From contig NZ_JARVZZ010000001.1 of NCBI RefSeq assembly GCF_029846115.1, positions 3,224,001 to 3,288,000 of the forward strand: a stretch of DNA of 64,000 nucleotides. The letters run 5' to 3'. Within the stretch, counting starts at the first letter, position 1. Every line of letters begins with the position of its first letter. Below are positions 1-64,000 of the stretch, in pieces. The translations under genes and the position numbers were made by a program. The notes below the pieces were generated by a model. It saw only the letters and a program-made list of their open reading frames with translations, was not told the DNA's origin and searched no databases. Origin of the DNA: Serratia marcescens. Lineage in GTDB: Bacteria; Pseudomonadota; Gammaproteobacteria; Enterobacterales; Enterobacteriaceae.

Positions 1-920
1 GGGCGCTCGAGCGCCTCGCCGGTCAGGGTCACCACGCGCTCAATCAGCGGTTCGCCGTCGACGATCGCTCGTTTGATGGCGAAGGCGGTGCCGACGTTTT
101 GCATCAATACGCCGATAGCAGAGGAGTGCTTGCCGTGCGGCACTTCCTTGCCGGTGAGGATCTTGGTCAGCTGCTTGGCGCCGCCGGACGGGTATTTGGT
201 GGGGATAACGCGCAGCCCAATGCCGGACTGGCCGCGCAGCGCCTGTTTCAGCGCCGCGATCGCTTCCGGTTTGTTGTCTTCGATGCCGATCAGCGTGACC
301 TTGGGCTGCAGAATGTGTTGCAGGATCTGCGTGCCTTCAATGATCTGGTCGGCATGTTCCTGCATCAGGCGATCGTCGGCGGTGATGTAAGGCTCGCACT
401 CGGCGGCGTTGAGGATCAGCGTTTCCACGCCGCTCATGCCGCCCTGCAGCTTGCTGGCGGTCGGGAAACCGGCGCCGCCCAGACCGGCGATGCCGGCCTG
501 ATGAATACGTTGAACCAGCTCCGCGGCGGGCGCTTGACGGTAGTCCGCCACCGGGTCGCGCTCGCACCCGCGGTCTTCCCCGTCCGCCTCGATAATCACG
601 CACAGTTCCGTCAGCCCGGAAGGGTGAGCGGTGATGTGCGGCGTGATGGCGCTGACGGTGCCCGAGGTCGGGGCGTGTACCGGCACGGTGCGGCCACGGC
701 CGACGGTCAGCGGCTGGCCTTTCAACACCCGATCGCCGGCGTTGACGCACAGCTCGCCTTCCGGCCCCAGATGCTGCTGCAGCGGAATGATAAAGGTCTT
801 GGGCAGGGGAGCGACACGCAGCGGCGCACCGCTGGACTGCGTTTTCATTTCCGGTGGATGGATCCCGCCGTCGAAATCCCAGATCCGGTCTTTTTTAAAG
901 GCGGCGAACAGATTAAGCAT
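1..920 (-). CDS. rsxC: Electron transport complex subunit RsxC (RnfC), N-terminal part
   Basis: Membrane-associated subunit of the Rsx/Rnf electron transport complex. In E. coli this complex keeps SoxR reduced; in other bacteria it couples NADH and ferredoxin redox to ion flow. About 306 residues are visible from [19 protein letters not shown] onward. They include the glycine-rich [15 protein letters not shown] segment typical of the flavin/NADH-binding fold and the [13 protein letters not shown] motif. The ATG at 920-918 overlaps the last eight bases of rsxB, which implies translational coupling. The C-terminal part, with the 4Fe-4S motifs and the usual alanine/lysine-rich tail, lies outside the window, so the gene is cut by the edge and not broken. 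Confidence 0.95.
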
Positions 921-1485
921 GTTGCTCCACGTGGATCACTTGCACCGGGATCGTCTTCATGTCCCACTTCCAGTTGGCAGTGGTGGTGGCGACCGGTCTC
1001 ATTTCAATACAGTCGGTAGGGCAAGGGGCGACGCACAGATCGCAGCCGGTACAGAGATCGGTAATGACGGTGTGCATGGCGCGGGTGGCGCCGACGATGG
1101 CGTCCACCGGGCAGGCCTGAATGCACTTGGTGCAGCCGATGCAGTTGGCCTCGTCGATATAGGCCACTTTACGCTCCGGCTCGGCGGCGGCTTCGCTGCC
1201 CAGCGGCTGCGGCTCGACGTTGAGCAGCTCCGCCAGCTTCAGCATCACCTGTTCGCCGCCCGGCGCGCATTTGTTGATCATCTCGCCGTTGGCCACCGCC
1301 TCGGCGTAGGGGCGGCAACCGGGGTAGCCGCACTGGCCGCACTGGCTCTGCGGCAGGATCGCATCGACCTGCTCGGCAACCGGATCCTCTTCCACCTCAA
1401 AACGGCGCGCGGCGTAGCCCAGCACCAGTCCGAACAGCAGTCCGAGCGCGCTTAAAGCCGCGATAGCTATCCACAACGCAGTCAT
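913..1485 (-). CDS. rsxB: Electron transport complex subunit RsxB (RnfB), iron-sulfur protein
   Basis: Iron-sulfur subunit of the Rsx/Rnf membrane complex, 190 residues, the usual length. An N-terminal membrane helix (about residues 5-25) is followed by a CGQCGYPGC cluster typical of the Fe-S binding domain. Two ferredoxin-type 4Fe-4S motifs follow, [12 protein letters not shown] and [12 protein letters not shown]. It lies between rsxA (one-base overlap at 1485) and rsxC (eight-base overlap), in the enterobacterial order rsxABC. All cluster cysteines I expect are present. Assignment is firm from sequence and synteny. Confidence 0.97.
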
Positions 1486-2066
1486 TAGAATTTCACCAGC
1501 CCGGTAAAGCCCATAAAGGCCAGCGACATCAGCCCGGCGGTGATCAGCGCGATCGAGGAGCCGCGGAACGGCGCCGGCACGTCGGCGACCGCCAGACGTT
1601 CGCGAATGGCGGCGAACAGCACCATGACCAGCGAGAAACCGGCGGCGGCGCTGAAGCCGTAAACGGCGGACTGCAGGAAGTTGTAGCCGAGGTTGACGTT
1701 AAGCAACGCCACGCCAAGCACCGCGCAGTTGGTGGTGATCAGCGGCAGGAAGATCCCCAGCAGGCGGTAGAGCGCCGGGCTGGTTTTGCGCACCACCATC
1801 TCGGTGAACTGCACGACGACGGCGATCACCAGAATGAAGGAGAGCGTGCGCAGATACACCAGATCCAACGGAACCAGAATAAAGGTGTTGATCACCCAGG
1901 CGCTGACGGAGGCCAGCGTCATGACGAAGGTAGTGGCCATTCCCATGCCGATGGCGCTTTCCAGCTTCTTGGAAACGCCGAGGAACGGGCACAGGCCAAG
2001 AAACTTCACCAGAACGAAGTTGTTCACCAGTACGGTGCCGACAAACAGGAGCAGGTATTCGGTCAT
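1485..2066 (-). CDS. rsxA: Electron transport complex subunit RsxA (RnfA)
   Basis: Integral membrane subunit of the Rsx/Rnf complex, 193 residues with about six hydrophobic helices. The N-terminus [20 protein letters not shown] and the segment [19 protein letters not shown] are characteristic of RnfA/RnfE. It is the first gene of the rsxABC run visible here and overlaps rsxB by one base. The start at 2066 is the natural one, since it begins directly with the first membrane helix. Confidence 0.97.
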
Positions 2067-2201
2067 TGCGATGCCTAAAAAAATAAAAGCCGCCTATTAT
2101 CGGGAATCGGCGGCCGGACGACAACATATGAATCGCAGGGGTATTGCCTTTTTTGGCGAAAATTTACACAAATCACCCGATAAAACGTGCTGCAATCGCT
2201 T

Positions 2202-2642
2202 TTAACGTTCGGTAAAGGTGCCTTTGACCCGCTGCGAGCGCTTGATGTAAGGCACCAGCAGCGCCGCCATCAGCAGCGGCCAGCCAAGGCTGCGCACCGC
2301 CACTTCATCCGGCACCGGCGCGAAGGCAAAGGCTTTCACCGCCAGGATCACCGTGATCAACAGCCACAGCAAGAACAGCTTGGGGAAGCGCAGCGACCGC
2401 CGGCAAAACAAAAGCACCAGCCACAGGGTAAAGCACCACATCAAGAGCGTGGTCAGCACCGAAAAATACCATTGCAGGGTAAACGCCTGGGCGTTGGTCA
2501 GCAGGTAGTCGCGCGACTCGGGCATAAAGATCGCCATGGCGTACAGGAGCAGCATCAAACTGGCGCTGAGCAAGGTGACGATCAGATAGGCCAGCGGGGC
2601 CAGCAACCAACCGCCGATACGAGAGTATTCAGCTTGAGACAT
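2202..2642 (-). CDS. ydgK: DUF2569 membrane protein YdgK
   Basis: Small inner-membrane protein of 146 residues with four hydrophobic segments. It has the opening typical of DUF2569 proteins, a short polar N-terminus followed by IGGWLLAPLAYLI. In E. coli ydgK sits immediately upstream of rsxA in the same orientation, and the order is the same here. The function is not known. The gap to rsxA is 135 bases, so rsxA may have its own promoter. I did not find the small regulator gene cnu (ydgT), which lies upstream of ydgK in E. coli, in the 232 bases before ydgJ. Confidence 0.85.
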   Translation of the reverse strand: MSQAEYSRIGGWLLAPLAYLIVTLLSASLMLLLYAMAIFMPESRDYLLTNAQAFTLQWYFSVLTTLLMWCFTLWLVLLFCRRSLRFPKLFLLWLLITVILAVKAFAFAPVPDEVAVRSLGWPLLMAALLVPYIKRSQRVKGTFTER

Positions 2643-2874
2643 AAAGGCTTCCTGATTGAAACGGGGATCACAGGCGGCATAGCTTAGCGGGTAATACCGG
2701 CTTCGTCATCTCTATCAACCGGATAGCTCGGCATCGCGGCGCGTGGCAGCACGTTTAGTCACTCGACGCCGTATCGAGCCCGCTTCAAGTTAACATCTCA
2801 TTTACTTCTTGTTCCATCCGGCCGCATGGTGTCAAATCGAAAGGGTCTGTCGTGAGCCTGCAAGAGGAAATCCC

Positions 2875-3915
2875 ATGGCTGAGAAAATTCGTGTCGGGCT
2901 GGTCGGTTACGGCTACGCCGGCAAAACCTTTCATGCGCCGCTGATCGCCGGTACGCCGGGGCTGGAGTTGGCCGCCGTCGCCAGCAGCGATGCCGGCAAA
3001 GTGCACGCCGACTGGCCGTCGATGGCGGTGGTGGGCGATGCGCAGGCGCTGTTCGCCGATCCGACCCTCGATCTGATCGTGATTCCTACCCCCAACGATA
3101 CCCATTTCCCGCTGGCGCAGCAGGCGCTGGCTGCGGGCAAACACGTGGTGGTGGATAAACCGTTTACCGTGACATTGTCACAAGCGCAGGCGCTGCAACA
3201 GCAGGCGCAGCAGAGCGGTTTGCTGCTGTCGGTATTCCACAACCGCCGCTGGGACAGTGACTTCCTTACCCTGAAAGCGCTGCTGAATGAGGGCGCGCTG
3301 GGCGAGGTGGTCTATTTCGAGTCGCATTTCGATCGCTACCGGCCGCAGGTGCGCCAGCGCTGGCGCGAACAAGGCGGCGTCGGCAGCGGTATCTGGTTCG
3401 ATTTGGGGCCGCATTTGCTCGATCAGGCGCTGCAACTCTTCGGCAAGCCCGACCGCCTGTTCGTCGATCTGGGGGAACTGCGGCCGGGGGCGCAAGCGGT
3501 GGATTATGTCCACGCGCTGCTGAGCTATGGCGATCGCCGCGTGGTACTGCACGCCAGCATGCTGGTAGCGGCAGAGAGCCCGCGCTACGTGGTGCACGGC
3601 ACCCGCGGCAGCTATATTAAATACGGCCTGGACCCGCAGGAAGACCGGCTGAAGGCCGGTGAGCGTCTGCCTCAGGCCGACTGGGGTTATGACATGCGCG
3701 ACGGCGTGGTGACGCTGTCACGTGGCGATCTGCTGGCGGAGCAACCGCTGCTCAATATTCCCGGCAATTACCCGGCTTATTACGCCGCGGTGCGCGACGC
3801 CATCGCCGGCTTAGGCGAAAACCCTGTGCCGGCCGCCGACGCCATCGCGGTAATGGCATTGATCGAACTGGGGCTGGAATCGGCCCGGCTGCAGCAGGCG
3901 CTGCCGGTGGTCTGA
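2875..3915 (+). CDS. ydgJ: Gfo/Idh/MocA-family oxidoreductase YdgJ
   Basis: NAD(P)-dependent sugar-type oxidoreductase of 346 residues. The N-terminal Rossmann fold is shown by IRVGLVGYGYAGKTFHAPLI and the family motif GKHVVVDKPF lies near residue 95. I place the start at 2875: an upstream GAGGAAA is well spaced there and the protein then begins MAEKIRVGL. A longer reading from 2809 adds residues without a family counterpart. YdgJ is next to ydgK and rsx in E. coli, so synteny supports the name. The substrate is unknown. Transcription probably ends at the hairpin that follows. Confidence 0.88.
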   Translation: MAEKIRVGLVGYGYAGKTFHAPLIAGTPGLELAAVASSDAGKVHADWPSMAVVGDAQALFADPTLDLIVIPTPNDTHFPLAQQALAAGKHVVVDKPFTVTLSQAQALQQQAQQSGLLLSVFHNRRWDSDFLTLKALLNEGALGEVVYFESHFDRYRPQVRQRWREQGGVGSGIWFDLGPHLLDQALQLFGKPDRLFVDLGELRPGAQAVDYVHALLSYGDRRVVLHASMLVAAESPRYVVHGTRGSYIKYGLDPQEDRLKAGERLPQADWGYDMRDGVVTLSRGDLLAEQPLLNIPGNYPAYYAAVRDAIAGLGENPVPAADAIAVMALIELGLESARLQQALPVV

Positions 3916-3933
3916 TCCCGTTCATTTTTCTAT

Positions 3934-3958
3934 GCCCGGCGCCACGTCGGGCCTTTTT
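3934..3958 (+). terminator. Rho-independent terminator after ydgJ
   Basis: GCCCG pairs with CGGGC across a nine-base loop, followed by C and five T. It lies 19 bases after the ydgJ stop and before the YfeH-like gene. Confidence 0.7.
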
Positions 3959-3987
3959 ACGACTTTACGTGCAAGGAAATCCGTTTC

Positions 3988-4992
3988 ATGTCCTGGTTGC
4001 AGCGTTTGCGCATTGATAAATTTTTGCTGGTCCTGATTTTGGTGGTGATCGTCGCCTCGCTGTTCCCCTGCGAAGGCATCTGGAAAACCTTCTTTGAGCA
4101 CCTGACCACCGCCGCCATCGCGCTGCTGTTCTTTATGCACGGCGCCAAGCTGTCGCGCGAGGCGATCGTCGCCGGCATGAGCCACTGGAAGCTGCATCTG
4201 CTGGTGTTCCTCAGCACCTTTGCGCTGTTCCCGCTGCTCGGCCTGGCGATGAACCTGCTGGTGCCGGGCATCATGACGCCGACGGTCTATCTCGGTTTCC
4301 TCTATCTGTGCGCGCTGCCGGCCACGGTGCAATCGGCCATCGCCTTTACCTCGGCGGCGGGCGGCAACGTGGCGGCGGCGATCTGCAGCGCCTCGGCGTC
4401 GAGCATTCTTGGCGTGTTCCTGTCGCCGCTGCTGGTGGGCGCGTTGATGCATACCCAGGGCGGCAATACCGACGTGCTGCACGCCATCGGTTCGATCATT
4501 CTGCAATTGATGGTGCCATTTGTGGTCGGTCACCTGGCGCGGCCATTGATCGGCAAGTGGATCGACCGCCATCGCAAACTGATCAACCTGACCGACCGTT
4601 CGTCGATCTTGCTGGTGGTGTATACCGCGTTCAGCGCGGCGGTGGTGGAAGGCATTTGGCATCGCATCGACGGCTGGTCGCTGCTGACCATCCTGGTGAT
4701 GTCGCTGGTGCTGCTGACGGTGGTGCTGGTGATCAACACCTACGCGGCGCGCTGGCTGGGCTTCAACACCGCCGATGAGATCACCATCGTTTTCTGCGGC
4801 TCGAAAAAGAGTCTGGCGAACGGCATCCCGATGGCCAACGTGCTGTTCCCGGCCGCGGCGGTGGGCGCCATGGTGCTGCCGCTGATGATTTTCCACCAGG
4901 TGCAGCTGATGGTATGCGCGGTGCTGGCGCAGCGCTATGCGCGTAAAACCGCCAAACAGCGGGCCGAGGCGGAGGCGCTGGTGGCTAAATAG
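3988..4992 (+). CDS. Bile acid:sodium symporter family transporter (YfeH-like)
   Basis: Inner-membrane transporter of 334 residues with about nine to ten hydrophobic helices. It belongs to the SBF-like group (YfeH/Rch1 type) of the bile acid:sodium symporter superfamily. Features include FFMHGAKLSREAI in the N-terminal half, the CALPATVQSAIAFTSAAGGN segment, and the conserved CGSKKSLANGIPMA near the C-terminus. The start at 3988 opens directly into the first helix. It has its own unit after the ydgJ terminator and converges on the next gene. The substrate cannot be read from the sequence. Confidence 0.85.
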   Translation: MSWLQRLRIDKFLLVLILVVIVASLFPCEGIWKTFFEHLTTAAIALLFFMHGAKLSREAIVAGMSHWKLHLLVFLSTFALFPLLGLAMNLLVPGIMTPTVYLGFLYLCALPATVQSAIAFTSAAGGNVAAAICSASASSILGVFLSPLLVGALMHTQGGNTDVLHAIGSIILQLMVPFVVGHLARPLIGKWIDRHRKLINLTDRSSILLVVYTAFSAAVVEGIWHRIDGWSLLTILVMSLVLLTVVLVINTYAARWLGFNTADEITIVFCGSKKSLANGIPMANVLFPAAAVGAMVLPLMIFHQVQLMVCAVLAQRYARKTAKQRAEAEALVAK

Positions 4993-4996
4993 GCCG

Positions 4997-5542
4997 CTAA
5001 CCGCAGCTCAGTGCGTCGAGCAGAAAGTTGGCGCGCTCGTCGGGTGAGGCGCGCGGCAGTTCCTGCAGCCGATAGCCCGATCGTCGGTAGACGGCCAGCA
5101 TCGCTTGGTAGGTCTGCTCGGCTTCGGCGAAAGACTGTTTTCTCTCGCTGTCCTGCGCGTAGATCGCTTGCCAGGGTGGGGCGATGAACACGGTATCGGC
5201 ATAGCGAAAAGCGTCGATCGCCGCCGCTAAGGGGGCGGGGATCGGCAACCCGCACAGCGTCAGGTAACCGGCGATATCCGGCAAGCCGCGATCGAAGAAC
5301 CAACATGTTTCGCCCATCGCCTCACGCCATGAACGCAGTTCCCAATCGAGCATCCGCTCGGCGAAAGCCTGGCGATCGCCCCACGGCAGCGCGTTGCCCC
5401 CAATACTCATCTGGTCCTGAATAATCGCCCGGCCCGCCTCCTGCGAATGCGGGTAACCACGGCGATGAAGAACGTCAATGAGCGTGCTTTTGCCCGAACC
5501 CGGGCCGCCGGTCAGCACGATGCGGCGTAGTTTGTCAGACAT
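4997..5542 (-). CDS. Small P-loop NTPase (AAA family)
   Basis: Soluble 181-residue protein with a clear Walker A motif, LTGGPGSGKSTLI, at residues 10-22. A later FDRGLPDIAGYL segment probably carries Walker B or metal-binding residues, as in nucleotide-kinase-like AAA_28 proteins. No other domain is present. It ends four bases from the YfeH-like gene (convergent) and has a modest Shine-Dalgarno sequence upstream of 5542. The family includes poorly characterised ATPases and kinases; I cannot name a substrate. Confidence 0.75.
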   Translation of the reverse strand: MSDKLRRIVLTGGPGSGKSTLIDVLHRRGYPHSQEAGRAIIQDQMSIGGNALPWGDRQAFAERMLDWELRSWREAMGETCWFFDRGLPDIAGYLTLCGLPIPAPLAAAIDAFRYADTVFIAPPWQAIYAQDSERKQSFAEAEQTYQAMLAVYRRSGYRLQELPRASPDERANFLLDALSCG

Positions 5543-5625
5543 ACGGAATTCCTCTCTTGCAGCAGAGCTATGGGTGAAAACAGCGATAAAGACGAGCAGG
5601 CGGAAGAAAACGGGGGGATGAGAAG

Positions 5626-5645
5626 AAGGCGCCGTTTGGCGCCTT
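5626..5645 (-). terminator. Terminator hairpin after add
   Basis: Perfect eight-base stem, AAGGCGCC and GGCGCCTT, with a four-base loop, just downstream of the add stop codon. On the minus strand it runs into a pyrimidine-rich stretch. Confidence 0.6.
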
Positions 5646-5653
5646 GGGGAGAC

Positions 5654-6652
5654 TTAGCCCTGAACTTTGGTGCGCAGCGCCTGTTTTTCCTGTTCGCTGA
5701 GGAAAGCCAGCTTCAGGCCGTTTTCCTGCGCGGTGCGGATTTCCTCCGGCGTCAGCCCGGCCTGCGGCGCGGCGACGCGATATTCGTGCTCGATCTCGAT
5801 GCCCTGAACCGCCGGATCGTCGGTGTTGATCGATGCCAGCACGCCGTGGCGCAGGAAGGTGGCCAGCGGATGCTGCGCCAGTGACGGCACGGTGCTAGTC
5901 TGGATGTTGGAGGTCAGGCAGGACTCGATGCCGATGCCGTGTTCCGCCAGGAAGTCCATCAGCGCCGGATCTTCGACCGCTTTCACTCCGTGGCCGATAC
6001 GCTCGGCGCCCAGCTCGCGGATCGCCTGCCAGATGCTTTCCGGGCCGGCGGCTTCGCCCGCGTGCACGGTGATGCGCAGACCGGCATCGCGTGCGCGGTT
6101 GAAGTGGTTGAGGAACAGGCTGCCGGGGAAGCCCAGCTCATCGCCCGCCAAATCCAGCGCGGTAATGCCGTCGCGGTGCGCCAGCAACCCTTCCAATTCT
6201 TGCAGGCAGGCGGCCTCGCCAAAGGTGCGGCTCATGATGCCGATCAGGCGAATGTCGATGTTGCGATCGCGGCAGCCCGAACGGATCCCGTCGATCACCG
6301 CTTCCACCACGCCGGCGACCGGCAGCTGATGCTTCATCGCCATGTAGTAAGGGGAAAAACGCAGTTCGGCGTAGTGCAGACCGGCGTTGGCGGCGTCTTC
6401 GACGTTTTCGTAAGCCACCCGGCGGCAGGCGTCCAAATCGCCCAGCACCGCTACGCCCCAGTCCAGTTTCTGCAGGAAGCTGACCAGATCCGGTTCGGCG
6501 TGGGTGATCTGCACGTGCGGGCGCAGGCTCTCCAAATCGTTGGCCGGCAGGGCGAGGTTGAACTGACGACCGAGGTCGAGAATGGTCTGCGCGCGGATAT
6601 TGCCGTCGAGATGGCGGTGAATGTCGGTAAGCGGTAGGCGGGGATCGATCAT
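5654..6652 (-). CDS. add: Adenosine deaminase
   Basis: Hydrolyses adenosine and deoxyadenosine to inosine and deoxyinosine plus ammonia in the cytoplasm (purine salvage). About 332 residues, as in E. coli Add. The zinc and catalytic motifs are present: [10 protein letters not shown] near the N-terminus, the [13 protein letters not shown] segment, RIGHGVKA, and INTDDP near the C-terminus. I place the start at the ATG at 6652, where the family begins (MID...LPLTDIHRH). A GTG nine bases upstream is possible. The upstream gene is a DeoR-type regulator in the same direction, separated by a gap holding a terminator-like hairpin, a CRP-like site and a promoter. Confidence 0.96.
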
Positions 6653-6692
6653 GCTGGGCACTCGCTAATTTATCGTAGGTAAAGTGCAGAAC

Positions 6693-6754
6693 AGTATAAA
6701 AACAAATGAATGAAACTTGCCATCTCGTTGCACAAAAAGGTGACTTAAATCACA
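6693..6754 (-). promoter_or_regulatory. Putative CRP-dependent promoter of add
   Basis: GGTGA-N6-TCACA at 6739-6754 matches the CRP consensus at nine of ten core positions. On the minus strand a -10-like TATACT lies at 6698-6693. This puts the CRP centre about 60 bases upstream of the expected start, the class I position. No good -35 is seen, which fits activator dependence. Assigned by eye. Confidence 0.45.
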
Positions 6755-6755
6755 A

Positions 6756-6779
6756 ATAATGCGAGGTGTATCGCATTAT
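6756..6779 (-). terminator. Hairpin after the DeoR-type regulator
   Basis: ATAATGCGA and TCGCATTAT pair around a six-base loop, ten bases beyond the regulator's stop codon, followed on the minus strand by TTGTG. It probably ends regulator transcription before add. Confidence 0.5.
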
Positions 6780-6788
6780 CGTCGTGAA

Positions 6789-7544
6789 TCAGGCTTTCAA
6801 CACGCTGACGCCCGCCTGCTGAAACGGCGCAAGCAGCGCATCGTCGGTGGCGCGTTCAACGATGATGGTATGCGCCAGCGTAATGTCACCGATCGCATAC
6901 TGCGAGGCGGCGTTAAGCTTGGCGGCTGAAGCCAACACCACGGTTTCCGCCGCGCGGGCCGCCAGCGCCCGCTTGATGTAGGCCTCTTCCAGATCGCCGG
7001 TGCTCAGCCCCGCAGTGGGGTGTACCCCGGTCACGCCCATAAAATAGATATCGGCGCGAATATGCGACATTGCTTCCACCGCGGCGGCACCAACGCTGAC
7101 GATCGAATGCTTGTACAGTCGGCCGCCGATCAGGATCACCTCGACCGTGGGGTGATCGACCAGGCCCACGGCGACGCTGGGGCTGTGGGTGACGATAGTG
7201 GCATTCAGATTGGGCGGCAGCTGCCTGACCAGTTCTGCAGAGGTGGTGCCACCGTCGATGATCGCTACCTGGCCGGGGGCGATCATCGACGCTGCGGCTT
7301 TGGCGATCGCGCGTTTGGCGCCGGATTCCAACTGATTGCGCTCGGCGAAGCTGGCAATGGCAGAGGAAACCGGCAGGGCGCCGCCATGTACCCGTTGCAG
7401 CAACCCCTCGGCGTCCAGTTCGCGCAGATCGCGCCGGACAGTATCTTCCGACAACCCAAACATTTCGCTGAGCTGCTTGGCCAACACCTGGCCGTCCTGG
7501 GCCAGTTTTTCCAGGATGATTTTCTTGCGCTGGCTGGTCAACAT
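6789..7544 (-). CDS. DeoR-family transcriptional regulator
   Basis: Sugar- or nucleoside-responsive repressor with the standard DeoR layout. An N-terminal helix-turn-helix (about residues 1-58, MLTSQRKKIILEKLAQDG... with FGLSEDTVRRDLREL) precedes a sugar-phosphate sensing domain containing IDGGTTSAELVRQLP and a later ILIGGRLY segment. An AGAGG lies nine bases before the ATG at 7544, which I prefer. ATGs at 7550 and 7574 are alternatives. The gene precedes add on the same strand and diverges from the Nudix operon by under 100 bases, so it may control either. The effector is unknown. Confidence 0.85.
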   Translation of the reverse strand: MLTSQRKKIILEKLAQDGQVLAKQLSEMFGLSEDTVRRDLRELDAEGLLQRVHGGALPVSSAIASFAERNQLESGAKRAIAKAAASMIAPGQVAIIDGGTTSAELVRQLPPNLNATIVTHSPSVAVGLVDHPTVEVILIGGRLYKHSIVSVGAAAVEAMSHIRADIYFMGVTGVHPTAGLSTGDLEEAYIKRALAARAAETVVLASAAKLNAASQYAIGDITLAHTIIVERATDDALLAPFQQAGVSVLKA

Positions 7545-7641
7545 GGCCATTTTCCTCTCAAATTTGCTTTGCACGAAATATCTTGATCATACACGAAATT
7601 GCACGATAGTATCAATTTCCTTCCTAAGGCGGAGTAAACCG

Positions 7642-8238
7642 ATGATAGCCACCAAAGACAGGATTCGCATTGTCGAAACCCGGGTGTTGTCCGATGACTG
7701 GTACCTGCTGAAAAAAACCACCTTTGACTTTTTGCGGCGCGACGGCGTTTGGCAGCGACAGAGCCGTGAGACTTACGATCGTGGCGACGGCGCGGTAATT
7801 TTGCTGTTCAACCGGCAGGCGCAAACGGTGGTCCTGACGCGCCAGTTCCGCTTTCCGGTGTTCGTCAACGGCCATGACGGCATGTTGATTGAGGCCGCCG
7901 CCGGCTTGCTGGACAACGCGTCGCCGGAGGCGCGCATCCGCGCCGAAGCGGAAGAGGAAACCGGCTATTTCGTGCAGAACGTGGAGAAGGTGTTCGAAGC
8001 CTATATGAGTCCCGGCTCGGTCACCGAGAAGCTGCACTTTTTCGTCGGTGAATATCAGGCGGGCGACCGCATCAACGAGGGCGGCGGAGTGGCGGCGGAG
8101 GGGGAAGATCTGGAGGTGCTCGAGCTGCCGCTGGCGCAAGCCCTGCAGGCGGTTCGCCAGGGCACGATCGTTGACGCCAAGACCATCATGCTGCTGCAGT
8201 TTGTCGCCTTGAACCGGATCTTGGAGGAAGAACGATGA
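7642..8238 (+). CDS. nudK: Nudix hydrolase, NudK-like (GDP-mannose pyrophosphatase family)
   Basis: Protein of 198 residues that resembles E. coli NudK, which cleaves GDP-mannose and related sugar nucleotides. The Nudix box is visible around residues 90-112: GLLDNASPEARIRAEAEEET, with the REXXEE core represented by RAEAEEETGY. FELYMSPG-type (FEAYMSPGSVTE) and GGGV segments after it are typical of NudK. The start at 7642 follows AAGGCGGAG; the longer reading upstream is not family-like. The last four bases overlap the next gene (ATGA), so the two are translationally coupled. The exact substrate is inferred from the family. Confidence 0.85.
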   Translation: MIATKDRIRIVETRVLSDDWYLLKKTTFDFLRRDGVWQRQSRETYDRGDGAVILLFNRQAQTVVLTRQFRFPVFVNGHDGMLIEAAAGLLDNASPEARIRAEAEEETGYFVQNVEKVFEAYMSPGSVTEKLHFFVGEYQAGDRINEGGGVAAEGEDLEVLELPLAQALQAVRQGTIVDAKTIMLLQFVALNRILEEER

Positions 8239-8603
8239 AAGCCCAACAAATCCTGATCGCCGGCCCCTATCGCAGCGGCACCGATGGCGATCCGCAGCGT
8301 ATCGCCGCCAATCTGGCGCGCCTGGAACGGGCGGCGCTGGCGGTTTACCAACGGGGGCACGTGCCGGTGATCGGCGAGTGGCTGGCGCTGCCTTTGGCGG
8401 CGGCGGCGGGTTCCACTCAGGTTGGCGATGCGGTGAGCGAGGCGTTTCTCTACCCGGTGGCCCACCGGTTGATTGCGCAGTGTCAGGCAGTGTATCGCAT
8501 CGAAGGGGCGTCTGCGGGGGCCGATAACGACGTGCGGCTGGCCAACGAATGGGGCCTGACGGTCTATCGCTGCCTGGAGGCGATCCCGCCTGTTCAGGGG
8601 TAA
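8235..8603 (+). CDS. Small nucleoside 2-deoxyribosyltransferase-like protein (DUF4406-type)
   Basis: Protein of 122 residues starting with ILIAGPYRSGTDGDP, the glycine-rich opening of the nucleoside 2-deoxyribosyltransferase-like fold (DUF4406 and relatives). A conserved-looking DNDVRLANEWG segment lies near the C-terminus. It overlaps the Nudix gene by four bases (ATGA), so both proteins are probably made together, and it runs convergent to malY. Pairing with a Nudix hydrolase suggests a role in nucleotide or sugar-nucleotide turnover, but the reaction is unknown. Confidence 0.6.
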   Translation: MKAQQILIAGPYRSGTDGDPQRIAANLARLERAALAVYQRGHVPVIGEWLALPLAAAAGSTQVGDAVSEAFLYPVAHRLIAQCQAVYRIEGASAGADNDVRLANEWGLTVYRCLEAIPPVQG

Positions 8604-8635
8604 TCGCGGGGCGGGCAGAGGCTCGCCCCCTCGCG

Positions 8636-9817
8636 CTATTGGTCGCCCAGCACCAACCGCAATCCGGCGATCAGTTTGTCCATGCCGGCCTCCAGCTTGC
8701 TGCGTGGGCAACCGACGTTGAGGCGCAGGAACCCGCGGCCTTCCTCGCCGTAGGTAAAGCCCGGCATGATCGCCACCTTTTCGCGCTCGATCAGCACCTG
8801 CTGCAGCGCCCGATCGTCTACGGCCAGCGGCCGCAGATCGATCCAGGCCAGGTAAGTGGCCTGCGGCGGGCGCCAGCCCAGCGCCGGAAACGCTTGTTCC
8901 AACCGCTCGGCGACGTAGGTCAGATTATCCTGCAGGTAGTCGCGCAGGGAATCCAACCAGGGTTCGCCGTGGCGATAGGCGGCCACGTGCGCGGCCACCG
9001 CCAGCACCGCCGGCGAGGAGAGGCCGTCGCGGGCTTTGAGCTGCTGGAAGTAAGCTTCGCGGCTGGCATCGTCGCTGATGAAGCCGTAGGCACCGGTCAG
9101 CGCCGGAATGTTGAAACTCTTGGAGCCGGAGGTCAACAGGGCCCAGGCGCCGGTCGCCACCTGGCTCCATGGCGTATGGCGGCGTTCCCCCCAGACCATG
9201 TCCATGTGGATCTCATCGCTGATGACGCGCACGTCGTGGCGCTCGCACAGTTCGGCCATCTGCTGCAGCTCGTCGCGGCGCCACACTTTGCCGGTGGGGT
9301 TATGCGGGCTGCACAGCAGCAGGATCTTGGTTTGCGGCCGCGCCAGCAACGCCTCAAGGTGCGCCATGTCGCAGCGCCAGTCGTCGCCGGCTTTGTGCAG
9401 CGGGCAGGCCAACAGCTGGCGTTGGTTGGCGAGGATCACCTTGTAGAAGGCGTCGTAGGCCGGGGTATGGGTCACCACATAGTCGCCCGGTACGGACCAT
9501 TGGCGGATCAGCTGCGCCGCCATGTAGATAACGGAAGGGCCGTACACCGCCGTTGCGGTGTCGATAGCGGTGTTGAAACGTTGCTGATACCAGTGGCGCA
9601 GCGCGCCGAGAAAATCCTCATGCTGCCAGCGGCTGTAGCCCAGCACGCCGTGCTGCAGGCGCCGCTGCAACGCCTCGAGAATGCACGGCGCAGTGGCGAA
9701 ATCCATATCGGAGATGGTGAACGGCAGCAGATCGGCGCTGCCGAAGCGATCGGCGATATAGTCCCACTGGGTGCACCAGGTGCCGTGGCGGTCGATCGGG
9801 GTGGAGAAATCAAACAT
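8636..9817 (-). CDS. malY: MalY, PLP-dependent cystathionine beta-lyase and maltose-system modulator
   Basis: Aminotransferase-fold C-S lyase of 393 residues (E. coli MalY 390). It cleaves cystathionine and, in E. coli, binds and inhibits MalT. The PLP lysine lies in SGSKSFNIPALTGAYGF; other family segments are SDMDFATAPCI, CSPHNPTGKVW, ISDEIHMDMVWGE and the C-terminal RLNVGCPRSKLE. It overlaps malX by eight bases (9810-9817), forming the malXY operon controlled by the divergent malI. Assignment is firm. Confidence 0.96.
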   Translation of the reverse strand: MFDFSTPIDRHGTWCTQWDYIADRFGSADLLPFTISDMDFATAPCILEALQRRLQHGVLGYSRWQHEDFLGALRHWYQQRFNTAIDTATAVYGPSVIYMAAQLIRQWSVPGDYVVTHTPAYDAFYKVILANQRQLLACPLHKAGDDWRCDMAHLEALLARPQTKILLLCSPHNPTGKVWRRDELQQMAELCERHDVRVISDEIHMDMVWGERRHTPWSQVATGAWALLTSGSKSFNIPALTGAYGFISDDASREAYFQQLKARDGLSSPAVLAVAAHVAAYRHGEPWLDSLRDYLQDNLTYVAERLEQAFPALGWRPPQATYLAWIDLRPLAVDDRALQQVLIEREKVAIMPGFTYGEEGRGFLRLNVGCPRSKLEAGMDKLIAGLRLVLGDQ

Positions 9818-11429
9818 GGGTGGCTCCCTGCAGCGCCGCGGCAGGTTGCGCCGTGGCTATCAGTGAGTCTAATTCATCCTTCACCGATTGCACCTGCGGG
9901 CCGATCACCACCTGCAAATTATGGTCGTTGAGATGCACTACGCCGATGGCGCGATTGGCCTTCAGCACCGCGTCGTCCACCCGGCTCATGTCGTTGACCG
10001 ACAGGCGCAGGCGGGTGATGCAGTTGTCCAGCGTGATAATGTTGTCCGGGCCGCCGAGCGCCGCCAGAATCGCCGGCACATTGTAGCCGGATTTGCCCAC
10101 CGCGCCGGCCGGCGCGCTCTGGCTGACGGCGCTGTCGCTTTCGCGGCCCGGCGTTTTGATGTTAAAGCGCTGGATGGCGAAGCGGAAAATGGCGTAATAG
10201 CCGACAAACCAGACGGCGGCCACCACCGGCACCAGATACCACTTGGTGGCGGTGCCGTGCAGAATGCCGAACACCACGAAGTCGATGATGTTGCCGTCGG
10301 TGTTGCCGATGGTCACGCCCAGCAGCGCCATCACGGTAAAGCCCAACCCGGTGAGCAGCGCGTGGATCAGGTAGAGGAACGGCGCGACGAACAGGAACAG
10401 GAACTCGATCGGCTCGGTGGTGCCGCCGACCACGCAGGCCACCACGCCGGAAATCAACAGTCCTTTGATTTTATGGCGGTTCTCCGGTTTGGCGCAGTGG
10501 TACATCGCCAGCGCCGCGCCCGGCAGCCCGCCGAGAAACGCCGGCATTTTACCCTGCGACAGGAAGCGAGTGGCGCTTTCGGCGAAGCCGGTGGTGGTCG
10601 GGCAGGAGAGCTGCGCCTGGAAGATGGTCAGGGCGCCGCTGACGCTGTGGCCGCACACTTCCATGGTGCCGCCCGCCTCGGTAAAGCGGATCAGCGCCAC
10701 CAGAATGTGCTGCAGGCCAAACGGCAGCAGCAAGCGTTCGCCGGTGCCGAACAGCATCGGGCCAAAGGCGCCGGCGCTGTTGATCACCCAGCCCAAGCCG
10801 GTGATGCCGGCGGCGAACCACGGCCAGATCAGCGGGATCACCAGACCGCACAGGCCCAGCACCACGGTGGTGACGATCGGTACGAAGCGCGTGCCGCCGA
10901 AGAACGCCAGCGCGTCCGGCAGGCGGATGGTGTGGAAGCGTTCATGCAGGCGATAGACGATGATGCCGACGATCACTGCGCCGAGGATGCCGGTATCGAT
11001 CGACTGAATACCGAGAATGTTCTGGATGTTGTTGGCTTTCAGCACCAGCGGATCGCTGGTGGGCAGCACGCCGGAGGCGGTCAGGTAGAAATTGGTGCCC
11101 AGATTCAGCACGGCAAAGCCGACGAAGCCGGAGAAGGCGGCAACGCCCTTGTTTTCGCGCGCCATGCCCAGCGGAATGGCGATGGCAAACATCACCGGCA
11201 GGAAGCTAAAGGCGAAGGAGCCTACCTTGCTCATCCAGGTAAAAATCAGCTGGAAGATCGGATGGCCGATAAACGGCATCAGGGTGATCACGTCGCGGCT
11301 GCTCAGCGAGCTGCCGATCCCCAGCATGATGCCGCAGAAAGAGAGCAAGGCGACGGGCAACATGAACGTTTTGCCCAGGCTCTGGAAGAACTCCCAGAGG
11401 GTGATTTTTGGTTTGTTGGCTGCTGACAT
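9810..11429 (-). CDS. malX: MalX, PTS maltose/glucose-type EIICB permease
   Basis: Phosphotransferase-system permease of 539 residues. The N-terminal EIIC domain is multi-spanning, with GITGLGWVINSAGAFGPMLF and GTTEPIEFLFLF segments. The C-terminal EIIB domain has its phospho-cysteine in DNCITRLRLSV near residue 467. E. coli MalX can transport glucose and maltose. The two domains are joined by a Ser/Ala-rich linker. It is the first gene of malXY, transcribed from the region carrying two MalI operators. Confidence 0.95.
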   Translation of the reverse strand: MSAANKPKITLWEFFQSLGKTFMLPVALLSFCGIMLGIGSSLSSRDVITLMPFIGHPIFQLIFTWMSKVGSFAFSFLPVMFAIAIPLGMARENKGVAAFSGFVGFAVLNLGTNFYLTASGVLPTSDPLVLKANNIQNILGIQSIDTGILGAVIVGIIVYRLHERFHTIRLPDALAFFGGTRFVPIVTTVVLGLCGLVIPLIWPWFAAGITGLGWVINSAGAFGPMLFGTGERLLLPFGLQHILVALIRFTEAGGTMEVCGHSVSGALTIFQAQLSCPTTTGFAESATRFLSQGKMPAFLGGLPGAALAMYHCAKPENRHKIKGLLISGVVACVVGGTTEPIEFLFLFVAPFLYLIHALLTGLGFTVMALLGVTIGNTDGNIIDFVVFGILHGTATKWYLVPVVAAVWFVGYYAIFRFAIQRFNIKTPGRESDSAVSQSAPAGAVGKSGYNVPAILAALGGPDNIITLDNCITRLRLSVNDMSRVDDAVLKANRAIGVVHLNDHNLQVVIGPQVQSVKDELDSLIATAQPAAALQGATHV

Positions 11430-11489
11430 AACCGACTTCTCCTGGCGAAAAGACGAGCAAAAAGGGGACTTCTGATTAGGTAAAAAGAA

Positions 11490-11505
11490 GATAAAACGTT
11501 TTACC
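11490..11505. promoter_or_regulatory. MalI operator O1 (malX side)
   Basis: GATAAAACGTTTTACC, a near-perfect palindrome around AAAACGTTTT, matches the E. coli MalI operator type. It lies 61 bases upstream of the malX start. Confidence 0.8.
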
Positions 11506-11514
11506 TAGCAAAAA

Positions 11515-11530
11515 TGCGCCGCCAATCACA
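11515..11530. promoter_or_regulatory. Possible CRP site between the MalI operators
   Basis: TGCGC-N6-TCACA has one perfect half-site and eight of ten consensus bases. Its position between the two operators resembles the E. coli malI-malX arrangement. Weak on sequence alone. Confidence 0.35.
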
Positions 11531-11567
11531 AATCAGCCGCCCGGTTTTTGGCGACAATGCGGCAGGC

Positions 11568-11583
11568 AGTAAAACGTTTTACT
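11568..11583. promoter_or_regulatory. MalI operator O2 (malI side)
   Basis: AGTAAAACGTTTTACT is a perfect 16-base palindrome with the same AAAACGTTTT core as O1. It lies 69 bases before malI. The two centres are 78 bases apart. Confidence 0.82.
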
Positions 11584-11652
11584 GAGCTAACGGATTCGGT
11601 ATACCCTTGATCATTACGGCGCGGGTTGCCCAGGAACGGGTTCGCAGAGACT

Positions 11653-12684
11653 ATGAGCATCAAAAAAATCACCATCACCGATGTGGCGCAGCAGGCTGGC
11701 GTGTCGGTCACCACGGTTTCCCTGGTGTTGAGCGGCAAGGGGCGCATTTCGCCGACCACCGTCGAGAAGGTCAATCAGGCGATAGAGCAGCTGGGTTACG
11801 TGCGTAATCGCCAGGCGGCGACGCTGCGCGGCGGGGAGTCCGGGGTGATTGGCCTTATTCTGCGCGACATCTGCGAACCCTTCTATGCCGAAATGACCGC
11901 CGGGCTGAGCGAAGCGCTGGAGGCGCACGACAAGCTGCTGTTTTTGACGCAGAGCGGGCGCGATGGCCAGGGCTTGCAGCGGGCGTTTGACGCGCTGCTG
12001 GCGCAGGGCGTCGACGGCATCGTGCTGGCGGGCGGCATTCGCGCGGCGGTGGGCCTGAAGGAGAAGGCGGCCGAGCAGGGCGTACCGCTGGTCTGCGTGG
12101 CGCGCTCCAGCGGTCTCGATGGCGTGGACGTGGTACGGCCGGACAACATGCAGGCCGCCAAGCTGGCCACCGAATTTTTGATCAAGCGGGGCCACAGCCA
12201 AATCGCCTACCTCGGCGGCCAGAGCGATTCATTGACGCGCGCCGAGCGGCTGGGCGGCTTTTGCGCCACGCTGGTGCAGTACGGCCTGCCGTTTCGCAGC
12301 GAATGGATCGTCGAGTGCGATTGCCGGCAGCGCGAGGCGGCGGAAGCGGCGGAGCAACTGCTGCGCCATTACCCGAACATTACCTCCATCGTCTGCCACA
12401 AGGCGTCGGTGGCGCTCGGCGCCTATTTTGGCCTGGCGCGCAGCGGCCGCAGCATCGGTTCGGACGGGGTAGACGCCTACTACGGGCGGCAGGTGGCGCT
12501 GATCGGCTTCGGCGACGTGCCGGAGGCCGAACTGACCGAGCCACCGCTGACCTTCGTCTCCAGTTCGGCGCGGGAAGTGGGGCGCAGCGCCGCCGCGCGC
12601 CTGCTGCAGCGCATCGGTGACGCTGACCTGCCGGCGCAGAACGTCATTCTGCCCCCGACGCTGATCCGGCGCGGCTCCGCCTAA
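11653..12684 (+). CDS. malI: MalI, LacI-family repressor of malXY
   Basis: LacI/GalR-type repressor of 343 residues. The N-terminal helix-turn-helix with hinge is TITDVAQQAGVSVTTVSLVLSGKGRIS, and the remainder is a periplasmic-binding-like effector domain. I start at the ATG at 11653 (MSIKKITITDVAQ), which matches the family; upstream residues in frame are not conserved. It diverges from malX, and the two AAAACGTTTT palindromes between them are its presumed targets. It converges with ampR, overlapping by four bases. This adjacency to ampR differs from E. coli. Confidence 0.93.
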   Translation: MSIKKITITDVAQQAGVSVTTVSLVLSGKGRISPTTVEKVNQAIEQLGYVRNRQAATLRGGESGVIGLILRDICEPFYAEMTAGLSEALEAHDKLLFLTQSGRDGQGLQRAFDALLAQGVDGIVLAGGIRAAVGLKEKAAEQGVPLVCVARSSGLDGVDVVRPDNMQAAKLATEFLIKRGHSQIAYLGGQSDSLTRAERLGGFCATLVQYGLPFRSEWIVECDCRQREAAEAAEQLLRHYPNITSIVCHKASVALGAYFGLARSGRSIGSDGVDAYYGRQVALIGFGDVPEAELTEPPLTFVSSSAREVGRSAAARLLQRIGDADLPAQNVILPPTLIRRGSA

Positions 12685-13562
12685 CCCTGCTGCTGTTCCT
12701 CTTCCGCCTCCCGGCGGATCCAACCGATAAAGGTCTTCATCGCCGGCGTCAGATCCCGCGATTTCAAATGGGTCAGCCAATAGGCGCCGAGCGCGGCCTC
12801 GGCGGCGAACGGCCGCTGCAGCGCGCCGGCGGCCAGTTCGCGGCGGAACATGCTGACCGGCGCCAGCGCTACGCCGTCGCACTGGATCGCGCCTTCCACC
12901 ATCAGCCTCGACGAGTCGAACACCGGGCCGTTGATCCGCCACGGCGTCACCTGCGCCGCGGTGAACCAGCGCTCCCATTCATCCTTGCGGTAGGTGCGCA
13001 TCAGCTGCTCGTGCTGCAGATCCTGCGGCGTGCGCAGACGCGCGGCGACCGACGGCGGGCAGAGCACCGTCAGCGGCGCGTCGAACAGCTTGATATTGCA
13101 GGTGGCGGGCCAGAGCCCCTCGCCGAAGCGGATGGCGAAATCCATGCCGTCGGCCGATAGATTAACCAGGTTGTTGTGGGTCAGCACCCGCAGATCGATA
13201 AACGGGTGCGCCGTGCGGAACGCCGCCAGCCGCGGCATCAGCCAGCCGACGGCGAAGGTGCCGACCACCGCCACCGTCAGCACCTCGTGGAAATGCCCGC
13301 CTTCGAACTGTTGCAGCACCGCCTCAATGCGGTCGAAGGCGTCGCTCAACACCGGCAGCAGCGCCTGGCCCTCTTCGGTTAGATCCAGCCCGCGCGGCAG
13401 GCGGCGGAACAGCTGAATGCCCAGCTGTTCTTCCAGCATGCGCACCTGTTGGCTGACGGCGGCCTGGGTGACGCGCAGCTCCAGACCGGCGCGGGTGAAG
13501 TTCAGGTGGCGGGCGGAGGATTCGAACGCCCGCAGGGCGTTGAGGGGAAGTCGATTGCGCAT
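12681..13562 (-). CDS. ampR: AmpR, LysR-family regulator of ampC
   Basis: LysR-type regulator of 293 residues. In Enterobacterales AmpR senses muropeptides from cell-wall recycling and activates the divergent ampC during beta-lactam exposure. The helix-turn-helix lies at about residues 5-65 (RLPLNALRAFESSARHLNFTRAG, TQAAVSQQVRMLEEQLG). The effector domain contains FAVGWLMPRLAAF and the VALAPVSMFRRELAAG segment typical of AmpR/GcvA proteins. It is divergent from ampC with 206 bases between the start codons, the classical ampR-ampC arrangement. Assignment is strong from sequence and context. Confidence 0.95.
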   Translation of the reverse strand: MRNRLPLNALRAFESSARHLNFTRAGLELRVTQAAVSQQVRMLEEQLGIQLFRRLPRGLDLTEEGQALLPVLSDAFDRIEAVLQQFEGGHFHEVLTVAVVGTFAVGWLMPRLAAFRTAHPFIDLRVLTHNNLVNLSADGMDFAIRFGEGLWPATCNIKLFDAPLTVLCPPSVAARLRTPQDLQHEQLMRTYRKDEWERWFTAAQVTPWRINGPVFDSSRLMVEGAIQCDGVALAPVSMFRRELAAGALQRPFAAEAALGAYWLTHLKSRDLTPAMKTFIGWIRREAEEEQQQG

Positions 13563-13610
13563 TGTCGATAGCCATTAGTTTTTCTTTATGCTGGCTGAAA
13601 TTATTATCGC

Positions 13611-13639
13611 TTGTCAACCCGGCGGCAAAATCCGATATT
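13611..13639 (+). promoter_or_regulatory. ampC promoter
   Basis: TTGTCA (13611-13616) and GATATT (13634-13639) are separated by exactly 17 bases. The -35 equals that of the inducible ampC genes I know. The AT-rich stretch at 13570-13610 is the expected AmpR-binding region. Initiation near 13646 leaves a leader of about 123 nucleotides. Confidence 0.7.
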
Positions 13640-13644
13640 TGGCG

Positions 13645-13671
13645 CGGCTGCTGAGAGAGTCGTGGCAGCCG
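13645..13671 (+). promoter_or_regulatory. Stem-loop at the 5' end of the ampC leader
   Basis: CGGCTGC and GCAGCCG form a perfect seven-base stem, extendable by G-U pairs, around a short loop at the predicted 5' end of the transcript. A roughly 126-nt leader with a stabilising stem-loop has been reported for S. marcescens ampC, and this matches in length and position. Confidence 0.6.
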
Positions 13672-13768
13672 TAAAGGAATGACATCATCAATCAGGGAAA
13701 GCGCCGTGTATAACGCCAACAAAAACTTTTGGCCGCGGCCGATGCCCTGCAACCTAAGAGCTTCTATC

Positions 13769-14905
13769 ATGACAAAAATGAACCGCCTGGCGGCCGCGCT
13801 GATCGCCGCACTGATCCTGCCGACCGCACAGGCCGCGCAGCAGCAGGATATCGACGCCGTTATTCAGCCGCTGATGAAAAAATACGGCGTGCCGGGCATG
13901 GCGATCGCCGTGTCGGTCGACGGCAAACAGCAGATTTACCCGTATGGCGTCGCCTCGAAGCAGACCGGCAAACCGATCACCGAGCAGACGCTGTTCGAAG
14001 TGGGCTCGCTGAGCAAAACCTTCACCGCGACGCTGGCGGTCTATGCGCAGCAGCAGGGCAAGCTGTCGTTTAAAGACCCGGCCAGCCGCTACCTGCCCGA
14101 GCTGCGCGGCAGCGCCTTCGACGGCGTCAGCCTGCTGAATCTGGCGACGCATACCTCCGGCCTGCCGCTGTTCGTGCCGGACGACGTGACCGACAACGCC
14201 CAGCTGATGGCGTACTACCGGGCCTGGCAGCCGAAACACCCGGTGGGCAGCTACCGCGTCTATTCCAACCTCGGCATCGGCATGTTGGGCATGATCGCCG
14301 CCAAGAGCCTCGACCAGCCGTTTATCCAGGCGATGGAACAGGGGATGCTGCCGGCGTTGGGCATGAGCCACACCTACGTTCAGGTGCCGGCGGCGCAGAT
14401 GGCCAACTATGCGCAGGGTTACAGCAAGGACGATAAACCGGTGCGGGTCAATCCCGGCCCGCTGGACGCCGAGTCTTATGGCATCAAGTCCAACGCCCGC
14501 GATCTGATTCGCTACCTGGACGCCAACCTGCAGCAGGTGAAGGTGGCGCAGCCGTGGCGCGACGCGCTGGCCGCGACGCACGTCGGTTATTACAAGGCGG
14601 GAGCGTTCACGCAGGATCTGATGTGGGAGAACTACCCCTATCCGGTGAAACTGTCGCGTTTGATTGAAGGCAACAATGCCGGGATGATCATGAACGGCAC
14701 GCCGGCCACCGCCATCACGCCGCCGCAGCCGGAATTGCGCGCCGGTTGGTATAACAAAACCGGCTCCACCGGCGGTTTCTCCACCTATGCGGTATTTATC
14801 CCGGCGAAAAATATCGCCGTGGTGATGCTGGCCAACAAGTGGTTCCCGAACGACGATCGCGTCGAGGCGGCTTACCACATCATCCAGGCGCTGGAGAAGC
14901 GCTGA
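13769..14905 (+). CDS. ampC: AmpC, chromosomal class C beta-lactamase
   Basis: Periplasmic serine beta-lactamase hydrolysing penicillins and cephalosporins, 378 residues. A signal peptide ends at about TAQA, before [11 protein letters not shown]. The class C motifs are in order: SLSK (nucleophile serine, SxxK), YSN, and KTG in [10 protein letters not shown]. The omega-loop region reads PLDAESYG; the glutamate there is the ordinary residue, which is lysine in the extended-spectrum SRT-1 variant as I recall it. Start at 13769 (MTKMNRL), with a second ATG at 13778. The leader is unusually long. The sequence closely resembles S. marcescens AmpC and is the best species marker in the window. Confidence 0.97.
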
Positions 14906-14932
14906 CGGTCAGGGGCGCCCGGCGAGGTGCCC

Positions 14933-15841
14933 CTACCACCGATGCTGCCGTTCACGTTGCTCGCGCATGAAATCGATAAAGGCGCGCAGCTTGAGCGGCA
15001 GATGCCTGCCGGCGGGAAAGTAGATGAAAAACCCCGACGCTTCGCTGGCGTAACCCGGCAGCACTTCCACCAGTTGCCCCTGCGCCAGCGCCTGCAACAC
15101 CGTGCCCTGAAAACGCTGTGCGATACCCAGGCCTGCCAACGCCGCATCTTTGATCAGCCGATCTTCGTTAAAAATCAAACTGCCGCTAACATCCAGCGCG
15201 CGTTCATCGTCGCCCAGGCTAAAATACCAGGGTTCAAGTTTGCCGCTGCCGGGGAAACGGTAGCGCAGGCAGTGGTGAGCAGGCAGATCGTCCGGCGTGG
15301 CCGGTACGCCGCAGCGCGCCAGATAGTCGGGTGAGGCGACCAGCACCCGGCGCTGGCCGTTGTCGATCGGCACGGCGATCATGTCTTTTTGCAGCATGGC
15401 GTGCATGCGAATGCCGGCATCAAAACTGCCCAGCACCAGATCGGAAAAGCGGTCTTCGGTAAACAGTTCCAGCTGCACCTCGGGATAGCGCCGCTGAAAC
15501 GCCGCCAGGTGCGGCATTACCAGCAGCGAAGCGGCCAACTGCGGCAGCGTGATGCGCAGCAGGCCTGCCGGCTGTGCGCCCAGGGTGCGCACGTCGTCCG
15601 CCGCCACGTCGATCTGGCTCATCGCCGGCGATACCTTCTGATAGAACAACCGGCCTTCGTCGCTGAGGCGCACCGAGCGGCTGGTGCGGTGAAATAACCG
15701 CACTCCCAGCTGATTCTCCAGCGCCTGAATGTTTTGCGACACCGCCGGCGGCGTGACGCCCAGTTGGCTGGCCGCGCGGGTAAAGTTGCCCAGGCGTGCG
15801 ACGGCTTCGAAATAGGGCAACAGCTGCAGGAGTGAACTCAT
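14933..15841 (-). CDS. LysR-family transcriptional regulator
   Basis: LysR-type regulator of 302 residues. The N-terminal winged helix-turn-helix (about 1-60) contains FTRAASQLGVTPPAVSQNIQALENQLG, followed by a substrate-binding-like domain (CrgA/DhcR-like branch). It is divergent from the EstB-like serine hydrolase gene, with about 100 bases between the starts, so that gene is its most likely target. It converges with ampC, and a G/C-rich hairpin at about 14908-14930 separates them. The effector is unknown. Confidence 0.85.
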   Translation of the reverse strand: MSSLLQLLPYFEAVARLGNFTRAASQLGVTPPAVSQNIQALENQLGVRLFHRTSRSVRLSDEGRLFYQKVSPAMSQIDVAADDVRTLGAQPAGLLRITLPQLAASLLVMPHLAAFQRRYPEVQLELFTEDRFSDLVLGSFDAGIRMHAMLQKDMIAVPIDNGQRRVLVASPDYLARCGVPATPDDLPAHHCLRYRFPGSGKLEPWYFSLGDDERALDVSGSLIFNEDRLIKDAALAGLGIAQRFQGTVLQALAQGQLVEVLPGYASEASGFFIYFPAGRHLPLKLRAFIDFMREQRERQHRW

Positions 15842-15943
15842 CTATCTATAACCTGTGCTTAATGATTCATTAAATTATGCCTTATTTTAATTTATGACGA
15901 ACGTTTTAGACTGATTTTACTTTCCATCAGAGAGATAAAAATC

Positions 15944-17110
15944 ATGTCGGCAGAACAACGGGCGTTAACAGAACGGATCGCGGCGATCGATCAACAGGCG
16001 ATGGCCGAAGGGCGCATCGTGGGCAGCGTAGTGCTGGTGGCGCGGCAGGGCGAGATTTGCTACGCCGGGGCGGCCGGCTATGCCGATCGCGAAGCGCGGC
16101 GGCCGATGCGGCGAGAAACGCAGTTCCGGCTGTCGTCGGTCTCCAAACCCTATACCACGCTGGCGGCGCTGCGCCTGATAGAACAGGGCAAGCTGAGCCT
16201 GGACGACGCGGTCAGCGACTGGCTGCCGTGGTTTACCCCGGCGCTCGCCGACGGCCGGCATCCGGCGATCAAGATTTGTCATTTGCTGAGCCATACCGCG
16301 GGGCTGGACTATCGGCTGAACCAACCGCCGGCAGGCGTTTATCATCAGCTGGGGATCCAGGACGGCGTGGAGCTGTCGACGCTGACGCTGGAGCAAAACC
16401 TGCGGCTGTTGGCGCAGGCGCCGTTGCTGTCGGCACCGGGGGAACGCTTCAACTATTCGCTGGCGATCGACGTGCTTGGCGCGGTGCTGGAACGGGTGAC
16501 GGGCATGCCGCTGCCGCAGCTGTTTGTCGAATGGGTGGCGCAGCCGCTGGGGCTCGGCAATACCGCGTTCCATGCGACGGACGCCGCGAACCTGGCGACG
16601 CCGTATTACAACACCCCGCAGGGGCCGCAGCGCATGCATGAAGGCCTGCGGGTGGCGCTACCGGAGGAGATGGCGGGGGGCGAAGTGCTGTTTTCACCGA
16701 TGCGGGCGCTCAACGCCGGGGCCTATCCTTCTGGCGGCGCGGGCATGGTCGGCGATGCCGACGACGTGCTGAAGCTGGTGGAGGCATTACGCAGCGGCGG
16801 GCAGGGCATTTTGCAGCCGGACACGGTGGCGTTGCTGCGCAGCCCGCACGTGGGCGCGCAGGCGCAAACGCAAGGGCCGGGCTGGGGATTCGGTTTTGGC
16901 GGGGCGCTGCTGGTGGACGCAGAAGCGGCGCAGACGCCGCAGCAGGCCGGCACGCTGACCTGGGGTGGGGTTTACGGCCACAGCTGGTTCTTTGATCCAC
17001 AGGCGCAGCTGAGCGTAGTGATACTGACCAACACCGCGTTTGAGGGCATGTGCGGCCGCTATCCGCAGCAGATCCGCGATGCGGTTTACGCCGCGGAAAT
17101 GGGTAAATAA
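15944..17110 (+). CDS. Beta-lactamase-fold serine hydrolase (EstB/class C-like esterase)
   Basis: Protein of 388 residues of the class C beta-lactamase/DD-peptidase-like esterase family. The nucleophile lies in SSVSKPYTT (SxxK) near residue 67, the YxN-equivalent tyrosine in FNYSLAIDVLG, and the C-terminal KTG-equivalent is GGVYGHSWFFDP. I see no signal peptide, so it is probably cytoplasmic and an esterase more than a resistance enzyme. It is divergent from a LysR regulator and is followed by a strong bidirectional hairpin. Location near ampC is probably coincidence; the fold is shared but the sequences are distant. Confidence 0.85.
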   Translation: MSAEQRALTERIAAIDQQAMAEGRIVGSVVLVARQGEICYAGAAGYADREARRPMRRETQFRLSSVSKPYTTLAALRLIEQGKLSLDDAVSDWLPWFTPALADGRHPAIKICHLLSHTAGLDYRLNQPPAGVYHQLGIQDGVELSTLTLEQNLRLLAQAPLLSAPGERFNYSLAIDVLGAVLERVTGMPLPQLFVEWVAQPLGLGNTAFHATDAANLATPYYNTPQGPQRMHEGLRVALPEEMAGGEVLFSPMRALNAGAYPSGGAGMVGDADDVLKLVEALRSGGQGILQPDTVALLRSPHVGAQAQTQGPGWGFGFGGALLVDAEAAQTPQQAGTLTWGGVYGHSWFFDPQAQLSVVILTNTAFEGMCGRYPQQIRDAVYAAEMGK

Positions 17111-17111
17111 A

Positions 17112-17132
17112 AAGGGCCCCGCAGGGGCCCTT
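17112..17132. terminator. Bidirectional terminator hairpin
   Basis: AAGGGCCCC and GGGGCCCTT form a perfect nine-base stem with a GCA loop. It lies between the convergent esterase gene and ydgA, with A/T runs on both sides. Confidence 0.75.
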
Positions 17133-17150
17133 GATCAGACTTTCAGGCGA

Positions 17151-18653
17151 TTACTGCGCCGGTTCAGCGTCTTCCGCCGGGGCGCCCAGCATGGCGAACT
17201 GACCGATGAACTCCTGCAGCGACATTTTGTTGCCGTTGAGATCAACCTGGTTGTCGGCATAGTGGAACGTGCTCGCGATCACGCCGTCTTTCTGGGTGGT
17301 CAGCTTGAACATCTGGCCCATGGCCGCCAGGCCCTGTACTTGCTGCTGCGCCAGTTTCTGCGCGTCTTCCTCATTGTAACCCTGCAACAGCGCGGTTTTC
17401 GCGGTCACTTCGGTGGCCATCGCTTCCGGAATGGTCAGATTGATATCCAGCTTTTTAACCGCCTGCGCGATCAGCTGATCCGGCGATTGTGCCGGGGAAG
17501 CGGCCTTGCTCGGATCGGTCAGCGCCAGATCCAGCGTGAAGGTGCTCTCGCCCTTGCTGTTTTTCCAGCTCAGCGGTGCGATGCTGAGGCTCGGGTTGCC
17601 TTTCAGCAGCAGCGGCAGGTTCTTTTGCAGCAGTTCGGCGTTTTGCTGCTCATACACGGCCGGATCCAGGTTCTCGCCCTGTTGCAGCAGCGCCATGGTC
17701 TGGCGGTTGTAGCTGTCGGCGAAGTCTTTCAGCGCTTTGCCGTCGACGTTGTCGATTTTCAGCGCCAGCTTGCCGGCGCCGAAGTCGTTGCCCTGCACCT
17801 TGAGCGCGTCCATGGTGTAGTCGATCTGGCCGCCGATGTTGCTGCTGCCTTGCTCGCCGAACTTGCTCACCAGGTTGAAACCGTCCAACGCCACGGTATC
17901 TTTACCGTCGATTGTCAGTTTGAACTGCTTCAGCGTCATCGTCTGATCGCCGAGCTTCACGCCGAACTTGCTCTCGTTGCTGTTGCCTTTCAGGTTGAAG
18001 CCCTGGAAGGTGATCTGCTCGTTTTGACCGAATTCGTTCGGGCTGGCGAACACGATATTGTCGCTATTGGCGTCCAGCACGAATTTTTTCAGATCGCTGG
18101 ACACGTCGGCGTTAATGGTGGCGCCGCTGAATTTCAGCGAAGACTTATCTTTTTGGTAGTCCAGCGGGATGATGTCGATGGCGGACGAAGTGTCCCCGTT
18201 GTAAGAGATGCGCGAATCGGCGGTAAACAGCGATTTGCCTTTGGTGGTGTCAAACAGGCCCTTCACCGCCGGGGTATTTTCCAGCTCGGTATGCACCGAC
18301 GCCATGCTCGGCAGCAGATTGAATTTTTTCAGCTGGGCGAAGGGGAACGGGCCGTGATCGATGGTTTCCAGGAACGCCACTTCTTCACCGGCTTTCAGCG
18401 CCGCGTTTTCACTGGTATCCGTGCCGTCGGAACGCAGCACATAACGCACTTTACTGCTGAACAGGCCGCGCTGGTAATTTTCATAGCTCAGCTTGACGCC
18501 GGCTTTCGGCAGGTAGGCTTTCAGCTGGCCGTTGGCGTTGTCGACGACTTCGCCCATGTGCTGCTCGATCAGTTTCCCGGTGTACCAGGATGCCCCGGTC
18601 CATGCTGCGCCAAGAACCACAATGACGCTGACAGCGACTAACGATTTTTTCAT
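17151..18653 (-). CDS. ydgA: YdgA-family protein (DUF945)
   Basis: Protein of 500 residues, as in E. coli YdgA. It has an N-terminal signal anchor (MKKSLVAVSVIVVLGAAWTG, residues 1-20), then a long periplasmic DUF945 region rich in beta-strand. The C-terminus is acidic and ends in AEDAEPAQ. Family members are inner-membrane-anchored proteins of unclear role, linked in E. coli to swarming. The order ydgA-manA-fumC-tus matches the E. coli terminus region. Confidence 0.9.
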   Translation of the reverse strand: MKKSLVAVSVIVVLGAAWTGASWYTGKLIEQHMGEVVDNANGQLKAYLPKAGVKLSYENYQRGLFSSKVRYVLRSDGTDTSENAALKAGEEVAFLETIDHGPFPFAQLKKFNLLPSMASVHTELENTPAVKGLFDTTKGKSLFTADSRISYNGDTSSAIDIIPLDYQKDKSSLKFSGATINADVSSDLKKFVLDANSDNIVFASPNEFGQNEQITFQGFNLKGNSNESKFGVKLGDQTMTLKQFKLTIDGKDTVALDGFNLVSKFGEQGSSNIGGQIDYTMDALKVQGNDFGAGKLALKIDNVDGKALKDFADSYNRQTMALLQQGENLDPAVYEQQNAELLQKNLPLLLKGNPSLSIAPLSWKNSKGESTFTLDLALTDPSKAASPAQSPDQLIAQAVKKLDINLTIPEAMATEVTAKTALLQGYNEEDAQKLAQQQVQGLAAMGQMFKLTTQKDGVIASTFHYADNQVDLNGNKMSLQEFIGQFAMLGAPAEDAEPAQ

Positions 18654-18716
18654 AGCTCTGTTTCATCCTTTTTTCTTATCACCCTCCGTTGCGCGGGAGG
18701 GGCAAATAGGGGCCGA

Positions 18717-18738
18717 CAAAAAACGCCCGCAGGCGTTT
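18717..18738 (-). terminator. Rho-independent terminator after manA
   Basis: On the minus strand AAACGCC pairs with GGCGTTT across TGCG and is followed by six T. It is located between manA and ydgA. Confidence 0.8.
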
Positions 18739-18793
18739 AATTGTGGGGGTAGCTCTCGCTTTCAGCAAGCAATTTGCTGAAATTTATCAACGG

Positions 18794-19972
18794 TTAGGCC
18801 AGCTGGTTATAAACCCTGGCGATGCGGCCGCTGCCGCTGACGTTGACCGGGGATTCGAAAGCCCCGATAAAGCAGGATTCGCCCGGTTTGAGCGTCAGGC
18901 GTTGCCCGGATTTTTCCAGCGTCGCTTCGCCGGTGACGCAGAACACGATGGCGGCGCTCCGCTGTGCCAGCGCCTGTGGTGCGGCGGTCAAATCGTGCAG
19001 CGAGAAGGCGAAATCCTCCACCGGGATCGGGAAGAACAGCGCGTTGCCGCGTTGCTCCGGCTGGGTCAGCAGGCCGGAAGCCGGCTGCGGGCGGAACTGC
19101 AGATTAGCCAGCAGTTCAGGCACGTCGATGAATTTCGGCGTCAGGCCCGCGCGCAGCACGTTATCCGAGTTGGCCATCACCTCCAGCGCCACCCCTTTCA
19201 GGTAGGCGTGCGGCGTTTCGGCATACAGGAACATCGCTTCGCCCGGCGCGAGCTGCACCACGTTCAGCAGCAGCGGTGAGAACAGGCCGCTGTCGTCCGG
19301 ATAAAAGCCGGCGATAAAGCGCACGGTATCCCAGGGTTCCCCCTGCTGGTTGTTGAGCGCGGCTTTCAGCACGCCGAGCGCCAGCGACTTTTGCTCGCCG
19401 CTCATCGTCAACAGGCTGGCGAACAGGGTAGCGAGATGCGCGGTGTCCGGCTGTTGCAGGAAGGCGGCGATGTCGTGGTGTGCGCCGGCAATCGGCTGCA
19501 GCAGGGAAACGATATCGGCCAGTTCGCGAAAGCCGTTCATCGCCAGGAACGGCGTCAGGGCGAACACCAGCTCGGGCTTGTGGTTGGGATCTTTATAGTT
19601 GCGTTCGGCGGCGCTCAGCGGAATGCCGGCGGCATTCTCTTTTGCGAAGCCGATCTCGGCCGCCGCTTTGCTCGGGTGGACCTGGATCGACAATGGCTGA
19701 TCGGCGCAGAGTACTTTAAACAGGAACGGCAACTCGCCAAAGCGGCTTGCGACGTTGGCACCCAGCTGTTTTGGCTGGTCTTCATCGATCAGATCGCGCA
19801 GCGAACGCAGTTCGCCGTCGGCGCCCGGCACGCGGGAAGGGCTCTTGGGATGGGCGCCCATCCACAGTTCGGCCATCGGCTGATTATCCGGGTTGGCGAT
19901 GCCGTAAAGGCGGGTCAGCGCATCGTGGCTGCCCCAGGCGTAATTTTGTACCGCGTTGGTCATTTTTTGCAT
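18794..19972 (-). CDS. manA: Mannose-6-phosphate isomerase, class I
   Basis: Zinc enzyme interconverting mannose 6-phosphate and fructose 6-phosphate, for mannose use and GDP-mannose supply. 392 residues (E. coli 391). Family motifs: QNYAWGS near the start, GMENP-like GIANPDNQPMAELWMGAHPK, LSIQVHPSK with zinc ligands, and the NSDNVLRAGLTPK segment. I place the start at 19972 (MQKMTNAVQNYAWGS); in-frame codons upstream to 20014 add non-family residues. Assignment is firm. Confidence 0.96.
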   Translation of the reverse strand: MQKMTNAVQNYAWGSHDALTRLYGIANPDNQPMAELWMGAHPKSPSRVPGADGELRSLRDLIDEDQPKQLGANVASRFGELPFLFKVLCADQPLSIQVHPSKAAAEIGFAKENAAGIPLSAAERNYKDPNHKPELVFALTPFLAMNGFRELADIVSLLQPIAGAHHDIAAFLQQPDTAHLATLFASLLTMSGEQKSLALGVLKAALNNQQGEPWDTVRFIAGFYPDDSGLFSPLLLNVVQLAPGEAMFLYAETPHAYLKGVALEVMANSDNVLRAGLTPKFIDVPELLANLQFRPQPASGLLTQPEQRGNALFFPIPVEDFAFSLHDLTAAPQALAQRSAAIVFCVTGEATLEKSGQRLTLKPGESCFIGAFESPVNVSGSGRIARVYNQLA

Positions 19973-20448
19973 GTCGATAAACATCCTTAGCGTCATTGTC
20001 GTACTGGGTGACAATAATTTACTGATTTTATACGGTTAATTGAATCTGTGCCGACAACCATCATACCCCCGCGTCGGCAGGAAAAATCATGGGCGCGATC
20101 AACATAACGCCGGATAACGCCGCGCCCGGCAACGGGGCCAAAGTATAGCGTGATAACGATCGGCGCCTCAATTGGCGCGCGGGCCTCAAGGTGGCCCGGA
20201 AAACCCGCCGATCGATTATTCTTTGGAACCGCGGGATTATTGCCGATAGCCCGTTTATCCTGCATCATTATTTATTTTCCAGCATGTCAAAATATGTCGG
20301 CTGAATTTATTTTTTACCGTCTGAGCCATTCCCTTATTATTATTTTTGCACTGCGCCGGGCGATCACACGCCGAGCTTAAACCTGCGCGCCAGACCCCTT
20401 TACCGTAACGGCTAACGAGTCGATTTAACGAAACAAGAGGTCTGTTGC
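19973..20448. other. Intergenic region between manA and the small exported protein, with nested inverted repeats
   Basis: The 476 bases hold the divergent promoters for manA and the 20449 gene. CGATCGGCG (20157-20165) and CGCCGATCG (20206-20214) form a perfect nine-base inverted repeat. It encloses two short hairpins, one starting in GCGCC/GGCGC and one of GGGCC/GGCCC at 20181-20196. I see no credible ORF. The structure could be a regulatory RNA element or a decayed repeat. Confidence 0.4.
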
Positions 20449-20781
20449 ATGAAAAAACTGTTGTTGCTGTTGGGGCTTTGCACCGGCGCAGCCCAGGCGG
20501 CGGTGATTGTCACCTATCCCTACGCCGCGCCGCGCACCGTGGTGATCGCGCCGGTGCCGATCGTCGTTGCACCCGCGCCGGTCGCGGCTCCCGCTGCGAT
20601 CGCGCCTGTGGCGCATCCGTTGGCACTCACCGCCGGCGCGGTGGCGACCGGGGCCTATCGGCATAATGAACGGCAGGACGCCTACGACGAGATCAATCAT
20701 CTGCAGCAACAACGTATCGATGAACTCAATCATTTACAGGCACAGCGCATCAATAATTTTAATTTGCGTCATCCGCGTTAA
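20449..20781 (+). CDS. Small exported protein with Ala/Pro/Val-rich and coiled-coil segments
   Basis: Protein of 110 residues. A clear signal peptide, MKKLLLLLGLCTGAAQA, is cleaved at about residue 17. A low-complexity Val/Ala/Pro stretch (about residues 24-60, APRTVVIAPVPIVVAP) follows. The C-terminus has a short repeat, INHLQQQRIDE then LNHLQAQRINN, that looks like an amphipathic helix. A purine-rich AAGAGG precedes the ATG by ten bases. I do not recognise a family. It is probably periplasmic or envelope-associated. It has its own unit between manA and fumC. Confidence 0.65.
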   Translation: MKKLLLLLGLCTGAAQAAVIVTYPYAAPRTVVIAPVPIVVAPAPVAAPAAIAPVAHPLALTAGAVATGAYRHNERQDAYDEINHLQQQRIDELNHLQAQRINNFNLRHPR

Positions 20782-21009
20782 TGCTACCCACGTTTTATTC
20801 TCCAGGCTCATTCCCGGCCGTTTATTTCGCCACGGATTAACCGGTGGAAAATAACCGCGTCGTTAATGGGTAAAAGAGATGAAACGTGCTGTGAGATAAC
20901 TCTCTTAATGCGAATAGTTATTATGTCACTATACTGGGAGTGCATGCCGACGAGGGGTAGCGCGTCGGCCTAACCCTACAATTTTAGGAATTATGCTAAG
21001 GAGATAATG

Positions 21010-22407
21010 ATGGCAGGCGTTCGTATCGAAAAAGACTCTATGGGCCCCATCGAAGTACCGGCCGACAAGCTGTGGGGCGCGCAAACCCAGCGTTCTTTGG
21101 CGCATTTCCGCATTTCCTCCGAAAAGATGCCGACCGCGCTGATCCACGCGCTGGCGTTGACCAAGCGCGCCGCCGCGCAGGTGAACGTGGATCTGGGGCT
21201 GCTGCCGGCCGAACGGGGTACCGCCATCATCAACGCCGCCGATGAAGTGCTGGCGGACAGCCATGCCGACCAGTTTCCGCTGTCGATCTGGCAAACCGGT
21301 TCCGGCACCCAGACCAACATGAACATGAACGAAGTGTTGGCCAACCGCGCCAGCGAGTTGCTGGGTGGCGTGCGCGGTGAAGAGCGCAAGGTGCACCCGA
21401 ATGACGACGTCAATAAAAGCCAGAGCTCCAACGACGTGTTTCCCACCGCGATGCACGTGGCGGCGGTGATTGCGCTGCGCGAACACCTGATCCCCGAGCT
21501 GAAAGTGCTGCACAAGACGCTGAGCGACAAGGCCGAAGCTTACCGTGACATCGTCAAAATCGGCCGCACCCATCTGCAGGACGCCACGCCGCTGACCCTG
21601 GGGCAGGAGATCTCCGGTTGGGCGGCGATGTTGGCGCACAATCTGAAACACATCGAGGACAGTATCCCGCACATCGCCGAGCTGGCGCTGGGCGGCACGG
21701 CGGTCGGCACCGGGCTGAACACCCATCCGGAGTACGCGGTGCGCGTCGCTAAAGCGCTGGCGGAGTTGACCCATCAGCCCTTCGTCACGGCTCCGAACAA
21801 GTTCGAAGCGCTGGCGACCTGCGACGCGCTGGTGCAGGGGCATGGCGCGCTGAAAGGGCTGGCGGCTTCGCTGATGAAGATCGCCAACGACGTGCGCTGG
21901 CTGGCGTCCGGCCCACGCTGCGGCATCGGCGAGATTTCGATCCCGGAGAACGAACCGGGCAGCTCCATCATGCCGGGCAAGGTCAACCCGACCCAGTGCG
22001 AGGCGATGACCATGCTGTGCGCCCAGGTGCTGGGCAACGACGTGGCGGTGAACATCGGCGGTGCTTCCGGCAACTTTGAGCTGAACGTATTCCGCCCGAT
22101 GGTGATCCACAACTACCTGCAGTCGATTCGCCTGCTGGCCGACGGCATGCAGGGCTTCAACGAGCACTGCGCGGTGGGCATCGAACCGAACCGCGATCGC
22201 ATCACCCAGCTGCTGAACGAATCGCTGATGCTGGTGACGGCGCTCAACACCCATATCGGCTACGACAAGGCGGCGGAAATCGCCAAGAAAGCGCACAAGG
22301 AAGGGGTGACGCTGAAAGCTGCGGCGCTGAAGCTCGGCTACCTGACCGACGCGCAGTTCGACGAGTGGGTGCGGCCGGAAGCGATGGTCGGCAGCATGCA
22401 GAAATGA
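21010..22407 (+). CDS. fumC: Fumarate hydratase class II
   Basis: Oxygen-stable, iron-independent fumarase (fumarate to L-malate, TCA cycle), 465 residues. The superfamily signature [16 protein letters not shown] is present, as are [31 protein letters not shown] and [22 protein letters not shown] lies six bases before the ATG at 21010; an ATG directly upstream at 21007 is only three bases from it. A -10-like TATACT at 20930-20935 without a good -35 would suit an activator-dependent promoter. In E. coli fumC is SoxS-controlled. A strong terminator follows. Confidence 0.97.
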
Positions 22408-22426
22408 TTGATCTGTGAGGCAACCG

Positions 22427-22454
22427 GGGGCTTACTGAGGTAAGCCCCTTTTTT
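22427..22454 (+). terminator. Rho-independent terminator after fumC
   Basis: GGGGCTTAC and GTAAGCCCC form a perfect nine-base stem with a TGAG loop, followed by six T. It lies 19 bases after fumC. Confidence 0.9.
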
Positions 22455-22468
22455 ATGGAGAAATCAAG

Positions 22469-23158
22469 ATGTCGCGCGCGCAACGTTTACTCGATCTGAT
22501 GCAGCTGCTGCGCAGCCACCGTTATCCGGTGGCGGGCCATGCGCTGGCGCAAACGCTGGGCATCAGCATGCGCACGCTGTACCGCGATATCGCTACGCTG
22601 CAGCAGCAGGGGGCGGAGATCGTCGGCGAGGCGGGTGTCGGCTATGTGCTACGGCCCGGCTTTATGCTGCCGCCGCTGATGTTCTCGCAGGCGGAAACAG
22701 AAGCGCTGGTGCTGGGGATGCGTTGGGTCAGCCGCCGCGGCGACAGCCAGCTGGCGAGCGCGGCGGGCCAGGCGCTCGCCAAGATCGCCGACGTGCTGCC
22801 GCCGGCGCTGCGGGAGGCGCTGGAGGCCAACACGCTATTGATAGCGCCGGTTCAGGCGCCGCCGGTGGCGGATGCGATGCGGGTGCTGATCCGTGACACC
22901 ATCCGCCGCGAGCGCAAGCTGCATATCGACTATCTCGATCTGGCGGGGCAGCGCAGCGAACGCCTGCTGTGGCCCTTTGCGCTGGGTTTTTTCGAGCAGT
23001 TCCAGATGCTGGTCGCCTGGTGTGAGCTGCGCCAGGCGTTTCGCCATTTTCGCCTCGATCGCATTCAGGCTGCTACGCCTTTGGAACAGCGCTATCCGCG
23101 CGGCCGGCGGCGGTTGCTGAAAGAGTGGCGCCTCAGCGAGGGCATTGCGGAGCAATAG
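22469..23158 (+). CDS. YafY-type transcriptional regulator (HTH_11 plus WYL domain)
   Basis: Protein of 229 residues. The N-terminal HTH_11 helix-turn-helix (about 1-58) reads LLDLMQLLRSHRYPV with ISMRTLYRDIATLQQQG. A WYL domain in the C-terminal half contains KLHIDYLDLAGQRSERLLWPFA. WYL proteins are usually ligand-sensing regulators. It stands just upstream of a VOC-family gene in the same direction, a pairing common in Enterobacterales, so it probably controls that gene. It follows the fumC terminator closely, with a GGAGAAATCAAG ribosome site. Confidence 0.85.
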   Translation: MSRAQRLLDLMQLLRSHRYPVAGHALAQTLGISMRTLYRDIATLQQQGAEIVGEAGVGYVLRPGFMLPPLMFSQAETEALVLGMRWVSRRGDSQLASAAGQALAKIADVLPPALREALEANTLLIAPVQAPPVADAMRVLIRDTIRRERKLHIDYLDLAGQRSERLLWPFALGFFEQFQMLVAWCELRQAFRHFRLDRIQAATPLEQRYPRGRRRLLKEWRLSEGIAEQ

Positions 23159-23248
23159 CGGCACGTTACTGCCATAAACTGTCAGTCGCACCCCTTAGTC
23201 TGTGCCTATCGGGAACCGGCCGGTTCCCATCACCCAGAGGACAGACCG

Positions 23249-23617
23249 ATGACCCTTCCCTGCATGACCCTGCTTTACGTCGACAACCCGCTGAACAGCG
23301 CCGCCTTTTATCAACGTTTACTGGGACAGGCGCCGGTAGAGCTTTCCCCTGGCTTCGCCCTGTTCGTGCTCAACAACGGCTTCAAGCTGGGAATGTGGGC
23401 CAAACAGGGGGTAAAACCCGCTGCCACGTTGACCGGTGGCGGCGGTGAACTGGGCTTTTTGTGCCAGGATCCGCAAGAGGTCGAAGCGCGCTATAACCAG
23501 TGGCGCGAACTCGGGCTGCCGATTGAGCAAACGCCGACCGAGATGGAATTCGGCTACACCTTCGTGGCGCGAGATCCGGACGGCCATCGCCTGCGGGTGT
23601 ATGCCCTCAGCGAGTAG
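23249..23617 (+). CDS. VOC-family (glyoxalase/bleomycin-resistance fold) protein
   Basis: Protein of 122 residues with the paired beta-alpha-beta-beta-beta VOC fold. An [19 protein letters not shown] opening is followed by a second module ending in [16 protein letters not shown]. This resembles the EhpR-like drug-binding or detoxifying group. Metal ligands are not obvious, so it may sequester a compound instead of catalysing. It lies downstream of the WYL regulator and overlaps the 3' end of tus by 11 bases in convergent orientation. Confidence 0.8.
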
Positions 23618-24545
23618 CGTCGTCGGTATACAGATGCAGACGCGGCACCAGCAGCCGCAGCGGCCGGGCGTCGGGTTTGTAGCGGTGTTTCACCGCGTCG
23701 ACGTCGTAGTTGAGCAACTCGCCGATCTTCGGCACCGCTGCGCCGTTTTCAACCTGACACAGGGCGATCAGCGGCAGCGGGCAGGGGTGTTGCACCTGTT
23801 TTTGCTGCTGCTGATACCACACCCGAGCGATCGGCTGCACTTTGACCGGCCGCTTGATTTTCAGCGTCGCGTGCTGCGGCAGGCGGCTGACGTCGTCTAT
23901 CTCGCGGCTGACCAGGGCAGCCCACTGTTCACGGCTGTGCGGCGGTACCGCGCGGCCGGCTTTCAGGCTTTTCTCCAGCTGCGCCAGGATGTCGTCCCGC
24001 TTTACGTTTTTGATGATGTGCTTGTTGGCCCAGCCGAAGCGCACGGAGTCGGGATTGGTCAGGGCGGTGAGGGTGCGATAGGCGCTGAGGGTAATCAGCC
24101 CGTGCAGATGGGTGTGCACGAACTCGAAACGCTGCTCCGGCGCCAGGCCGGAATCGACGGTGATAATCTGTTCCAGTTCGCCCTTCAGGCGGTTGATCAG
24201 CGCCAACTGCGTTTGCAGCGCCTGATACTCCGGCTGCTCCACCGCCAGACAGAGGACGCCGGGCAGGCGCACGGCGGCCTTGCTGCTGACATTCTCCCGG
24301 TTATGGTGGATGAACAGCCGCTGATAATGCTCCAGCGCCAGATCGCGCGCCGCTTGCCCCACATGCTGTTCGACCGCGATATGTGAGATGGCCTGATGTT
24401 CCTGGCCTTTTTCAACCTCCGGCAGGCTGAACACCCGCGCCGCCAGCAACCGCAGCGGGGCGATCTGCTGCTGCAGCGCGCCGAGCGCCTGCTCCAGCTC
24501 GGTAAAGCAGGCGTTCATCCGGCCAATCACATCGTATCTGCTCAT
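23607..24545 (-). CDS. tus: Tus, replication terminus site-binding protein
   Basis: Monomeric DNA-binding protein that binds Ter sites and stops replication forks arriving from one side. 312 residues (E. coli 309). Recognisable segments are [57 protein letters not shown] and the DNA-binding [17 protein letters not shown] Ter sequence lies immediately upstream, overlapping the promoter region, as at E. coli TerB where Tus represses itself. It marks this window as part of the chromosome terminus. Confidence 0.95.
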
Positions 24546-24556
24546 CGCACGCTCCT

Positions 24557-24579
24557 ATTTTAGTTACAACATACTATAA
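24557..24579 (-). promoter_or_regulatory. TerB-like replication fork trap (Ter site)
   Basis: Read on the minus strand, the 23-base site contains AGTATGTTGTAACTAAA, identical to the E. coli TerB core. The G at position 6, whose partner C flips in the locked complex, is kept. It lies 11 bases from the tus ATG. The orientation relative to tus equals that in E. coli, so leftward forks (high to low coordinates) should be blocked. Confidence 0.93.
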
Positions 24580-24876
24580 AGGAGTAGCAGACGGGGGGCA
24601 ACATCGGCCCCTGCGCCGTAGGCAGCTTCACTGGCCACCCGGCTTACCAGCGGAAAATGCGCCATAGCGGCCTCTACGCCAGGGCACGTAATACACCCGG
24701 TACGCGTAGTGTTTTGATTCATTGATGGATTTTCTCCTGTTTGTTTGTGTTTTGTTTAATCCATTTTCCGATCGCCGTTGTCCAAACGCTGGAACAAACA
24801 GAATGGCAGGACGCTATGAGCCCTTGGGGTTATCTTTTCTTCTGTCATTAACGGGTGCTTTAAACGGAGGTTCACT
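24580..24876. other. Intergenic region between Ter and the GH3 gene
   Basis: About 300 bases of mixed composition. The T-rich stretch at 24720-24760 may hold the promoter of the GH3-digH unit. No ORF with coding character and no strong repeat was seen. Confidence 0.4.
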
Positions 24877-26673
24877 GTGGATATGAAACAGAAAGTCAAA
24901 AACATGACGCTGGAAGAGAAGATCGGGCAAAAAATCATGCTGGATTTTCGCTACTGGGATCGGAACGGTAGCAGCAATCAGGATATGACCGTCCCCGATG
25001 AAGCCATTGGCAAGCTGATCGCCGATAACCACGTGGGTGGGGTGATCCTGTTCGCCAATAATCTGAAAGACAAGCAGCAGATCAACACGTTGACGGCCTG
25101 GTATGCCGCGATGAAAACCCACGCCGGCATTCGTTTGTTTATTGGCACGGATAACGAAGGCGGTAATGTTTTCCGGCTGCCGCGCGGCGACTATGCCTCA
25201 TTCCCCGGCAATATGGCGCTGGCGGCGGCGATTGAAGGGGGCGCGGATGAACAGCTCGCCGTTGAACAGGGCAAGCTGATGGCCCAGGATATGCGTGCGT
25301 TGCATATCAATACCAACTTTGCCCCGGTCGTGGATGTCAACACCAACCCGTTCAACCCGGTGATTAACGTTCGCGCCATCAGCGATGATAAGAACACCGT
25401 TTCCCGTCTGGCAGAGAAAATGGTGGCGGGCATGAAACACCAGGGGCTGATCACCGCGTATAAACACTTCCCCGGCCACGGCAGCACCTCCACCGACTCG
25501 CATACCGGTTTGCCGCGCGTCGATCGCACGCGGGAAGAGGCCTTTGCCATCGACATCGGCCCTTACAAGCAGGCCATCGATCGCTGCGCGGCGCCGGACA
25601 TGGTGATGACCGCGCATATTCAGTATCCGGCACTGGATAACCGCCAGATCGATACCCGCAGCGGTGAAAAAATCACGGTGCCGGCCACCATGTCGCATGA
25701 AATTCAGACCCAGATCCTGCGCAATGAGTTGGGGTATGCCGGCGTAACGATTTCAGATGCGCTGGATATGGGCGCGATTGCCGAGCATTTCAGCCAGCAA
25801 GCGGCGGCTGAAAACGTCTTTGCCGCCGGGGTGGATATTGCCCTGATGCCTGTCAGCATCGCCTCGCCGGCCCAGGCGAGCCTGCTGCCGGACCTGATCC
25901 GCTACCTTGCGGACAGAGTGAAAACGGGGCATCTCAGCGAGGCTGATATCGATGCCTCGGTCGAGCGAATTTTGCGCCTCAAATTGCGCCATAGCCTGAT
26001 GGGCCATAGCGATAAACCCTGTTCTAACGACGTTGCGTCGTTAGCGCACAAGCTGGAAAAACGCATCGCCGATCGCTCCATTACCGTCGTTATCAATCGC
26101 CATAGCCTGCTGCCGTTAAAGGACAAGGCGCTGCGCTATTTTATCCTGACCCCGTGGGGCGAGCAGGCCAACGGCATTGCGCGCGTGATGGCGCAGGAGG
26201 GGTATCAGGACGTCGTTGCCGCGAAGGAAACGGAACTGAGCGACGCCCAGGTCAGGGAACATATTGCCGGCTGCGACGTGTTCTTGCTCGGAACCCTCTC
26301 AACCCGCTTCACGCCGGCTGAACAGGATGGGGTCGTTACCTCCGCAACCGGGGCGGGTAATGACAGCAGCCCTTATCCGGGCTGGTTGAAATACGCCGCC
26401 GAGCAGGGGAAAAAACGGATTCACCTCTCACTGCGCGCACCTTACGATATCGTGAACTATGCCGCAGACGTGGAGGCGGCCGTCGCCACCTATTCCTACT
26501 ACGGGTATGACAGCGGCGTGTGGCGTGGCCCTTCGATGGTCTCTTTGGCGCAGGTGCTGACGGGTAAAATCACACCGCAGGGCAAATTGCCGGTCAACAC
26601 CTGGCATGACTACGATGTAGAAACCAATACGGGCAAGGTGGCGTTCCCGCGCGGAACTGGGCTGAGCTGGTAA
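24877..26673 (+). CDS. GH3-family beta-N-acetylhexosaminidase (NagZ-like), two-domain
   Basis: Glycoside hydrolase of 598 residues. The N-terminal GH3 barrel has KHFPGHGSTSTDSH near residue 190, carrying the Asp/His dyad specific to NagZ-type N-acetylglucosaminidases, and SDALDMGAI with the likely nucleophile Asp. A C-terminal GH3_C-like domain follows from about residue 370 to 590. NagZ itself is about 340 residues, so this is a longer relative. Start is GTG at 24877, six bases after GGAGG. No signal peptide is visible, so it is probably cytoplasmic. It precedes the DigH lipoprotein gene by 129 bases, which points to peptidoglycan-fragment degradation. Confidence 0.85.
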   Translation: MDMKQKVKNMTLEEKIGQKIMLDFRYWDRNGSSNQDMTVPDEAIGKLIADNHVGGVILFANNLKDKQQINTLTAWYAAMKTHAGIRLFIGTDNEGGNVFRLPRGDYASFPGNMALAAAIEGGADEQLAVEQGKLMAQDMRALHINTNFAPVVDVNTNPFNPVINVRAISDDKNTVSRLAEKMVAGMKHQGLITAYKHFPGHGSTSTDSHTGLPRVDRTREEAFAIDIGPYKQAIDRCAAPDMVMTAHIQYPALDNRQIDTRSGEKITVPATMSHEIQTQILRNELGYAGVTISDALDMGAIAEHFSQQAAAENVFAAGVDIALMPVSIASPAQASLLPDLIRYLADRVKTGHLSEADIDASVERILRLKLRHSLMGHSDKPCSNDVASLAHKLEKRIADRSITVVINRHSLLPLKDKALRYFILTPWGEQANGIARVMAQEGYQDVVAAKETELSDAQVREHIAGCDVFLLGTLSTRFTPAEQDGVVTSATGAGNDSSPYPGWLKYAAEQGKKRIHLSLRAPYDIVNYAADVEAAVATYSYYGYDSGVWRGPSMVSLAQVLTGKITPQGKLPVNTWHDYDVETNTGKVAFPRGTGLSW

Positions 26674-26802
26674 TGGGGTAAGGACACCGGCGTCGTCTGA
26701 ACAGGGCGACGCCGATAGCTTGATAGCGTTGAGAAAGCGGGCAGTTTCTTGCTCTGCACGAAACGACATGGGATAACCGTCACTCACGGAAGGAGAACCA
26801 GA

Positions 26803-28089
26803 ATGCCGACAGGCGTAACAAAATTAGGCGGATGGCTGTTGATGGCCGCAATGTTGGGCGTGAGCGGATGCGCCAAGCCACCCGAACCGGAGAAGCCCCC
26901 GCAACCGACACCGCCGATAACACCGATGCGGGGCATCTGGCTGGCCACGGTCATTGGCCTGGACTGGCCGCCGGCGGCCTCCCTGAAAGCGGAAACCGCG
27001 CAAGAGCGGGTTCGCCTGCAGAAACAGGGGCTGACGGACGCGCTGGACGAGATGGTGAAAACCGGGATCAACGCGGTGTATTTTCAGGTTAAACCGGACG
27101 GCACGGCCCTGTGGCGCTCAAACATTTTGCCCTGGTCAGAAGTCTTGACCGGCACTGTGGGCCAGGATCCGGGGTACGATCCGCTGGCCTTTATGCTGAA
27201 AGAAGCGCACCGGCGCGGCATCAAAGTGCATGCCTGGCTGAACCCTTATCGGGTTTCCATGAATACCCGACAGCAAACGATTGACGCACTCAATCATACG
27301 CTGCAGTCGCCACCGGCCAGCGTCTATGCGCTGCATCCCGACTGGATACGCACCGCCAACGAGCGCTTCGTGCTCGACCCCGGTCTGCCCGACGTGCGCA
27401 ACTGGATCACCAGCGTGGTGACTGAAATTGTCAAAAACTATGAGGTCGACGGCATTCAGTTTGACGATTATTTCTATTACGAAACGCCGCAATCGCCGCT
27501 GGATGATGAACGAACGTTTCGCGCATACGGAAAAGGATTTGCCGACAAAGCCGCCTGGCGCAGGGACAACACGCTGCAATTGATAAAACAGGTTTCAGCC
27601 ACCGTCCGAGCGTTGAAGCCCGCGGTTGCGTTTGGCGTCAGCCCGGCGGGCGTCTGGCGAAACAAGGCGGACGATCCTGCCGGCTCGGCGACGCGGGCAG
27701 GGGCCCCATCGTACGATACGGCCTATGCCGATACGCGCCAGTGGGTCAAACTGGGGCTGCTCGATTATATCGCGCCGCAGCTGTATTGGCCTTTTGATCG
27801 TGAAATTGTCCGCTACGACGTGCTGGCCAACTGGTGGGCCGAGGTGGTGAAGGGCACATCAGTCCGGCTCTATGCCGGGGTGGCGCTGTATAAAGTGGGC
27901 ACGCCTGCGGCCGGCGAGCCGGCCTGGACCGTCGATGGCGGCGTCCCCGAGCTGAAGAGGCAGCTGGATCTTAACGAGAGCCTGCCGGGGATGGGGGGAA
28001 CCATCCTGTTCAGGCAGCGTTATCTGACTGAGCCGCAAACGGACAAGGCGGTGGAGTACCTGCGCACCCGCTGGAAAACCGGCCAATAA
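26803..28089 (+). CDS. digH: DigH (YddW) peptidoglycan glycosyl hydrolase lipoprotein, GHL10 family
   Basis: Outer-membrane lipoprotein of 428 residues. Its lipobox GVSGC puts the lipidated cysteine near residue 25, followed by a Pro/Glu-rich linker. The rest is a GHL10 (PF02638) barrel: MRGIWLATVIGLDWPP, YFQVKPDGTALW, HAWLNPYRVS, and VDGIQFDDYFY with the catalytic-type acidic residues. It is very close in sequence to E. coli DigH, which cleaves denuded glycan strands at the division site. Start at 26803 after AGGAG. Pairing with a NagZ-like GH3 enzyme is suggestive; I do not recall it in E. coli. Confidence 0.9.
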   Translation: MPTGVTKLGGWLLMAAMLGVSGCAKPPEPEKPPQPTPPITPMRGIWLATVIGLDWPPAASLKAETAQERVRLQKQGLTDALDEMVKTGINAVYFQVKPDGTALWRSNILPWSEVLTGTVGQDPGYDPLAFMLKEAHRRGIKVHAWLNPYRVSMNTRQQTIDALNHTLQSPPASVYALHPDWIRTANERFVLDPGLPDVRNWITSVVTEIVKNYEVDGIQFDDYFYYETPQSPLDDERTFRAYGKGFADKAAWRRDNTLQLIKQVSATVRALKPAVAFGVSPAGVWRNKADDPAGSATRAGAPSYDTAYADTRQWVKLGLLDYIAPQLYWPFDREIVRYDVLANWWAEVVKGTSVRLYAGVALYKVGTPAAGEPAWTVDGGVPELKRQLDLNESLPGMGGTILFRQRYLTEPQTDKAVEYLRTRWKTGQ

Positions 28090-28109
28090 TCACAGGCACT
28101 GGCAGGACG

Positions 28110-28137
28110 AGCCGCGGCAAACCACCGCGGCTTTTTC
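28110..28137. terminator. Terminator between digH and ynfM
   Basis: AGCCGCGG and CCGCGGCT pair across a seven-base loop and are followed by five T on the plus strand. It serves digH and may also act for the convergent ynfM. Confidence 0.75.
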
Positions 28138-28140
28138 TTT

Positions 28141-29439
28141 TCAGAGGCGGGCCGCTTCCGGCAGGCGTTTCAGGTAATGCACCACCAGCAGCGCCAGCAG
28201 CAGCATCAGACTGATGAACGCCGCCACGCCATTCCAGCCGAAGCTGTGCCAGAACACGCCGCCGAGGGTGCCGGCCACGCTGGATCCGACGTAATAACAA
28301 AACAGATACAGCGACGACGCCTGGCCTTTGGCGCGGCGCGCACGGCGGCCAATCCAGCTGCTGGCCACCGAGTGGGCGGCGAAGAAACCGGCGGTGAACA
28401 GCATCATGCCGATAAAGATCGCCGGCACCTGCGGCAGCGCGGTAATCAGAATCCCGATCAGCATAATCACGATCGAGGCCAGTAGCACCGGGCCGCGCCC
28501 GAAGCGCGAGGTGAGCGCGCCGGCCTTGGGCGAGCTGTAGGAGCCGGTGAGGTATACCACCGACAGCAGGCCGACAATCGCCTGGCTCAGGTGGTAAGGA
28601 TCCGCCAGCAGGCGATAGCCGATGTAGTTGAACAGGGTGACGAAGCTGCCCATCAGCAGGAAACCTTCCGCGAACAGCAGCGGCAGGCCCTTATCGTGCC
28701 AATGCAGCTTGAAGTTGATCAGCAAGGTGCGCGGGCGCAGCGAACTGGCGCGAAAATGCTGCGAAGCGGGCAGGATGCGCCAGAACATGCAGGCGGCGGC
28801 AAGGGCGAACAGGCCGATGACTCCGAGCGATACGCGCCAGGAGAAGAAGTCGGTCAACACCCCGGTCACCAGGCGGCCGCTCATGCCGCCGATCGAGTTG
28901 CCGCTGATGTACAGCCCCATCGAGAAGGCGACGAAGCTGGGGTGGATCTCTTCGCTGAGGTAGGTCATGCCGACCGCCGCCACGCCGCTCAGCGACAGGC
29001 CGATCAGCGCGCGCATCAGCAAAATGCCGTGCCAGCTGGTCATAAAGGCGCAGATCAGCGTGCAGACCGCCGCCAGCAGCAGCGCCACTACCATCACCGA
29101 CTTGCGGCCAATGGCGTCGGACAGCGGCCCGGTGAACATCAGGCCGATCGCCAGCAGGCCGGTGGAGACCGAAAGCGACAGGCTGCTTTCCGCCGGCGAG
29201 ACGCCAAAATCTTGCGACAGCACCGGCAGGATCGGCTGCACGCAGTAGAGCAGCGCGAAGGTCGCCAGCCCGGCGGAAAACAGCGCCAGCGTCACGCGCA
29301 TAAACTGCGGCGTGCCGCGTTCGATATAGGGGAGTTTGTTGTTGAGGGTGGAGCGTTTTACTTTTGGCGCAGCGGCCGCGTCATCGTTGGCGGCCAGCGT
29401 CGACGGCATCGTGGCCGCAGAACGCACAGGGGTTGTCAC
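28141..29439 (-). CDS. ynfM: YnfM, MFS transporter (arabinose efflux-like)
   Basis: Major facilitator of 432 residues with twelve predicted helices and a polar N-terminus of about 45 residues. The segments FMRVTLALFSAGLATFALLY, GPLSDAIGRKSVMV (the MFS loop 2-3 motif) and GMTYLSEEIHPSFVAFSMGL are nearly as in E. coli YnfM. It is divergent from the LysR gene ynfL, as in E. coli. The substrate is not established. Confidence 0.92.
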   Translation of the reverse strand: MTTPVRSAATMPSTLAANDDAAAAPKVKRSTLNNKLPYIERGTPQFMRVTLALFSAGLATFALLYCVQPILPVLSQDFGVSPAESSLSLSVSTGLLAIGLMFTGPLSDAIGRKSVMVVALLLAAVCTLICAFMTSWHGILLMRALIGLSLSGVAAVGMTYLSEEIHPSFVAFSMGLYISGNSIGGMSGRLVTGVLTDFFSWRVSLGVIGLFALAAACMFWRILPASQHFRASSLRPRTLLINFKLHWHDKGLPLLFAEGFLLMGSFVTLFNYIGYRLLADPYHLSQAIVGLLSVVYLTGSYSSPKAGALTSRFGRGPVLLASIVIMLIGILITALPQVPAIFIGMMLFTAGFFAAHSVASSWIGRRARRAKGQASSLYLFCYYVGSSVAGTLGGVFWHSFGWNGVAAFISLMLLLALLVVHYLKRLPEAARL

Positions 29440-29556
29440 AGCGTTTCCTTACCGAACTTCGGGGAGATAAACAGACATTTTACAGATAACAAAATGATAG
29501 GGAGTGGCGAATTTTTTGTCTAATATATTAATAATTCAAATTAAGACGTTTTAAAT

Positions 29557-30447
29557 ATGAATATCGAATTGAGACACCTGCGTTACTTTATCGCCGTGGC
29601 GGAAGAGCTGCATTTTGGCCGCGCCGCCGAACGGTTGCGGATCTCCCAGCCGCCGCTCAGCCAGCAAATTCAGGCGCTGGAAGAGATGGTTGGCGCGCGG
29701 CTGCTGGCGCGTAACAACCGCAACGTCAGTTTGACCCAGGCCGGGGAGATGTTCCTCAAAGAAGCCTACCAGGTGCTCGATCAGGTCGGGCGCGCGGCGG
29801 AAAAGGCAGCGCGTCTGGATCGCGGTGAGCTGGGGGAAATGACCATCGGCTTTACCTCTTCCGCGCCCTTTATCGGCGTGGTGTCACGCAGCCTGCGCGC
29901 CTTTCGTCAGCACTCCCCGCAGGTGCATATCAAAATGCGCGAAATCAACACCAAACAGCAGATCGAGCCGTTGCTGAACGGTGAGTTGGATCTGGGGGTG
30001 ATGCGCAACACGCGGCTGCCGGAGGCGCTCCACTTTCAGCTTCTGCTGCGTGAACCGCTGGTGGCGGTGGTGCCGGAAGGGTATCTGCTGGCGGAAACGC
30101 CCGGCGGCGCGCTGCGGTTTCAACACCTGGCACAGGAGCCGTTCGTGTTCTTCTCGCGTGAAGTGGGCACCGCGCTGTACGACGAAATTCTGCTGCTGCT
30201 CGGCAAGGCCGGCATTACCCCGTATATCACCCAGGAAGTGGGGGAAGCGATGACCATCATCGGGCTGGTTTCCGCCGGGTTGGGGGTGTCGATTTTGCCG
30301 GCTTCTTTCGCCCGGGTGCGGGTGGACGGCGTGCGCTATTTGCCGCTGGCGGAGCCGGACGCCACCACCGAAGTGTGGCTGGTGCATCACCGCCGCCGGC
30401 CGCTGACCGCCGCCGCGCAGGCGCTGATGGCGTTGATGCTGAAATGA
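29557..30447 (+). CDS. ynfL: YnfL, LysR-family regulator
   Basis: LysR-type regulator of 296 residues. The N-terminus, MNIELRHLRYFIAVAEELHFGRAAERL with SQPPLSQQIQALE, is the helix-turn-helix domain; the remainder is the effector-binding fold. It is divergent from ynfM with 117 bases between starts, which makes ynfM its expected target. Synteny with E. coli (ynfL-ynfM near mlc) is retained. Confidence 0.9.
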   Translation: MNIELRHLRYFIAVAEELHFGRAAERLRISQPPLSQQIQALEEMVGARLLARNNRNVSLTQAGEMFLKEAYQVLDQVGRAAEKAARLDRGELGEMTIGFTSSAPFIGVVSRSLRAFRQHSPQVHIKMREINTKQQIEPLLNGELDLGVMRNTRLPEALHFQLLLREPLVAVVPEGYLLAETPGGALRFQHLAQEPFVFFSREVGTALYDEILLLLGKAGITPYITQEVGEAMTIIGLVSAGLGVSILPASFARVRVDGVRYLPLAEPDATTEVWLVHHRRRPLTAAAQALMALMLK

Positions 30448-30606
30448 CGTTGAGCTTGGGCAAATAAAAATCAATTCACGCTGAAATCGCGAGGAATTTG
30501 TGCAGCAAATCACATAACGAATCAAATAGTTGACGCTGTATGACAAAAGCCCCACCATAACCCCTAGTCTTTATTTAGAAGCGCGAAAAATAGTAGGAGC
30601 AGGTTT

Positions 30607-31824
30607 GTGATTGCGGTTGGGCAGCCTGGGCATATCGATCAAATCAAGCAGACCAATGCGGGGGCGGTTTATCGGCTAATCGATCAACTGGGCCCGATTT
30701 CGCGCATCGAACTGTCAAAACGCGCGCAGCTGGCGCCCGCCAGCATCACCAAGATCGTGCGCGAACTGCTGGAAGCCCATCTGGTCAAGGAAACCGAGTA
30801 CCAGGAAATCGGCAGCCGGGGCCGCCCGGCGGTGGGGCTGGTGCTGGACACCGAGGCCTGGCACTACCTGTCCGCCCGCATCAGCCGCGGCAGCATCACG
30901 CTGGCGCTGCGCGATCTCAGCAGCAAACTGGTAGTGGAGGAGCTGCTGCCGCTGGCGGCCGAACACCCTGAACCGCTGCTGAAACGCATCCTGACCGAAG
31001 TCGATCAGTTCTTTATCCGTCACCAAAGCAAGTTGGAGCGGCTGACGGCGATCGCCATCACGCTGCCGGGCATGATCGACGTGCAGTCCGGCGTGGTGCA
31101 CCGCATGCCGTTTTACGACGTGCTGGAGATGCCGCTTGGCCCGGCATTGGAAACCCGCACCGGCCTGCCGGTTTACCTGCAGCACGACATCAGCGCCTGG
31201 ACCATGGCTGAAGCGCTGTACGGCGCCTCGCGCGGCAGCCAGAACGTCATTCAGGTGGTGATCGACCACAACGTCGGCGCCGGGGTGATCACCGGCGGCC
31301 ATGTGCTGCACGCCGGGAGCCACAGCGTGGTGGAAATCGGCCACACCCAGGTCGATCCTTACGGTAAACGCTGCTATTGCGGCAACCACGGCTGTCTCGA
31401 AACCGTGGCCAGCATCGAAAACATGCTGGAGATCGCCCAGCAGCGACTGAGCGGCTCGATGAGCTCCAGCCTGCACGGCGCGCCGCTGACCGTTGAATCG
31501 CTGTGCGATGCCGCGCTGGCAGGCGATCAGCTGGCGCGGGACATCATTCTCGGCGTCGGCCACAGCGTGGGGCGCATTCTGGCTATCATGGTCAACCTGT
31601 TCAATCCGGAGAAGATCCTGGTCGGCTCGCCGCTCAACCGTGCGGCGGAGATCCTGCATCCGGCCATCGCCTCCTGCATTCGCCAGCAGGCGCTGCCGGC
31701 CTACAGCGAGCAGGTCAAGGTCGAATCCACGCAGTTCTTCAATCAGGGCACCATGCCCGGTGCGGCGCTGGTGAAAGAGGCGCTGTACAACGGTTCATTG
31801 CTGGTGCAGCTGCTGCAAGGCTAA
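30607..31824 (+). CDS. mlc: Mlc, ROK-family global repressor of sugar transport
   Basis: Glucose-responsive repressor (Mlc/DgsA) of ptsG, manXYZ, malT and others, released when sequestered by dephosphorylated EIICB-Glc. 405 residues (E. coli 406). An N-terminal helix-turn-helix region contains GPISRIELSKRAQLAPASITKIVREL. The ROK zinc motif is CYCGNHGCLE near residue 257. Start is the GTG at 30607 after AGGAG. ynfK follows, as in E. coli. Confidence 0.95.
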   Translation: MIAVGQPGHIDQIKQTNAGAVYRLIDQLGPISRIELSKRAQLAPASITKIVRELLEAHLVKETEYQEIGSRGRPAVGLVLDTEAWHYLSARISRGSITLALRDLSSKLVVEELLPLAAEHPEPLLKRILTEVDQFFIRHQSKLERLTAIAITLPGMIDVQSGVVHRMPFYDVLEMPLGPALETRTGLPVYLQHDISAWTMAEALYGASRGSQNVIQVVIDHNVGAGVITGGHVLHAGSHSVVEIGHTQVDPYGKRCYCGNHGCLETVASIENMLEIAQQRLSGSMSSSLHGAPLTVESLCDAALAGDQLARDIILGVGHSVGRILAIMVNLFNPEKILVGSPLNRAAEILHPAIASCIRQQALPAYSEQVKVESTQFFNQGTMPGAALVKEALYNGSLLVQLLQG

Positions 31825-31968
31825 CATCAGAACTTCTTATTAATCCTGCAAAAGATTGAGCTACCTCAAGCCCCTACGTGGCAGCATCCCCTAGAATTTT
31901 TCCGAAAGACTTCTTCGCCGCCGATGCGGCGACACATTGTTAACGGGGCATTCTGGGGCATTTTATTC

Positions 31969-32634
31969 ATGTTGAAGCGTTTATTTGTGACAGGCACGGA
32001 TACCGACGTCGGTAAAACCGTGGTTTCCCGCGGGTTGATGCAGGCGCTGGCTGCCGAGGGCCGTTCGGTGGCCGGTTACAAGCCGATCGCCGCACGCTGC
32101 CAGGAAACCAGCGAGGGCATCCGCAATAAAGACGCTTTGGTGTTGCAGGCATCTTCAACCCTGCCGCTGTCCTACGAGGAGATCAATCCCATCACCTGCC
32201 TGGATGAGGTGTTTCACGCGCATGCGACCGAGGACATCAACTATGGCGTGATGAGCAGCGGTCTGCGGGATCTGTCCGCCAAAGCCGACACGGTGGTGGT
32301 GGAAGGCAGCGGCGGTTGGCGGGTGCTGATGAACGATCTGCGGCCTTACGCCGAGTGGGTGGTGCAGGAACAGCTGCCGGTGGTGCTGGTGGTGGGCATC
32401 AAGCTGGGCTGCGTCAGCCACGCGCTGCTGACCGCACAGTCGATCATCAACGACGGCCTGCCGCTGTTGGGCTGGGTGGCCAACCGCATCAACCCGGGGT
32501 TGGCGCACTATGCTGAAACCATCGCGGCGCTGCAGCAGCGCATTCCCGCGCCGCTGTTGGGTGAAATTCCGTACCTGCCGCGCGCGGAGCAGCGCGAACT
32601 GGCGCACTACCTCGATATTTCCACGCTGCTGTAA
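31969..32634 (+). CDS. bioD: YnfK (BioD2), dethiobiotin synthetase paralogue
   Basis: ATP-dependent carboxylase-type protein of 221 residues. The P-loop TGTDTDVGKTVVSRG lies at residues 8-22, the VVEGSGGWRVLMND motif near residue 107, and the nucleotide-binding VANRINPG near the end. Start at 31969 (MLKRLFVTGTDTDVGKT) fits the family; the longer upstream frame does not. It lies downstream of mlc, as ynfK does in E. coli. There the paralogue's role in biotin synthesis is secondary to bioD in the bio operon. Confidence 0.9.
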   Translation: MLKRLFVTGTDTDVGKTVVSRGLMQALAAEGRSVAGYKPIAARCQETSEGIRNKDALVLQASSTLPLSYEEINPITCLDEVFHAHATEDINYGVMSSGLRDLSAKADTVVVEGSGGWRVLMNDLRPYAEWVVQEQLPVVLVVGIKLGCVSHALLTAQSIINDGLPLLGWVANRINPGLAHYAETIAALQQRIPAPLLGEIPYLPRAEQRELAHYLDISTLL

Positions 32635-32640
32635 GCCCGC

Positions 32641-33135
32641 TCAGGCGCACAGCGTCGCCAACAATCGGGCGACGATCAGCAGGCCCAGCCCATACACCGT
32701 GTGGGTGAGCAGGCTGAGGAGCCGCGCTCTTCGCGGGTGGGCGGTTTTCGCCGCCGCCACGCCAAAGCCCAGCGCGGGCTGCATCACCAGAAACGGCGCC
32801 GCCAGGCTCAGCCAGCCGCTCAACAGCGCGATGAACGGTTCCGGCGCCGCATACCACCCGATGCCCGCCAAACCGATCGGGATAAAGGCAAACGCGATGC
32901 CGATGGCGTAATGCAATATCCAGCCGATTTCTCTCTCTCCCCGGCGCGGCGGCGCCGTAACGATGGTGGCGTGAAACCAGCGGCCGTCGAACATGCCGAG
33001 AAACCAACGGCCCACCAGCGCATAATCGAGAGAAGGGATGCCGAAGCGCCACTTCAGCAGCAGCGCCCACAGATCCATGCAGAGGGTGGCGCCGGCGCCG
33101 GTTAACAGGATGTGCACTAACAGATCGGGGGTCAT
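32641..33135 (-). CDS. DUF2938 membrane protein
   Basis: Protein of 164 residues with about four membrane segments, matching the DUF2938 family as I know it. The N-terminal MTPDLLVHILLTGAGATLCMD and PSLDYALVGRWFLGM segments and several conserved His/Arg residues are typical. It is divergent from a MerR regulator, with a MerR-type operator in the 69-base gap, so it is probably controlled by that regulator. Function unknown. Confidence 0.8.
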   Translation of the reverse strand: MTPDLLVHILLTGAGATLCMDLWALLLKWRFGIPSLDYALVGRWFLGMFDGRWFHATIVTAPPRRGEREIGWILHYAIGIAFAFIPIGLAGIGWYAAPEPFIALLSGWLSLAAPFLVMQPALGFGVAAAKTAHPRRARLLSLLTHTVYGLGLLIVARLLATLCA

Positions 33136-33182
33136 AGGGGTGTCCTTGGCTCAGTGACGTGATAATGTGCGCACAGTGTGCA

Positions 33183-33202
33183 ACTTAAAGTCGGCTTCAA
33201 GT
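33183..33202. promoter_or_regulatory. Putative MerR-type operator
   Basis: ACTTAAAG-TCGG-CTTCAAGT is a 20-base inverted repeat with a single mismatch, of the SoxR/MerR type. It lies directly before the MerR-like ATG and in front of the divergent DUF2938 gene. A nearby TGTGCGCACA palindrome (33166-33175) may be part of the same control region. Confidence 0.5.
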
Positions 33203-33204
33203 CA

Positions 33205-33597
33205 ATGGCAAAAGAACTGGATATTGGCACGGTGGCGCGCCTGAGCGGGATCGCGCCTTCCGCGCTGCGGCATTACGAGACGAAAGGGCTGATCGCGTCG
33301 ATAGGCCGCCACGGTTTGCGTCGCCAATACGCCGCCGGCGTGCTTGACCAACTGCGGCTGATCGCGCTGGCGCGCCTGGCCGGTTTTACGCTGGACGAGA
33401 TGAGCGCCTTGTTTGACGAACGGGGCAAGATAGCGCTCGATCGCGGGCTGCTGGCGGCGCGGGCGGATGAGCTGGATCGCCATATCCAGCGCCTGATGCA
33501 GGTACGCGACGGGCTGCGCCACATGGTCGATTGCCCTGAACCCGAGCACCTGCAGTGCCCGCAGTTCAGGAAAATCCTGCAGCAGGGCGAGTTCTAA
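33205..33597 (+). CDS. MerR-family transcriptional regulator
   Basis: Regulator of 130 residues. An N-terminal MerR helix-turn-helix reads [25 protein letters not shown], and a C-terminal dimerisation helix contains [20 protein letters not shown]. Two cysteines in the tail ([13 protein letters not shown]) could sense thiols or metal, but no standard metal-binding loop is clear. I start at the ATG at 33205; in-frame codons upstream are not family-like. It converges on clcB with a four-base overlap. Confidence 0.82.
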
Positions 33598-34895
33598 GCC
33601 TCGCGTTTGGGCGGCGGCGCCGAGTGATACACCGACACTGGCCGCAGGCCGCGCGACACGGTGGTGGCGATCACGCACGAGAGCAGAATGCCGGGCAGCA
33701 GCGCGTATTCGCCGGTCATTTCAAACACCATCAACGCCGCCATGATCGGCGCATGGGTGGTGGCGGCCAGCAGGGTCGCCATGCCGGTCAGCGCCAGCAG
33801 CAGCGGCACCGCCGTATCCATGCCCGGCCACAGGCCAAACAGCTGACCGATGATCGAACCGAGCGCGGCGCCGACGAACAGCGTCGGGGTGAAGACCCCG
33901 CCCGGCGCGCCCGACCCGCTGCTGGCGAGGATCGCCAACAGTTTGCACACCAGGATAGCCCCCAGCAACAGCACCCCCGGCGGTGCGATCAGCAGCGCCT
34001 GCACCACGCTGTAACCATTGCCCCATACCTGCGGGAACAGCAGCGAAAGCAGCCCGACGATCAGGCCGCCCAGCGCCAGCTGCAACGGCGGCTTCAACCG
34101 CAGCGAGCGGAAGGCGTGGCCGGTGGCGGTCATCAGCCATAAAAACAGCGGCCCGCCGGCGCCGGCCACCACGCCGACCAGCGCCATCAGCAGGTATTGC
34201 GTCGGCAAGGGGGCCGCGAGCGGCGTCACCAGATAGAGCGGCGCCTGGCCGCCGTTGAGCAGGTTGGTCATCAGCAGGGCGCTGACCGCGGCGATCACCA
34301 CCGGGCCGAGCGAGGCCAGCATCAGGGTGCCGAACAGGATCTCGGCGATAAACAGGCTGCCCGCCAGCGGCGCATGATAGGCGCTGGCCATCCCGGCGGC
34401 GGCGGCGCAGGCCACCCACAGTTTCCATTCTTTCTCGTGCGTAAAGCGCTGGGCAAACAGCGAGCCTACCAGCGCCGCCAGCAGGATCATCGCGCCTTCG
34501 CGGCCGATGGCGCTGCCGCTCGACACCACCAGCAGCGACGCCAGGCACTTCACCAGGCTGGCACCGGTGTCCAGCTTGCCGTTGCCGGTCTCGATCGCTT
34601 CCATATAGTCGGTAGGCGCCGCCGGGCGCTGGTGGCGGTAGCGCTGGTGAATATACAGCAGCAGGCCCGCCGCCAGGCCGCCCAGTGCCGGAGTGAGGGC
34701 GCGCCGCCAGCCGGGCAGCGCGGCGGCGGCGGCCACCAGGCTGCCGTCGGCATTGCCGAGCAGCAGCCACTCGAGGCCAAGCATCGAACGGTGGAACAGC
34801 CACACCGCCAGAGCGGCGGCGACGCCGATGAACACGGCGATAAACAGGCTGCGCAACAGGGCGCGATAGTGGTGCAGGTGGACCAATCTTTTCAT
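33594..34895 (-). CDS. clcB: ClcB, voltage-gated ClC-type chloride channel/antiporter
   Basis: ClC-family membrane protein of 433 residues. In E. coli it contributes to extreme acid resistance with ClcA. Selectivity-filter motifs are [10 protein letters not shown] and [14 protein letters not shown]. The GREGA variant of the usual GREGP is also what E. coli ClcB has, so it is not a defect. Synteny mlc-ynfK-clcB agrees with E. coli, except that the DUF2938/MerR pair lies between ynfK and clcB. Confidence 0.93.
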
Positions 34896-35020
34896 GCGTG
34901 GGCGGCGTCGTGAGAAAAATCAAAGGGTCATCAGCGCATTGTGCTTGGCGCTCCGGCCGATGACCAGTGAATCTTTAGCAAACTGCGGCGTGGGCGGGGC
35001 GGTGAGCGCCCCGGGGTGAG

Positions 35021-36160
35021 TTATTGCGGCGTCAGCACCCGGCGCGTGCGGCCGGAGCTGAGGTAGTCGGCGATGTAATCCTGCGAGATTTCGCCGCTGT
35101 AGCGGCCGTCTTCATCGACGATCGGCATCCAGGAGGTGTTGTGCTCGTACAGCTTCGACAGCACCACGCGCAGGTTCTCCTCTGCCCGCGCGGTGACGCG
35201 GAAACGGTGCAGGCTGTCGGCGCAGACGCCCGGCGCGCCGCGCGCCTCGCGGCGTTTGACATACCCCAGCGGCTTGCCGTCGGCGTCCACCACCGTCACC
35301 GAGCGGGCGTCGATATCGTCCATCAGCCCGAACGCCTCCACTAGCGGCGTCTCTCGCCGCACCGTCACCGTTTCCTGCTGATCGGCCACGTCGCCGGCCT
35401 GCACCAGCAGCAGGCGCTTTAGCGTACGGTCCTGGCCGACAAAGGAGGCAACGAAGTCGTTCGCCGGCCGCGCCAGCAGCTCATCGGCGCTGGCGTTCTG
35501 TACGATTTTGCCCTGACGGAACACTGCGATGCGATCGCCGAGCTTCAGCGCTTCATCGATGTCGTGGCTCACCAGCATCACGGTCTTTTTCAGCTGGCGC
35601 TGCATGTCGAGAAACTCGTTCTGGATGGTTTCGCGGTTGATCGGATCCACCGCGCCGAAGGGTTCATCCATCAGCAGCACCGGTGGATCGGCCGCCAGCG
35701 CACGGATCACGCCGATGCGCTGCTGCTGCCCGCCGGACATCTCTTTCGGGTAGCGGTGCAAAAAGCGCTTGGGATCCAGCGCCACCATGCTCATCAGCTC
35801 CTCGGCGCGATCGTGGCAGCGTTTTTTGTCCCAGCCCAGCATGCGCGGGACCACGGTGATGTTTTCCTCGATGGTCATGTTGGGGAACAGACCGATCTGC
35901 TGGATGACGTAGCCGATTTTGCGGCGCAGGCTGACGGTATCCAGCGCGCTGGTGTCTTCACCGTTGATCAGAATGGTGCCGCCGGTGGGTTCGATCAGGC
36001 GGTTGATCATCTTGAGCGTGGTGGTTTTGCCGCAGCCGGAAGGGCCGAGCAGCACGCAGATTTCGCCTTCCGGCACGTCCAGATTGATGTTGTCGACGGC
36101 GTTGAACGGCGTACCGTTCTTCTGCATGAACTGTTTGGTCAGATTTTCCAATTTAATCAT
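35021..36160 (-). CDS. osmV: OsmV, ATPase of the OsmU osmoprotectant ABC importer
   Basis: ATP-binding subunit of 379 residues for uptake of glycine betaine and choline-O-sulfate, as described for Salmonella OsmU. Walker A is GPSGCGKTT, the signature is MSGGQQQR, Walker B is LLMDEPFGAVDP. Two CBS domains follow from about residue 255 to the end, typical of OpuA-type ATPases that sense ionic strength. I start at the ATG at 36160 ([11 protein letters not shown]), overlapping osmW by four bases (ATGA). Confidence 0.93.
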   Translation of the reverse strand: MIKLENLTKQFMQKNGTPFNAVDNINLDVPEGEICVLLGPSGCGKTTTLKMINRLIEPTGGTILINGEDTSALDTVSLRRKIGYVIQQIGLFPNMTIEENITVVPRMLGWDKKRCHDRAEELMSMVALDPKRFLHRYPKEMSGGQQQRIGVIRALAADPPVLLMDEPFGAVDPINRETIQNEFLDMQRQLKKTVMLVSHDIDEALKLGDRIAVFRQGKIVQNASADELLARPANDFVASFVGQDRTLKRLLLVQAGDVADQQETVTVRRETPLVEAFGLMDDIDARSVTVVDADGKPLGYVKRREARGAPGVCADSLHRFRVTARAEENLRVVLSKLYEHNTSWMPIVDEDGRYSGEISQDYIADYLSSGRTRRVLTPQ

Positions 36161-36810
36161 GAGCGGATCCCCTTGGGCGTAAGCGCAATTTGCAAGCGGT
36201 GCAATAACCAATCGAGGACGATCGCCAGCAGGCTGATCATCACGGCGCCGGTAATCAACTGGCGGATGTCGCTGCTGCTGATGCCGTTGAGCAGCAGCAG
36301 GCCGAGGCCGCCGGCGCCGATCACTGCGGCGATCGCCATCACGCCGATATTCATCACCACGGCGGTGCGAATGCCGCCGAAAATGACCGGCAGCGCCACC
36401 GGGATCTCTACCCAGCGCAGGCGTTGCCAGAACGTCATACCGATGCCGCGGCCGGCTTCGCGCAGCCCGCCGGGCAGGTTGTCGAGCGCGGTGTGGGTGT
36501 TGCGCACGATCGGCAGCAGCGAGTAGAGGAACACCGCGGTGATCGCCGGCACGTAGCCGATGCCGTGGCCGATTAAGGAAAACAGCGGGATCATCAGCCC
36601 GAACAGGGCGATGGAGGGCACGGTCAGCACCAGCGTGGCCAGGCTCAACACCGGCGTCGCCAGCCATTTGTGGCGGACGATCAGCACGCCGAGCGGTACG
36701 CCGATCAGGATCGCCAGGCCGACGGCGACGCCGACCAGCAGCAGGTGTTCCAGCGTCAATCCGGCGATGTAGGCCCAGTTTTGCCAGGCGTAAAGCACAG
36801 TATTCATCAC
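36157..36810 (-). CDS. osmW: OsmW, permease of the OsmU importer
   Basis: Inner-membrane permease of 217 residues with five to six helices. It has the BPD_transp_1 EAA-type loop ([20 protein letters not shown]). It lies between osmX and osmV with four-base overlaps on both sides, so osmXWV is tightly coupled. OsmU has two different permease subunits; the other is osmY, first gene of the operon. Confidence 0.9.
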
Positions 36811-37727
36811 ATGTCTCCCTTAATCAGGCCGCGCTGCTTGAGGAACGCGTCGGCGACCTGCTGCGGCGTCTGGTAGTCGATATCCACCTTGGCGTTAAGC
36901 TCGGTGATCACCTGATTGTTGAACTGTTTCGACAGCGTGTTCAGCGCCTCTTCCAGCCCCGGCGTGTTTTGCAACACGTCGGCGCGCACTACCGGCGTGA
37001 CCGCATAGCTCGGGAAATAGCCCTTGTCGTCTTCGAGCACCTGCAGATCGAAGCCTTTCACCCGGCCGTCGGTGGTGTACACCAGTCCGGCATCGACGAA
37101 GCCGTCGCGGATGGCGTTGTAAACCAGGCCGGGGTCCATTTGGCGGATTTGCGGGCGATCGAGCGGCATGTCGTACAGCGCCTGCATCGGCTTCAGGCCG
37201 TCCGAGCGGCCGGCAAACTCCAGATCCAGCCCCAGCAGCCAGTTGTGTTTCGGGTCGGTTTTACGCACCTGTTCCACTTTTGCCACCAGCTGCGACATCG
37301 TGCGAATGTGTTCTTTTTCCGCGCGCTGGCGCTGCATGGCGAAGGCATAGGTGTTGTTCATGTCCGCCGGCTGCAGCCACACCAGGCCGAGCTTGGCGTC
37401 GAGCTTTTTCACCGTGTCGTAAGTTTCCTGCGGCGTCATGCGCTTATTGATGTGGTTAAAGATGATCAGCGAGGTGCCGGTGTATTCCCAGGTCATGTCG
37501 ATCTGTTTGTTGATCATGGCGTTGCGGGTGATCACCGTGGCCAGATTGGTCTTGGGTTCGACCTGAAACCCCTTGGCCCGCAGGTATTGCACGGTGATCG
37601 CCGACAGAATTCGCTGTTCGGTAAAGTTCTTGCTCGCCAGCGTCAGCGGAGCGGCCCAGGCGGCCGCGCCGGTCATCAGCAAGGAGAACAGCAGCGCGTG
37701 GCGGAGGTGTTGTAACCATCGAGTCAT
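36807..37727 (-). CDS. osmX: OsmX, periplasmic osmoprotectant-binding protein
   Basis: Substrate-binding protein of 306 residues. The signal peptide (about 1-26) ends at AAWA, before [16 protein letters not shown], the usual OpuAC/ProX-like start. WEYTGTSLI lies near residue 81 and [20 protein letters not shown] contributes to the ligand pocket. It lies 13 bases after osmY with a GGGAG ribosome site and overlaps osmW by four bases. Confidence 0.92.
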
Positions 37728-37740
37728 CGCGTTTCTCCCA

Positions 37741-38457
37741 TCAGGATGCGGTGTGCGGGCTGAGCCGGCGGCCGAGACCGGCCAGCGCCAGATCGAGCAG
37801 CAGGGCGATCAGCGCGGTGGCGGCGGCGCCGAGGATCAGCGTCGGGAAGTCGTTCAGGTAGATGCCGGGGAAAATCAGTTCGCCGTAGCTGCTGGCGCCG
37901 ATCAAAAACGCCAGCGGCGCGGTGCCGACGTTGATCGCCATCGCGATGCGCACCCCGGCGAAGATCACCGGCAGCGCGTTGGGCAGCTCAACCTGGCGCA
38001 GCCGCTGCCCGGCGGTCATGCCAATACCGTTGGCGGCCTCGACCAGCGCCGGCGGCACCGAACGCAGGCCGGCATAGGTATTGCGCACGATGGGCAGCAG
38101 CGAGGCGAGGAACAGCGCCACCACCGCCGGCCGATCGCCGATGCCGATGATCACCATCGCCAGCGCCAGCACCGCCAGCGGCGGCAGGGTGTTGCCGACG
38201 TTAAAGATCTGCATCACGTGCTCCGCCCAGCGGCGGGCGAAGGGGCGGCTCAGCAGGATGCCGCTGGGAATGCCGACCAGCAGCGACAGCAGCATGGAGC
38301 ACACCACCAGGAACATGTGCTGCTGGCCGAGGTAAATCAAATCTTCCCGGCGCGACTTGAGGGTTTCCCAACCGATGCCGTAAACCAGCAGTGCGATGAC
38401 GGCGATAAACAGCAGGCTCCCGAGGAGCAGGCGCCGGTATGGCGCTGACTTGTGCAT
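37741..38457 (-). CDS. osmY: OsmY, second permease of the OsmU importer
   Basis: Permease of 238 residues with about six helices and an EAA loop ([20 protein letters not shown]). It is the first gene of the osmYXWV run. The name follows the Salmonella OsmU nomenclature and is not the E. coli periplasmic OsmY. I start at the ATG at 38457 ([13 protein letters not shown]), ten bases after GGAGG. Longer in-frame starts up to 38622 add arginine-rich residues without hydrophobic character and are unlikely. Confidence 0.88.
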
Positions 38458-38965
38458 GATGTTGCGTCCTCCGTTGCGCGGAGCGGCCGATAGGCGGCGC
38501 ATTCCGCTCTGATTGTTACCCACTGCCCGGCGGGCGTGGCGGTACAAAACGGGCGTTTCGCATGAGGTTAGCGACATTGAGCGAAGGGTGCGTTCGGCAC
38601 AGCATGCTGAACGTAGGCTCAATACGTGAGTTAATCAGCATAAGATACTGATATTTAAACTAGAGAAAGCACGAAGCCCAATGACCCCGGCTAGGGAAGG
38701 TATAGCACCCCGTCGTTGGCCATGCCAAGTTTTATGAACAAAATCAGCTGATTGAGTTTGCCCGTATTCGCGCCTCAGCCCGCGTCAGCGCTGGGATGCG
38801 CGGAAAGTGAAAAAAATCCGCAGCAAAACGTTACGCCGTAACAATCAGTCCAAATGGTGCGATTCGCCGCCGGCAAAAGCAGGATGTGAGGGCGGATAGA
38901 CTTGGCGCAGGCGCTTGCTGATATACTCAGGGAAAATAAAAACGCCAGGAAGCCTGCATAACGCC
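38458..38965. other. Intergenic region between osmY and the MFS gene
   Basis: About 500 bases, more A/T-rich than the flanking genes, holding the divergent promoters of the osm operon and the DHA2 transporter. CAGCATGCTG (38600-38609) is a perfect ten-base palindrome. No convincing coding sequence; the 71-codon minus-strand frame at 38775-38990 runs into the MFS start and looks accidental. Confidence 0.4.
38698..38707 (-). promoter_or_regulatory. Candidate sigma-S-type -10 element for osmYXWV
   Basis: On the minus strand TGCTATACCT resembles the extended sigma-S -10 (TG-CTATACT). It would start a leader of about 230 bases before osmY. Salmonella osmU is induced by osmotic stress and RpoS-dependent, which fits. 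Single-element match by eye. Confidence 0.3.
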
Positions 38966-40453
38966 ATGACAAATAACGTTTCACCCGCACCCATTGCCCA
39001 CCGCCCGCTGATCCTGATCGCCTGCATGCTGGCGATGTTCATGTCGGCGATCGAAGCCACCATCGTCGCTACCGCCATGCCGACCATCATCGGCGATCTC
39101 GGCGGCTTCTCGCTGCTGGGGTGGGTGTTCGCGGTCTATTTGCTGGCGCAGGCGATCACCATCCCCATCTACGGCCGGTTGGCGGATCTCTACGGCCGCA
39201 AGCGGGTGTTCTTCTTCGGTGCCACGCTGTTCCTGCTGGGATCGGTGCTGTGCGGCTTCGCCCCCGACATGTATTGGCTGATCGGCTTCCGTTTATTGCA
39301 GGGGCTGGGCGCCGGCGCCATCATGCCGATCGCTTCCACCATCATCGGCGATATCTACAGCGCCACCGAGCGGCCGAAGGTGATGGGGTATCTGTCGAGC
39401 GTATGGGGCGTGTCGGCGATTATCGGCCCGCTGCTGGGCGCGTTTATCGTGCAGCATCTGCCTTGGGCGCTGGTGTTCTGGGTCAACCTGCCGATCGGCC
39501 TGCTGGCGATGTTCTTCCTCTGGCGCTATCTGCCGGCCCATCAGCAGCTGCGGCGGCACGCGCTGGATCTGGCGGGCACCGCCTGGCTGACGCTATTCGT
39601 TTCGGCGCTGCTGCTGGCGCTGTTGCAGATGGAAAGCCTGGGATGGTGGGTGGCGCCGTTGCTCGCGCTGGCGGCGGCGTCGCTGGCGCTGCTGATACGT
39701 CAGGAGCGGCGCGCGGTCGAACCGCTGTTCCCGCTGGCGCTGTGGCAGAGCCGGGTGATCGTCGCCGGTAACATCGGCGGGTTGGTGATCGGCGCGGCGA
39801 TGATGGGCATCAGTGCCTTCCTGCCGACCTTCATTCAGGGCGTAATGGGCGGCTCGCCGCTGGAGGCGGGCACCACGCTGGCGCTGATGTCGATCGGTTG
39901 GCCGCTGGCCAGCACGCTGAGCGGCCGTTTGATGCTGATGACCTCGTATCGCGCGACGGCGCTGCTGGGGGCGCTGCTGTTGGTGGCCGGCGGCCTGATC
40001 CTGCTGATGCTGCAGCCGAACGGCGGCCTGCTGTGGGGCCGGGTGGCGGCGTTTATGGTCGGCGCCGGCATGGGGCTGTGCAACACCACGTTTTTAGTGT
40101 CGGTGCAGAACGCGGCGCATTACAGCATTCGTGGCATCGCCACCGCCTGTACGGTATTTACCCGCATGGTGGGGTCGGCCATCGGCACCGCCATTCTGGG
40201 CGCCACGCTGAACCTCAACCTGCAGTGGCGTTTGCCGGAGATTGACGATCCGGTGCAGCGGCTGATGGAGCCGGCGGTGCGGAAGAGCATGGGGAGCGAA
40301 GCGTTGTCGCAGCTGACCCAGCACGTAGCGGCCTCGCTGCATTGGGTGTTCCTGGTGTCGGCGTTGGTGTCGTTGCTGGCGCTGGCGGCGGCGATGCTGA
40401 TCCCGGCGCGTTGCCGGCCGCAGGGCGAAGAGGAAGAGGCGGAACAGGCATAA
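38966..40453 (+). CDS. DHA2-type MFS multidrug exporter (EmrB/QacA-like)
   Basis: Major facilitator of 495 residues with about fourteen predicted helices, the DHA2 drug:H+ antiporter architecture. Motif A is GRLADLYGRKRVF, and the N-terminal segment contains MFMSAIEATIVATAMPTI with the motif D1 acidic residue position. Start at 38966 (MTNNVSPAP); a TTG at 38915 is possible but not family-like. No adaptor gene (EmrA-like) is adjacent, so it is probably a single-component pump. The substrate is unknown. Confidence 0.85.
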   Translation: MTNNVSPAPIAHRPLILIACMLAMFMSAIEATIVATAMPTIIGDLGGFSLLGWVFAVYLLAQAITIPIYGRLADLYGRKRVFFFGATLFLLGSVLCGFAPDMYWLIGFRLLQGLGAGAIMPIASTIIGDIYSATERPKVMGYLSSVWGVSAIIGPLLGAFIVQHLPWALVFWVNLPIGLLAMFFLWRYLPAHQQLRRHALDLAGTAWLTLFVSALLLALLQMESLGWWVAPLLALAAASLALLIRQERRAVEPLFPLALWQSRVIVAGNIGGLVIGAAMMGISAFLPTFIQGVMGGSPLEAGTTLALMSIGWPLASTLSGRLMLMTSYRATALLGALLLVAGGLILLMLQPNGGLLWGRVAAFMVGAGMGLCNTTFLVSVQNAAHYSIRGIATACTVFTRMVGSAIGTAILGATLNLNLQWRLPEIDDPVQRLMEPAVRKSMGSEALSQLTQHVAASLHWVFLVSALVSLLALAAAMLIPARCRPQGEEEEAEQA

Positions 40454-40482
40454 AAGAAAAGGGCGCGGCTGTTGCACGCCCT
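40453..40482 (-). terminator. Terminator after ynfD
   Basis: AGGGCG and CGCCCT pair around an eleven-base loop. On the minus strand the stem is followed by TTTCTTTTA. Confidence 0.65.
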
Positions 40483-40498
40483 GGGTAGCCGATGTGGC

Positions 40499-40798
40499 TT
40501 ACTGCGAGTTGGAGGTATCCTGGCTGGTGCCGGTCTGCGCCGCGTCACCGCGATCGTCGCCGTTGTTCAGGCGGGTATAGACGATCTTCTGGGTGTCGTT
40601 TTCGCAGTGGCCGACCACTTGGCCGCCCGCTTGATCGGCCTGATCGTTAGGCACGATCTCCAGTTTGAAGCCGGACTCCGGAACGCCGTTATTGACGATT
40701 TTTTGCGAAATGTCCGCTTTCACGCTTTCGCAGGAGGCCAGGGCCGCCAACGGCGCGCCGGCCAGCAATACAGCGGTTAATATCAGCGTTTTTTTCAT
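40499..40798 (-). CDS. ynfD: DUF1161 periplasmic protein YnfD
   Basis: Exported protein of 99 residues. The signal peptide MKKTLILTAVLLAGAPLAALA is followed by SCESVKADISQKI, the conserved start of DUF1161 proteins. Two cysteines (about residues 23 and 65) could form a disulfide, and the tail is Thr/Ser/Asp-rich. ATG at 40798 with AAGGA nine bases upstream; a GTG just before it is unlikely. ynfD lies close to ynfB and ynfA in E. coli too. Confidence 0.82.
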   Translation of the reverse strand: MKKTLILTAVLLAGAPLAALASCESVKADISQKIVNNGVPESGFKLEIVPNDQADQAGGQVVGHCENDTQKIVYTRLNNGDDRGDAAQTGTSQDTSNSQ

Positions 40799-40887
40799 CA
40801 CGTCATCCTTTTAGACAATGGACTTCCTGTAACAGGATAGCAGCAACGGCGGCCGGGTTTCACGCTTGCCCGCCCGCCGCAGGCGGA

Positions 40888-41256
40888 TTAAGGATTAATC
40901 CGACGCCCGGTCTGGCGATCCAGGCATTTACGGGTGTCCGGCTCCCAGTACGCGTTGACGTTGTTGCTGTCGTTGCAGCGGTCTTCGTCATCCGCCGCGC
41001 GATCGGCCTTGTCGAACTCTTTCTCGACGCGAGTGTTAACCTTGTGGCGCAGGGATTTGGTATCATTCCACTGCTCTTTGCTCTGGCGCGCTTCTTCGGT
41101 GCTCATCGCACCGCTGCCTTTACCATCGACGGTGACGCAGGTGCTGCCCTGAGTGCAGGTGGCTGCCAGCGCCGGCGCCTGCCAGGCGCCCATGACGGCC
41201 AGCATGGCGACCGGCAGCATCCCGCGCAGCAGTCGTTGGGTCGAAAATGTTTTCAT
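40888..41256 (-). CDS. ynfB: UPF0482 protein YnfB
   Basis: Exported protein of 122 residues. The signal peptide (about 1-32) ends near APALA. The mature part contains [20 protein letters not shown] and [17 protein letters not shown], the conserved UPF0482 core of E. coli YnfB. Start at 41256, after AAGGATG; upstream in-frame codons to 41364 are not family-like. It is divergent from ynfA, as in E. coli. Function unknown. Confidence 0.9.
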
Positions 41257-41404
41257 CGTTTCATCCTTATGAGTGAGTGCGCCTGATGATGGCGGCACTG
41301 GCGTTACCTCGCCCGCAGGCGTGGTAATAAATATACCACCGCGCTCCTGGAATTCACCAGCCAAGCGCCGATTCGTTTACTTTATCGAGAGAAAACTGCG
41401 ACCG

Positions 41405-41731
41405 ATGTTAAAAACCACGCTGTTGTTTTTCGCCACCGCGCTCGCCGAAATTATCGGCTGTTTCCTGCCTTACCTGTGGCTCAAGAAGCAGGGCAGCACC
41501 TGGCTGCTGCTGCCGGCGGCATTAAGCCTGATGCTGTTTGTCTGGCTGTTGACGCTGCATCCGGCGGCCAGCGGGCGGGTCTACGCGGCCTATGGCGGCG
41601 TGTATGTGGCGACGGCGCTGCTATGGCTGCGGGTGGTGGATGGGGTGAAGCTGTCTGCGCTGGACTGGGTGGGCGCCGGGGTGGCGCTGGTGGGCATGCT
41701 GATCATCGTTTCCGGCTGGCGCGCGGCCTGA
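41405..41731 (+). CDS. ynfA: UPF0060 membrane protein YnfA
   Basis: Four-helix membrane protein of 108 residues in the small multidrug resistance-like UPF0060 family. [20 protein letters not shown] carries the conserved membrane glutamate, and [19 protein letters not shown] is the other family hallmark. YnfA has been reported as an SMR-type efflux transporter in Shigella. I start at 41405; the long upstream frame is not family-like. Confidence 0.9.
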
Positions 41732-41767
41732 GGAAACAGGGCGGGAGTCGCCTCCCGCCGTCGGAGA

Positions 41768-42517
41768 TCAGGCGCCTCGGTGGATGTTCAGCCCGGCGAA
41801 GGACTGGCTGACCGGCATCATTTCCAGCGTGTTGATGTTGACGCGCGCCGGCAACGTCGCGACCCAGAACACCGACTCGGCGATGTCTTCCGGCGTCAGC
41901 GCATCGGCGCCTTCGTAGGTTTTGTTGACCTTGCCGTCATCGCCCTTGAAACGCACGTTGGAGAATTCGGTGCCGCCCACCAGGCCCGGCTCGATATCGG
42001 TCACGCGGATGCGCGTGCCGTGCAGATCGGCGCGCAGGCCCAGGCTGAACTGTTTAACGAACGCCTTAGTGGCGCCGTACACGTTGCCGCCGGCGTAAGG
42101 CCAGTTGGCGGCGGTGGAACCGATGTTGATCACATGGCCGACGTTGCGTTCGACCATGGCCGGCAGCAGCGCGCGCGTCATGTTCACCAGCCCCTTGGCG
42201 TTGGTGTCGATCATGGTTTCCCAGTCATCGGCGTTGGCCTTGTGTGCCGGCTCCAGCCCCAGCGCCAGCCCGGCGTTGTTCACCAGCACGTCGATTTGGC
42301 GCAGCTCGGCCGGCAGTGCTTCGATCGCCTGCTGAATGGCGGCGCGGTTGCGCACGTCGAGCCGCACGATATGCAGCGCTTGCCCGAGTTCTTCCTGCAG
42401 CTCTTCGAGGCGCTCAAGGCGGCGCCCGGCGGCGATCACCTGGTGGCCTTCACGGATAAAACGGCGTGCGATCGCCTCGCCGAAACCGGAGGTGGCGCCG
42501 GTAACAAAAATAATCAT
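41768..42517 (-). CDS. ydfG: YdfG, NADP-dependent 3-hydroxy acid/serine dehydrogenase (SDR)
   Basis: Short-chain dehydrogenase of 249 residues. In E. coli YdfG oxidises L-allo-threonine, serine and 3-hydroxypropionate/malonic semialdehyde. The cofactor motif is VTGATSGFGEAI (residues 4-15), followed by NNAGLALG, an active-site Ser in INIGSTAANWPY, and YGATK. Start at 42517 (MIIFVTGAT) with GAGG nine bases upstream; five extra residues from 42532 are unlikely. Confidence 0.93.
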   Translation of the reverse strand: MIIFVTGATSGFGEAIARRFIREGHQVIAAGRRLERLEELQEELGQALHIVRLDVRNRAAIQQAIEALPAELRQIDVLVNNAGLALGLEPAHKANADDWETMIDTNAKGLVNMTRALLPAMVERNVGHVINIGSTAANWPYAGGNVYGATKAFVKQFSLGLRADLHGTRIRVTDIEPGLVGGTEFSNVRFKGDDGKVNKTYEGADALTPEDIAESVFWVATLPARVNINTLEMMPVSQSFAGLNIHRGA

Positions 42518-42642
42518 GTTGCTGTTCCTCAACTGTTTTTACCCTACATACCTCTATCATTAGCACAAACCCGCAGGCAGTGGCAGCGGTTATCACGGCG
42601 GAAAGCAAAAAAGGTCACACCGGGCCGGCGGCCCGATGCTGA

Positions 42643-43164
42643 TTAGCGCTGAGGCGGCAGGTGGTACACCACGGCGTCATACTTGACGCGTTCGCAACGC
42701 CCGGCCAGCACGCCGCCCAACGACTCGATGAGGCGACGGCTGGCGGCATTCTGCTCGGCCACCGGGTAGATAAGGTGCTGAGGCTGAAAGCGCTCGCTGA
42801 CCCAGCGCGCGATGCCCTGCACGATTTCGCGCCCGTAACCCTGGCCATGCAGGCTCTCTTTGACCCAGATACCCAGCTCCGGAGTGTGGCTGCGCAGGTT
42901 GTGTGCGCCGCCGACGCCGACGAACAGGCGGTCTTCGCGCCGGCGGGCGACGAAGATCACTTCTTCGCCTTCGCGCATCAGCGGCAGCCAGCCTTGCCAG
43001 ACGTTGGCGAAATCTTCCGGCGACGCCTCCGGCTCAAAGGCCATAAAACGCGTCAGGGTGGGGGTGATCGCCTGGTAAACATCGTCGGCGTCTGCTGCGG
43101 TAAAGGGGGCAATCAACAAACGGTCGGTGTCAACGCGGCACTGAGAAAGGTCATTGTGATTCAT
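42643..43164 (-). CDS. GNAT-family N-acetyltransferase
   Basis: Acetyltransferase of 173 residues. It has the RimJ/RimL-like opening VDTDRLLIAPFTAADADDVYQ and the acetyl-CoA segment ELGIWVKESLHGQGYGREIV, with a GQGYG loop in place of the commoner RGxG. VAEQNAASRRLIESLGG is typical of this group. Start at 43164 (MNHNDLSQ) after GAGGAATT. The substrate is unknown. It follows fecA in the same direction, about 200 bases downstream, but a strong hairpin intervenes. Confidence 0.85.
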   Translation of the reverse strand: MNHNDLSQCRVDTDRLLIAPFTAADADDVYQAITPTLTRFMAFEPEASPEDFANVWQGWLPLMREGEEVIFVARRREDRLFVGVGGAHNLRSHTPELGIWVKESLHGQGYGREIVQGIARWVSERFQPQHLIYPVAEQNAASRRLIESLGGVLAGRCERVKYDAVVYHLPPQR

Positions 43165-43326
43165 TTTAATTCCTCGCTTTTCAGGCCATAACGGCAAAAA
43201 ATCCGCGCCCATAAATTGGGGCGGATCGTCGATATTACGCGTATTGACGGCAGAAGCGACTTATTTCTCGCCGCTGCGGCGGCGTGGTGGGAGAGGCTTA
43301 TGTGACATCGTCACGTTGATGGGAAA

Positions 43327-43358
43327 GGCGGCGGGCACGATGAGCCGCGCCCGCCGCC
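43327..43358 (-). terminator. Hairpin after fecA
   Basis: GGCGGCGGGC and GCCCGCCGCC form a perfect ten-base stem with a twelve-base loop, five bases beyond the fecA stop. It is followed on the minus strand by a short TTTCCC. Confidence 0.6.
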
Positions 43359-43363
43359 GGGGG

Positions 43364-45715
43364 TCAGAACTTCACCGAACCTTGCAGATAGATCGTGCGC
43401 GGCTGGCCGATGTACAGACCTTTGTTATTGTCGTCATAGGCGCGGGTGAAATACTCGTGGTTGAACAGGTTTTTCACCCCGACGCCCAGATTCAGGCCGG
43501 CCATTTCCGGGCCGAAATCATAGGCGGCGCGCACGCCCCACAGCATATAGCCGGGAATGCGGCCGGTGCTGCCGTCGGCGCTTTCCGCCACGGTGTTGGC
43601 GTTGTCGGCGAACTGGCTGGATTGGAACTCGCCGTTAAGATTAAACGCCCAGTTGCCTGGCGTATAGTCCAGCCCCAGCGTGCCTTTATGCTTCGGTGAG
43701 AACGGCACCTGATTGCCCTTGTAGCCGCCGTCTTCGCGGATGGTGGCGTTGACGTAAGCGTAGCTGGCGTAGGCGGTCAGGTCGTCCAGTTTTGGCGTCA
43801 GCTGCGACAGATCGTAACGCAGGCTGCCTTCCAGCCCGGCGTGGCGGGTTTTGCCGCGCGCGGTCACGCTGTCGGTCACCTGGTTGGAATCGTACTGGTT
43901 GTTGAAGTTGATCAGGAACAGCCCGATCTCGCCGGTCAGCGCATCGCCGGCGTAGCGGGTGCCCAGCTCCCAGGTGCGCGCCTTCTCGGGTTCAATCTTG
44001 CCGCTGTCGACTGCTTTGCCCATCTGGCTGTACTGCACGGTGCCGAAGGAGCCTTCGGTGTTGGCGTACAGGTTCCAGTATTCGTTCAGGTGATACATCA
44101 CGTTCAATGCCGGCAGCGGCGCGTTATAGCTGACGTCAAGGCGGTTGTTCTTGATGTAGTTGTTCTGATACGACTTGATGTACTCGTAGCGCATGCCCGG
44201 TGTGATGGTCCAGTCGCCGATGTCGATGCGATCGTCGATATAGAAGGCGTGCGCCTCGGTGCCGGACTGGGTATCACGATCGTACGGGCTGGAGGTGGAC
44301 GGCAGCCGACCGGTGCTGGCCTTGCTGGTGTAGCGCAGCTCGTGGGTGGATTCGCTGACGTAGCGGTAACCGACGCCGACCTCATGCGCCGACTCGCCCC
44401 AGCGGAAGCTCTGGCTGTAGCGCGGTTCCACGCCGCGCACCCAGTATTCGCGCGGCGACAGCGTCAGGTTTTTGCCCTGATCCAGATAGCCGCTGCGCAG
44501 GGTGTAGGTGTAGAAGCTCTGCACGTCGAACTTGTGCTGCTGATCCGGCTGATATTGGTAGCCGAAGTTCGCCAGCTGGCGCCGACCCCAGAACTTGTCG
44601 TACGGGCGCGTCGACTGGAACGGGTTGGCGTTGTAGTCCGCCCGGCTCAGGCCGCCCGGCATGTCCGCTTCGCCTTCGTAGTATTGCAGCAGGCTGTTGA
44701 AGGTGTGCACCTCGTTCGGGGCGTAACGGCTTTTTAGCATCACGTCGTCGATCTTGGTCGTGCTGTGTTCGCGCCAGTCGCTGCCGCGGGTGCCGGAGTA
44801 GAGCAGCGCCGCGCCGAAGCCGTTGTCGGCGGTGCCGCCGATCATCAGGTTGCCGGTGCCTTTCGGGTGATCCTGGCGTGAGGTCGGGCTGAGCTGCCCC
44901 TGCATGCCGGCTTCCATGCCGAAGGTTTTCGGGATGGCGCGAGTGACGAAGTTGACGACGCCGCCGACGCTCTGCGGCCCGTAGCGCACCGCGCCGCCGC
45001 CGCGCACCACGTCAATCGCATCCATATTGCCGAGCGAGACCGGCGCCAGCGACAGCTGCGGCTGGCCGTAAGGGGCGAAGGGCACCGGGATGCCGTCCAT
45101 CAGCACGGTGGAGCGGCTGGCGAGGCGCGGGTTGAGGCCGCGAATGCCGAAGTTAAGTGCCATGTCATGGCTGCCGGTGCCGTTGTTCTCCGGCGCCACC
45201 ACGCCCGGCACGCGGTTCAACGCTTCGCGCACGGTGGTGGTGCCGGTTTTGGCGAATTCTTCGCGACGTACCACGTCACGCGCGCCGGGATGTTCGAACA
45301 CGTCTACCTGACGGCCTTCCGCCAGCCAGTCACCGACCACGGTGATGTCTTCTTCCTTCTGCGGCTGCGGCAGTTTGGCCAGCGTGTAACCGTTGTTACC
45401 GAGCGCTTTAGCCTGCAGGCCGCTGCCGGCCAGCAGGGCGTTCAGGCCGTCATCGACGCCGTAGCTGCCGTTCAGGCCCGGCGAACGTTTGCCGGCGGTC
45501 AGCGTGCCGTCCACCGAGAGCGCGATGCTGGCGCGCGCGGCGAACGCGTTCAGCGCGCCGTCCAGCTCACCGGCCGGAATGTGATAGGTTGCAGCGGCGC
45601 TGGCGGCGCTCGCCGTCAGCGGTGCGGCGAAGGCCAGGCCAATGGCCACGGCCAGCGGCGTGGCCCGTTTTCCCCAAAGCGAAGCCGGCGCTCCCTTTCC
45701 CCAAGCGTTGTTCAT
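43364..45715 (-). CDS. fecA: FecA, TonB-dependent ferric citrate receptor and transducer
   Basis: Outer-membrane receptor of 783 residues, very similar to E. coli FecA throughout. The signal peptide ends near ASAASA. An N-terminal STN signalling domain (about 43-110) contacts FecR, then comes a TonB-box-like DITVVGD, the plug with NNGTGSHDMALNFGIRGLNP, and the 22-strand barrel ending in aromatic YLQGSVKF. It both imports ferric dicitrate and signals its presence. It is the last gene of fecIRA here; fecBCDE, which follow fecA in E. coli, are absent from this side. Confidence 0.96.
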   Translation of the reverse strand: MNNAWGKGAPASLWGKRATPLAVAIGLAFAAPLTASAASAAATYHIPAGELDGALNAFAARASIALSVDGTLTAGKRSPGLNGSYGVDDGLNALLAGSGLQAKALGNNGYTLAKLPQPQKEEDITVVGDWLAEGRQVDVFEHPGARDVVRREEFAKTGTTTVREALNRVPGVVAPENNGTGSHDMALNFGIRGLNPRLASRSTVLMDGIPVPFAPYGQPQLSLAPVSLGNMDAIDVVRGGGAVRYGPQSVGGVVNFVTRAIPKTFGMEAGMQGQLSPTSRQDHPKGTGNLMIGGTADNGFGAALLYSGTRGSDWREHSTTKIDDVMLKSRYAPNEVHTFNSLLQYYEGEADMPGGLSRADYNANPFQSTRPYDKFWGRRQLANFGYQYQPDQQHKFDVQSFYTYTLRSGYLDQGKNLTLSPREYWVRGVEPRYSQSFRWGESAHEVGVGYRYVSESTHELRYTSKASTGRLPSTSSPYDRDTQSGTEAHAFYIDDRIDIGDWTITPGMRYEYIKSYQNNYIKNNRLDVSYNAPLPALNVMYHLNEYWNLYANTEGSFGTVQYSQMGKAVDSGKIEPEKARTWELGTRYAGDALTGEIGLFLINFNNQYDSNQVTDSVTARGKTRHAGLEGSLRYDLSQLTPKLDDLTAYASYAYVNATIREDGGYKGNQVPFSPKHKGTLGLDYTPGNWAFNLNGEFQSSQFADNANTVAESADGSTGRIPGYMLWGVRAAYDFGPEMAGLNLGVGVKNLFNHEYFTRAYDDNNKGLYIGQPRTIYLQGSVKF

Positions 45716-45762
45716 ACCTTCTCCTGAATCATTTTTTATTTATTGCTGCAGTGTTTTCCTGG

Positions 45763-45820
45763 GAGTCGGATGAGCAAAGCAAAAGGGACAATCAAGAATG
45801 CGATTTTTTATCATTTTCAT
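45763..45820 (-). promoter_or_regulatory. FecI-dependent fecA promoter
   Basis: On the minus strand GATTGTCC (45793-45786) and CGACTC (45768-45763) are 17 bases apart. As I recall it, the E. coli fecA promoter has the same two blocks at the same distance. A Fur-like GAAAATGATAA lies just upstream (45818-45808). Confidence 0.5.
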
Positions 45821-45830
45821 TTAAAAAGAT

Positions 45831-46787
45831 TCAGGCGGGAACGATTTGCAGCCAATAGCGGGTAAAGCTCTGCAGGCGCACCGGCAGCGTTTGGCTGAGC
45901 AGGGCGAGGGCGCGATCGGTATCGTTGAGCGGGAAACTGCCGCTGACGCGCAGGGCGGCGACGGCCGGATCGCAGCTCAGATGGCCGCGCCGGTAGCGCG
46001 CCAGTTCGGCGATCACCCGGTCCAGCCGCCACTGGCTGACGCTCAGCACGCCGCGCAGCCAGCCGTCCTCCGCCGCAGCCGGTTGTTTGTCGCTGAAGGC
46101 CGTGGCGCTGAAGCTTATCTGTTCTCCGGCCTCCACCCGGCGCGTTTGCTGCGCGTCCTGCGCCAGCTGCGCTTCGACTGCATGCTCCAGCACCGTCAGG
46201 CGCGTCTCGCCGCCGCTCTCACGCACCAAAAAACGGGTGCCGAGCGCGTGCATCGCCCCCTGTGGGCTTTGCACCCACAGCGGCCGGGGGTCGCGTCCGG
46301 TAACCAGGCTGATTTCCCCGGCGTGCAGGCGGATCAGCCGTTGGCGATCGTCGTAATGCACGTCCACCGCGCTGGCGGTGTTCAGCACCAGCTGGGTACC
46401 GTCGCTTAACACAATGGGTTTGATCTCGCCGGTGGCGGTGCGGTAGTCGGCGCGCAGCTCCCGACCGAGCGGCGACTGGTAAAGGAAGCCGCTGCCGCCC
46501 ACGCCGAGCAACAGCAGCACGCTCTTCAGCAGGGTGCGGCGATCAATCGCCGATTGGCGGCCGGCGCGATCGAGCGCGCGGTAGCTGAACTTGCCCGGTA
46601 CGCCCTGCAGCTGGCTCTGCAACGCTTCGACGCGTTGCCAGGCCCAGCAATGATCGTCATGCTGCTGATGCCAGGCTTGCCACTGTTGGCGCTGGCGGTC
46701 GGTGACGTGCTCATCGCACAGCAGGGCATACCAGTGTGCGGCCATCTTCAGCGCCTGGCGCTGCTCGGGGGTGATGGCGTTGCTCAT
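45831..46787 (-). CDS. fecR: FecR, sigma-regulator of the fec system
   Basis: Inner-membrane signal relay of 318 residues (E. coli 317). A cytoplasmic N-terminal FecR domain (about 1-85), with the tryptophan-rich WQAWHQQHDDHCWAW, binds FecI. A single membrane helix at about 90-105 precedes the periplasmic part that meets the FecA STN domain. ATG at 46787 (MSNAITPEQ) overlaps fecI by four bases; the longer frame from 46823 lies inside fecI and is unlikely. Confidence 0.94.
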   Translation of the reverse strand: MSNAITPEQRQALKMAAHWYALLCDEHVTDRQRQQWQAWHQQHDDHCWAWQRVEALQSQLQGVPGKFSYRALDRAGRQSAIDRRTLLKSVLLLLGVGGSGFLYQSPLGRELRADYRTATGEIKPIVLSDGTQLVLNTASAVDVHYDDRQRLIRLHAGEISLVTGRDPRPLWVQSPQGAMHALGTRFLVRESGGETRLTVLEHAVEAQLAQDAQQTRRVEAGEQISFSATAFSDKQPAAAEDGWLRGVLSVSQWRLDRVIAELARYRRGHLSCDPAVAALRVSGSFPLNDTDRALALLSQTLPVRLQSFTRYWLQIVPA

Positions 46788-47308
46788 GAGAAAACGTCGT
46801 TTTCCAGGCTGAACAGCAGGCAATGCTCGGTGGCCTTGGCCATGTATTTTTTAACCGAGCTGACCGACACGCCGAGGCGCACGGCGATGTCCGCATAGCC
46901 CAGGCCTTCGAGCTGCGACAGCAGGAAGGCCTGTTTCACCTTTGGCCCCAGGCCGTCGAGCATGGCGTCGATCTGCTGCAGGCTTTCCAGCAGGCTCTGG
47001 CGCTGCTCCGGCGACGGCGCATAGCCTTCCGGGATCAGCGCCAGCATCTCCAGATAGGCGCGCTCCAGCGTTCTGCGGCGGAACAGGTCGACCATCACCC
47101 GCTTGGCGACGGTGACCAGAAAATCTTTCGGCTCGCGCAGGGTCGCCGCAGAGTCGCTTTTCAGCAGGCGCATGAAGGTGTCCTGCGCCACATCGTCCGC
47201 GTCGAAAGCGCAGCCCAGCCGCCTGCGCAGCCATCCCTGCAACCAGGCATGATGGGTGGCGTAAAGGCGCGACAGCGCGGCGTGCGGGGCGGAAGCGGTG
47301 GCGGACAT
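46784..47308 (-). CDS. fecI: FecI, ECF sigma factor
   Basis: Extracytoplasmic-function sigma factor of 174 residues (E. coli 173) that directs RNA polymerase to the fecA promoter. Region 2 contains FDADDVAQDTFMRLLKS and region 4 contains LGYADIAVRLGVSVSSVKKYMAKA. Start at 47308 (MSATASAPHAALSRLY); extra upstream codons run through the Fur box and are not coding. It is the first gene of fecIR. Confidence 0.95.
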   Translation of the reverse strand: MSATASAPHAALSRLYATHHAWLQGWLRRRLGCAFDADDVAQDTFMRLLKSDSAATLREPKDFLVTVAKRVMVDLFRRRTLERAYLEMLALIPEGYAPSPEQRQSLLESLQQIDAMLDGLGPKVKQAFLLSQLEGLGYADIAVRLGVSVSSVKKYMAKATEHCLLFSLENDVFS

Positions 47309-47343
47309 GGTTTTCGCATTGCTGGTCAAAAAGATGCGCGGAT

Positions 47344-47363
47344 GATAATTGAGAATGGTTATC
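47344..47363 (-). promoter_or_regulatory. Fur box upstream of fecI
   Basis: GATAATTGAGAATGGTTATC closely fits the Fur consensus of GATAAT repeats and lies 36 bases before the fecI start, as in E. coli, where Fur-Fe(II) represses fecIR. Confidence 0.85.
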
Positions 47364-47736
47364 GTTTCAAGTTTCGCCGTTGCCCTCAGGCCGGAATGCG
47401 GCACCCAGGTGTGGCGCTGAAATAAACCGGGTGGCCGTGAAGATATTCGTTTGCCCCGTAAAGGTGCAGCGGCACGGTGTTATTCCGGCAAGCAAACGGT
47501 TGCTATTAGCCTGCCGTTGAAGGCCGCCGCACGGTTTATTCTTTTTCATCGGCTGGTTTTCTTTGTTTAATTAATATCACTCTGTTTTTACATGAAAATA
47601 TATTTTATCACCGGCTGTTGGCACACGGCTTGCTATGCTTAACCCGGTCTTTAATTTGGGGTAACAAAAGGCATTGCTTCATCGGCGCAGATGATTACGC
47701 GGGTGAGCTTGGCCGGTCGTCACAAGGAAGAAAATA
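47364..47736. other. Intergenic region between fecI and guaD
   Basis: About 370 bases with an A/T-rich block at 47560-47620. It should contain the guaD promoter. No credible coding sequence or strong repeat was seen. Confidence 0.4.
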
Positions 47737-49059
47737 ATGGCACTGCAATTCACCACGGCTATTCGTGGCAATTTTTTTGACATCACCGCCTGCGTGGAGG
47801 AACCGCAACAGCTCGACGAACGCCTGCGGCACATTCCCGACGGTTTGTTGCTGCTCAACGAGGGCACCATCGTCTGGTTCGGTAGCTGGCAGCAGGGTGA
47901 GGCGCTATTGCCGCCGGGTTTTGCGGTCACGGAGTATCGCGACAAACCGATCGTGCCGGGGTTTATCGACACCCATATCCACTACCCGCAAACCGAAATG
48001 ATTGGCGCCTATGGCGACCAGCTGTTGGGCTGGTTAAACAATTACACCTTCCCGACCGAAAGCCGTTATGGCTGCGAGCAGCACGCCGACGAGATGTCGG
48101 CCTTCTTTCTGCGGGAGTTGCTGAGCAACGGCACCACCACCGCGCTGGTGTTCGGCAGCGTGCATCCGCAGTCGGTCGATGCGCTGTTCAGCCAGGCGCA
48201 AGCGCTGAACATGCGCCTGATCGCCGGTAAGGTGATGATGGATCGCCATGCGCCGCAGGCGCTGCTGGAAACGCCGGAGCAGAGTTACCGCCAGACGCGT
48301 GCGCTGATCGAACGCTGGCACGGCAAAGGCCGCCTCGGTTACGCCATTACGCCGCGCTTTGCGCCCACCAGTACGCCGGCGTTGCTGGCGCAGGTGCAGC
48401 GGCTGCGCGAAGAATTCCCCGATGTTTGGCTGCAAACGCACCTGAGCGAGAATCCGCAGGAAGTGGCCTGGGTAAAATCACTGTTCCCGCAGAGCCAAAG
48501 CTATCTGGACGTTTACCACCGTTACGGCATGACCGGCGGAAAAAGCGTGTTCGCTCACTGCCTGCATCTGGAGGATCAGGAGTGGGACTGCCTGTGCGAG
48601 ACCCGCTCGGCGATCGCGTTTTGCCCCACCTCCAACCTGTTCCTCGGCAGCGGGCTGTTCGACCTGCAGCAGGCCTGGCGCAAGCGGGTGAAGCTTGGCA
48701 TCGGCACCGACGTGGGGGCCGGCACCACCTTCAATATGCTGCGCACGCTGGGCGAGGCGTACAAAGTCGGCCAGCTGCAGCATTACCGGCTCTCCGCCGT
48801 AGAAGCGTTCTACCACGCCACCCTGGGCGGCGCCCGCGCGCTGTCGCTGGACGACAAAATCGGCAACTTCAACGTCGGCAAAGAGGCGGATTTCGTGGTG
48901 CTCGATCCGGCGGTCACGCCGCTGCAGCAGTTACGCTACGCCAACAGCGCCACGCCGGCGGAGCAAGGGTTCGTGCTGATGACGCTGGGGGACGATCGCA
49001 ATATTTACCGCACCTATGTGGACGGCAAGGTGGTTTATCAGGCGGCGGAGTCAGACTGA
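47737..49059 (+). CDS. guaD: Guanine deaminase
   Basis: Zinc amidohydrolase of 440 residues converting guanine to xanthine and ammonia. Metal-binding PGFIDTHIHYPQ is near residue 75, followed by CGYG-like LSENPQEVAWV, a histidine in FAHCLHLEDQEWD, and the GTDVGAGTTFNML segment with the catalytic aspartate. The start at 47737 follows GGAAG. It is a single gene, downstream of the fec control region and upstream of the microcin island. Confidence 0.93.
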   Translation: MALQFTTAIRGNFFDITACVEEPQQLDERLRHIPDGLLLLNEGTIVWFGSWQQGEALLPPGFAVTEYRDKPIVPGFIDTHIHYPQTEMIGAYGDQLLGWLNNYTFPTESRYGCEQHADEMSAFFLRELLSNGTTTALVFGSVHPQSVDALFSQAQALNMRLIAGKVMMDRHAPQALLETPEQSYRQTRALIERWHGKGRLGYAITPRFAPTSTPALLAQVQRLREEFPDVWLQTHLSENPQEVAWVKSLFPQSQSYLDVYHRYGMTGGKSVFAHCLHLEDQEWDCLCETRSAIAFCPTSNLFLGSGLFDLQQAWRKRVKLGIGTDVGAGTTFNMLRTLGEAYKVGQLQHYRLSAVEAFYHATLGGARALSLDDKIGNFNVGKEADFVVLDPAVTPLQQLRYANSATPAEQGFVLMTLGDDRNIYRTYVDGKVVYQAAESD

Positions 49060-49499
49060 TTTCATTCGCGGTGTTGGCGCAAAGGCATATTGGAATACGC
49101 CGACACCGCGTGGCGACAATTTTAACGATAAGGAAGTGGAAGCCTTGATAGCGTTATTGCTGCACACGCTGTGGATGAAAAGCAGACAATGGAAGGGCGG
49201 GGCATGATTATTTATTGAACATGACGCGATGTAGTATGAATACGGTTATTTGGTTAGGAGGCTCTTTATTGGTTTTTTATGAATATACCTAGTGATATAC
49301 AGCCATGTTGCTGGATAAGTGCGTAAAAAACATTGCATTTCTTTGGGGTGCTCTATATCATAATGAGAATAATTATCTTTACGATATCACTACTTAAAAA
49401 GCAACGGGCTTGTTTTAGTCACTGTTGCTGTTTTTTCAGTGTACTTCCGCATTTTACGAGCCAGGATTGGCTTGAGCTTTATTTCTGGAAAGGGATTTC
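49060..49499. other. A/T-rich boundary region of the microcin island
   Basis: The 440 bases are markedly more A/T-rich than the genes to the left, which marks the edge of the accessory region. They contain the Fur-controlled promoter given separately and a leader of about 130 bases for the exporter genes. A frame at 49333-49569 runs into the adaptor gene in another frame; I do not regard it as coding. Confidence 0.5.
49333..49377 (+). promoter_or_regulatory. Promoter with overlapping Fur box for the microcin export genes
   Basis: TTGCAT (49333-49338) and TATCAT (49356-49361) are spaced by 17 bases. CATAATGAGAATAATTATC (49359-49377) matches 16 of 19 positions of the Fur consensus and covers the -10 and the expected start. 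Strong evidence for iron-repressed expression. Confidence 0.8.
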
Positions 49500-50786
49500 A
49501 TGCGTGATTTGTTTCGACAGGAAGCCACGGATCATCAGCGGGCGAAATGGGCGGGTAAGGCCTTATTAATAAACGGCTTGCCCGCCTGGTGCTTTGGTCT
49601 TTTGTCGTTTTTATTTATTCTTGTTTTCCTCTCTTTTCTTATATTCAGTCATTATACGCGCCGCATTAATGTTTATGGTGAAATCACCACCTTCCCCCGC
49701 TCAGTCAATGTGTTTGCACCCCAGCAGGGTTTTATCTCGGAACGCTTCGTCGAAGTGGGCGACGTGGTTAAAAAAGGTCAGCGTCTTTATCAGATTGATG
49801 TCAGCCGGGTGACGGATAACGGGAAAGTGAGCGCCAATACGCGCCTGGCGCTGGAAAACCAGTTAAAACACGTCGACAGTATCATCCTTAAGTTGCAAGA
49901 CAACAAGCGCATGACGCTGGAAAATCTACGCGCGCAAAAAAAACAGTATGAATTGGCGCACATGCAGTCCAAACAGCTGTTGGATAACGCACGAGAAGGG
50001 GTGGCATTTGCTCAGGACAACATGCGTTCCTATAAGGAATATCAGCAGCGCGGTCTGATTACCAAAGACCAGCTTAGCGGACAAACCTATTCGTTTTATC
50101 AACAACAAAGTCTGTTCCAAAACCTGCATAGCCAACACATTCAGGAATCGTTGCAAATTACGAATTTGGAAAGCGACATCGTTACGCGCGCGGCAGATTT
50201 CGATAATCAAATTTCACAGTACCAGTTTCAGCGTAATGATTTGCAACGGCAGTTAGCGGAAGCCGATGCCAGCGGCGCATTGATCGTGAACGCCCCGAGC
50301 GATGGCCGCATTGAATCTCTCAGCGTTACCCCGGGTCAGATGGTCAATAGCGGTGACAGTCTGGTACAGATTATTCCACGTAATGGCGCGATTTATCAGC
50401 TAGTTTTATGGTTGCCGAACGCCAGTGTGCCGTATGTGTCAGCGGGGGACGCCATTAACATTCGTTATGACGCTTTCCCCTATGAGAAGTTTGGCCAGTT
50501 TCCCGGCAGGATAGAAAGCATCGCTTATGTGCCGGCCTCCATGCAAGAAATGTCAACTTACAGCAGTTCTCCCGTGCATCAGCCCAACGCGCAAACGGCA
50601 TCTTATTACAAGGTCACCGTTTCCCTGGATGAAACGCATATCAGTTATCAGGGCAAGGCGTTGCAGCTCACTAACGGCATGCGGGCTCAATCCACGCTGT
50701 TTCTGGAAAAAAGGCCTTTATATCAATGGATGTTCTCGCCTTTCTACGATATGAAAAACAGCCTGATGGGGCCAATCAATGACTGA
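49500..50786 (+). CDS. Microcin export adaptor, HlyD family (MchE/CvaA-like)
   Basis: Membrane-fusion protein of 428 residues linking an ABC exporter to an outer-membrane channel, presumably TolC. A cytoplasmic tail is followed by one helix (about 28-52), a barrel-sandwich domain split around a coiled coil (residues about 115-260, KQYELAHMQSKQLLDNAREG), and the closing IVNAPSDGRIESLSVTPGQMV lipoyl-like half. The opening FRQEATDHQRAKWAGKALL resembles that of MchE/CvaA proteins. It overlaps the transporter gene by eight bases and starts 130 bases after the Fur-box promoter. Confidence 0.9.
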   Translation: MRDLFRQEATDHQRAKWAGKALLINGLPAWCFGLLSFLFILVFLSFLIFSHYTRRINVYGEITTFPRSVNVFAPQQGFISERFVEVGDVVKKGQRLYQIDVSRVTDNGKVSANTRLALENQLKHVDSIILKLQDNKRMTLENLRAQKKQYELAHMQSKQLLDNAREGVAFAQDNMRSYKEYQQRGLITKDQLSGQTYSFYQQQSLFQNLHSQHIQESLQITNLESDIVTRAADFDNQISQYQFQRNDLQRQLAEADASGALIVNAPSDGRIESLSVTPGQMVNSGDSLVQIIPRNGAIYQLVLWLPNASVPYVSAGDAINIRYDAFPYEKFGQFPGRIESIAYVPASMQEMSTYSSSPVHQPNAQTASYYKVTVSLDETHISYQGKALQLTNGMRAQSTLFLEKRPLYQWMFSPFYDMKNSLMGPIND

Positions 50787-52878
50787 ATCTTATTTCGACA
50801 CGCTAAAGGGCAAACTCAATTTGTCGCTGCGCCGCAAAGTGCCGCAGATCCTGCAAACGGAAGCCTCGGAATGTGGGCTCGCCAGTCTGGCGATGGTATG
50901 CCATTACCATGGCTTGCAAATCGATCTGTTTAATTTGCGCAGCCGCTACGGCTTTTCTTCGCGCGGGGCGACGCTGTCCGCGCTGATTGACATCGCGAGC
51001 GCACTGAAACTGCAATCCAGAGCGTTATCGCTGAATATCGATGAGCTTAAGGCATTGAAAATGCCCTGTATTCTGCATTGGGACATGAAGCATTTCGTGG
51101 TGCTTGTCAGTGTCAGCCGAGGGCGGGCGGTGATCCATGATCCTGCCTTTGGCCGTAAAGTGCTGGGGTTGCATGAACTGTCGCGGCATTTTACCGGCGT
51201 AGCGCTTGAGCTATGGCCAGACAGTGAATTTCAGCCGATCAAACAGCAAAGCAGATTGCGTTTTCGCAAGCTGATGAGCAATGTGCGCGGCCTCAAAGGG
51301 GCCTTGCTAAAGATCTTCTGTCTATCGATCGTGATTGAAGCGGTTAATCTGCTGTTGCCCGTCGGTACGCAGTTGGTCATGGACCATGTGATTCTGGCCG
51401 GCGATCATGATCTTTTAGCGCTGATATGCATAGGGTTGCTGTTCTTTATTTTATTCCGTACCGGCGTATCCATGTTGCGCTCGTGGATCTCTATCGTCAT
51501 GGGCGCGTTGATAGACGTGCAATGGAAGGCGGGAGTATTCGATCATCTGATGAAATTGCCGCTTTCCTTCTTTGAGAAGCGCAAGTTGGGTGATATTCAA
51601 TCCCGCTTCGGCTCATTGGATACGATAAGAGCGACTTTCACTACCAGCATCGTCAGCAGTATTATTGATGGCATCATGTCCGTAGGCGTATTTATCATGA
51701 TGCTGCTCTATGGCGGCTGGTTGGTGTGGGTGGTGCTCGGCTTTACGGCGATATACGTTATTCTCAGGCTGTCGACCTATCAATATTATCGGCAGCTGTC
51801 GGAAGAGCAGTTGGTGAAAGGGGCGCGAGCCGGGTCTCATTTCATGGAAACGTTGTATAGCGTCAGTACGTTAAAGGCGTTGGGGTTATCTGAAACCCGT
51901 TCGCAGTATTGGCTGAATCTAAACGTAGAAACGATCAATGCCGGTATCAAGCTGACCAAATTAAACATGATGTTTGGCGGCCTGGGGGCGTTTATCGCCA
52001 CTTGCGATCAGGTGATCATCCTTTGGCTCGGCGCAGCATTGGTCATAGACAATCAAATGACGATCGGCATGTTTATCGCGTTTAACGCCTACCGCGGGCA
52101 GTTTTCGGAGCGTGCCAGCAGCCTGATCGACATGATGCTTCAGCTGCGAATGTTGAGTTTGCATAATGAAAGGGTGGCGGACATTGTGCTTTCGTCACCG
52201 GAATCGCAAATGCCCGCGCGCCAGCTCTTCACAAAAGGCAACGCCGCGGAGCTTCAGGTCCGGAATCTGCGCTACCAGTATGACCGCTTGGCGAAACCCA
52301 TTATCGCGGATTTGAATCTCAGCATTGCCGCGGGAGAAAGCGTGGCGATTGTCGGTCCCTCCGGCGCGGGTAAAACCACGTTGATGAAGTTAATGTGTGG
52401 GCTGCTGTCGCCGGATGAAGGGGCCGTGCTGGTCGACGGTATGGATATCAGCAACATTGGCGTTAATAATTATCGCCAATGCATCGCTTGCGTGTTGCAG
52501 GATGACAAGCTGCTGGCGGGGTCTATCGCTGAAAATATTTCAGGATTTGATGCCGAAATGGATCTGAAGCGTATTGAGGCGTGCGCACGGCGTTGCAATA
52601 TGCATGATGATATTCAAAACATGCCGATGGGCTATGAAACATTGATCGGCGAACTGGGGGGAAGCCTTTCTGGCGGGCAGAAACAGCGCTTATTGATAGC
52701 CCGTGCGCTCTATCGTCGCCCCAGCATTCTGTTTATGGACGAAGCGACCAGCCACCTGGATCTAGATAATGAAACCCATATTAACCGCGCTATTTCACAA
52801 CTGAACATTACCCGCGTGATTATTGCGCACCGTCCGTCGACGATTGCCTCTGCGGATAGAGTCATTCGACTCGGGTAA
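50779..52878 (+). CDS. Bacteriocin-processing ABC exporter with C39 peptidase (MchF/CvaB-like)
   Basis: 699 residues. It cleaves double-glycine-type leaders and exports the mature peptide. The N-terminal C39 peptidase has catalytic Cys32 (EASECGLASLAM), His105 (HWDMKHFVVLV) and Asp121 (VIHDPAFG). Six membrane helices lie between about 160 and 450. The C-terminal ATPase has GPSGAGKTT, LSGGQKQR and ILFMDEAT. All catalytic residues are present, so it should be active. It converges on the precursor operon, whose two small products carry the matching leaders. Confidence 0.94.
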   Translation: MTESYFDTLKGKLNLSLRRKVPQILQTEASECGLASLAMVCHYHGLQIDLFNLRSRYGFSSRGATLSALIDIASALKLQSRALSLNIDELKALKMPCILHWDMKHFVVLVSVSRGRAVIHDPAFGRKVLGLHELSRHFTGVALELWPDSEFQPIKQQSRLRFRKLMSNVRGLKGALLKIFCLSIVIEAVNLLLPVGTQLVMDHVILAGDHDLLALICIGLLFFILFRTGVSMLRSWISIVMGALIDVQWKAGVFDHLMKLPLSFFEKRKLGDIQSRFGSLDTIRATFTTSIVSSIIDGIMSVGVFIMMLLYGGWLVWVVLGFTAIYVILRLSTYQYYRQLSEEQLVKGARAGSHFMETLYSVSTLKALGLSETRSQYWLNLNVETINAGIKLTKLNMMFGGLGAFIATCDQVIILWLGAALVIDNQMTIGMFIAFNAYRGQFSERASSLIDMMLQLRMLSLHNERVADIVLSSPESQMPARQLFTKGNAAELQVRNLRYQYDRLAKPIIADLNLSIAAGESVAIVGPSGAGKTTLMKLMCGLLSPDEGAVLVDGMDISNIGVNNYRQCIACVLQDDKLLAGSIAENISGFDAEMDLKRIEACARRCNMHDDIQNMPMGYETLIGELGGSLSGGQKQRLLIARALYRRPSILFMDEATSHLDLDNETHINRAISQLNITRVIIAHRPSTIASADRVIRLG

Positions 52879-52960
52879 CGTCAGCTTCGCTTTACCTGGC
52901 CACTTCACCCCGATATTTTCGCTACGTCAACCGCACAGCTCACCCGGTGGTGAGTCCATG

Positions 52961-52988
52961 AAAAAAGGGTTATCACAATGATAACCCT
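52961..52988 (-). terminator. Rho-independent terminator of the microcin precursor operon
   Basis: A perfect ten-base stem (AGGGTTATCA/TGATAACCCT) with a three-base loop is followed on the minus strand by six T. It lies about 75 bases beyond the last precursor gene and after the convergent exporter gene. Confidence 0.88.
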
Positions 52989-53063
52989 GGCATGAAGTGA
53001 CGCTTTAGGCGCTGAAGCCAATGTTAACCGCTGAGGTCAACCGCGAGGCTTGCAGGGCCCCGA

Positions 53064-53351
53064 TCAGTTCGAATCGGTATTGTTGTTGTTCCCCCACATG
53101 GTACCGCCGCCGTTGCTCCCGCCCCAGGGAATGCCTGATGGGCCAACTGAGCCGGGGGCACGATCGCCGGTGACATAGTTACCGACAGCACCGCCGACAA
53201 TGGTGCCGACAACGCCGCCCGCCACGCCGCCGATAGAGCCGATTCCGCCGCCGATCGCTGCGCCGACAGTTTCTGCGGAAACCGTCAATGTACCGCTGCG
53301 ATCTCCTGCACCGGAAATGATTGAACACTCTTCAGAGGTAAGATTGCGCAT
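53064..53351 (-). CDS. Class II microcin precursor 1
   Basis: Protein of 95 residues. The leader MRNLTSEECSIISGA resembles the microcin V and E492 leaders, and cleavage after GA would leave an 80-residue peptide beginning GDRSG. The core is rich in glycine with many GxxxG spacings (IGGGIGSIGGVAGG), as in pore-forming class II microcins. The C-terminus is Gly/Asn-rich and ends NNNNTDSN, matching the ending of precursor 2. AAGGAG lies well placed before the ATG at 53351. It is the last gene of the operon, before a strong terminator. I cannot name it as a known microcin. Confidence 0.85.
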   Translation of the reverse strand: MRNLTSEECSIISGAGDRSGTLTVSAETVGAAIGGGIGSIGGVAGGVVGTIVGGAVGNYVTGDRAPGSVGPSGIPWGGSNGGGTMWGNNNNTDSN

Positions 53352-53393
53352 ACTTGCTCCTTAGTAATTAAATTTTAAAATAAGCCACGTTGA

Positions 53394-53561
53394 TCATGCT
53401 GAGCGTTGCCCGCGATCGCTATTGAGCAATTTATGCGTGGCGATAACGGCAAAGGCGATAAGGGCGTATTTCAAGAAACGATTGAGGCTGAAATAATCCG
53501 CAGTCGTGCCAACAACAAGCCCGATTAAAATGGCGAACAATACAATGAATGATTTTTTCAT
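53394..53561 (-). CDS. Probable microcin 1 immunity protein
   Basis: A 55-codon gene. The product has a hydrophobic segment at residues 4-20 (SFIVLFAILIGLVVGTT), a second at about 29-43 (FLKYALIAFAVIATH), and a short basic tail. Immunity proteins of class II microcins are small two- or three-helix membrane proteins encoded just upstream of their precursor, as here: it ends 42 bases before precursor 1. Its own ribosome site is poor (AGGAAG lies too far upstream), so translation may be coupled. Function inferred from position and topology. Confidence 0.65.
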   Translation of the reverse strand: MKKSFIVLFAILIGLVVGTTADYFSLNRFLKYALIAFAVIATHKLLNSDRGQRSA

Positions 53562-53585
53562 ATGATGGATACGAATCTTCCTACA

Positions 53586-53846
53586 TTAGTTACTGTCGGC
53601 AGGATTGTTCGTCGATGTTTGTTTATTGCCACCCAACATGGATTCCACCATTTTGCCAGCGGTATAGGCGGCACCACCGATAACTGCACCGGCAACAGCG
53701 CCTGGGCCGGCACCGACGCCGCCAGCCATGGCGCCGGTCATCGCGCCACCAACCGCGCCGGCAGCGACGGCCCCGCCCAATTCCGCATAGCTGAAATCCC
53801 CAGCTGCCGCAATAAAGTTCACTTCATTAAGTGTAAGCTCTCTCAT
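53586..53846 (-). CDS. Class II microcin precursor 2
   Basis: Protein of 86 residues. The leader MRELTLNEVNFIAAA is of the MRELTxxEV type; cleavage before GDFSY would give a 71-residue peptide. Both precursors therefore start GD. The core is small-residue rich (AVAAGAVGGAMTGAMAGG), suited to membrane insertion. The tail ends NNPADSN, aligning with NNNTDSN of precursor 1. AAGGAAG precedes the ATG at 53846. The leader matches the neighbouring C39 exporter class. A general glycine-zipper protein is the alternative, but leader and context argue against it. Confidence 0.86.
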   Translation of the reverse strand: MRELTLNEVNFIAAAGDFSYAELGGAVAAGAVGGAMTGAMAGGVGAGPGAVAGAVIGGAAYTAGKMVESMLGGNKQTSTNNPADSN

Positions 53847-53861
53847 AATGACTTCCTTATA

Positions 53862-54047
53862 TTATTGGTTTTTGGTTTTTGCAGTTTTCCGATACCAGAA
53901 AAATGCCACTAGCAAGGTTGAAAAGATAAAGGATTGAATGATTGTGCTGGTAAACCTCCTGTCTTCGGAAAAAAATAACGAATAAAAAATATCCATAAAT
54001 GTGTAGTAAAAGCAGAACAAAAAAATCCAACTGCTTGGTAATTTCAT
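53862..54047 (-). CDS. Probable microcin 2 immunity protein
   Basis: Protein of 61 residues (62 if the adjacent upstream ATG at 54050 is used; GAGG is better spaced for 54047). Two hydrophobic segments, about residues 6-26 (SWIFLFCFYYTFMDIFYSLF) and 36-51 (IIQSFIFSTLLVAFFW), flank a charged SEDRR turn. The C-terminus is basic (YRKTAKTKNQ). It ends 15 bases before precursor 2, repeating the membrane-protein-then-precursor order of the first pair. It lies 43 bases after the second NRPS gene. Role inferred from position and topology. Confidence 0.7.
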   Translation of the reverse strand: MKLPSSWIFLFCFYYTFMDIFYSLFFSEDRRFTSTIIQSFIFSTLLVAFFWYRKTAKTKNQ

Positions 54048-54090
54048 CATTGCCTCGATAGGTTTGATTGATAGGAGGTATCTTCTCGCG

Positions 54091-57000
54091 TTATTCCAAT
54101 GATGTTGATAACGCGCGCAGCAATTGCGTCAGAGCTCGAAGAAGTTGAGCGTTGTTTAAAATGCTGTAATGCGTTTCTGCACAATAACTGAGTTGAACGC
54201 CATGCGAGGATTGCATCTCCCAGCGTTGTGCAAGCTGGGGGTGTTTACGCTGACGTTGCTGGCTAAGCCAAAGCGTCAGCGGTATCGCTATCTGCGGCAG
54301 GGGGCCGGCGTTATTCGTCAGTTCGAACGATTTTTTCAGCGCCCAACAGAAGGTTTCGGCATGTTCCAGCGTGATCTTCTCCGCAAGCACGCTCTGATTC
54401 AGCGCATAGTGCATTTTTATCTCGTCGGCGAAGCTGTCTATCGCATTCGTTTCTTGATGCCGACACAAATGGCGCGCAATACCGAGAGAGTCGAACAGAC
54501 TGAGGTAACTTTGCGCCACGCTGAAACGTCGCTTCACGGCGGTCCGTTGGGCGGGCAAACCGCTGTCGACAACCAACGCATGCGCAAAGGGCGCGCCTTG
54601 TTCCGTGGCCTGCGCCGCCATATGGACAGCTAATTGGCCGCCCAATGACCAGCCGGCGATAACGGCCGTGCCGCGTTTGGCACGCGGTATGGCCGCCAAA
54701 TGGGAGGCGGCCAATCGCTGCAGGGTGAGTGTGTCGTCGGCACCGGGTGCGGCCAACCCCGGGCTGGCGATGGTGATGATGTTGGCGCAGGCGCAAAGCT
54801 GTTTTGTCCACTTTGCATATTGATGAACCTGGCCGCCGGCGCCATGCACCAAATACAAGGTGGGCAGAGAGGGGCGATCGGCTGAGCCGGACAGCATCGA
54901 TAACGGCAGGGGCGCATTCTCGCGCAGACGCTCGGCAAGTTTATCGAGCTGTGAGTAGCCGAGGATTTCCGCCAGGGTTAATTCCACATTAAGGGCGCGC
55001 TTGATGTTGCCCAAGAACGTGATGCCGGAAAGCGAGCTGCCGCCATTGCTGAAGAAGCTGGCATGTGGGTCGATCTTGTCTGGAGTACAGCCTAACGTAT
55101 CCGCCAACAGCTCTCGTAGTAGCATGAGTTCCGCGGACGCGGCGGGTGCAACCTCGCTGGCCTGACTCCGTTCGGTGCCTGGCGAGAGCAAGGTGCGATC
55201 CAATTTGCCGTTGCGTGAAAGCGGGAAACGTTCAATGAGGTGATAGCGGGATGGCGCCATATACGCGGGCAATGCGGCCGTAACCTGCTCGCGTATTCTT
55301 TGCTCTGCCTGGACGCTGGCTTTCCCCGCCTCGGTCAATGTGATGTAGGCTTCCAGATGCGGTGTGCCGTTCCCGGTTTCATCGCGACAGACGACACACG
55401 CTTCAGCGACCAGTTCGCTGCTTTTGAGCGCGAATTCGACGTCACCCAATTCGACGCGAAAACCCTGCAGTTTCACCTGTTGGTCTTCGCGGCCGAGAAA
55501 CTCGATGTAACCGCTGCGATGCCAACGGCCGCGATCGCCGGTGCGGTATATGCGTTCTCCGGTGGTTGGGAAAAGCACAAAGCTGCCGGCGGTGGTTTGG
55601 CTATCGCGCCAATACTCGCGGGCAACGCCAACGCCACCGATATAAATGTCGCCGGTAACGCCGAAACCGCACGGCTCGAGTTTTTCATTCAACACCCACA
55701 TGCTCTGATTTGGCAATGCGGTTCCATAGGGGATGGCGTTTCTGTAGTGCGTATCTCGTGTAACCGGATGATAAATTGACCATATTGCCCCTTCAGTGGC
55801 ACCGCCAAGGCTGGTGATGGTCGCGTTGGGGCAAAGCCGATGTGCCTCGGCGATCAGCTGTGGAGAGATGCGATCGCCGCTCAGCCAAATATGCCGCAGT
55901 TGAGGCAGCGACAGGATGTTTTCTTGTGCGCAATATTGCACCAGCATTTGCAAGATGGCGGGAACCGAGTTCCAGATGCTGATTTGCCGCTGGCGTATCG
56001 CATTTAGCCATGCTGACGGCTCTTTCGCTTCGTGCGGCGATAGCACCGTTACTGATGCACCGGCTAGCCAACTGCCGAACAGGTCATAGACCGATAAATC
56101 GAAGGCCAGATCGGCGAGTGCCAATACGTTGTCACGATGAGAAACGTTAAACAGTCGGTTCATGGTCAGCAAGGTATTGGTGACGGCCCCCTGTTCCATA
56201 GCCACACCTTTTGGCGTACCGGTCGTCCCCGACGTATAAATGACATAGGCGAGCGCTTCCGCTTCGCCTGGCGGGAAGGGCGCTGTGTCTAGGACATGAG
56301 GGGAAAACAGCGCCTCCAGATCCTGAACGCGGATAGTCTGCGGATAGCGGGCGTGATGGTGAGCCTGGTTGCTCAAAACCCAGGCGCAACCTGATATCCG
56401 CATAATGGCCGCTGCGCGGGCATCCGGCAATCCTTCGGCCAACGGCAAGTAGGCCCGTCCGGCGAGGATCACGCCGAGCGCCGCAATAGCCTGATGAGCG
56501 CCACGTGGAAGATCGATGGCGATGAGCGCGCCTGGGGCGGTATGGGCGATCAGCCAATGCGCCACGAGGCCGGCGTGCCGCAACAGCCGATCGTAATGCC
56601 ACACGCTATCGCCCTCGTACAACGCCGGGCGATCCGCCTGCTGGAGAGCAGTGTGTAACAGCCGATCGGAAAGAGGTTGCCGCAAGGATGCGGGCATCGC
56701 CTGTCCGACGGAGAGCTGACGCAATTGCCGGTTATCGGCCATTGACGTCAGCGAATAGTGGCCGACGGCCCGCGAGGGATCGCAGGCAATTTGCTGCAGC
56801 AGTAATGCGTAAGCTTGCGCCAATCCGTTAATGCGCTCCGGCGTAAACAGCTTGGCGTTGTATTGCCATTCCAACTGAATGCCCTCCACGCTGGAAATCA
56901 CTTCCAGAACCAGATCAAACTTGGGCGGCGCATAGCGTCTCGGCAGGGTGTTAACCTGCGCACCGCCAATATTCAGCTCATTGCTTTTGCGATGTTGGCA

Positions 57001-58236
57001 GACGAACATGATTTGAAAAATGGGGTGAAACTTGCCGCGCGTGGGCTTGAGTTGTTCAACCAGGTAAGAGAATGGCAACCCTTGATGTTTGAAAGCGCGC
57101 GCAAATTTATTTGCGTTCTTTTGCAGCAGCGTGGTGAAACTGTCGTCGCCAGTGATGATGAATTGGTGGGCGATCGTGTTGACGAAGCTGCCCACGGCGT
57201 CGTTTAACGTCGGCTCGTTCCTGTTGGCGATCGGGCTACCGATGACTACACGCTCCGTCGCAGATTCTCTGGCAATCAGTAACGCGAAGGCGGAGTGCAA
57301 CAGCGTAAACAGCGTCGTACCGTTATGTTTGGCTAACTGGGCCAGGGCCGACTGCAGTTCGTTCGTCAGCGATGTTCTGACGATATTCTGTGTTTTGCCT
57401 GCCGCGGTGATGGCGATATCGTATTCAAGCGCGTGTTTTTCCGGCGCACCATCCAGTTCATCGCGCCAAAACGCCATGCTGTCATCGACATTGGCGACGG
57501 CGAGGAAAGGGTCTTCAAGATAGCGGAAAAATGCCTGGCCGTTGTCATAATGACCATGCTCTTTGTGCACGTGATAGCCACGGCTCAGTTCATCCACCAG
57601 CAAATTGGCCGTCCAGCCGTCGACCACGCAATGGTGAAAGGTCAAGAACAGATAGTGGTGCTGCGCGCTCTTTCTCAAGATCCGGCAGCGCAGGGGATAC
57701 TCGGCACCGAGATCAAACGGAATCGTGCACTGGGCGTTAAGCGCCGCCAGCATACTTTTTTGCTGCTCCTCACTATTCAGCCCGCTGATGTCCTCGAGGC
57801 TGTGTTCGAAAATGGTTTCATCAGGATGCACGATGTCAACGGTGATGGTTTCCCCGTCTAGCCGATAGCGGCCGCAAAGCGCACCGTGCCGCTTGAGCAG
57901 TTTTTTCAGCGCGGTGAGTAAACGCGCGGGTTCAAAGGGCCCCAGGATCTCTTTGGCGATCGGAATGTTATACAGCGGGCTGTTCTTGGTGAAGTTTTCA
58001 TACAGCCACAGGTATTGCCCCGCGTAGTGATTGACGGTGTAACAAGGCTTCTCCCCGGTGTCTCGCTCTGCATTATCTGGCGTACAAACAGATAAAAATG
58101 CGGTGATGTCTTCCTGCACCGCACTGAGTGCGGCGGCGTCGACATGCTCGATGGCTTGGCGTCGAGGCGACAGCTCGCCGAATGTGGCTCCCTGTTTCGC
58201 CATTTCCATCAGATTGATCAGGCCGATGACGCTCAT
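54091..58236 (-). CDS. NRPS, termination module: docking-like segment-C-A(Cys)-PCP-TE
   Basis: Nonribosomal peptide synthetase of 1381 residues. Residues 1-50 resemble an N-terminal TubC-like docking segment. The condensation domain (about 65-490) has HHCVVDG at 201-207, a normal HHxxxDG motif, not the DxxxxDxxS of cyclisation domains. The A domain (about 525-1015) has YTSGTTGTPKG at 667-677. Its hand-read specificity code is D713 L714 Y717 N756 W784 S786 L810 I818 W819 K1011 (DLYNWSLIWK), one residue from classical cysteine codes. The carrier serine is S1068 (SNGGSSLS). The thioesterase has GWSLGG with S1197, D1224 and H1356. It overlaps the upstream NRPS gene by one base (TGATG). Confidence 0.92.
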   Translation of the reverse strand: MSVIGLINLMEMAKQGATFGELSPRRQAIEHVDAAALSAVQEDITAFLSVCTPDNAERDTGEKPCYTVNHYAGQYLWLYENFTKNSPLYNIPIAKEILGPFEPARLLTALKKLLKRHGALCGRYRLDGETITVDIVHPDETIFEHSLEDISGLNSEEQQKSMLAALNAQCTIPFDLGAEYPLRCRILRKSAQHHYLFLTFHHCVVDGWTANLLVDELSRGYHVHKEHGHYDNGQAFFRYLEDPFLAVANVDDSMAFWRDELDGAPEKHALEYDIAITAAGKTQNIVRTSLTNELQSALAQLAKHNGTTLFTLLHSAFALLIARESATERVVIGSPIANRNEPTLNDAVGSFVNTIAHQFIITGDDSFTTLLQKNANKFARAFKHQGLPFSYLVEQLKPTRGKFHPIFQIMFVCQHRKSNELNIGGAQVNTLPRRYAPPKFDLVLEVISSVEGIQLEWQYNAKLFTPERINGLAQAYALLLQQIACDPSRAVGHYSLTSMADNRQLRQLSVGQAMPASLRQPLSDRLLHTALQQADRPALYEGDSVWHYDRLLRHAGLVAHWLIAHTAPGALIAIDLPRGAHQAIAALGVILAGRAYLPLAEGLPDARAAAIMRISGCAWVLSNQAHHHARYPQTIRVQDLEALFSPHVLDTAPFPPGEAEALAYVIYTSGTTGTPKGVAMEQGAVTNTLLTMNRLFNVSHRDNVLALADLAFDLSVYDLFGSWLAGASVTVLSPHEAKEPSAWLNAIRQRQISIWNSVPAILQMLVQYCAQENILSLPQLRHIWLSGDRISPQLIAEAHRLCPNATITSLGGATEGAIWSIYHPVTRDTHYRNAIPYGTALPNQSMWVLNEKLEPCGFGVTGDIYIGGVGVAREYWRDSQTTAGSFVLFPTTGERIYRTGDRGRWHRSGYIEFLGREDQQVKLQGFRVELGDVEFALKSSELVAEACVVCRDETGNGTPHLEAYITLTEAGKASVQAEQRIREQVTAALPAYMAPSRYHLIERFPLSRNGKLDRTLLSPGTERSQASEVAPAASAELMLLRELLADTLGCTPDKIDPHASFFSNGGSSLSGITFLGNIKRALNVELTLAEILGYSQLDKLAERLRENAPLPLSMLSGSADRPSLPTLYLVHGAGGQVHQYAKWTKQLCACANIITIASPGLAAPGADDTLTLQRLAASHLAAIPRAKRGTAVIAGWSLGGQLAVHMAAQATEQGAPFAHALVVDSGLPAQRTAVKRRFSVAQSYLSLFDSLGIARHLCRHQETNAIDSFADEIKMHYALNQSVLAEKITLEHAETFCWALKKSFELTNNAGPLPQIAIPLTLWLSQQRQRKHPQLAQRWEMQSSHGVQLSYCAETHYSILNNAQLLRALTQLLRALSTSLE

Positions 58237-61200
58237 CAGTGCACTCCTTCCATGTTGACGTCGATAGCGTTCCCTGTTCGACCGCTTTTATTCGGGCGTT
58301 TGTCGCTGTGGGCGGAAATCAAATTCAGCCAATGCGACAAGCTACACAACTGCACTCCCGGGTTTCTCCGCTGTGCCATTGTGAAGGCGGCGCGATGATC
58401 GAAATTCTCGCCATCATCGAAACCGAAGATCCTCAGTACGCAGCCGTTCAATCGCTCATTGGCCGTATCGAACCGGATGTGCGGGAAATAGCCAAGCCGC
58501 GCGGAAAAGGCTATCAACTCAGTAACGCCGGCGTCGACAGCTTGGCGGCGCGAATCGGCTTTATGCAGCAACAGCAGTCGCTCATGCCGAAAATCGCGCA
58601 GCAGGCCTTGCGTGAGTCTGGCGCCGCCGACCGTATCATGCATAAAGATCATGTAGTTAACTCGGCCGGGCAGGGCGTGCAGCAGGGCCGAAAGCGCATC
58701 AAGCCAACTGGCATATTGCGTGGCTTCGTTCGGTACGTTGAATATGGCCGCGTTCAGCGGCCATTCAGCATGCAATGGCAACGCCTGCGGTGACAGAATG
58801 TCCACACCGTGTTTGTCGGCGAGGGCGGCCAACAAAAGCCGTTCATCTGCGCCTTCGGGTGATTGAATAAACAGCCGGCTGCTGGCCGGCGCCTCGGTTG
58901 ACAGACGGCGGCCGATAGCGCATCGGATGTTCAGATGCTGCGGATCCAGGCCATAGCGTGCATGGGCCAGCTGCGTTAGGTGTCGGCAGAAATCGGTGAG
59001 TCTCGGATGTTCAAAAATGTCGCTCAGGTTCAGATCCAACCGACAGTGGGCGTTAAGCGCGTTAATGATTTTTATGGCCTGCAGCGACTCACCGCCGAGC
59101 GTGAAGAAGTCGCCATCGTCACTCCCCAGCGTCGCCAGCCAAACCTCATGCACCAGGGTGTTGAATGTCGTCGAACGCAATTCCCGTGTGGGTTCAGGCA
59201 TCCGGGATTGTCTTTCCAGGGTGCGATAATCAATCTTGCCGTTAGCCAGTTTGACCAGCGGCGTTGGATGATGCACGAAGCGCTGAGGAATATGTGCACT
59301 GGGCAGTTCGCCGTACAGCGTTCGGCGCATTGCCTCGCTGAGCGGCTGCCGGCTGTGATAATGCGCATACAGTTCCGTTCCCGCGTCGCCGCTTTTGGCC
59401 AGTACGGCAATTTCGACAATTGCGGGCAACCGGGCCAGACAGCTTTCTATCTCACCCATATTGACGCGTTGCCCGGCGATTTTCGCTTCACGAATTTTGC
59501 GGCCAAGGAACAGCAACTGCCCATCCTGGCGCTGGCAGGCGATATCGCCGGTACGAAAGGCGGGCATGGGATGGCCGTTAACCTCAAGGGTGACGAACTT
59601 TTCCGCGCTCAGCGTTGGCTGATGCAAATACCCCAGGCCGACGGTCGCTCCGGCTATCAGTAATTCGCCGCTGCAGCCGAGCGGCAACAGCCTGAGATCC
59701 TCGCCGACGATCGCCGTGTATATACCGTCCAGCGGTGCGCCTATCGTCACGGCGGTGCCATCGTTTTTGATTTCCGCGGCCGTCGCCACCACGGTTGTCT
59801 CGGTTGGGCCGTAGGAGTTGAATAACTTTCTGCCTTTGGGATAGTGCGCGAACCAGCGTTCTTTGGATCGCGGTGAAAGGCTTTCGCCGCCGATGATAAC
59901 TGTAGTGACGGCCGGCGGCAGCGTCTGTTCACCACCGGAGGCGAACAGCATCTCATTAAAGTAGGCGGTCGGCAGATCCAACAGGCTGATTTGATGATCG
60001 GCGCAGAATGTGAAGAACGCGGCAAAGCTGTGCTTGACGGCCTCGGGGGCGATACACAGGTGGGCGCCGGCACCCAGCGTCATGAAAATTTCTTCAATGC
60101 ACGCATCGAAATGCAAGGGCGCAAATTGCAACACGCGTTCGTGCGGTTGAATGCCATAGCATGTTATCGCCGCATCGACAAAAACGCTGAGAGCATGTCG
60201 GGCGCCTATCACGCCTTTAGGCATTCCCGTCGAGCCAGAGGTAAACATGATATAGCCGGTTCCGTCCGGGAACGCCGGCGCCTCAGTCGCTGTTTGCCGG
60301 CGAAACACGGTGAAGTGCGCGAAATCCGCCGGCATATCGAGTGTCGATGCGCGCCAATGCGCCAATGCGTCAGGTTCGGAATGAAAGGAGGGAAGTGTGC
60401 GATCGGTAATCAGGATAGCGTCGCTAAATTGTTCAAGTCGCTGACGATGAGCCGCGCCATCCCCTTTGGCATTCAGGTTGACGAACGGCATTTTCAACTG
60501 CAGCGCAGCAAGCATGCAGATGATGGCTTCCGGCCCTTGCGGCAAGTCGAGCAACAGCACGGTGTTCGCGGCACGGGCGGGGGCGAGGGCATCGGCCAGC
60601 GCACGCCACTGTTGCTGCAAAACGGCATAAGACAGCGCTCTTAGCGACAACGAAGCGTGTGCGGGCGTGAGGATCGCCGTGCGTTGCGGCGCTTGAACGA
60701 CGGCACGATCGATACGTTGCATTATATCGACCACGTTGTCGTTGGCTGCTTTACCCTGCAGCGAGAGCGGGAAACGTTGTCGCAATGCCGCGACAGAAAG
60801 ATTTTCCGGGTTGTTGTACAGCAAGGCGCATAAGGTCTGTATCCCCTGGCTGTGCCGCACCAGGCTGGCCGCATCGTAAAGCCCTGAGTCGGCATCGATC
60901 TCCAGCCGAAGCGTTTGGTTATCGAGATCGGGACGCATGTTGAAGACCAGATCCTGCGCGCCTCCTGAGCGTAAATTACGGATTTCGCTGCGCTGCGCGG
61001 AAGAAAATGAGGCTGCCGCTTCAAAGGGAATGATATTGACCACGATGTTGAACAGCGGCGAGCGGCTGGTGACGCTCCGCAGACTTTTTATCTCTTCGTA
61101 ACGGAATGCTTGATGTTTTTTGAGTTGCCTGAGTATGTGTTCAATGGTTTGCGCCAACTGTCGGCATGAGGCCGTGTCCTCAATATCGAGAGTCAAGGGA

Positions 61201-62042
61201 ACAACGTTGGTCTTGCAAGTCAGCGCCTGCCTCGTCAGGGAGTCTGTTCGCGCCATCATTGGGACGCCGATCGTTTGCTGTTTCTCGCCGGTACACAAGT
61301 ACAAATATGCCATCACTGCCACGAAAGTGCGCGCCAGCCAAGAAGGGTGCCCGGTTTGCAGCGCAAGGCGCTCGGCAGGATAGGGCAACGACGTCACATG
61401 GCGGATCGTCTGTCCCGAAGGAATATTGGCGCAGGCTAATGTCATCGGGTCTGGCAGTGAGGCGCTGGCCGTTTGCCAAAAATGTCGGTCCGCTTGATAG
61501 GCGGCTGACTGTTTGTACTCAGATTCAGCCCTGAGCAAGGCATCGATCGCAGGTACGTCTTGCGGTTGCTGCGTTTGGCCTCGGTAGGCCTGCGCCACTT
61601 GATGGATCAGCAAATAAGTGCCGTAACCATCAAGCAGCAGATGGTGGCTGCAGAAATACCACAGAAAGCGTTGCTCACCCAGTCTGATGATTTTTTGTCT
61701 GAATAACGGCGCAGCGTTCAACGAGAAGGGGCGCTTAGCATCCGCTTCCATTAATTCGATAGCGGTGGCCATATCGTTGGCGTGCTGTGAAAGATCTACC
61801 CATTCCACTGAGATGTTGGCGGTGACGGGATATTGATAAGGCGTGCCGTTATCTTCATCAAACAAAACGTGCAACGTCGGCGTTTGGCTGATGACGTGAT
61901 GAATGGCACGTTTCATTCTTGCGATATCGAGAGTGTGATTTATTTCGACATATTCCGCGATATTATAGCTCGATTTGTCATCGCCGATTTTGGTGCCATA
62001 GTAAAATCCCGTCTGTGAATCCAATAGTTGATGCTTGCTCAT
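58236..62042 (-). CDS. NRPS, first visible module: C-A-PCP plus unknown C-terminal domain
   Basis: Nonribosomal peptide synthetase of 1268 residues. A complete condensation domain (about 1-425) has HHLLLDG at 133-139, so an acyl or peptidyl donor is expected from another protein. The A domain (about 440-940) has FTSGSTGMPKG at 600-610 and YGPTE at 744-748. Its hand-read code is DAEAIGSVVK (D646 A647 E650 A693 I716 G718 S743 V751 V752 K936), which resembles lysine-type codes such as that of bacitracin synthetase. The carrier serine is S986 in LGGESL. Residues about 1030-1268 form an extra domain I do not recognise; no GxSxG is present. Product unknown. Confidence 0.9.
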   Translation of the reverse strand: MSKHQLLDSQTGFYYGTKIGDDKSSYNIAEYVEINHTLDIARMKRAIHHVISQTPTLHVLFDEDNGTPYQYPVTANISVEWVDLSQHANDMATAIELMEADAKRPFSLNAAPLFRQKIIRLGEQRFLWYFCSHHLLLDGYGTYLLIHQVAQAYRGQTQQPQDVPAIDALLRAESEYKQSAAYQADRHFWQTASASLPDPMTLACANIPSGQTIRHVTSLPYPAERLALQTGHPSWLARTFVAVMAYLYLCTGEKQQTIGVPMMARTDSLTRQALTCKTNVVPLTLDIEDTASCRQLAQTIEHILRQLKKHQAFRYEEIKSLRSVTSRSPLFNIVVNIIPFEAAASFSSAQRSEIRNLRSGGAQDLVFNMRPDLDNQTLRLEIDADSGLYDAASLVRHSQGIQTLCALLYNNPENLSVAALRQRFPLSLQGKAANDNVVDIMQRIDRAVVQAPQRTAILTPAHASLSLRALSYAVLQQQWRALADALAPARAANTVLLLDLPQGPEAIICMLAALQLKMPFVNLNAKGDGAAHRQRLEQFSDAILITDRTLPSFHSEPDALAHWRASTLDMPADFAHFTVFRRQTATEAPAFPDGTGYIMFTSGSTGMPKGVIGARHALSVFVDAAITCYGIQPHERVLQFAPLHFDACIEEIFMTLGAGAHLCIAPEAVKHSFAAFFTFCADHQISLLDLPTAYFNEMLFASGGEQTLPPAVTTVIIGGESLSPRSKERWFAHYPKGRKLFNSYGPTETTVVATAAEIKNDGTAVTIGAPLDGIYTAIVGEDLRLLPLGCSGELLIAGATVGLGYLHQPTLSAEKFVTLEVNGHPMPAFRTGDIACQRQDGQLLFLGRKIREAKIAGQRVNMGEIESCLARLPAIVEIAVLAKSGDAGTELYAHYHSRQPLSEAMRRTLYGELPSAHIPQRFVHHPTPLVKLANGKIDYRTLERQSRMPEPTRELRSTTFNTLVHEVWLATLGSDDGDFFTLGGESLQAIKIINALNAHCRLDLNLSDIFEHPRLTDFCRHLTQLAHARYGLDPQHLNIRCAIGRRLSTEAPASSRLFIQSPEGADERLLLAALADKHGVDILSPQALPLHAEWPLNAAIFNVPNEATQYASWLDALSALLHALPGRVNYMIFMHDTVGGARLTQGLLRDFRHERLLLLHKADSRRQAVDAGVTELIAFSARLGYFPHIRFDTANERLNGCVLRIFGFDDGENFDHRAAFTMAQRRNPGVQLCSLSHWLNLISAHSDKRPNKSGRTGNAIDVNMEGVH

Positions 62043-62069
62043 CGGCTCATCCCTGATGTTTATTTTTCT

Positions 62070-62510
62070 TTATTTTTTTACCGTCATCAGTTTGCCCGTT
62101 CGGCGGGAACGCCATACAACCGTGCGACGTTCTGCGATTGGGTAAACTGTTTTAAGGTGTTCCAAACATAAATGCGCGCTGCCTGGCTTGCAGCAAAAGT
62201 CTAAAATACACAGCGTGCCGCCCTCATCCCATTCTGAGTTATGCAGAAGAAACTGCGGATCGTTAATAAATCGACCCAGCGTCTCATCTCTCAGGTAGGC
62301 CCAGGTTATATATCCTAACGGATTATCCAAATGATCGAATAATATTTTGAATTGATTTTGATTAATCGCTTCCTGAGTCCATAGCTGCAACGTTTTTATA
62401 TGGTACAAACTGTAATTTTTATTCATCAACATACAGCTAACGGCGAAGCCCAGGCTCTCGTATTGACTGAACTTACTTTTACCCTGCTGGTTTTCTTTGA
62501 TAAAACTCAC
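62070..62510 (-). CDS. HlyC/MchD/MceI-like acyltransferase
   Basis: Protein of 146 residues resembling toxin-activating lysine acyltransferases (HlyC) and the microcin enzymes MchD/MceI, which with MchC/MceJ attach a siderophore to the microcin C-terminus. GYITWAYLRDETLGRFIND aligns with the HlyC core, and CILDFCCKPG with the region of the essential aspartate (HlyC D92). Where HlyC has catalytic His23 (LGHVSW), this protein has LGFAVS, so that residue appears replaced. Start is GTG at 62510 with GAGG seven bases upstream. It lies 18 bases after the large upstream gene and 27 before the NRPS. Family by eye, supported by context. Confidence 0.75.
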   Translation of the reverse strand: MSFIKENQQGKSKFSQYESLGFAVSCMLMNKNYSLYHIKTLQLWTQEAINQNQFKILFDHLDNPLGYITWAYLRDETLGRFINDPQFLLHNSEWDEGGTLCILDFCCKPGSAHLCLEHLKTVYPIAERRTVVWRSRRTGKLMTVKK

Positions 62511-62528
62511 GAAATATCCTCAGCGTTA

Positions 62529-64000
62529 TTATTGTAATACGTTGATCGCCTGACGCTCGAAACGATCCAGATAGATTTGCAACTGTTCGCTGATCTCGCT
62601 GAATTCACCGCGCCAGCCGGCAATTTCTTGAAAAATCACTTCACGGCGCATGAACGCGCGGGAGCCCAACCTTCTGGTGACGGTCTGCTTCATCGCCTGT
62701 TGTAATCCGGCGGCGGTTTGATCCGCTGATGTTTCCTGAAGGTACTTCGCGTATAACCGCTGGAATGCCAGAGAAAATCTCTCTTCCGCTGTCGTACCCT
62801 GTTGTTCGGCGGAAACCCTGACGGGCGAGTCGATGAGCCGATGTAACAGGGCAATCGCCGGATGAGCATTCCCCTGGCCCAGACCTTGTCGACGGCTAAA
62901 GATGCCGGGAGCCAAATCGAACATTTTTTGCAAGCGTTCGCCTAAGGCGAACCAGTCGGCGGTGAGAGGCAGGCGTTGTAAAAATGCAGAGTCAAAACCC
63001 GCCATACCGAGATTATCCAGCAGGCAGGCTCGCGTGTAGGCCATATTAAAGGCCGCGCCGATGCCTTGGTGCGCTGCCGCGAGAAATGCCGGGCCAAATT
63101 GATGCTTGGCTAAATAAAAAGCGAGATCTTGCACGCCTCTCAGCAACAAAGGGGCGTCTTCGTTGAGTTTGTTGTGCTGAATGTAGCTGCGGCCGGGATC
63201 GCGACGTTCTGCGGGAAAAACACTGCGAACACCATGAAAGTCCAGCAGCCTGCCGGCCATATCGCAATTGGAGGGTGAGGTCATCATCACCAAATGGCGG
63301 GTACGGCAGTAAGCTATCTGCGTCGCAAGGCGCCGTGCAAGCTCGCAGAGCCCGTAGAAGGCTCGTTCTTCCTGCGGCAACGCCAACCAGCGCGCAGCGT
63401 CAAACTCAGAGGGACGAGGCAGAAAGGTTGGTGCGGCGACAATGAGCTTTTTGGTCCGCTCAATATCCGAAGGCTGCCTTTGCATCGCATCATGAGGATG
63501 ATAGTAGGGCGCGCGGCAAAAATGTGCAGGGCGCACGACGGGTTCGCGCACCAGCAACGCCTTGCGGTTATGGACGCCTCCCGCCGATGCAGGAGAGAGG
63601 GTGGCGATGGGGTTGTCGGTCAGCAAGATCGCCTTATTGGGCACGGCACCGTAAGGCAGCAGTTTGGCCATGACGTTTCCCCATAATGCCTCCAATACTG
63701 CGCCGGTCATTGTCAACTCGCCATCGACATGCTTCGCCCCTTGACCGACTAACGCATTGGCTCCGATGCCTTTAACCTGCCATCGCCCATCAAAGCCACA
63801 GCGTGCGCCGCCGCCGTTGCGCGAAATAGCCCCGCCGCCATAACGTTCGGCGAAAAAGACTTTTTCATCGTTTAAGAGCGGCGTGCCGTCATCAAAAATA
63901 GCATGACGATTATTTTCTTCGATGAGATAGCTGGTCTCATTTTTCAGTTCGCTCTGCTCTGCAGGGTTTAATCCGTTGTGCCAGAGTAATTGAGAACCTG
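62529..64000 (-). CDS. Large protein in the MchC/MceJ position, 5' end outside the window
   Basis: About 490 residues are visible and the frame stays open to the window end, so the N-terminus is missing. The visible part contains a glycine-rich YGGGAISRNGGGARCGFDG, then WQVKGIGANALVG, EALWGNVMAKLLPYGAVPN and a long helical C-terminal half. I cannot assign a domain with certainty. In microcin H47, M and E492 clusters the HlyC-like enzyme is preceded by a large partner of about 500 residues (MchC/MceJ), and the size, order and tight spacing here agree. The ATG near 63710 is internal, not the start. Naming is by context. Confidence 0.6.
   Translation of the reverse strand, partial: GSQLLWHNGLNPAEQSELKNETSYLIEENNRHAIFDDGTPLLNDEKVFFAERYGGGAISRNGGGARCGFDGRWQVKGIGANALVGQGAKHVDGELTMTGAVLEALWGNVMAKLLPYGAVPNKAILLTDNPIATLSPASAGGVHNRKALLVREPVVRPAHFCRAPYYHPHDAMQRQPSDIERTKKLIVAAPTFLPRPSEFDAARWLALPQEERAFYGLCELARRLATQIAYCRTRHLVMMTSPSNCDMAGRLLDFHGVRSVFPAERRDPGRSYIQHNKLNEDAPLLLRGVQDLAFYLAKHQFGPAFLAAAHQGIGAAFNMAYTRACLLDNLGMAGFDSAFLQRLPLTADWFALGERLQKMFDLAPGIFSRRQGLGQGNAHPAIALLHRLIDSPVRVSAEQQGTTAEERFSLAFQRLYAKYLQETSADQTAAGLQQAMKQTVTRRLGSRAFMRREVIFQEIAGWRGEFSEISEQLQIYLDRFERQAINVLQ

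Follow-up and report, generated by a model that had tools for sequence, protein, structure and literature searches.

The closest described relatives of the locus analysed here are the siderophore microcins, which are natural Trojan-horse antibiotics and, in the systems described, carry an enterobactin-derived siderophore (PMC7472721). Loci of very similar kind have been reported from Serratia marcescens itself. For strain Db10, Gerc et al. (2014) proposed that a pair of nonribosomal peptide synthetases (NRPSs) makes the group added to a microcin (PMC4117218). Parker et al. (2026) depicted it in strains Db11 and SM39 and, in the available text, left the NRPSs uninterpreted (PMC13101503). Compared by published description, the Db10/Db11 and SM39 locus (SMA1568-1575; putative microcins SM027, SM017 and SM051) has the same gene composition as ours, and SMDB11_1570-1575, tabulated as "bacteriocin" in PMC4391916, is presumably the same locus. 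These descriptions overturn the statement, in an earlier note on this DNA, that no microcin locus of this composition had been described. The idea of a dedicated NRPS is likewise already published. Within the available text of PMC4117218 and PMC13101503, no substrate analysis, relatives outside S. marcescens, shared tail or test of the NRPSs is given. What is new here is the adjacency across three genera, the adenylation codes, the starter-type condensation (C) domain of NRPS2, the DS(S/T)N tail, the precursor of the E492 group, the lack of an IroB-type match in the seven NRPS-pair genomes, the MchC phylogeny and the recruitment of EntF-like NRPSs. The system may be common in S. marcescens, because its three putative microcins are reported in 43-56% of microcin-bearing assemblies of the species (PMC13101503). 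Our main reading, to which we assign a probability of about 0.55, is a class IIb-like microcin system in which a dedicated, probably catechol-Lys-Cys, nonribosomal conjugate would be joined to the microcin C-termini by MchC/MchD-like enzymes.

Extent and gene content of the island

The window, that is, the whole stretch of 64,000 nucleotides analysed, contains most of a microcin-NRPS island that begins at 49048 and ends at about window-equivalent 64884, 884 bases past the window end. Homology to seven island-free Serratia sites, from among the 25 Serratia genomes without the NRPS pair, ends at 49044-49047 and restarts at 64884-64900. In 2-kb steps, G+C is 50-58% inside the island and 57-66% outside. 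The features are given below, where an L003 position equals the window position minus 62000.

49363..49379, plus strand: Fur-box-like site 5' of the exporter operon, differing from a 17-base consensus at 2 positions
49500..50786, plus strand: HlyD-type membrane-fusion adaptor (PF13437, 66.3 bits)
50779..52878, plus strand: C39-peptidase ABC exporter (PF03412, 113.7 bits; PF00664; PF00005)
53064..53351, minus strand: microcin precursor 1, 95 aa, C-terminus NNNNTDSN, leader resembling that of precursor 2
53394..53561, minus strand: small membrane protein; candidate immunity protein for precursor 1, by position only
53586..53846, minus strand: microcin precursor 2, 86 aa, C-terminus NNPADSN, named from its tail motif and a weak MccV Pfam match
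53862..54050, minus strand: small membrane protein; candidate immunity protein for precursor 2, by position only
54091..58236, minus strand: NRPS1, 1381 aa, N-terminal extension followed by C-A-T-TE (Pfam), code DLYNWSLIW (Cys)
58236..62042, minus strand: NRPS2, 1268 aa, C-A-T followed by a 240-aa C-terminal extension (Pfam, NCBIfam), code DAEDIGSVV (Lys-like)
62070..62510, minus strand: MchD/MceI-like HlyC-family acyltransferase (PF02794, 42.2 bits, cut-off 25)
62529..64000, start beyond the window at L003:2055, minus strand: MchC/MceJ-like protein, 508 aa, predicted SelO/YdiU fold (identity to E. coli MchC; AlphaFold2 and Foldseek)
L003:2136-2423, outside the window: microcin precursor 3, 95 aa, C-terminus STPDSSN (NCBIfam E492-group match)
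L003:2420-2710, outside the window, after precursor 3: 96-aa membrane protein, putative immunity

Most of the gene content had been recognised in the earlier note. The C39-peptidase exporter with its adaptor and the HlyC/MchD-like acyltransferase are borne out by the Pfam scores above. The "large protein" beside the acyltransferase is real, cut by the window end and MchC-like, and the two NRPS proteins are both real and colinear. The two precursors claimed there are also real, with leaders that are indeed alike; the count of two falls short by the third precursor past the window end. Among the intact Serratia loci compared, the putative immunity protein of precursor 1 is 84-89% identical. No similar DNA was found by megablast in plasmids or E. 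coli genomes.

Two neighbouring candidates were rejected. Dcp (L003:3009-5213), counted among possible modification genes in the available text of PMC13101503, is matched full-length in one piece, at 91% identity or higher, by 25 of the 30 Serratia genomes; in a 26th the match is split. Because it is core flank in most Serratia genomes and borders the empty sites, we do not regard it as a modification gene. The second candidate, a Fec-like TonB receptor accompanied by FecR/FecI-like genes (43364-47404), falls outside the island: these genes end before its left boundary, and all seven empty sites compared have the receptor (43364-45715), which in L087 is cut off by the end of the stretch.

With 2 mismatches to the 17-base consensus, the Fur-box-like site is of a quality expected a mean of 0.06 times in the window, and a 2-mismatch site lies 5' of the exporter in all five Serratia loci tested. 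No equally good site was found 5' of the exporter in Intestinirhabdus, Photorhabdus or Pectobacterium, and the search for such sites ahead of the main operon, or outside Serratia, was unproductive.

Precursors and the MchC- and MchD-like proteins

The precursors of the island end in DSN, DSN and DSSN, and that of Intestinirhabdus ends in DSTN. Class IIb microcins are recognised by a Gly/Ser-rich stretch of about 10 residues at the C-terminus. Precursors 1-3 lack it, and comparison of the termini indicates that a DSN/DSSN/DSTN tail stands in place of the class IIb serine tail. The Photorhabdus precursor ends in ...RYDDR, not DSN, and the Pectobacterium precursor, 76% identical to precursor 1 over 79 residues, has a different tail. 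Precursor 3 scores 63.5 bits against NF051486 (E492 group microcin; cut-off 50), with protein residues 1-79 aligned to profile positions 1-88. Precursor 1 reaches only 16.9 bits against the E492-group profile (cut-off 50). Precursor 2 has no E492-group NCBIfam match and scores 21.5 bits against the MccV Pfam profile, under the cut-off of 27.

These tails bear on the interpretation of Parker et al. (PMC13101503), who, in the available text, found a canonical class IIb tail in none of 93 S. marcescens microcins and read the products as unmodified class IIa microcins or an undefined subclass, with the modification genes having little or no effect on them. We find this very unlikely for the present island. 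Three genera have MchC and MchD together with NRPS1 and NRPS2, and the NRPS catalytic motifs are conserved in them; the three precursors of one island have the new tail in common; and the body of precursor 3 is of the E492 type.

The MchC-like protein shares 182 identical residues over 503 aligned positions (36%) with a protein that bears the name MchC in E. coli. An AlphaFold2 model of the 489 residues inside the window (pLDDT 86.3) was matched by Foldseek to YdiU/SelO with E values down to 5e-10 and TM-scores of 0.49-0.57, at 14-16% identity. As modelled, the protein has the SelO/YdiU fold, a kinship already published for MchC (PMC3281104).

Distribution and specificity of the NRPS pair

Among genomes that have this MchC type and a readable MchC neighbourhood, the NRPS pair adjoins MchC/MchD in 7 of 8, across three genera; the earlier note had proposed such a search for co-occurrence. 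NRPS1, NRPS2, MchD and MchC are adjacent in all five Serratia genomes carrying the NRPS2 extension, and the same four-gene block is found in Intestinirhabdus alba (60-73% identity) and Photorhabdus asymbiotica (43-67% identity). Thirty Serratia genomes were compared: five have the extension, and it is these five that also have this type of MchC intact, while one eroded island among the 30 has an MchC fragment and no NRPS. Across 394 Enterobacterales genomes the extension was found once, in the source genome itself. A protein-database search, with candidates restricted to 0.55-1.75 times the query length, placed it in 6 clusters, every one of them 1257-1274 aa long. That search passed over the orthologues known from I. 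alba and Photorhabdus, so its six clusters are a minimum and the extension may occur elsewhere too. Extension-based searches are blind to orthologues that lack the extension or have diverged like that of Photorhabdus (29-32% in the extension). Within these limits, NRPS pairs without microcin genes, the pattern named in the earlier note as refuting its idea, were looked for and not seen: no pair without MchC/MchD was found in the 30 Serratia and 394 Enterobacterales genomes. The earlier claim of dedicated NRPSs holds to the extent that the pair is a conserved part of the microcin system and, by sequence comparison, is the most plausible source of the conjugated group.

MchC of this type has also been found apart from the pair. 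In Pectobacterium aroidearum a close MchC (46%) is accompanied by MchD, an exporter and a precursor similar in body to precursor 1, and no NRPS lies within 10 kb either side of the MchC locus. The NRPS pair is therefore not an obligatory companion of this MchC type. No full-length IroB was found in P. aroidearum. In Photorhabdus, an intact MchC of this type occurs in only 1 of 12 genomes, with a 37-residue fragment in one more, and no NRPS was seen at a broken MchC locus of Klebsiella indica. The MchC survey of the 394 Enterobacterales genomes gave, besides the source genome, 7 partial and distant matches (E 3e-20 to 3e-40), which were left out of the counts; frames were listed for three (L034, L039 and L040). 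A survey around Intestinirhabdus gave matches in 9 of 391, namely I. alba, two whose coordinates coincide with those of G016 and G007, and six that carry a different type of MchC and were compared with their surroundings (only 3.9 kb for one of them). L012 and G005 sit on contigs of equal length, as do L016 and G007, and each of these two couples was counted once. The MchC tree separates loci with the NRPS pair, with an EntF-like NRPS and with a glycosyltransferase. MchC phylogeny broadly follows donor-gene type; EntF-like NRPSs have been recruited into other MchC loci. With one query sequence, a full-length IroB-type match was found in none of 7 NRPS-pair genomes and in 3 of 7 other genomes searched alongside (G755, G482 and G526, at 71-75%).

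In an alternative interpretation, the product of the NRPS pair is a small siderophore or metallophore that stays free, and its genes lie with those of the microcins as both serve iron-limited competition, while MchC/MchD attach something else, such as a host enterobactin-like siderophore. Retention of MchC/MchD and a microcin without the pair in Pectobacterium fits this view, and the terminal thioesterase could release a free product; the inventory of the island's long frames, however, contains no receptor or esterase gene, and the TonB receptor described above sits in the core flank, shared with the seven empty sites. The host does encode its own 2,3-dihydroxybenzoate (DHB) pathway, but showed no full-length match to an IroB-type enzyme that could prepare enterobactin, and the classic serine-rich tail is absent. 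Given also that the pair was not found without MchC/MchD in the genomes searched, we regard a free product as unlikely. DHB ligase is non-discriminating, because it scores above cut-off in 8 of 8 other genomes, among them Pectobacterium and the eroded G007, neither of which has the pair.

The adenylation codes point to the residues of a dedicated conjugate. The code of NRPS1, DLYNWSLIW in 3 of 3 orthologues, with the NGK lysine conserved, is that of a known Cys-activating adenylation domain. DLYNWSLIWK is listed among Cys-domain signatures in the available text of PMC12283262, cited there for oxidised (Ox) residues; Pfam reports no oxidation domain in NRPS1. The code of NRPS2 is DAEDIGSVV in 7 of 8 orthologues and DAEDIGTVV in the other. 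It is Lys-like by comparison with other codes, and is without the Arg pattern (Ala322, Thr/Asp331) given in the same text; no exact published match to DAEDIGSVV was seen in the open-access PMC subset. A TubC-type docking domain, suspected by eye at the NRPS1 N-terminus, was not reported by Pfam. The 240-aa extension of NRPS2 was modelled by AlphaFold2 at pLDDT 58.6, and the model has no Foldseek match at E <=0.001.

In a C-domain tree, NRPS2 together with EntF-type and other first C domains is split from the rest at 100/100, and NRPS1 groups with elongation C domains at 97/96; NRPS2 is accordingly classed by sequence as carrying a starter-type C domain. The tree does not order the branches within the starter side and is compatible with aryl and fatty-acyl starters alike. 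A fatty-acyl starter would make the tag a fatty-acyl dipeptide, loaded by a lipid-loading NRPS2 C domain, instead of a catechol, and the products would therefore be lipopeptide conjugates directed to membranes, not siderophore receptors. The starter side does include, on a long branch, the first C domain of a 5931-aa host NRPS, which we assume to be a lipopeptide synthetase. We nevertheless consider this starter improbable, in view of the Fur-like site ahead of the Serratia exporter and of the best whole-protein NCBIfam match of NRPS2, which is MxcG in three genera (598, 548 and 536 bits, with EntF at 301, 289 and 260 bits across the same three; all below the curated cut-offs). MxcG is a myxochelin synthetase that loads DHB.

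Proposed maturation route and comparison with known systems

In our main reading, with a catechol-capped conjugate, the starter-type C domain of NRPS2 would load DHB from the host catechol pathway. NRPS2 would then add Lys and hand over to NRPS1, which would add Cys, and the thioesterase would free a short capped Lys-Cys product. The SelO-fold MchC-like protein, with ATP, may activate the carboxyl end of the ...DSN tail, which the HlyC-family MchD-like protein would transfer onto the NRPS product. The tag would thus be joined to each microcin C-terminus ahead of export, and could take the microcin through a catechol-siderophore receptor on the target cell. A link by C-glucosyl-enterobactin, the mode of microcin E492, was judged unlikely for want of a match to an IroB-type glucosyltransferase, and for the same reason the tag is probably attached elsewhere than at the C-glucose of E492. 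HlyC relatives are lysine acyltransferases, and because of this we speculate, by analogy, that a Lys amine within the tag would most simply take its place.

A more specific version is possible, although we hold it only tentatively and doubt that every part is right. Serratia, Intestinirhabdus and Photorhabdus would share a distinct conjugated-microcin subclass with an island-made 2,3-dihydroxybenzoyl-Lys-Cys ("thio-chrysobactin") in amide linkage to ...DS(S/T)N and no glucose. Other enterobacteria would have a parallel subclass with their own EntF-like, Ser-specific NRPS, and peptide-to-siderophore ligation would be modular, each MchC type taking a different nonribosomal partner.

If a dedicated conjugate is made, the bacterium need not draw its tag from its usual pathway of iron scavenging, on which the known siderophore microcins depend, and one island would encode a ribosomal-nonribosomal hybrid. 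MchC/MchD ligation would accept different partners, and new receptor targets would open. Screens of microcin activity without the modification genes would test incomplete molecules.

The island can be set against three groups of known systems. The MchC-like protein matches the SelO/YdiU pseudokinase family in fold and differs in belonging to the microcin-maturation subfamily. The NRPS pair resembles the chrysobactin and myxochelin catechol NRPSs (CbsF, MxcG) in the starter-type C domain and Lys-like code of NRPS2, but differs in its Cys-code second module, its microcin-island setting and the C-terminal extension of NRPS2, which turned up in no other kind of system. With the class IIb microcins E492, H47, M and I47 (mce, mch, mcm, mci), the island shares a C39 exporter, an HlyD adaptor, homologues of MchC/MceJ and MchD/MceI, short-leader precursors beside small membrane proteins, a Fur-like site and, by NCBIfam cut-off, membership of precursor 3 in the E492 group. 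Unlike them, it shows no full-length IroB-type glucosyltransferase, the enzyme type of MceC, MchA and McmL (by cluster and genome search), and no esterase among its long frames, and it has instead an NRPS pair and a ...DS(S/T)N ending in place of the Gly/Ser-rich tail.

Limits and layout of the island

The window corresponds to G000:C1:3224001-3288000 in our strain's own 5.22-Mb genome (G000), with the following features, in window positions.

43364-47404 (-), TonB receptor and FecR/FecI-like genes, adjoining the island on its left
49048 to ~64884, microcin-NRPS island
54091-58236 (-), NRPS1
58236-62042 (-), NRPS2
58236-58964 (-), C-terminal extension of NRPS2

G+C content, taken in 2-kb steps, is 50-58% in the island and 57-66% outside. 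Both flanks are kept in all seven island-free Serratia genomes fetched. Homology to these sites breaks off at 49044-49047, where an amidohydrolase gene ends, and restarts at 64884-64900, immediately ahead of the peptidase gene dcp; in the island-free genomes 0.2-4.6 kb of other DNA separates the flanks. Because the TonB receptor is common to the island-free genomes fetched, it is core. The exporter and adaptor share one orientation, and all remaining island genes are opposite, in the order 96-aa membrane protein, precursor 3, MchC-like, MchD-like, NRPS2, NRPS1, small membrane protein, precursor 2, small membrane protein, precursor 1. The earlier note had counted two precursors; there are three, the third lying beyond the MchC-like gene. 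The NRPS2 and NRPS1 genes overlap at TGATG in Serratia and by four bases in Intestinirhabdus.

The NRPS pair and other putative donor genes at MchC loci

NRPS1 and NRPS2 directly adjoin MchD and MchC in seven of the eight readable genomes with an intact MchC of the NRPS-pair type: our own, G003, G004, G005, G016, Intestinirhabdus alba and Photorhabdus asymbiotica. The eighth genome, Pectobacterium aroidearum, has no NRPS within 10 kb. NRPS genes are also absent from the broken-MchC loci of S. proteamaculans and Klebsiella indica. Among 30 Serratia genomes, five have the NRPS2 extension and eight an MchC of any type, namely these five, the S. proteamaculans genome with the eroded island and two whose MchC is of a different type. 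Of 394 Enterobacterales genomes, one, our own, has the extension, and the NRPS-pair MchC type among 12 Photorhabdus genomes is intact in one and a 37-residue fragment in another. A search of about 5.8 billion proteins, limited to candidates of similar length, found the extension in six clusters (1257-1274 aa) and missed the orthologues of I. alba and Photorhabdus.

Fetched MchC loci

L015:10001-16031, P. aroidearum: close MchC, MchD, exporter and precursor; no NRPS pair nearby
L018:5457-13374, Pseudomonas thivervalensis: MchC and MchD, both distant, alongside exporter genes; precursor-like glycine-rich frame (105 aa, GG leader) in this pseudomonad
L031:11465-15163, S. proteamaculans: eroded island copy, same site; precursor 3 and the accompanying membrane protein survive, the genes for the exporter and MchC are truncated, and those for the NRPSs and MchD are lost
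L032:5732-11930 (G021) and L033 (G023), Serratia: EntF-like NRPS, MchC and MchD beside ABC-transporter genes, MacAB/FtsX-like by eye
L073:5511-15635 (G526): EntF-like Ser-specific NRPS overlapping the MchC start by four bases, then MchD, HlyD, C39 exporter, small membrane protein and precursor

Four loci (L042, L043, L076, L077) have an IroB-like glycosyltransferase near MchC. In three (L032, L033, L073), MchC is directly preceded by a single EntF-like NRPS, for which L032 and L073 gave the Ser code DVWHFSLID. The frame of the EntF-like NRPS is split in L075, neither gene was seen in L015, L018, L074, L080 or L081, and L078 covers too little sequence to judge. L073 is a complete microcin locus whose precursor has a classic Ser/Gly-rich tail; its genome also has a full-length IroB-type gene far from the locus. 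No C39 exporter match was found in the fetched stretches of L032 and L033, where MchC and MchD possibly stand outside a microcin context.

Full-length IroB-type matches occur in none of the seven NRPS-pair genomes versus three of seven others in the same search, and the P. aroidearum genome has none; the rest, partial matches of 20-44 bits, are taken for other glycosyltransferases. In a tree of 20 MchC proteins, in which the Pseudomonas sequence sits on a long branch, the NRPS-pair type and Pectobacterium form one clade (100/99). The glycosyltransferase type forms another (85/91) that includes several loci without a glycosyltransferase, and the EntF-like rows belong to neither and do not all group together. 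MchC loci thus seem to have acquired a nonribosomal donor on at least two occasions.

Predicted substrates of the NRPS pair

NRPS2 has the domains C-A-T followed by the 240-aa extension, and NRPS1 has extension-C-A-T-TE. Condensation, carrier and A10 motifs of both proteins, and the NRPS1 thioesterase motif, are conserved in Serratia, Intestinirhabdus and Photorhabdus. The NRPS2 extension, so far seen only in this microcin system, gave no Pfam match and no confident predicted fold.

Adenylation codes were taken from a MAFFT alignment to EntF. The NRPS2 code is DAEDIGSVV in seven of eight sequences and DAEDIGTVV in one; our best guess from this code is Lys, an assignment based partly on known codes. 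The NRPS1 code is DLYNWSLIW in all three genera. A paragraph of PMC12283262 on Cys-activating domains names DLYNWSLIWK among signatures tied to oxidized residues, and the NRPS2 code does not fit the Arg pattern given there.

In a tree of 16 condensation domains, a 100/100 branch sets NRPS2, E. coli EntF, our strain's EntF and other first domains apart, and the NRPS1 domain groups with elongation domains (97/96); the tree does not part an aryl from an acyl starter for NRPS2. The best-scoring match of NRPS2 in all three genera is myxochelin synthetase MxcG, under its curated cut-off. A 2,3-dihydroxybenzoate ligase scores above its curated cut-off in our genome and all eight others searched, two of which lack the NRPS pair. 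Our genome also encodes a further catechol-type NRPS, 2843 aa long (L058:1677-10208, C1 about 3.456-3.464 Mb), probably the chrysobactin-synthetase-like gene mentioned for strain Db10 in PMC4117218.

Precursor tails and proposed conjugation

The precursors end in NNNNTDSN (1), NNPADSN (2) and STPDSSN (3), and that of Intestinirhabdus in NYDDSTN. A DS(S/T)N end arose by chance in 0.01-0.08% of shuffles per precursor (region after residue 16 shuffled); contrary to this pattern, the Photorhabdus precursor ends in RYDDR. The Pectobacterium precursor is 76% identical to precursor 1 over 79 residues and differs in its tail, GGRGSN, where the NRPS pair is absent. In a seven-sequence comparison, the bodies of precursors 1 and 2 are related (E 1e-6) and precursor 3 has no comparable match. 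Precursor 3 scores above the NCBIfam cut-off for E492-group microcins, in a match that stops short of the tail. This points to a body of E492 type that may have been combined with a new tail and with new tailoring genes.

The island's MchC-like protein shares 92% identity with 'MchC protein [Serratia marcescens]'. Its model (pLDDT 86.3) matches YdiU/SelO (E down to 5e-10, TM-score 0.49-0.57), and an alignment of 36 sequences, one called SelO by its source, has 30 invariant positions, including K95, E122, N263 and D272. MchC is described as a distant SelO relative in a passage of PMC3281104. We propose that the MchC-like protein would use ATP to activate the carboxylate of the precursor tail, and that the MchD-like protein would then transfer the tail to the NRPS product, with a Lys amine as a possible acceptor.

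PMC4117218 had already suggested, for Db10, that the microcin receives a group made by this NRPS pair. Within the open-access literature searched, we found no experimental test of an NRPS-made microcin group and no analysis of substrates, distribution or tails for the NRPS-pair locus; the present work adds comparative evidence and a specific predicted product that is open to test. In the systems known so far, enterobactin is first prepared by a glucosyltransferase and then attached to a Ser/Gly-rich tail by MceIJ/MchCD. The island system is like siderophore microcins in its way of working, and differs from their formal definition in its tail and in IroB.
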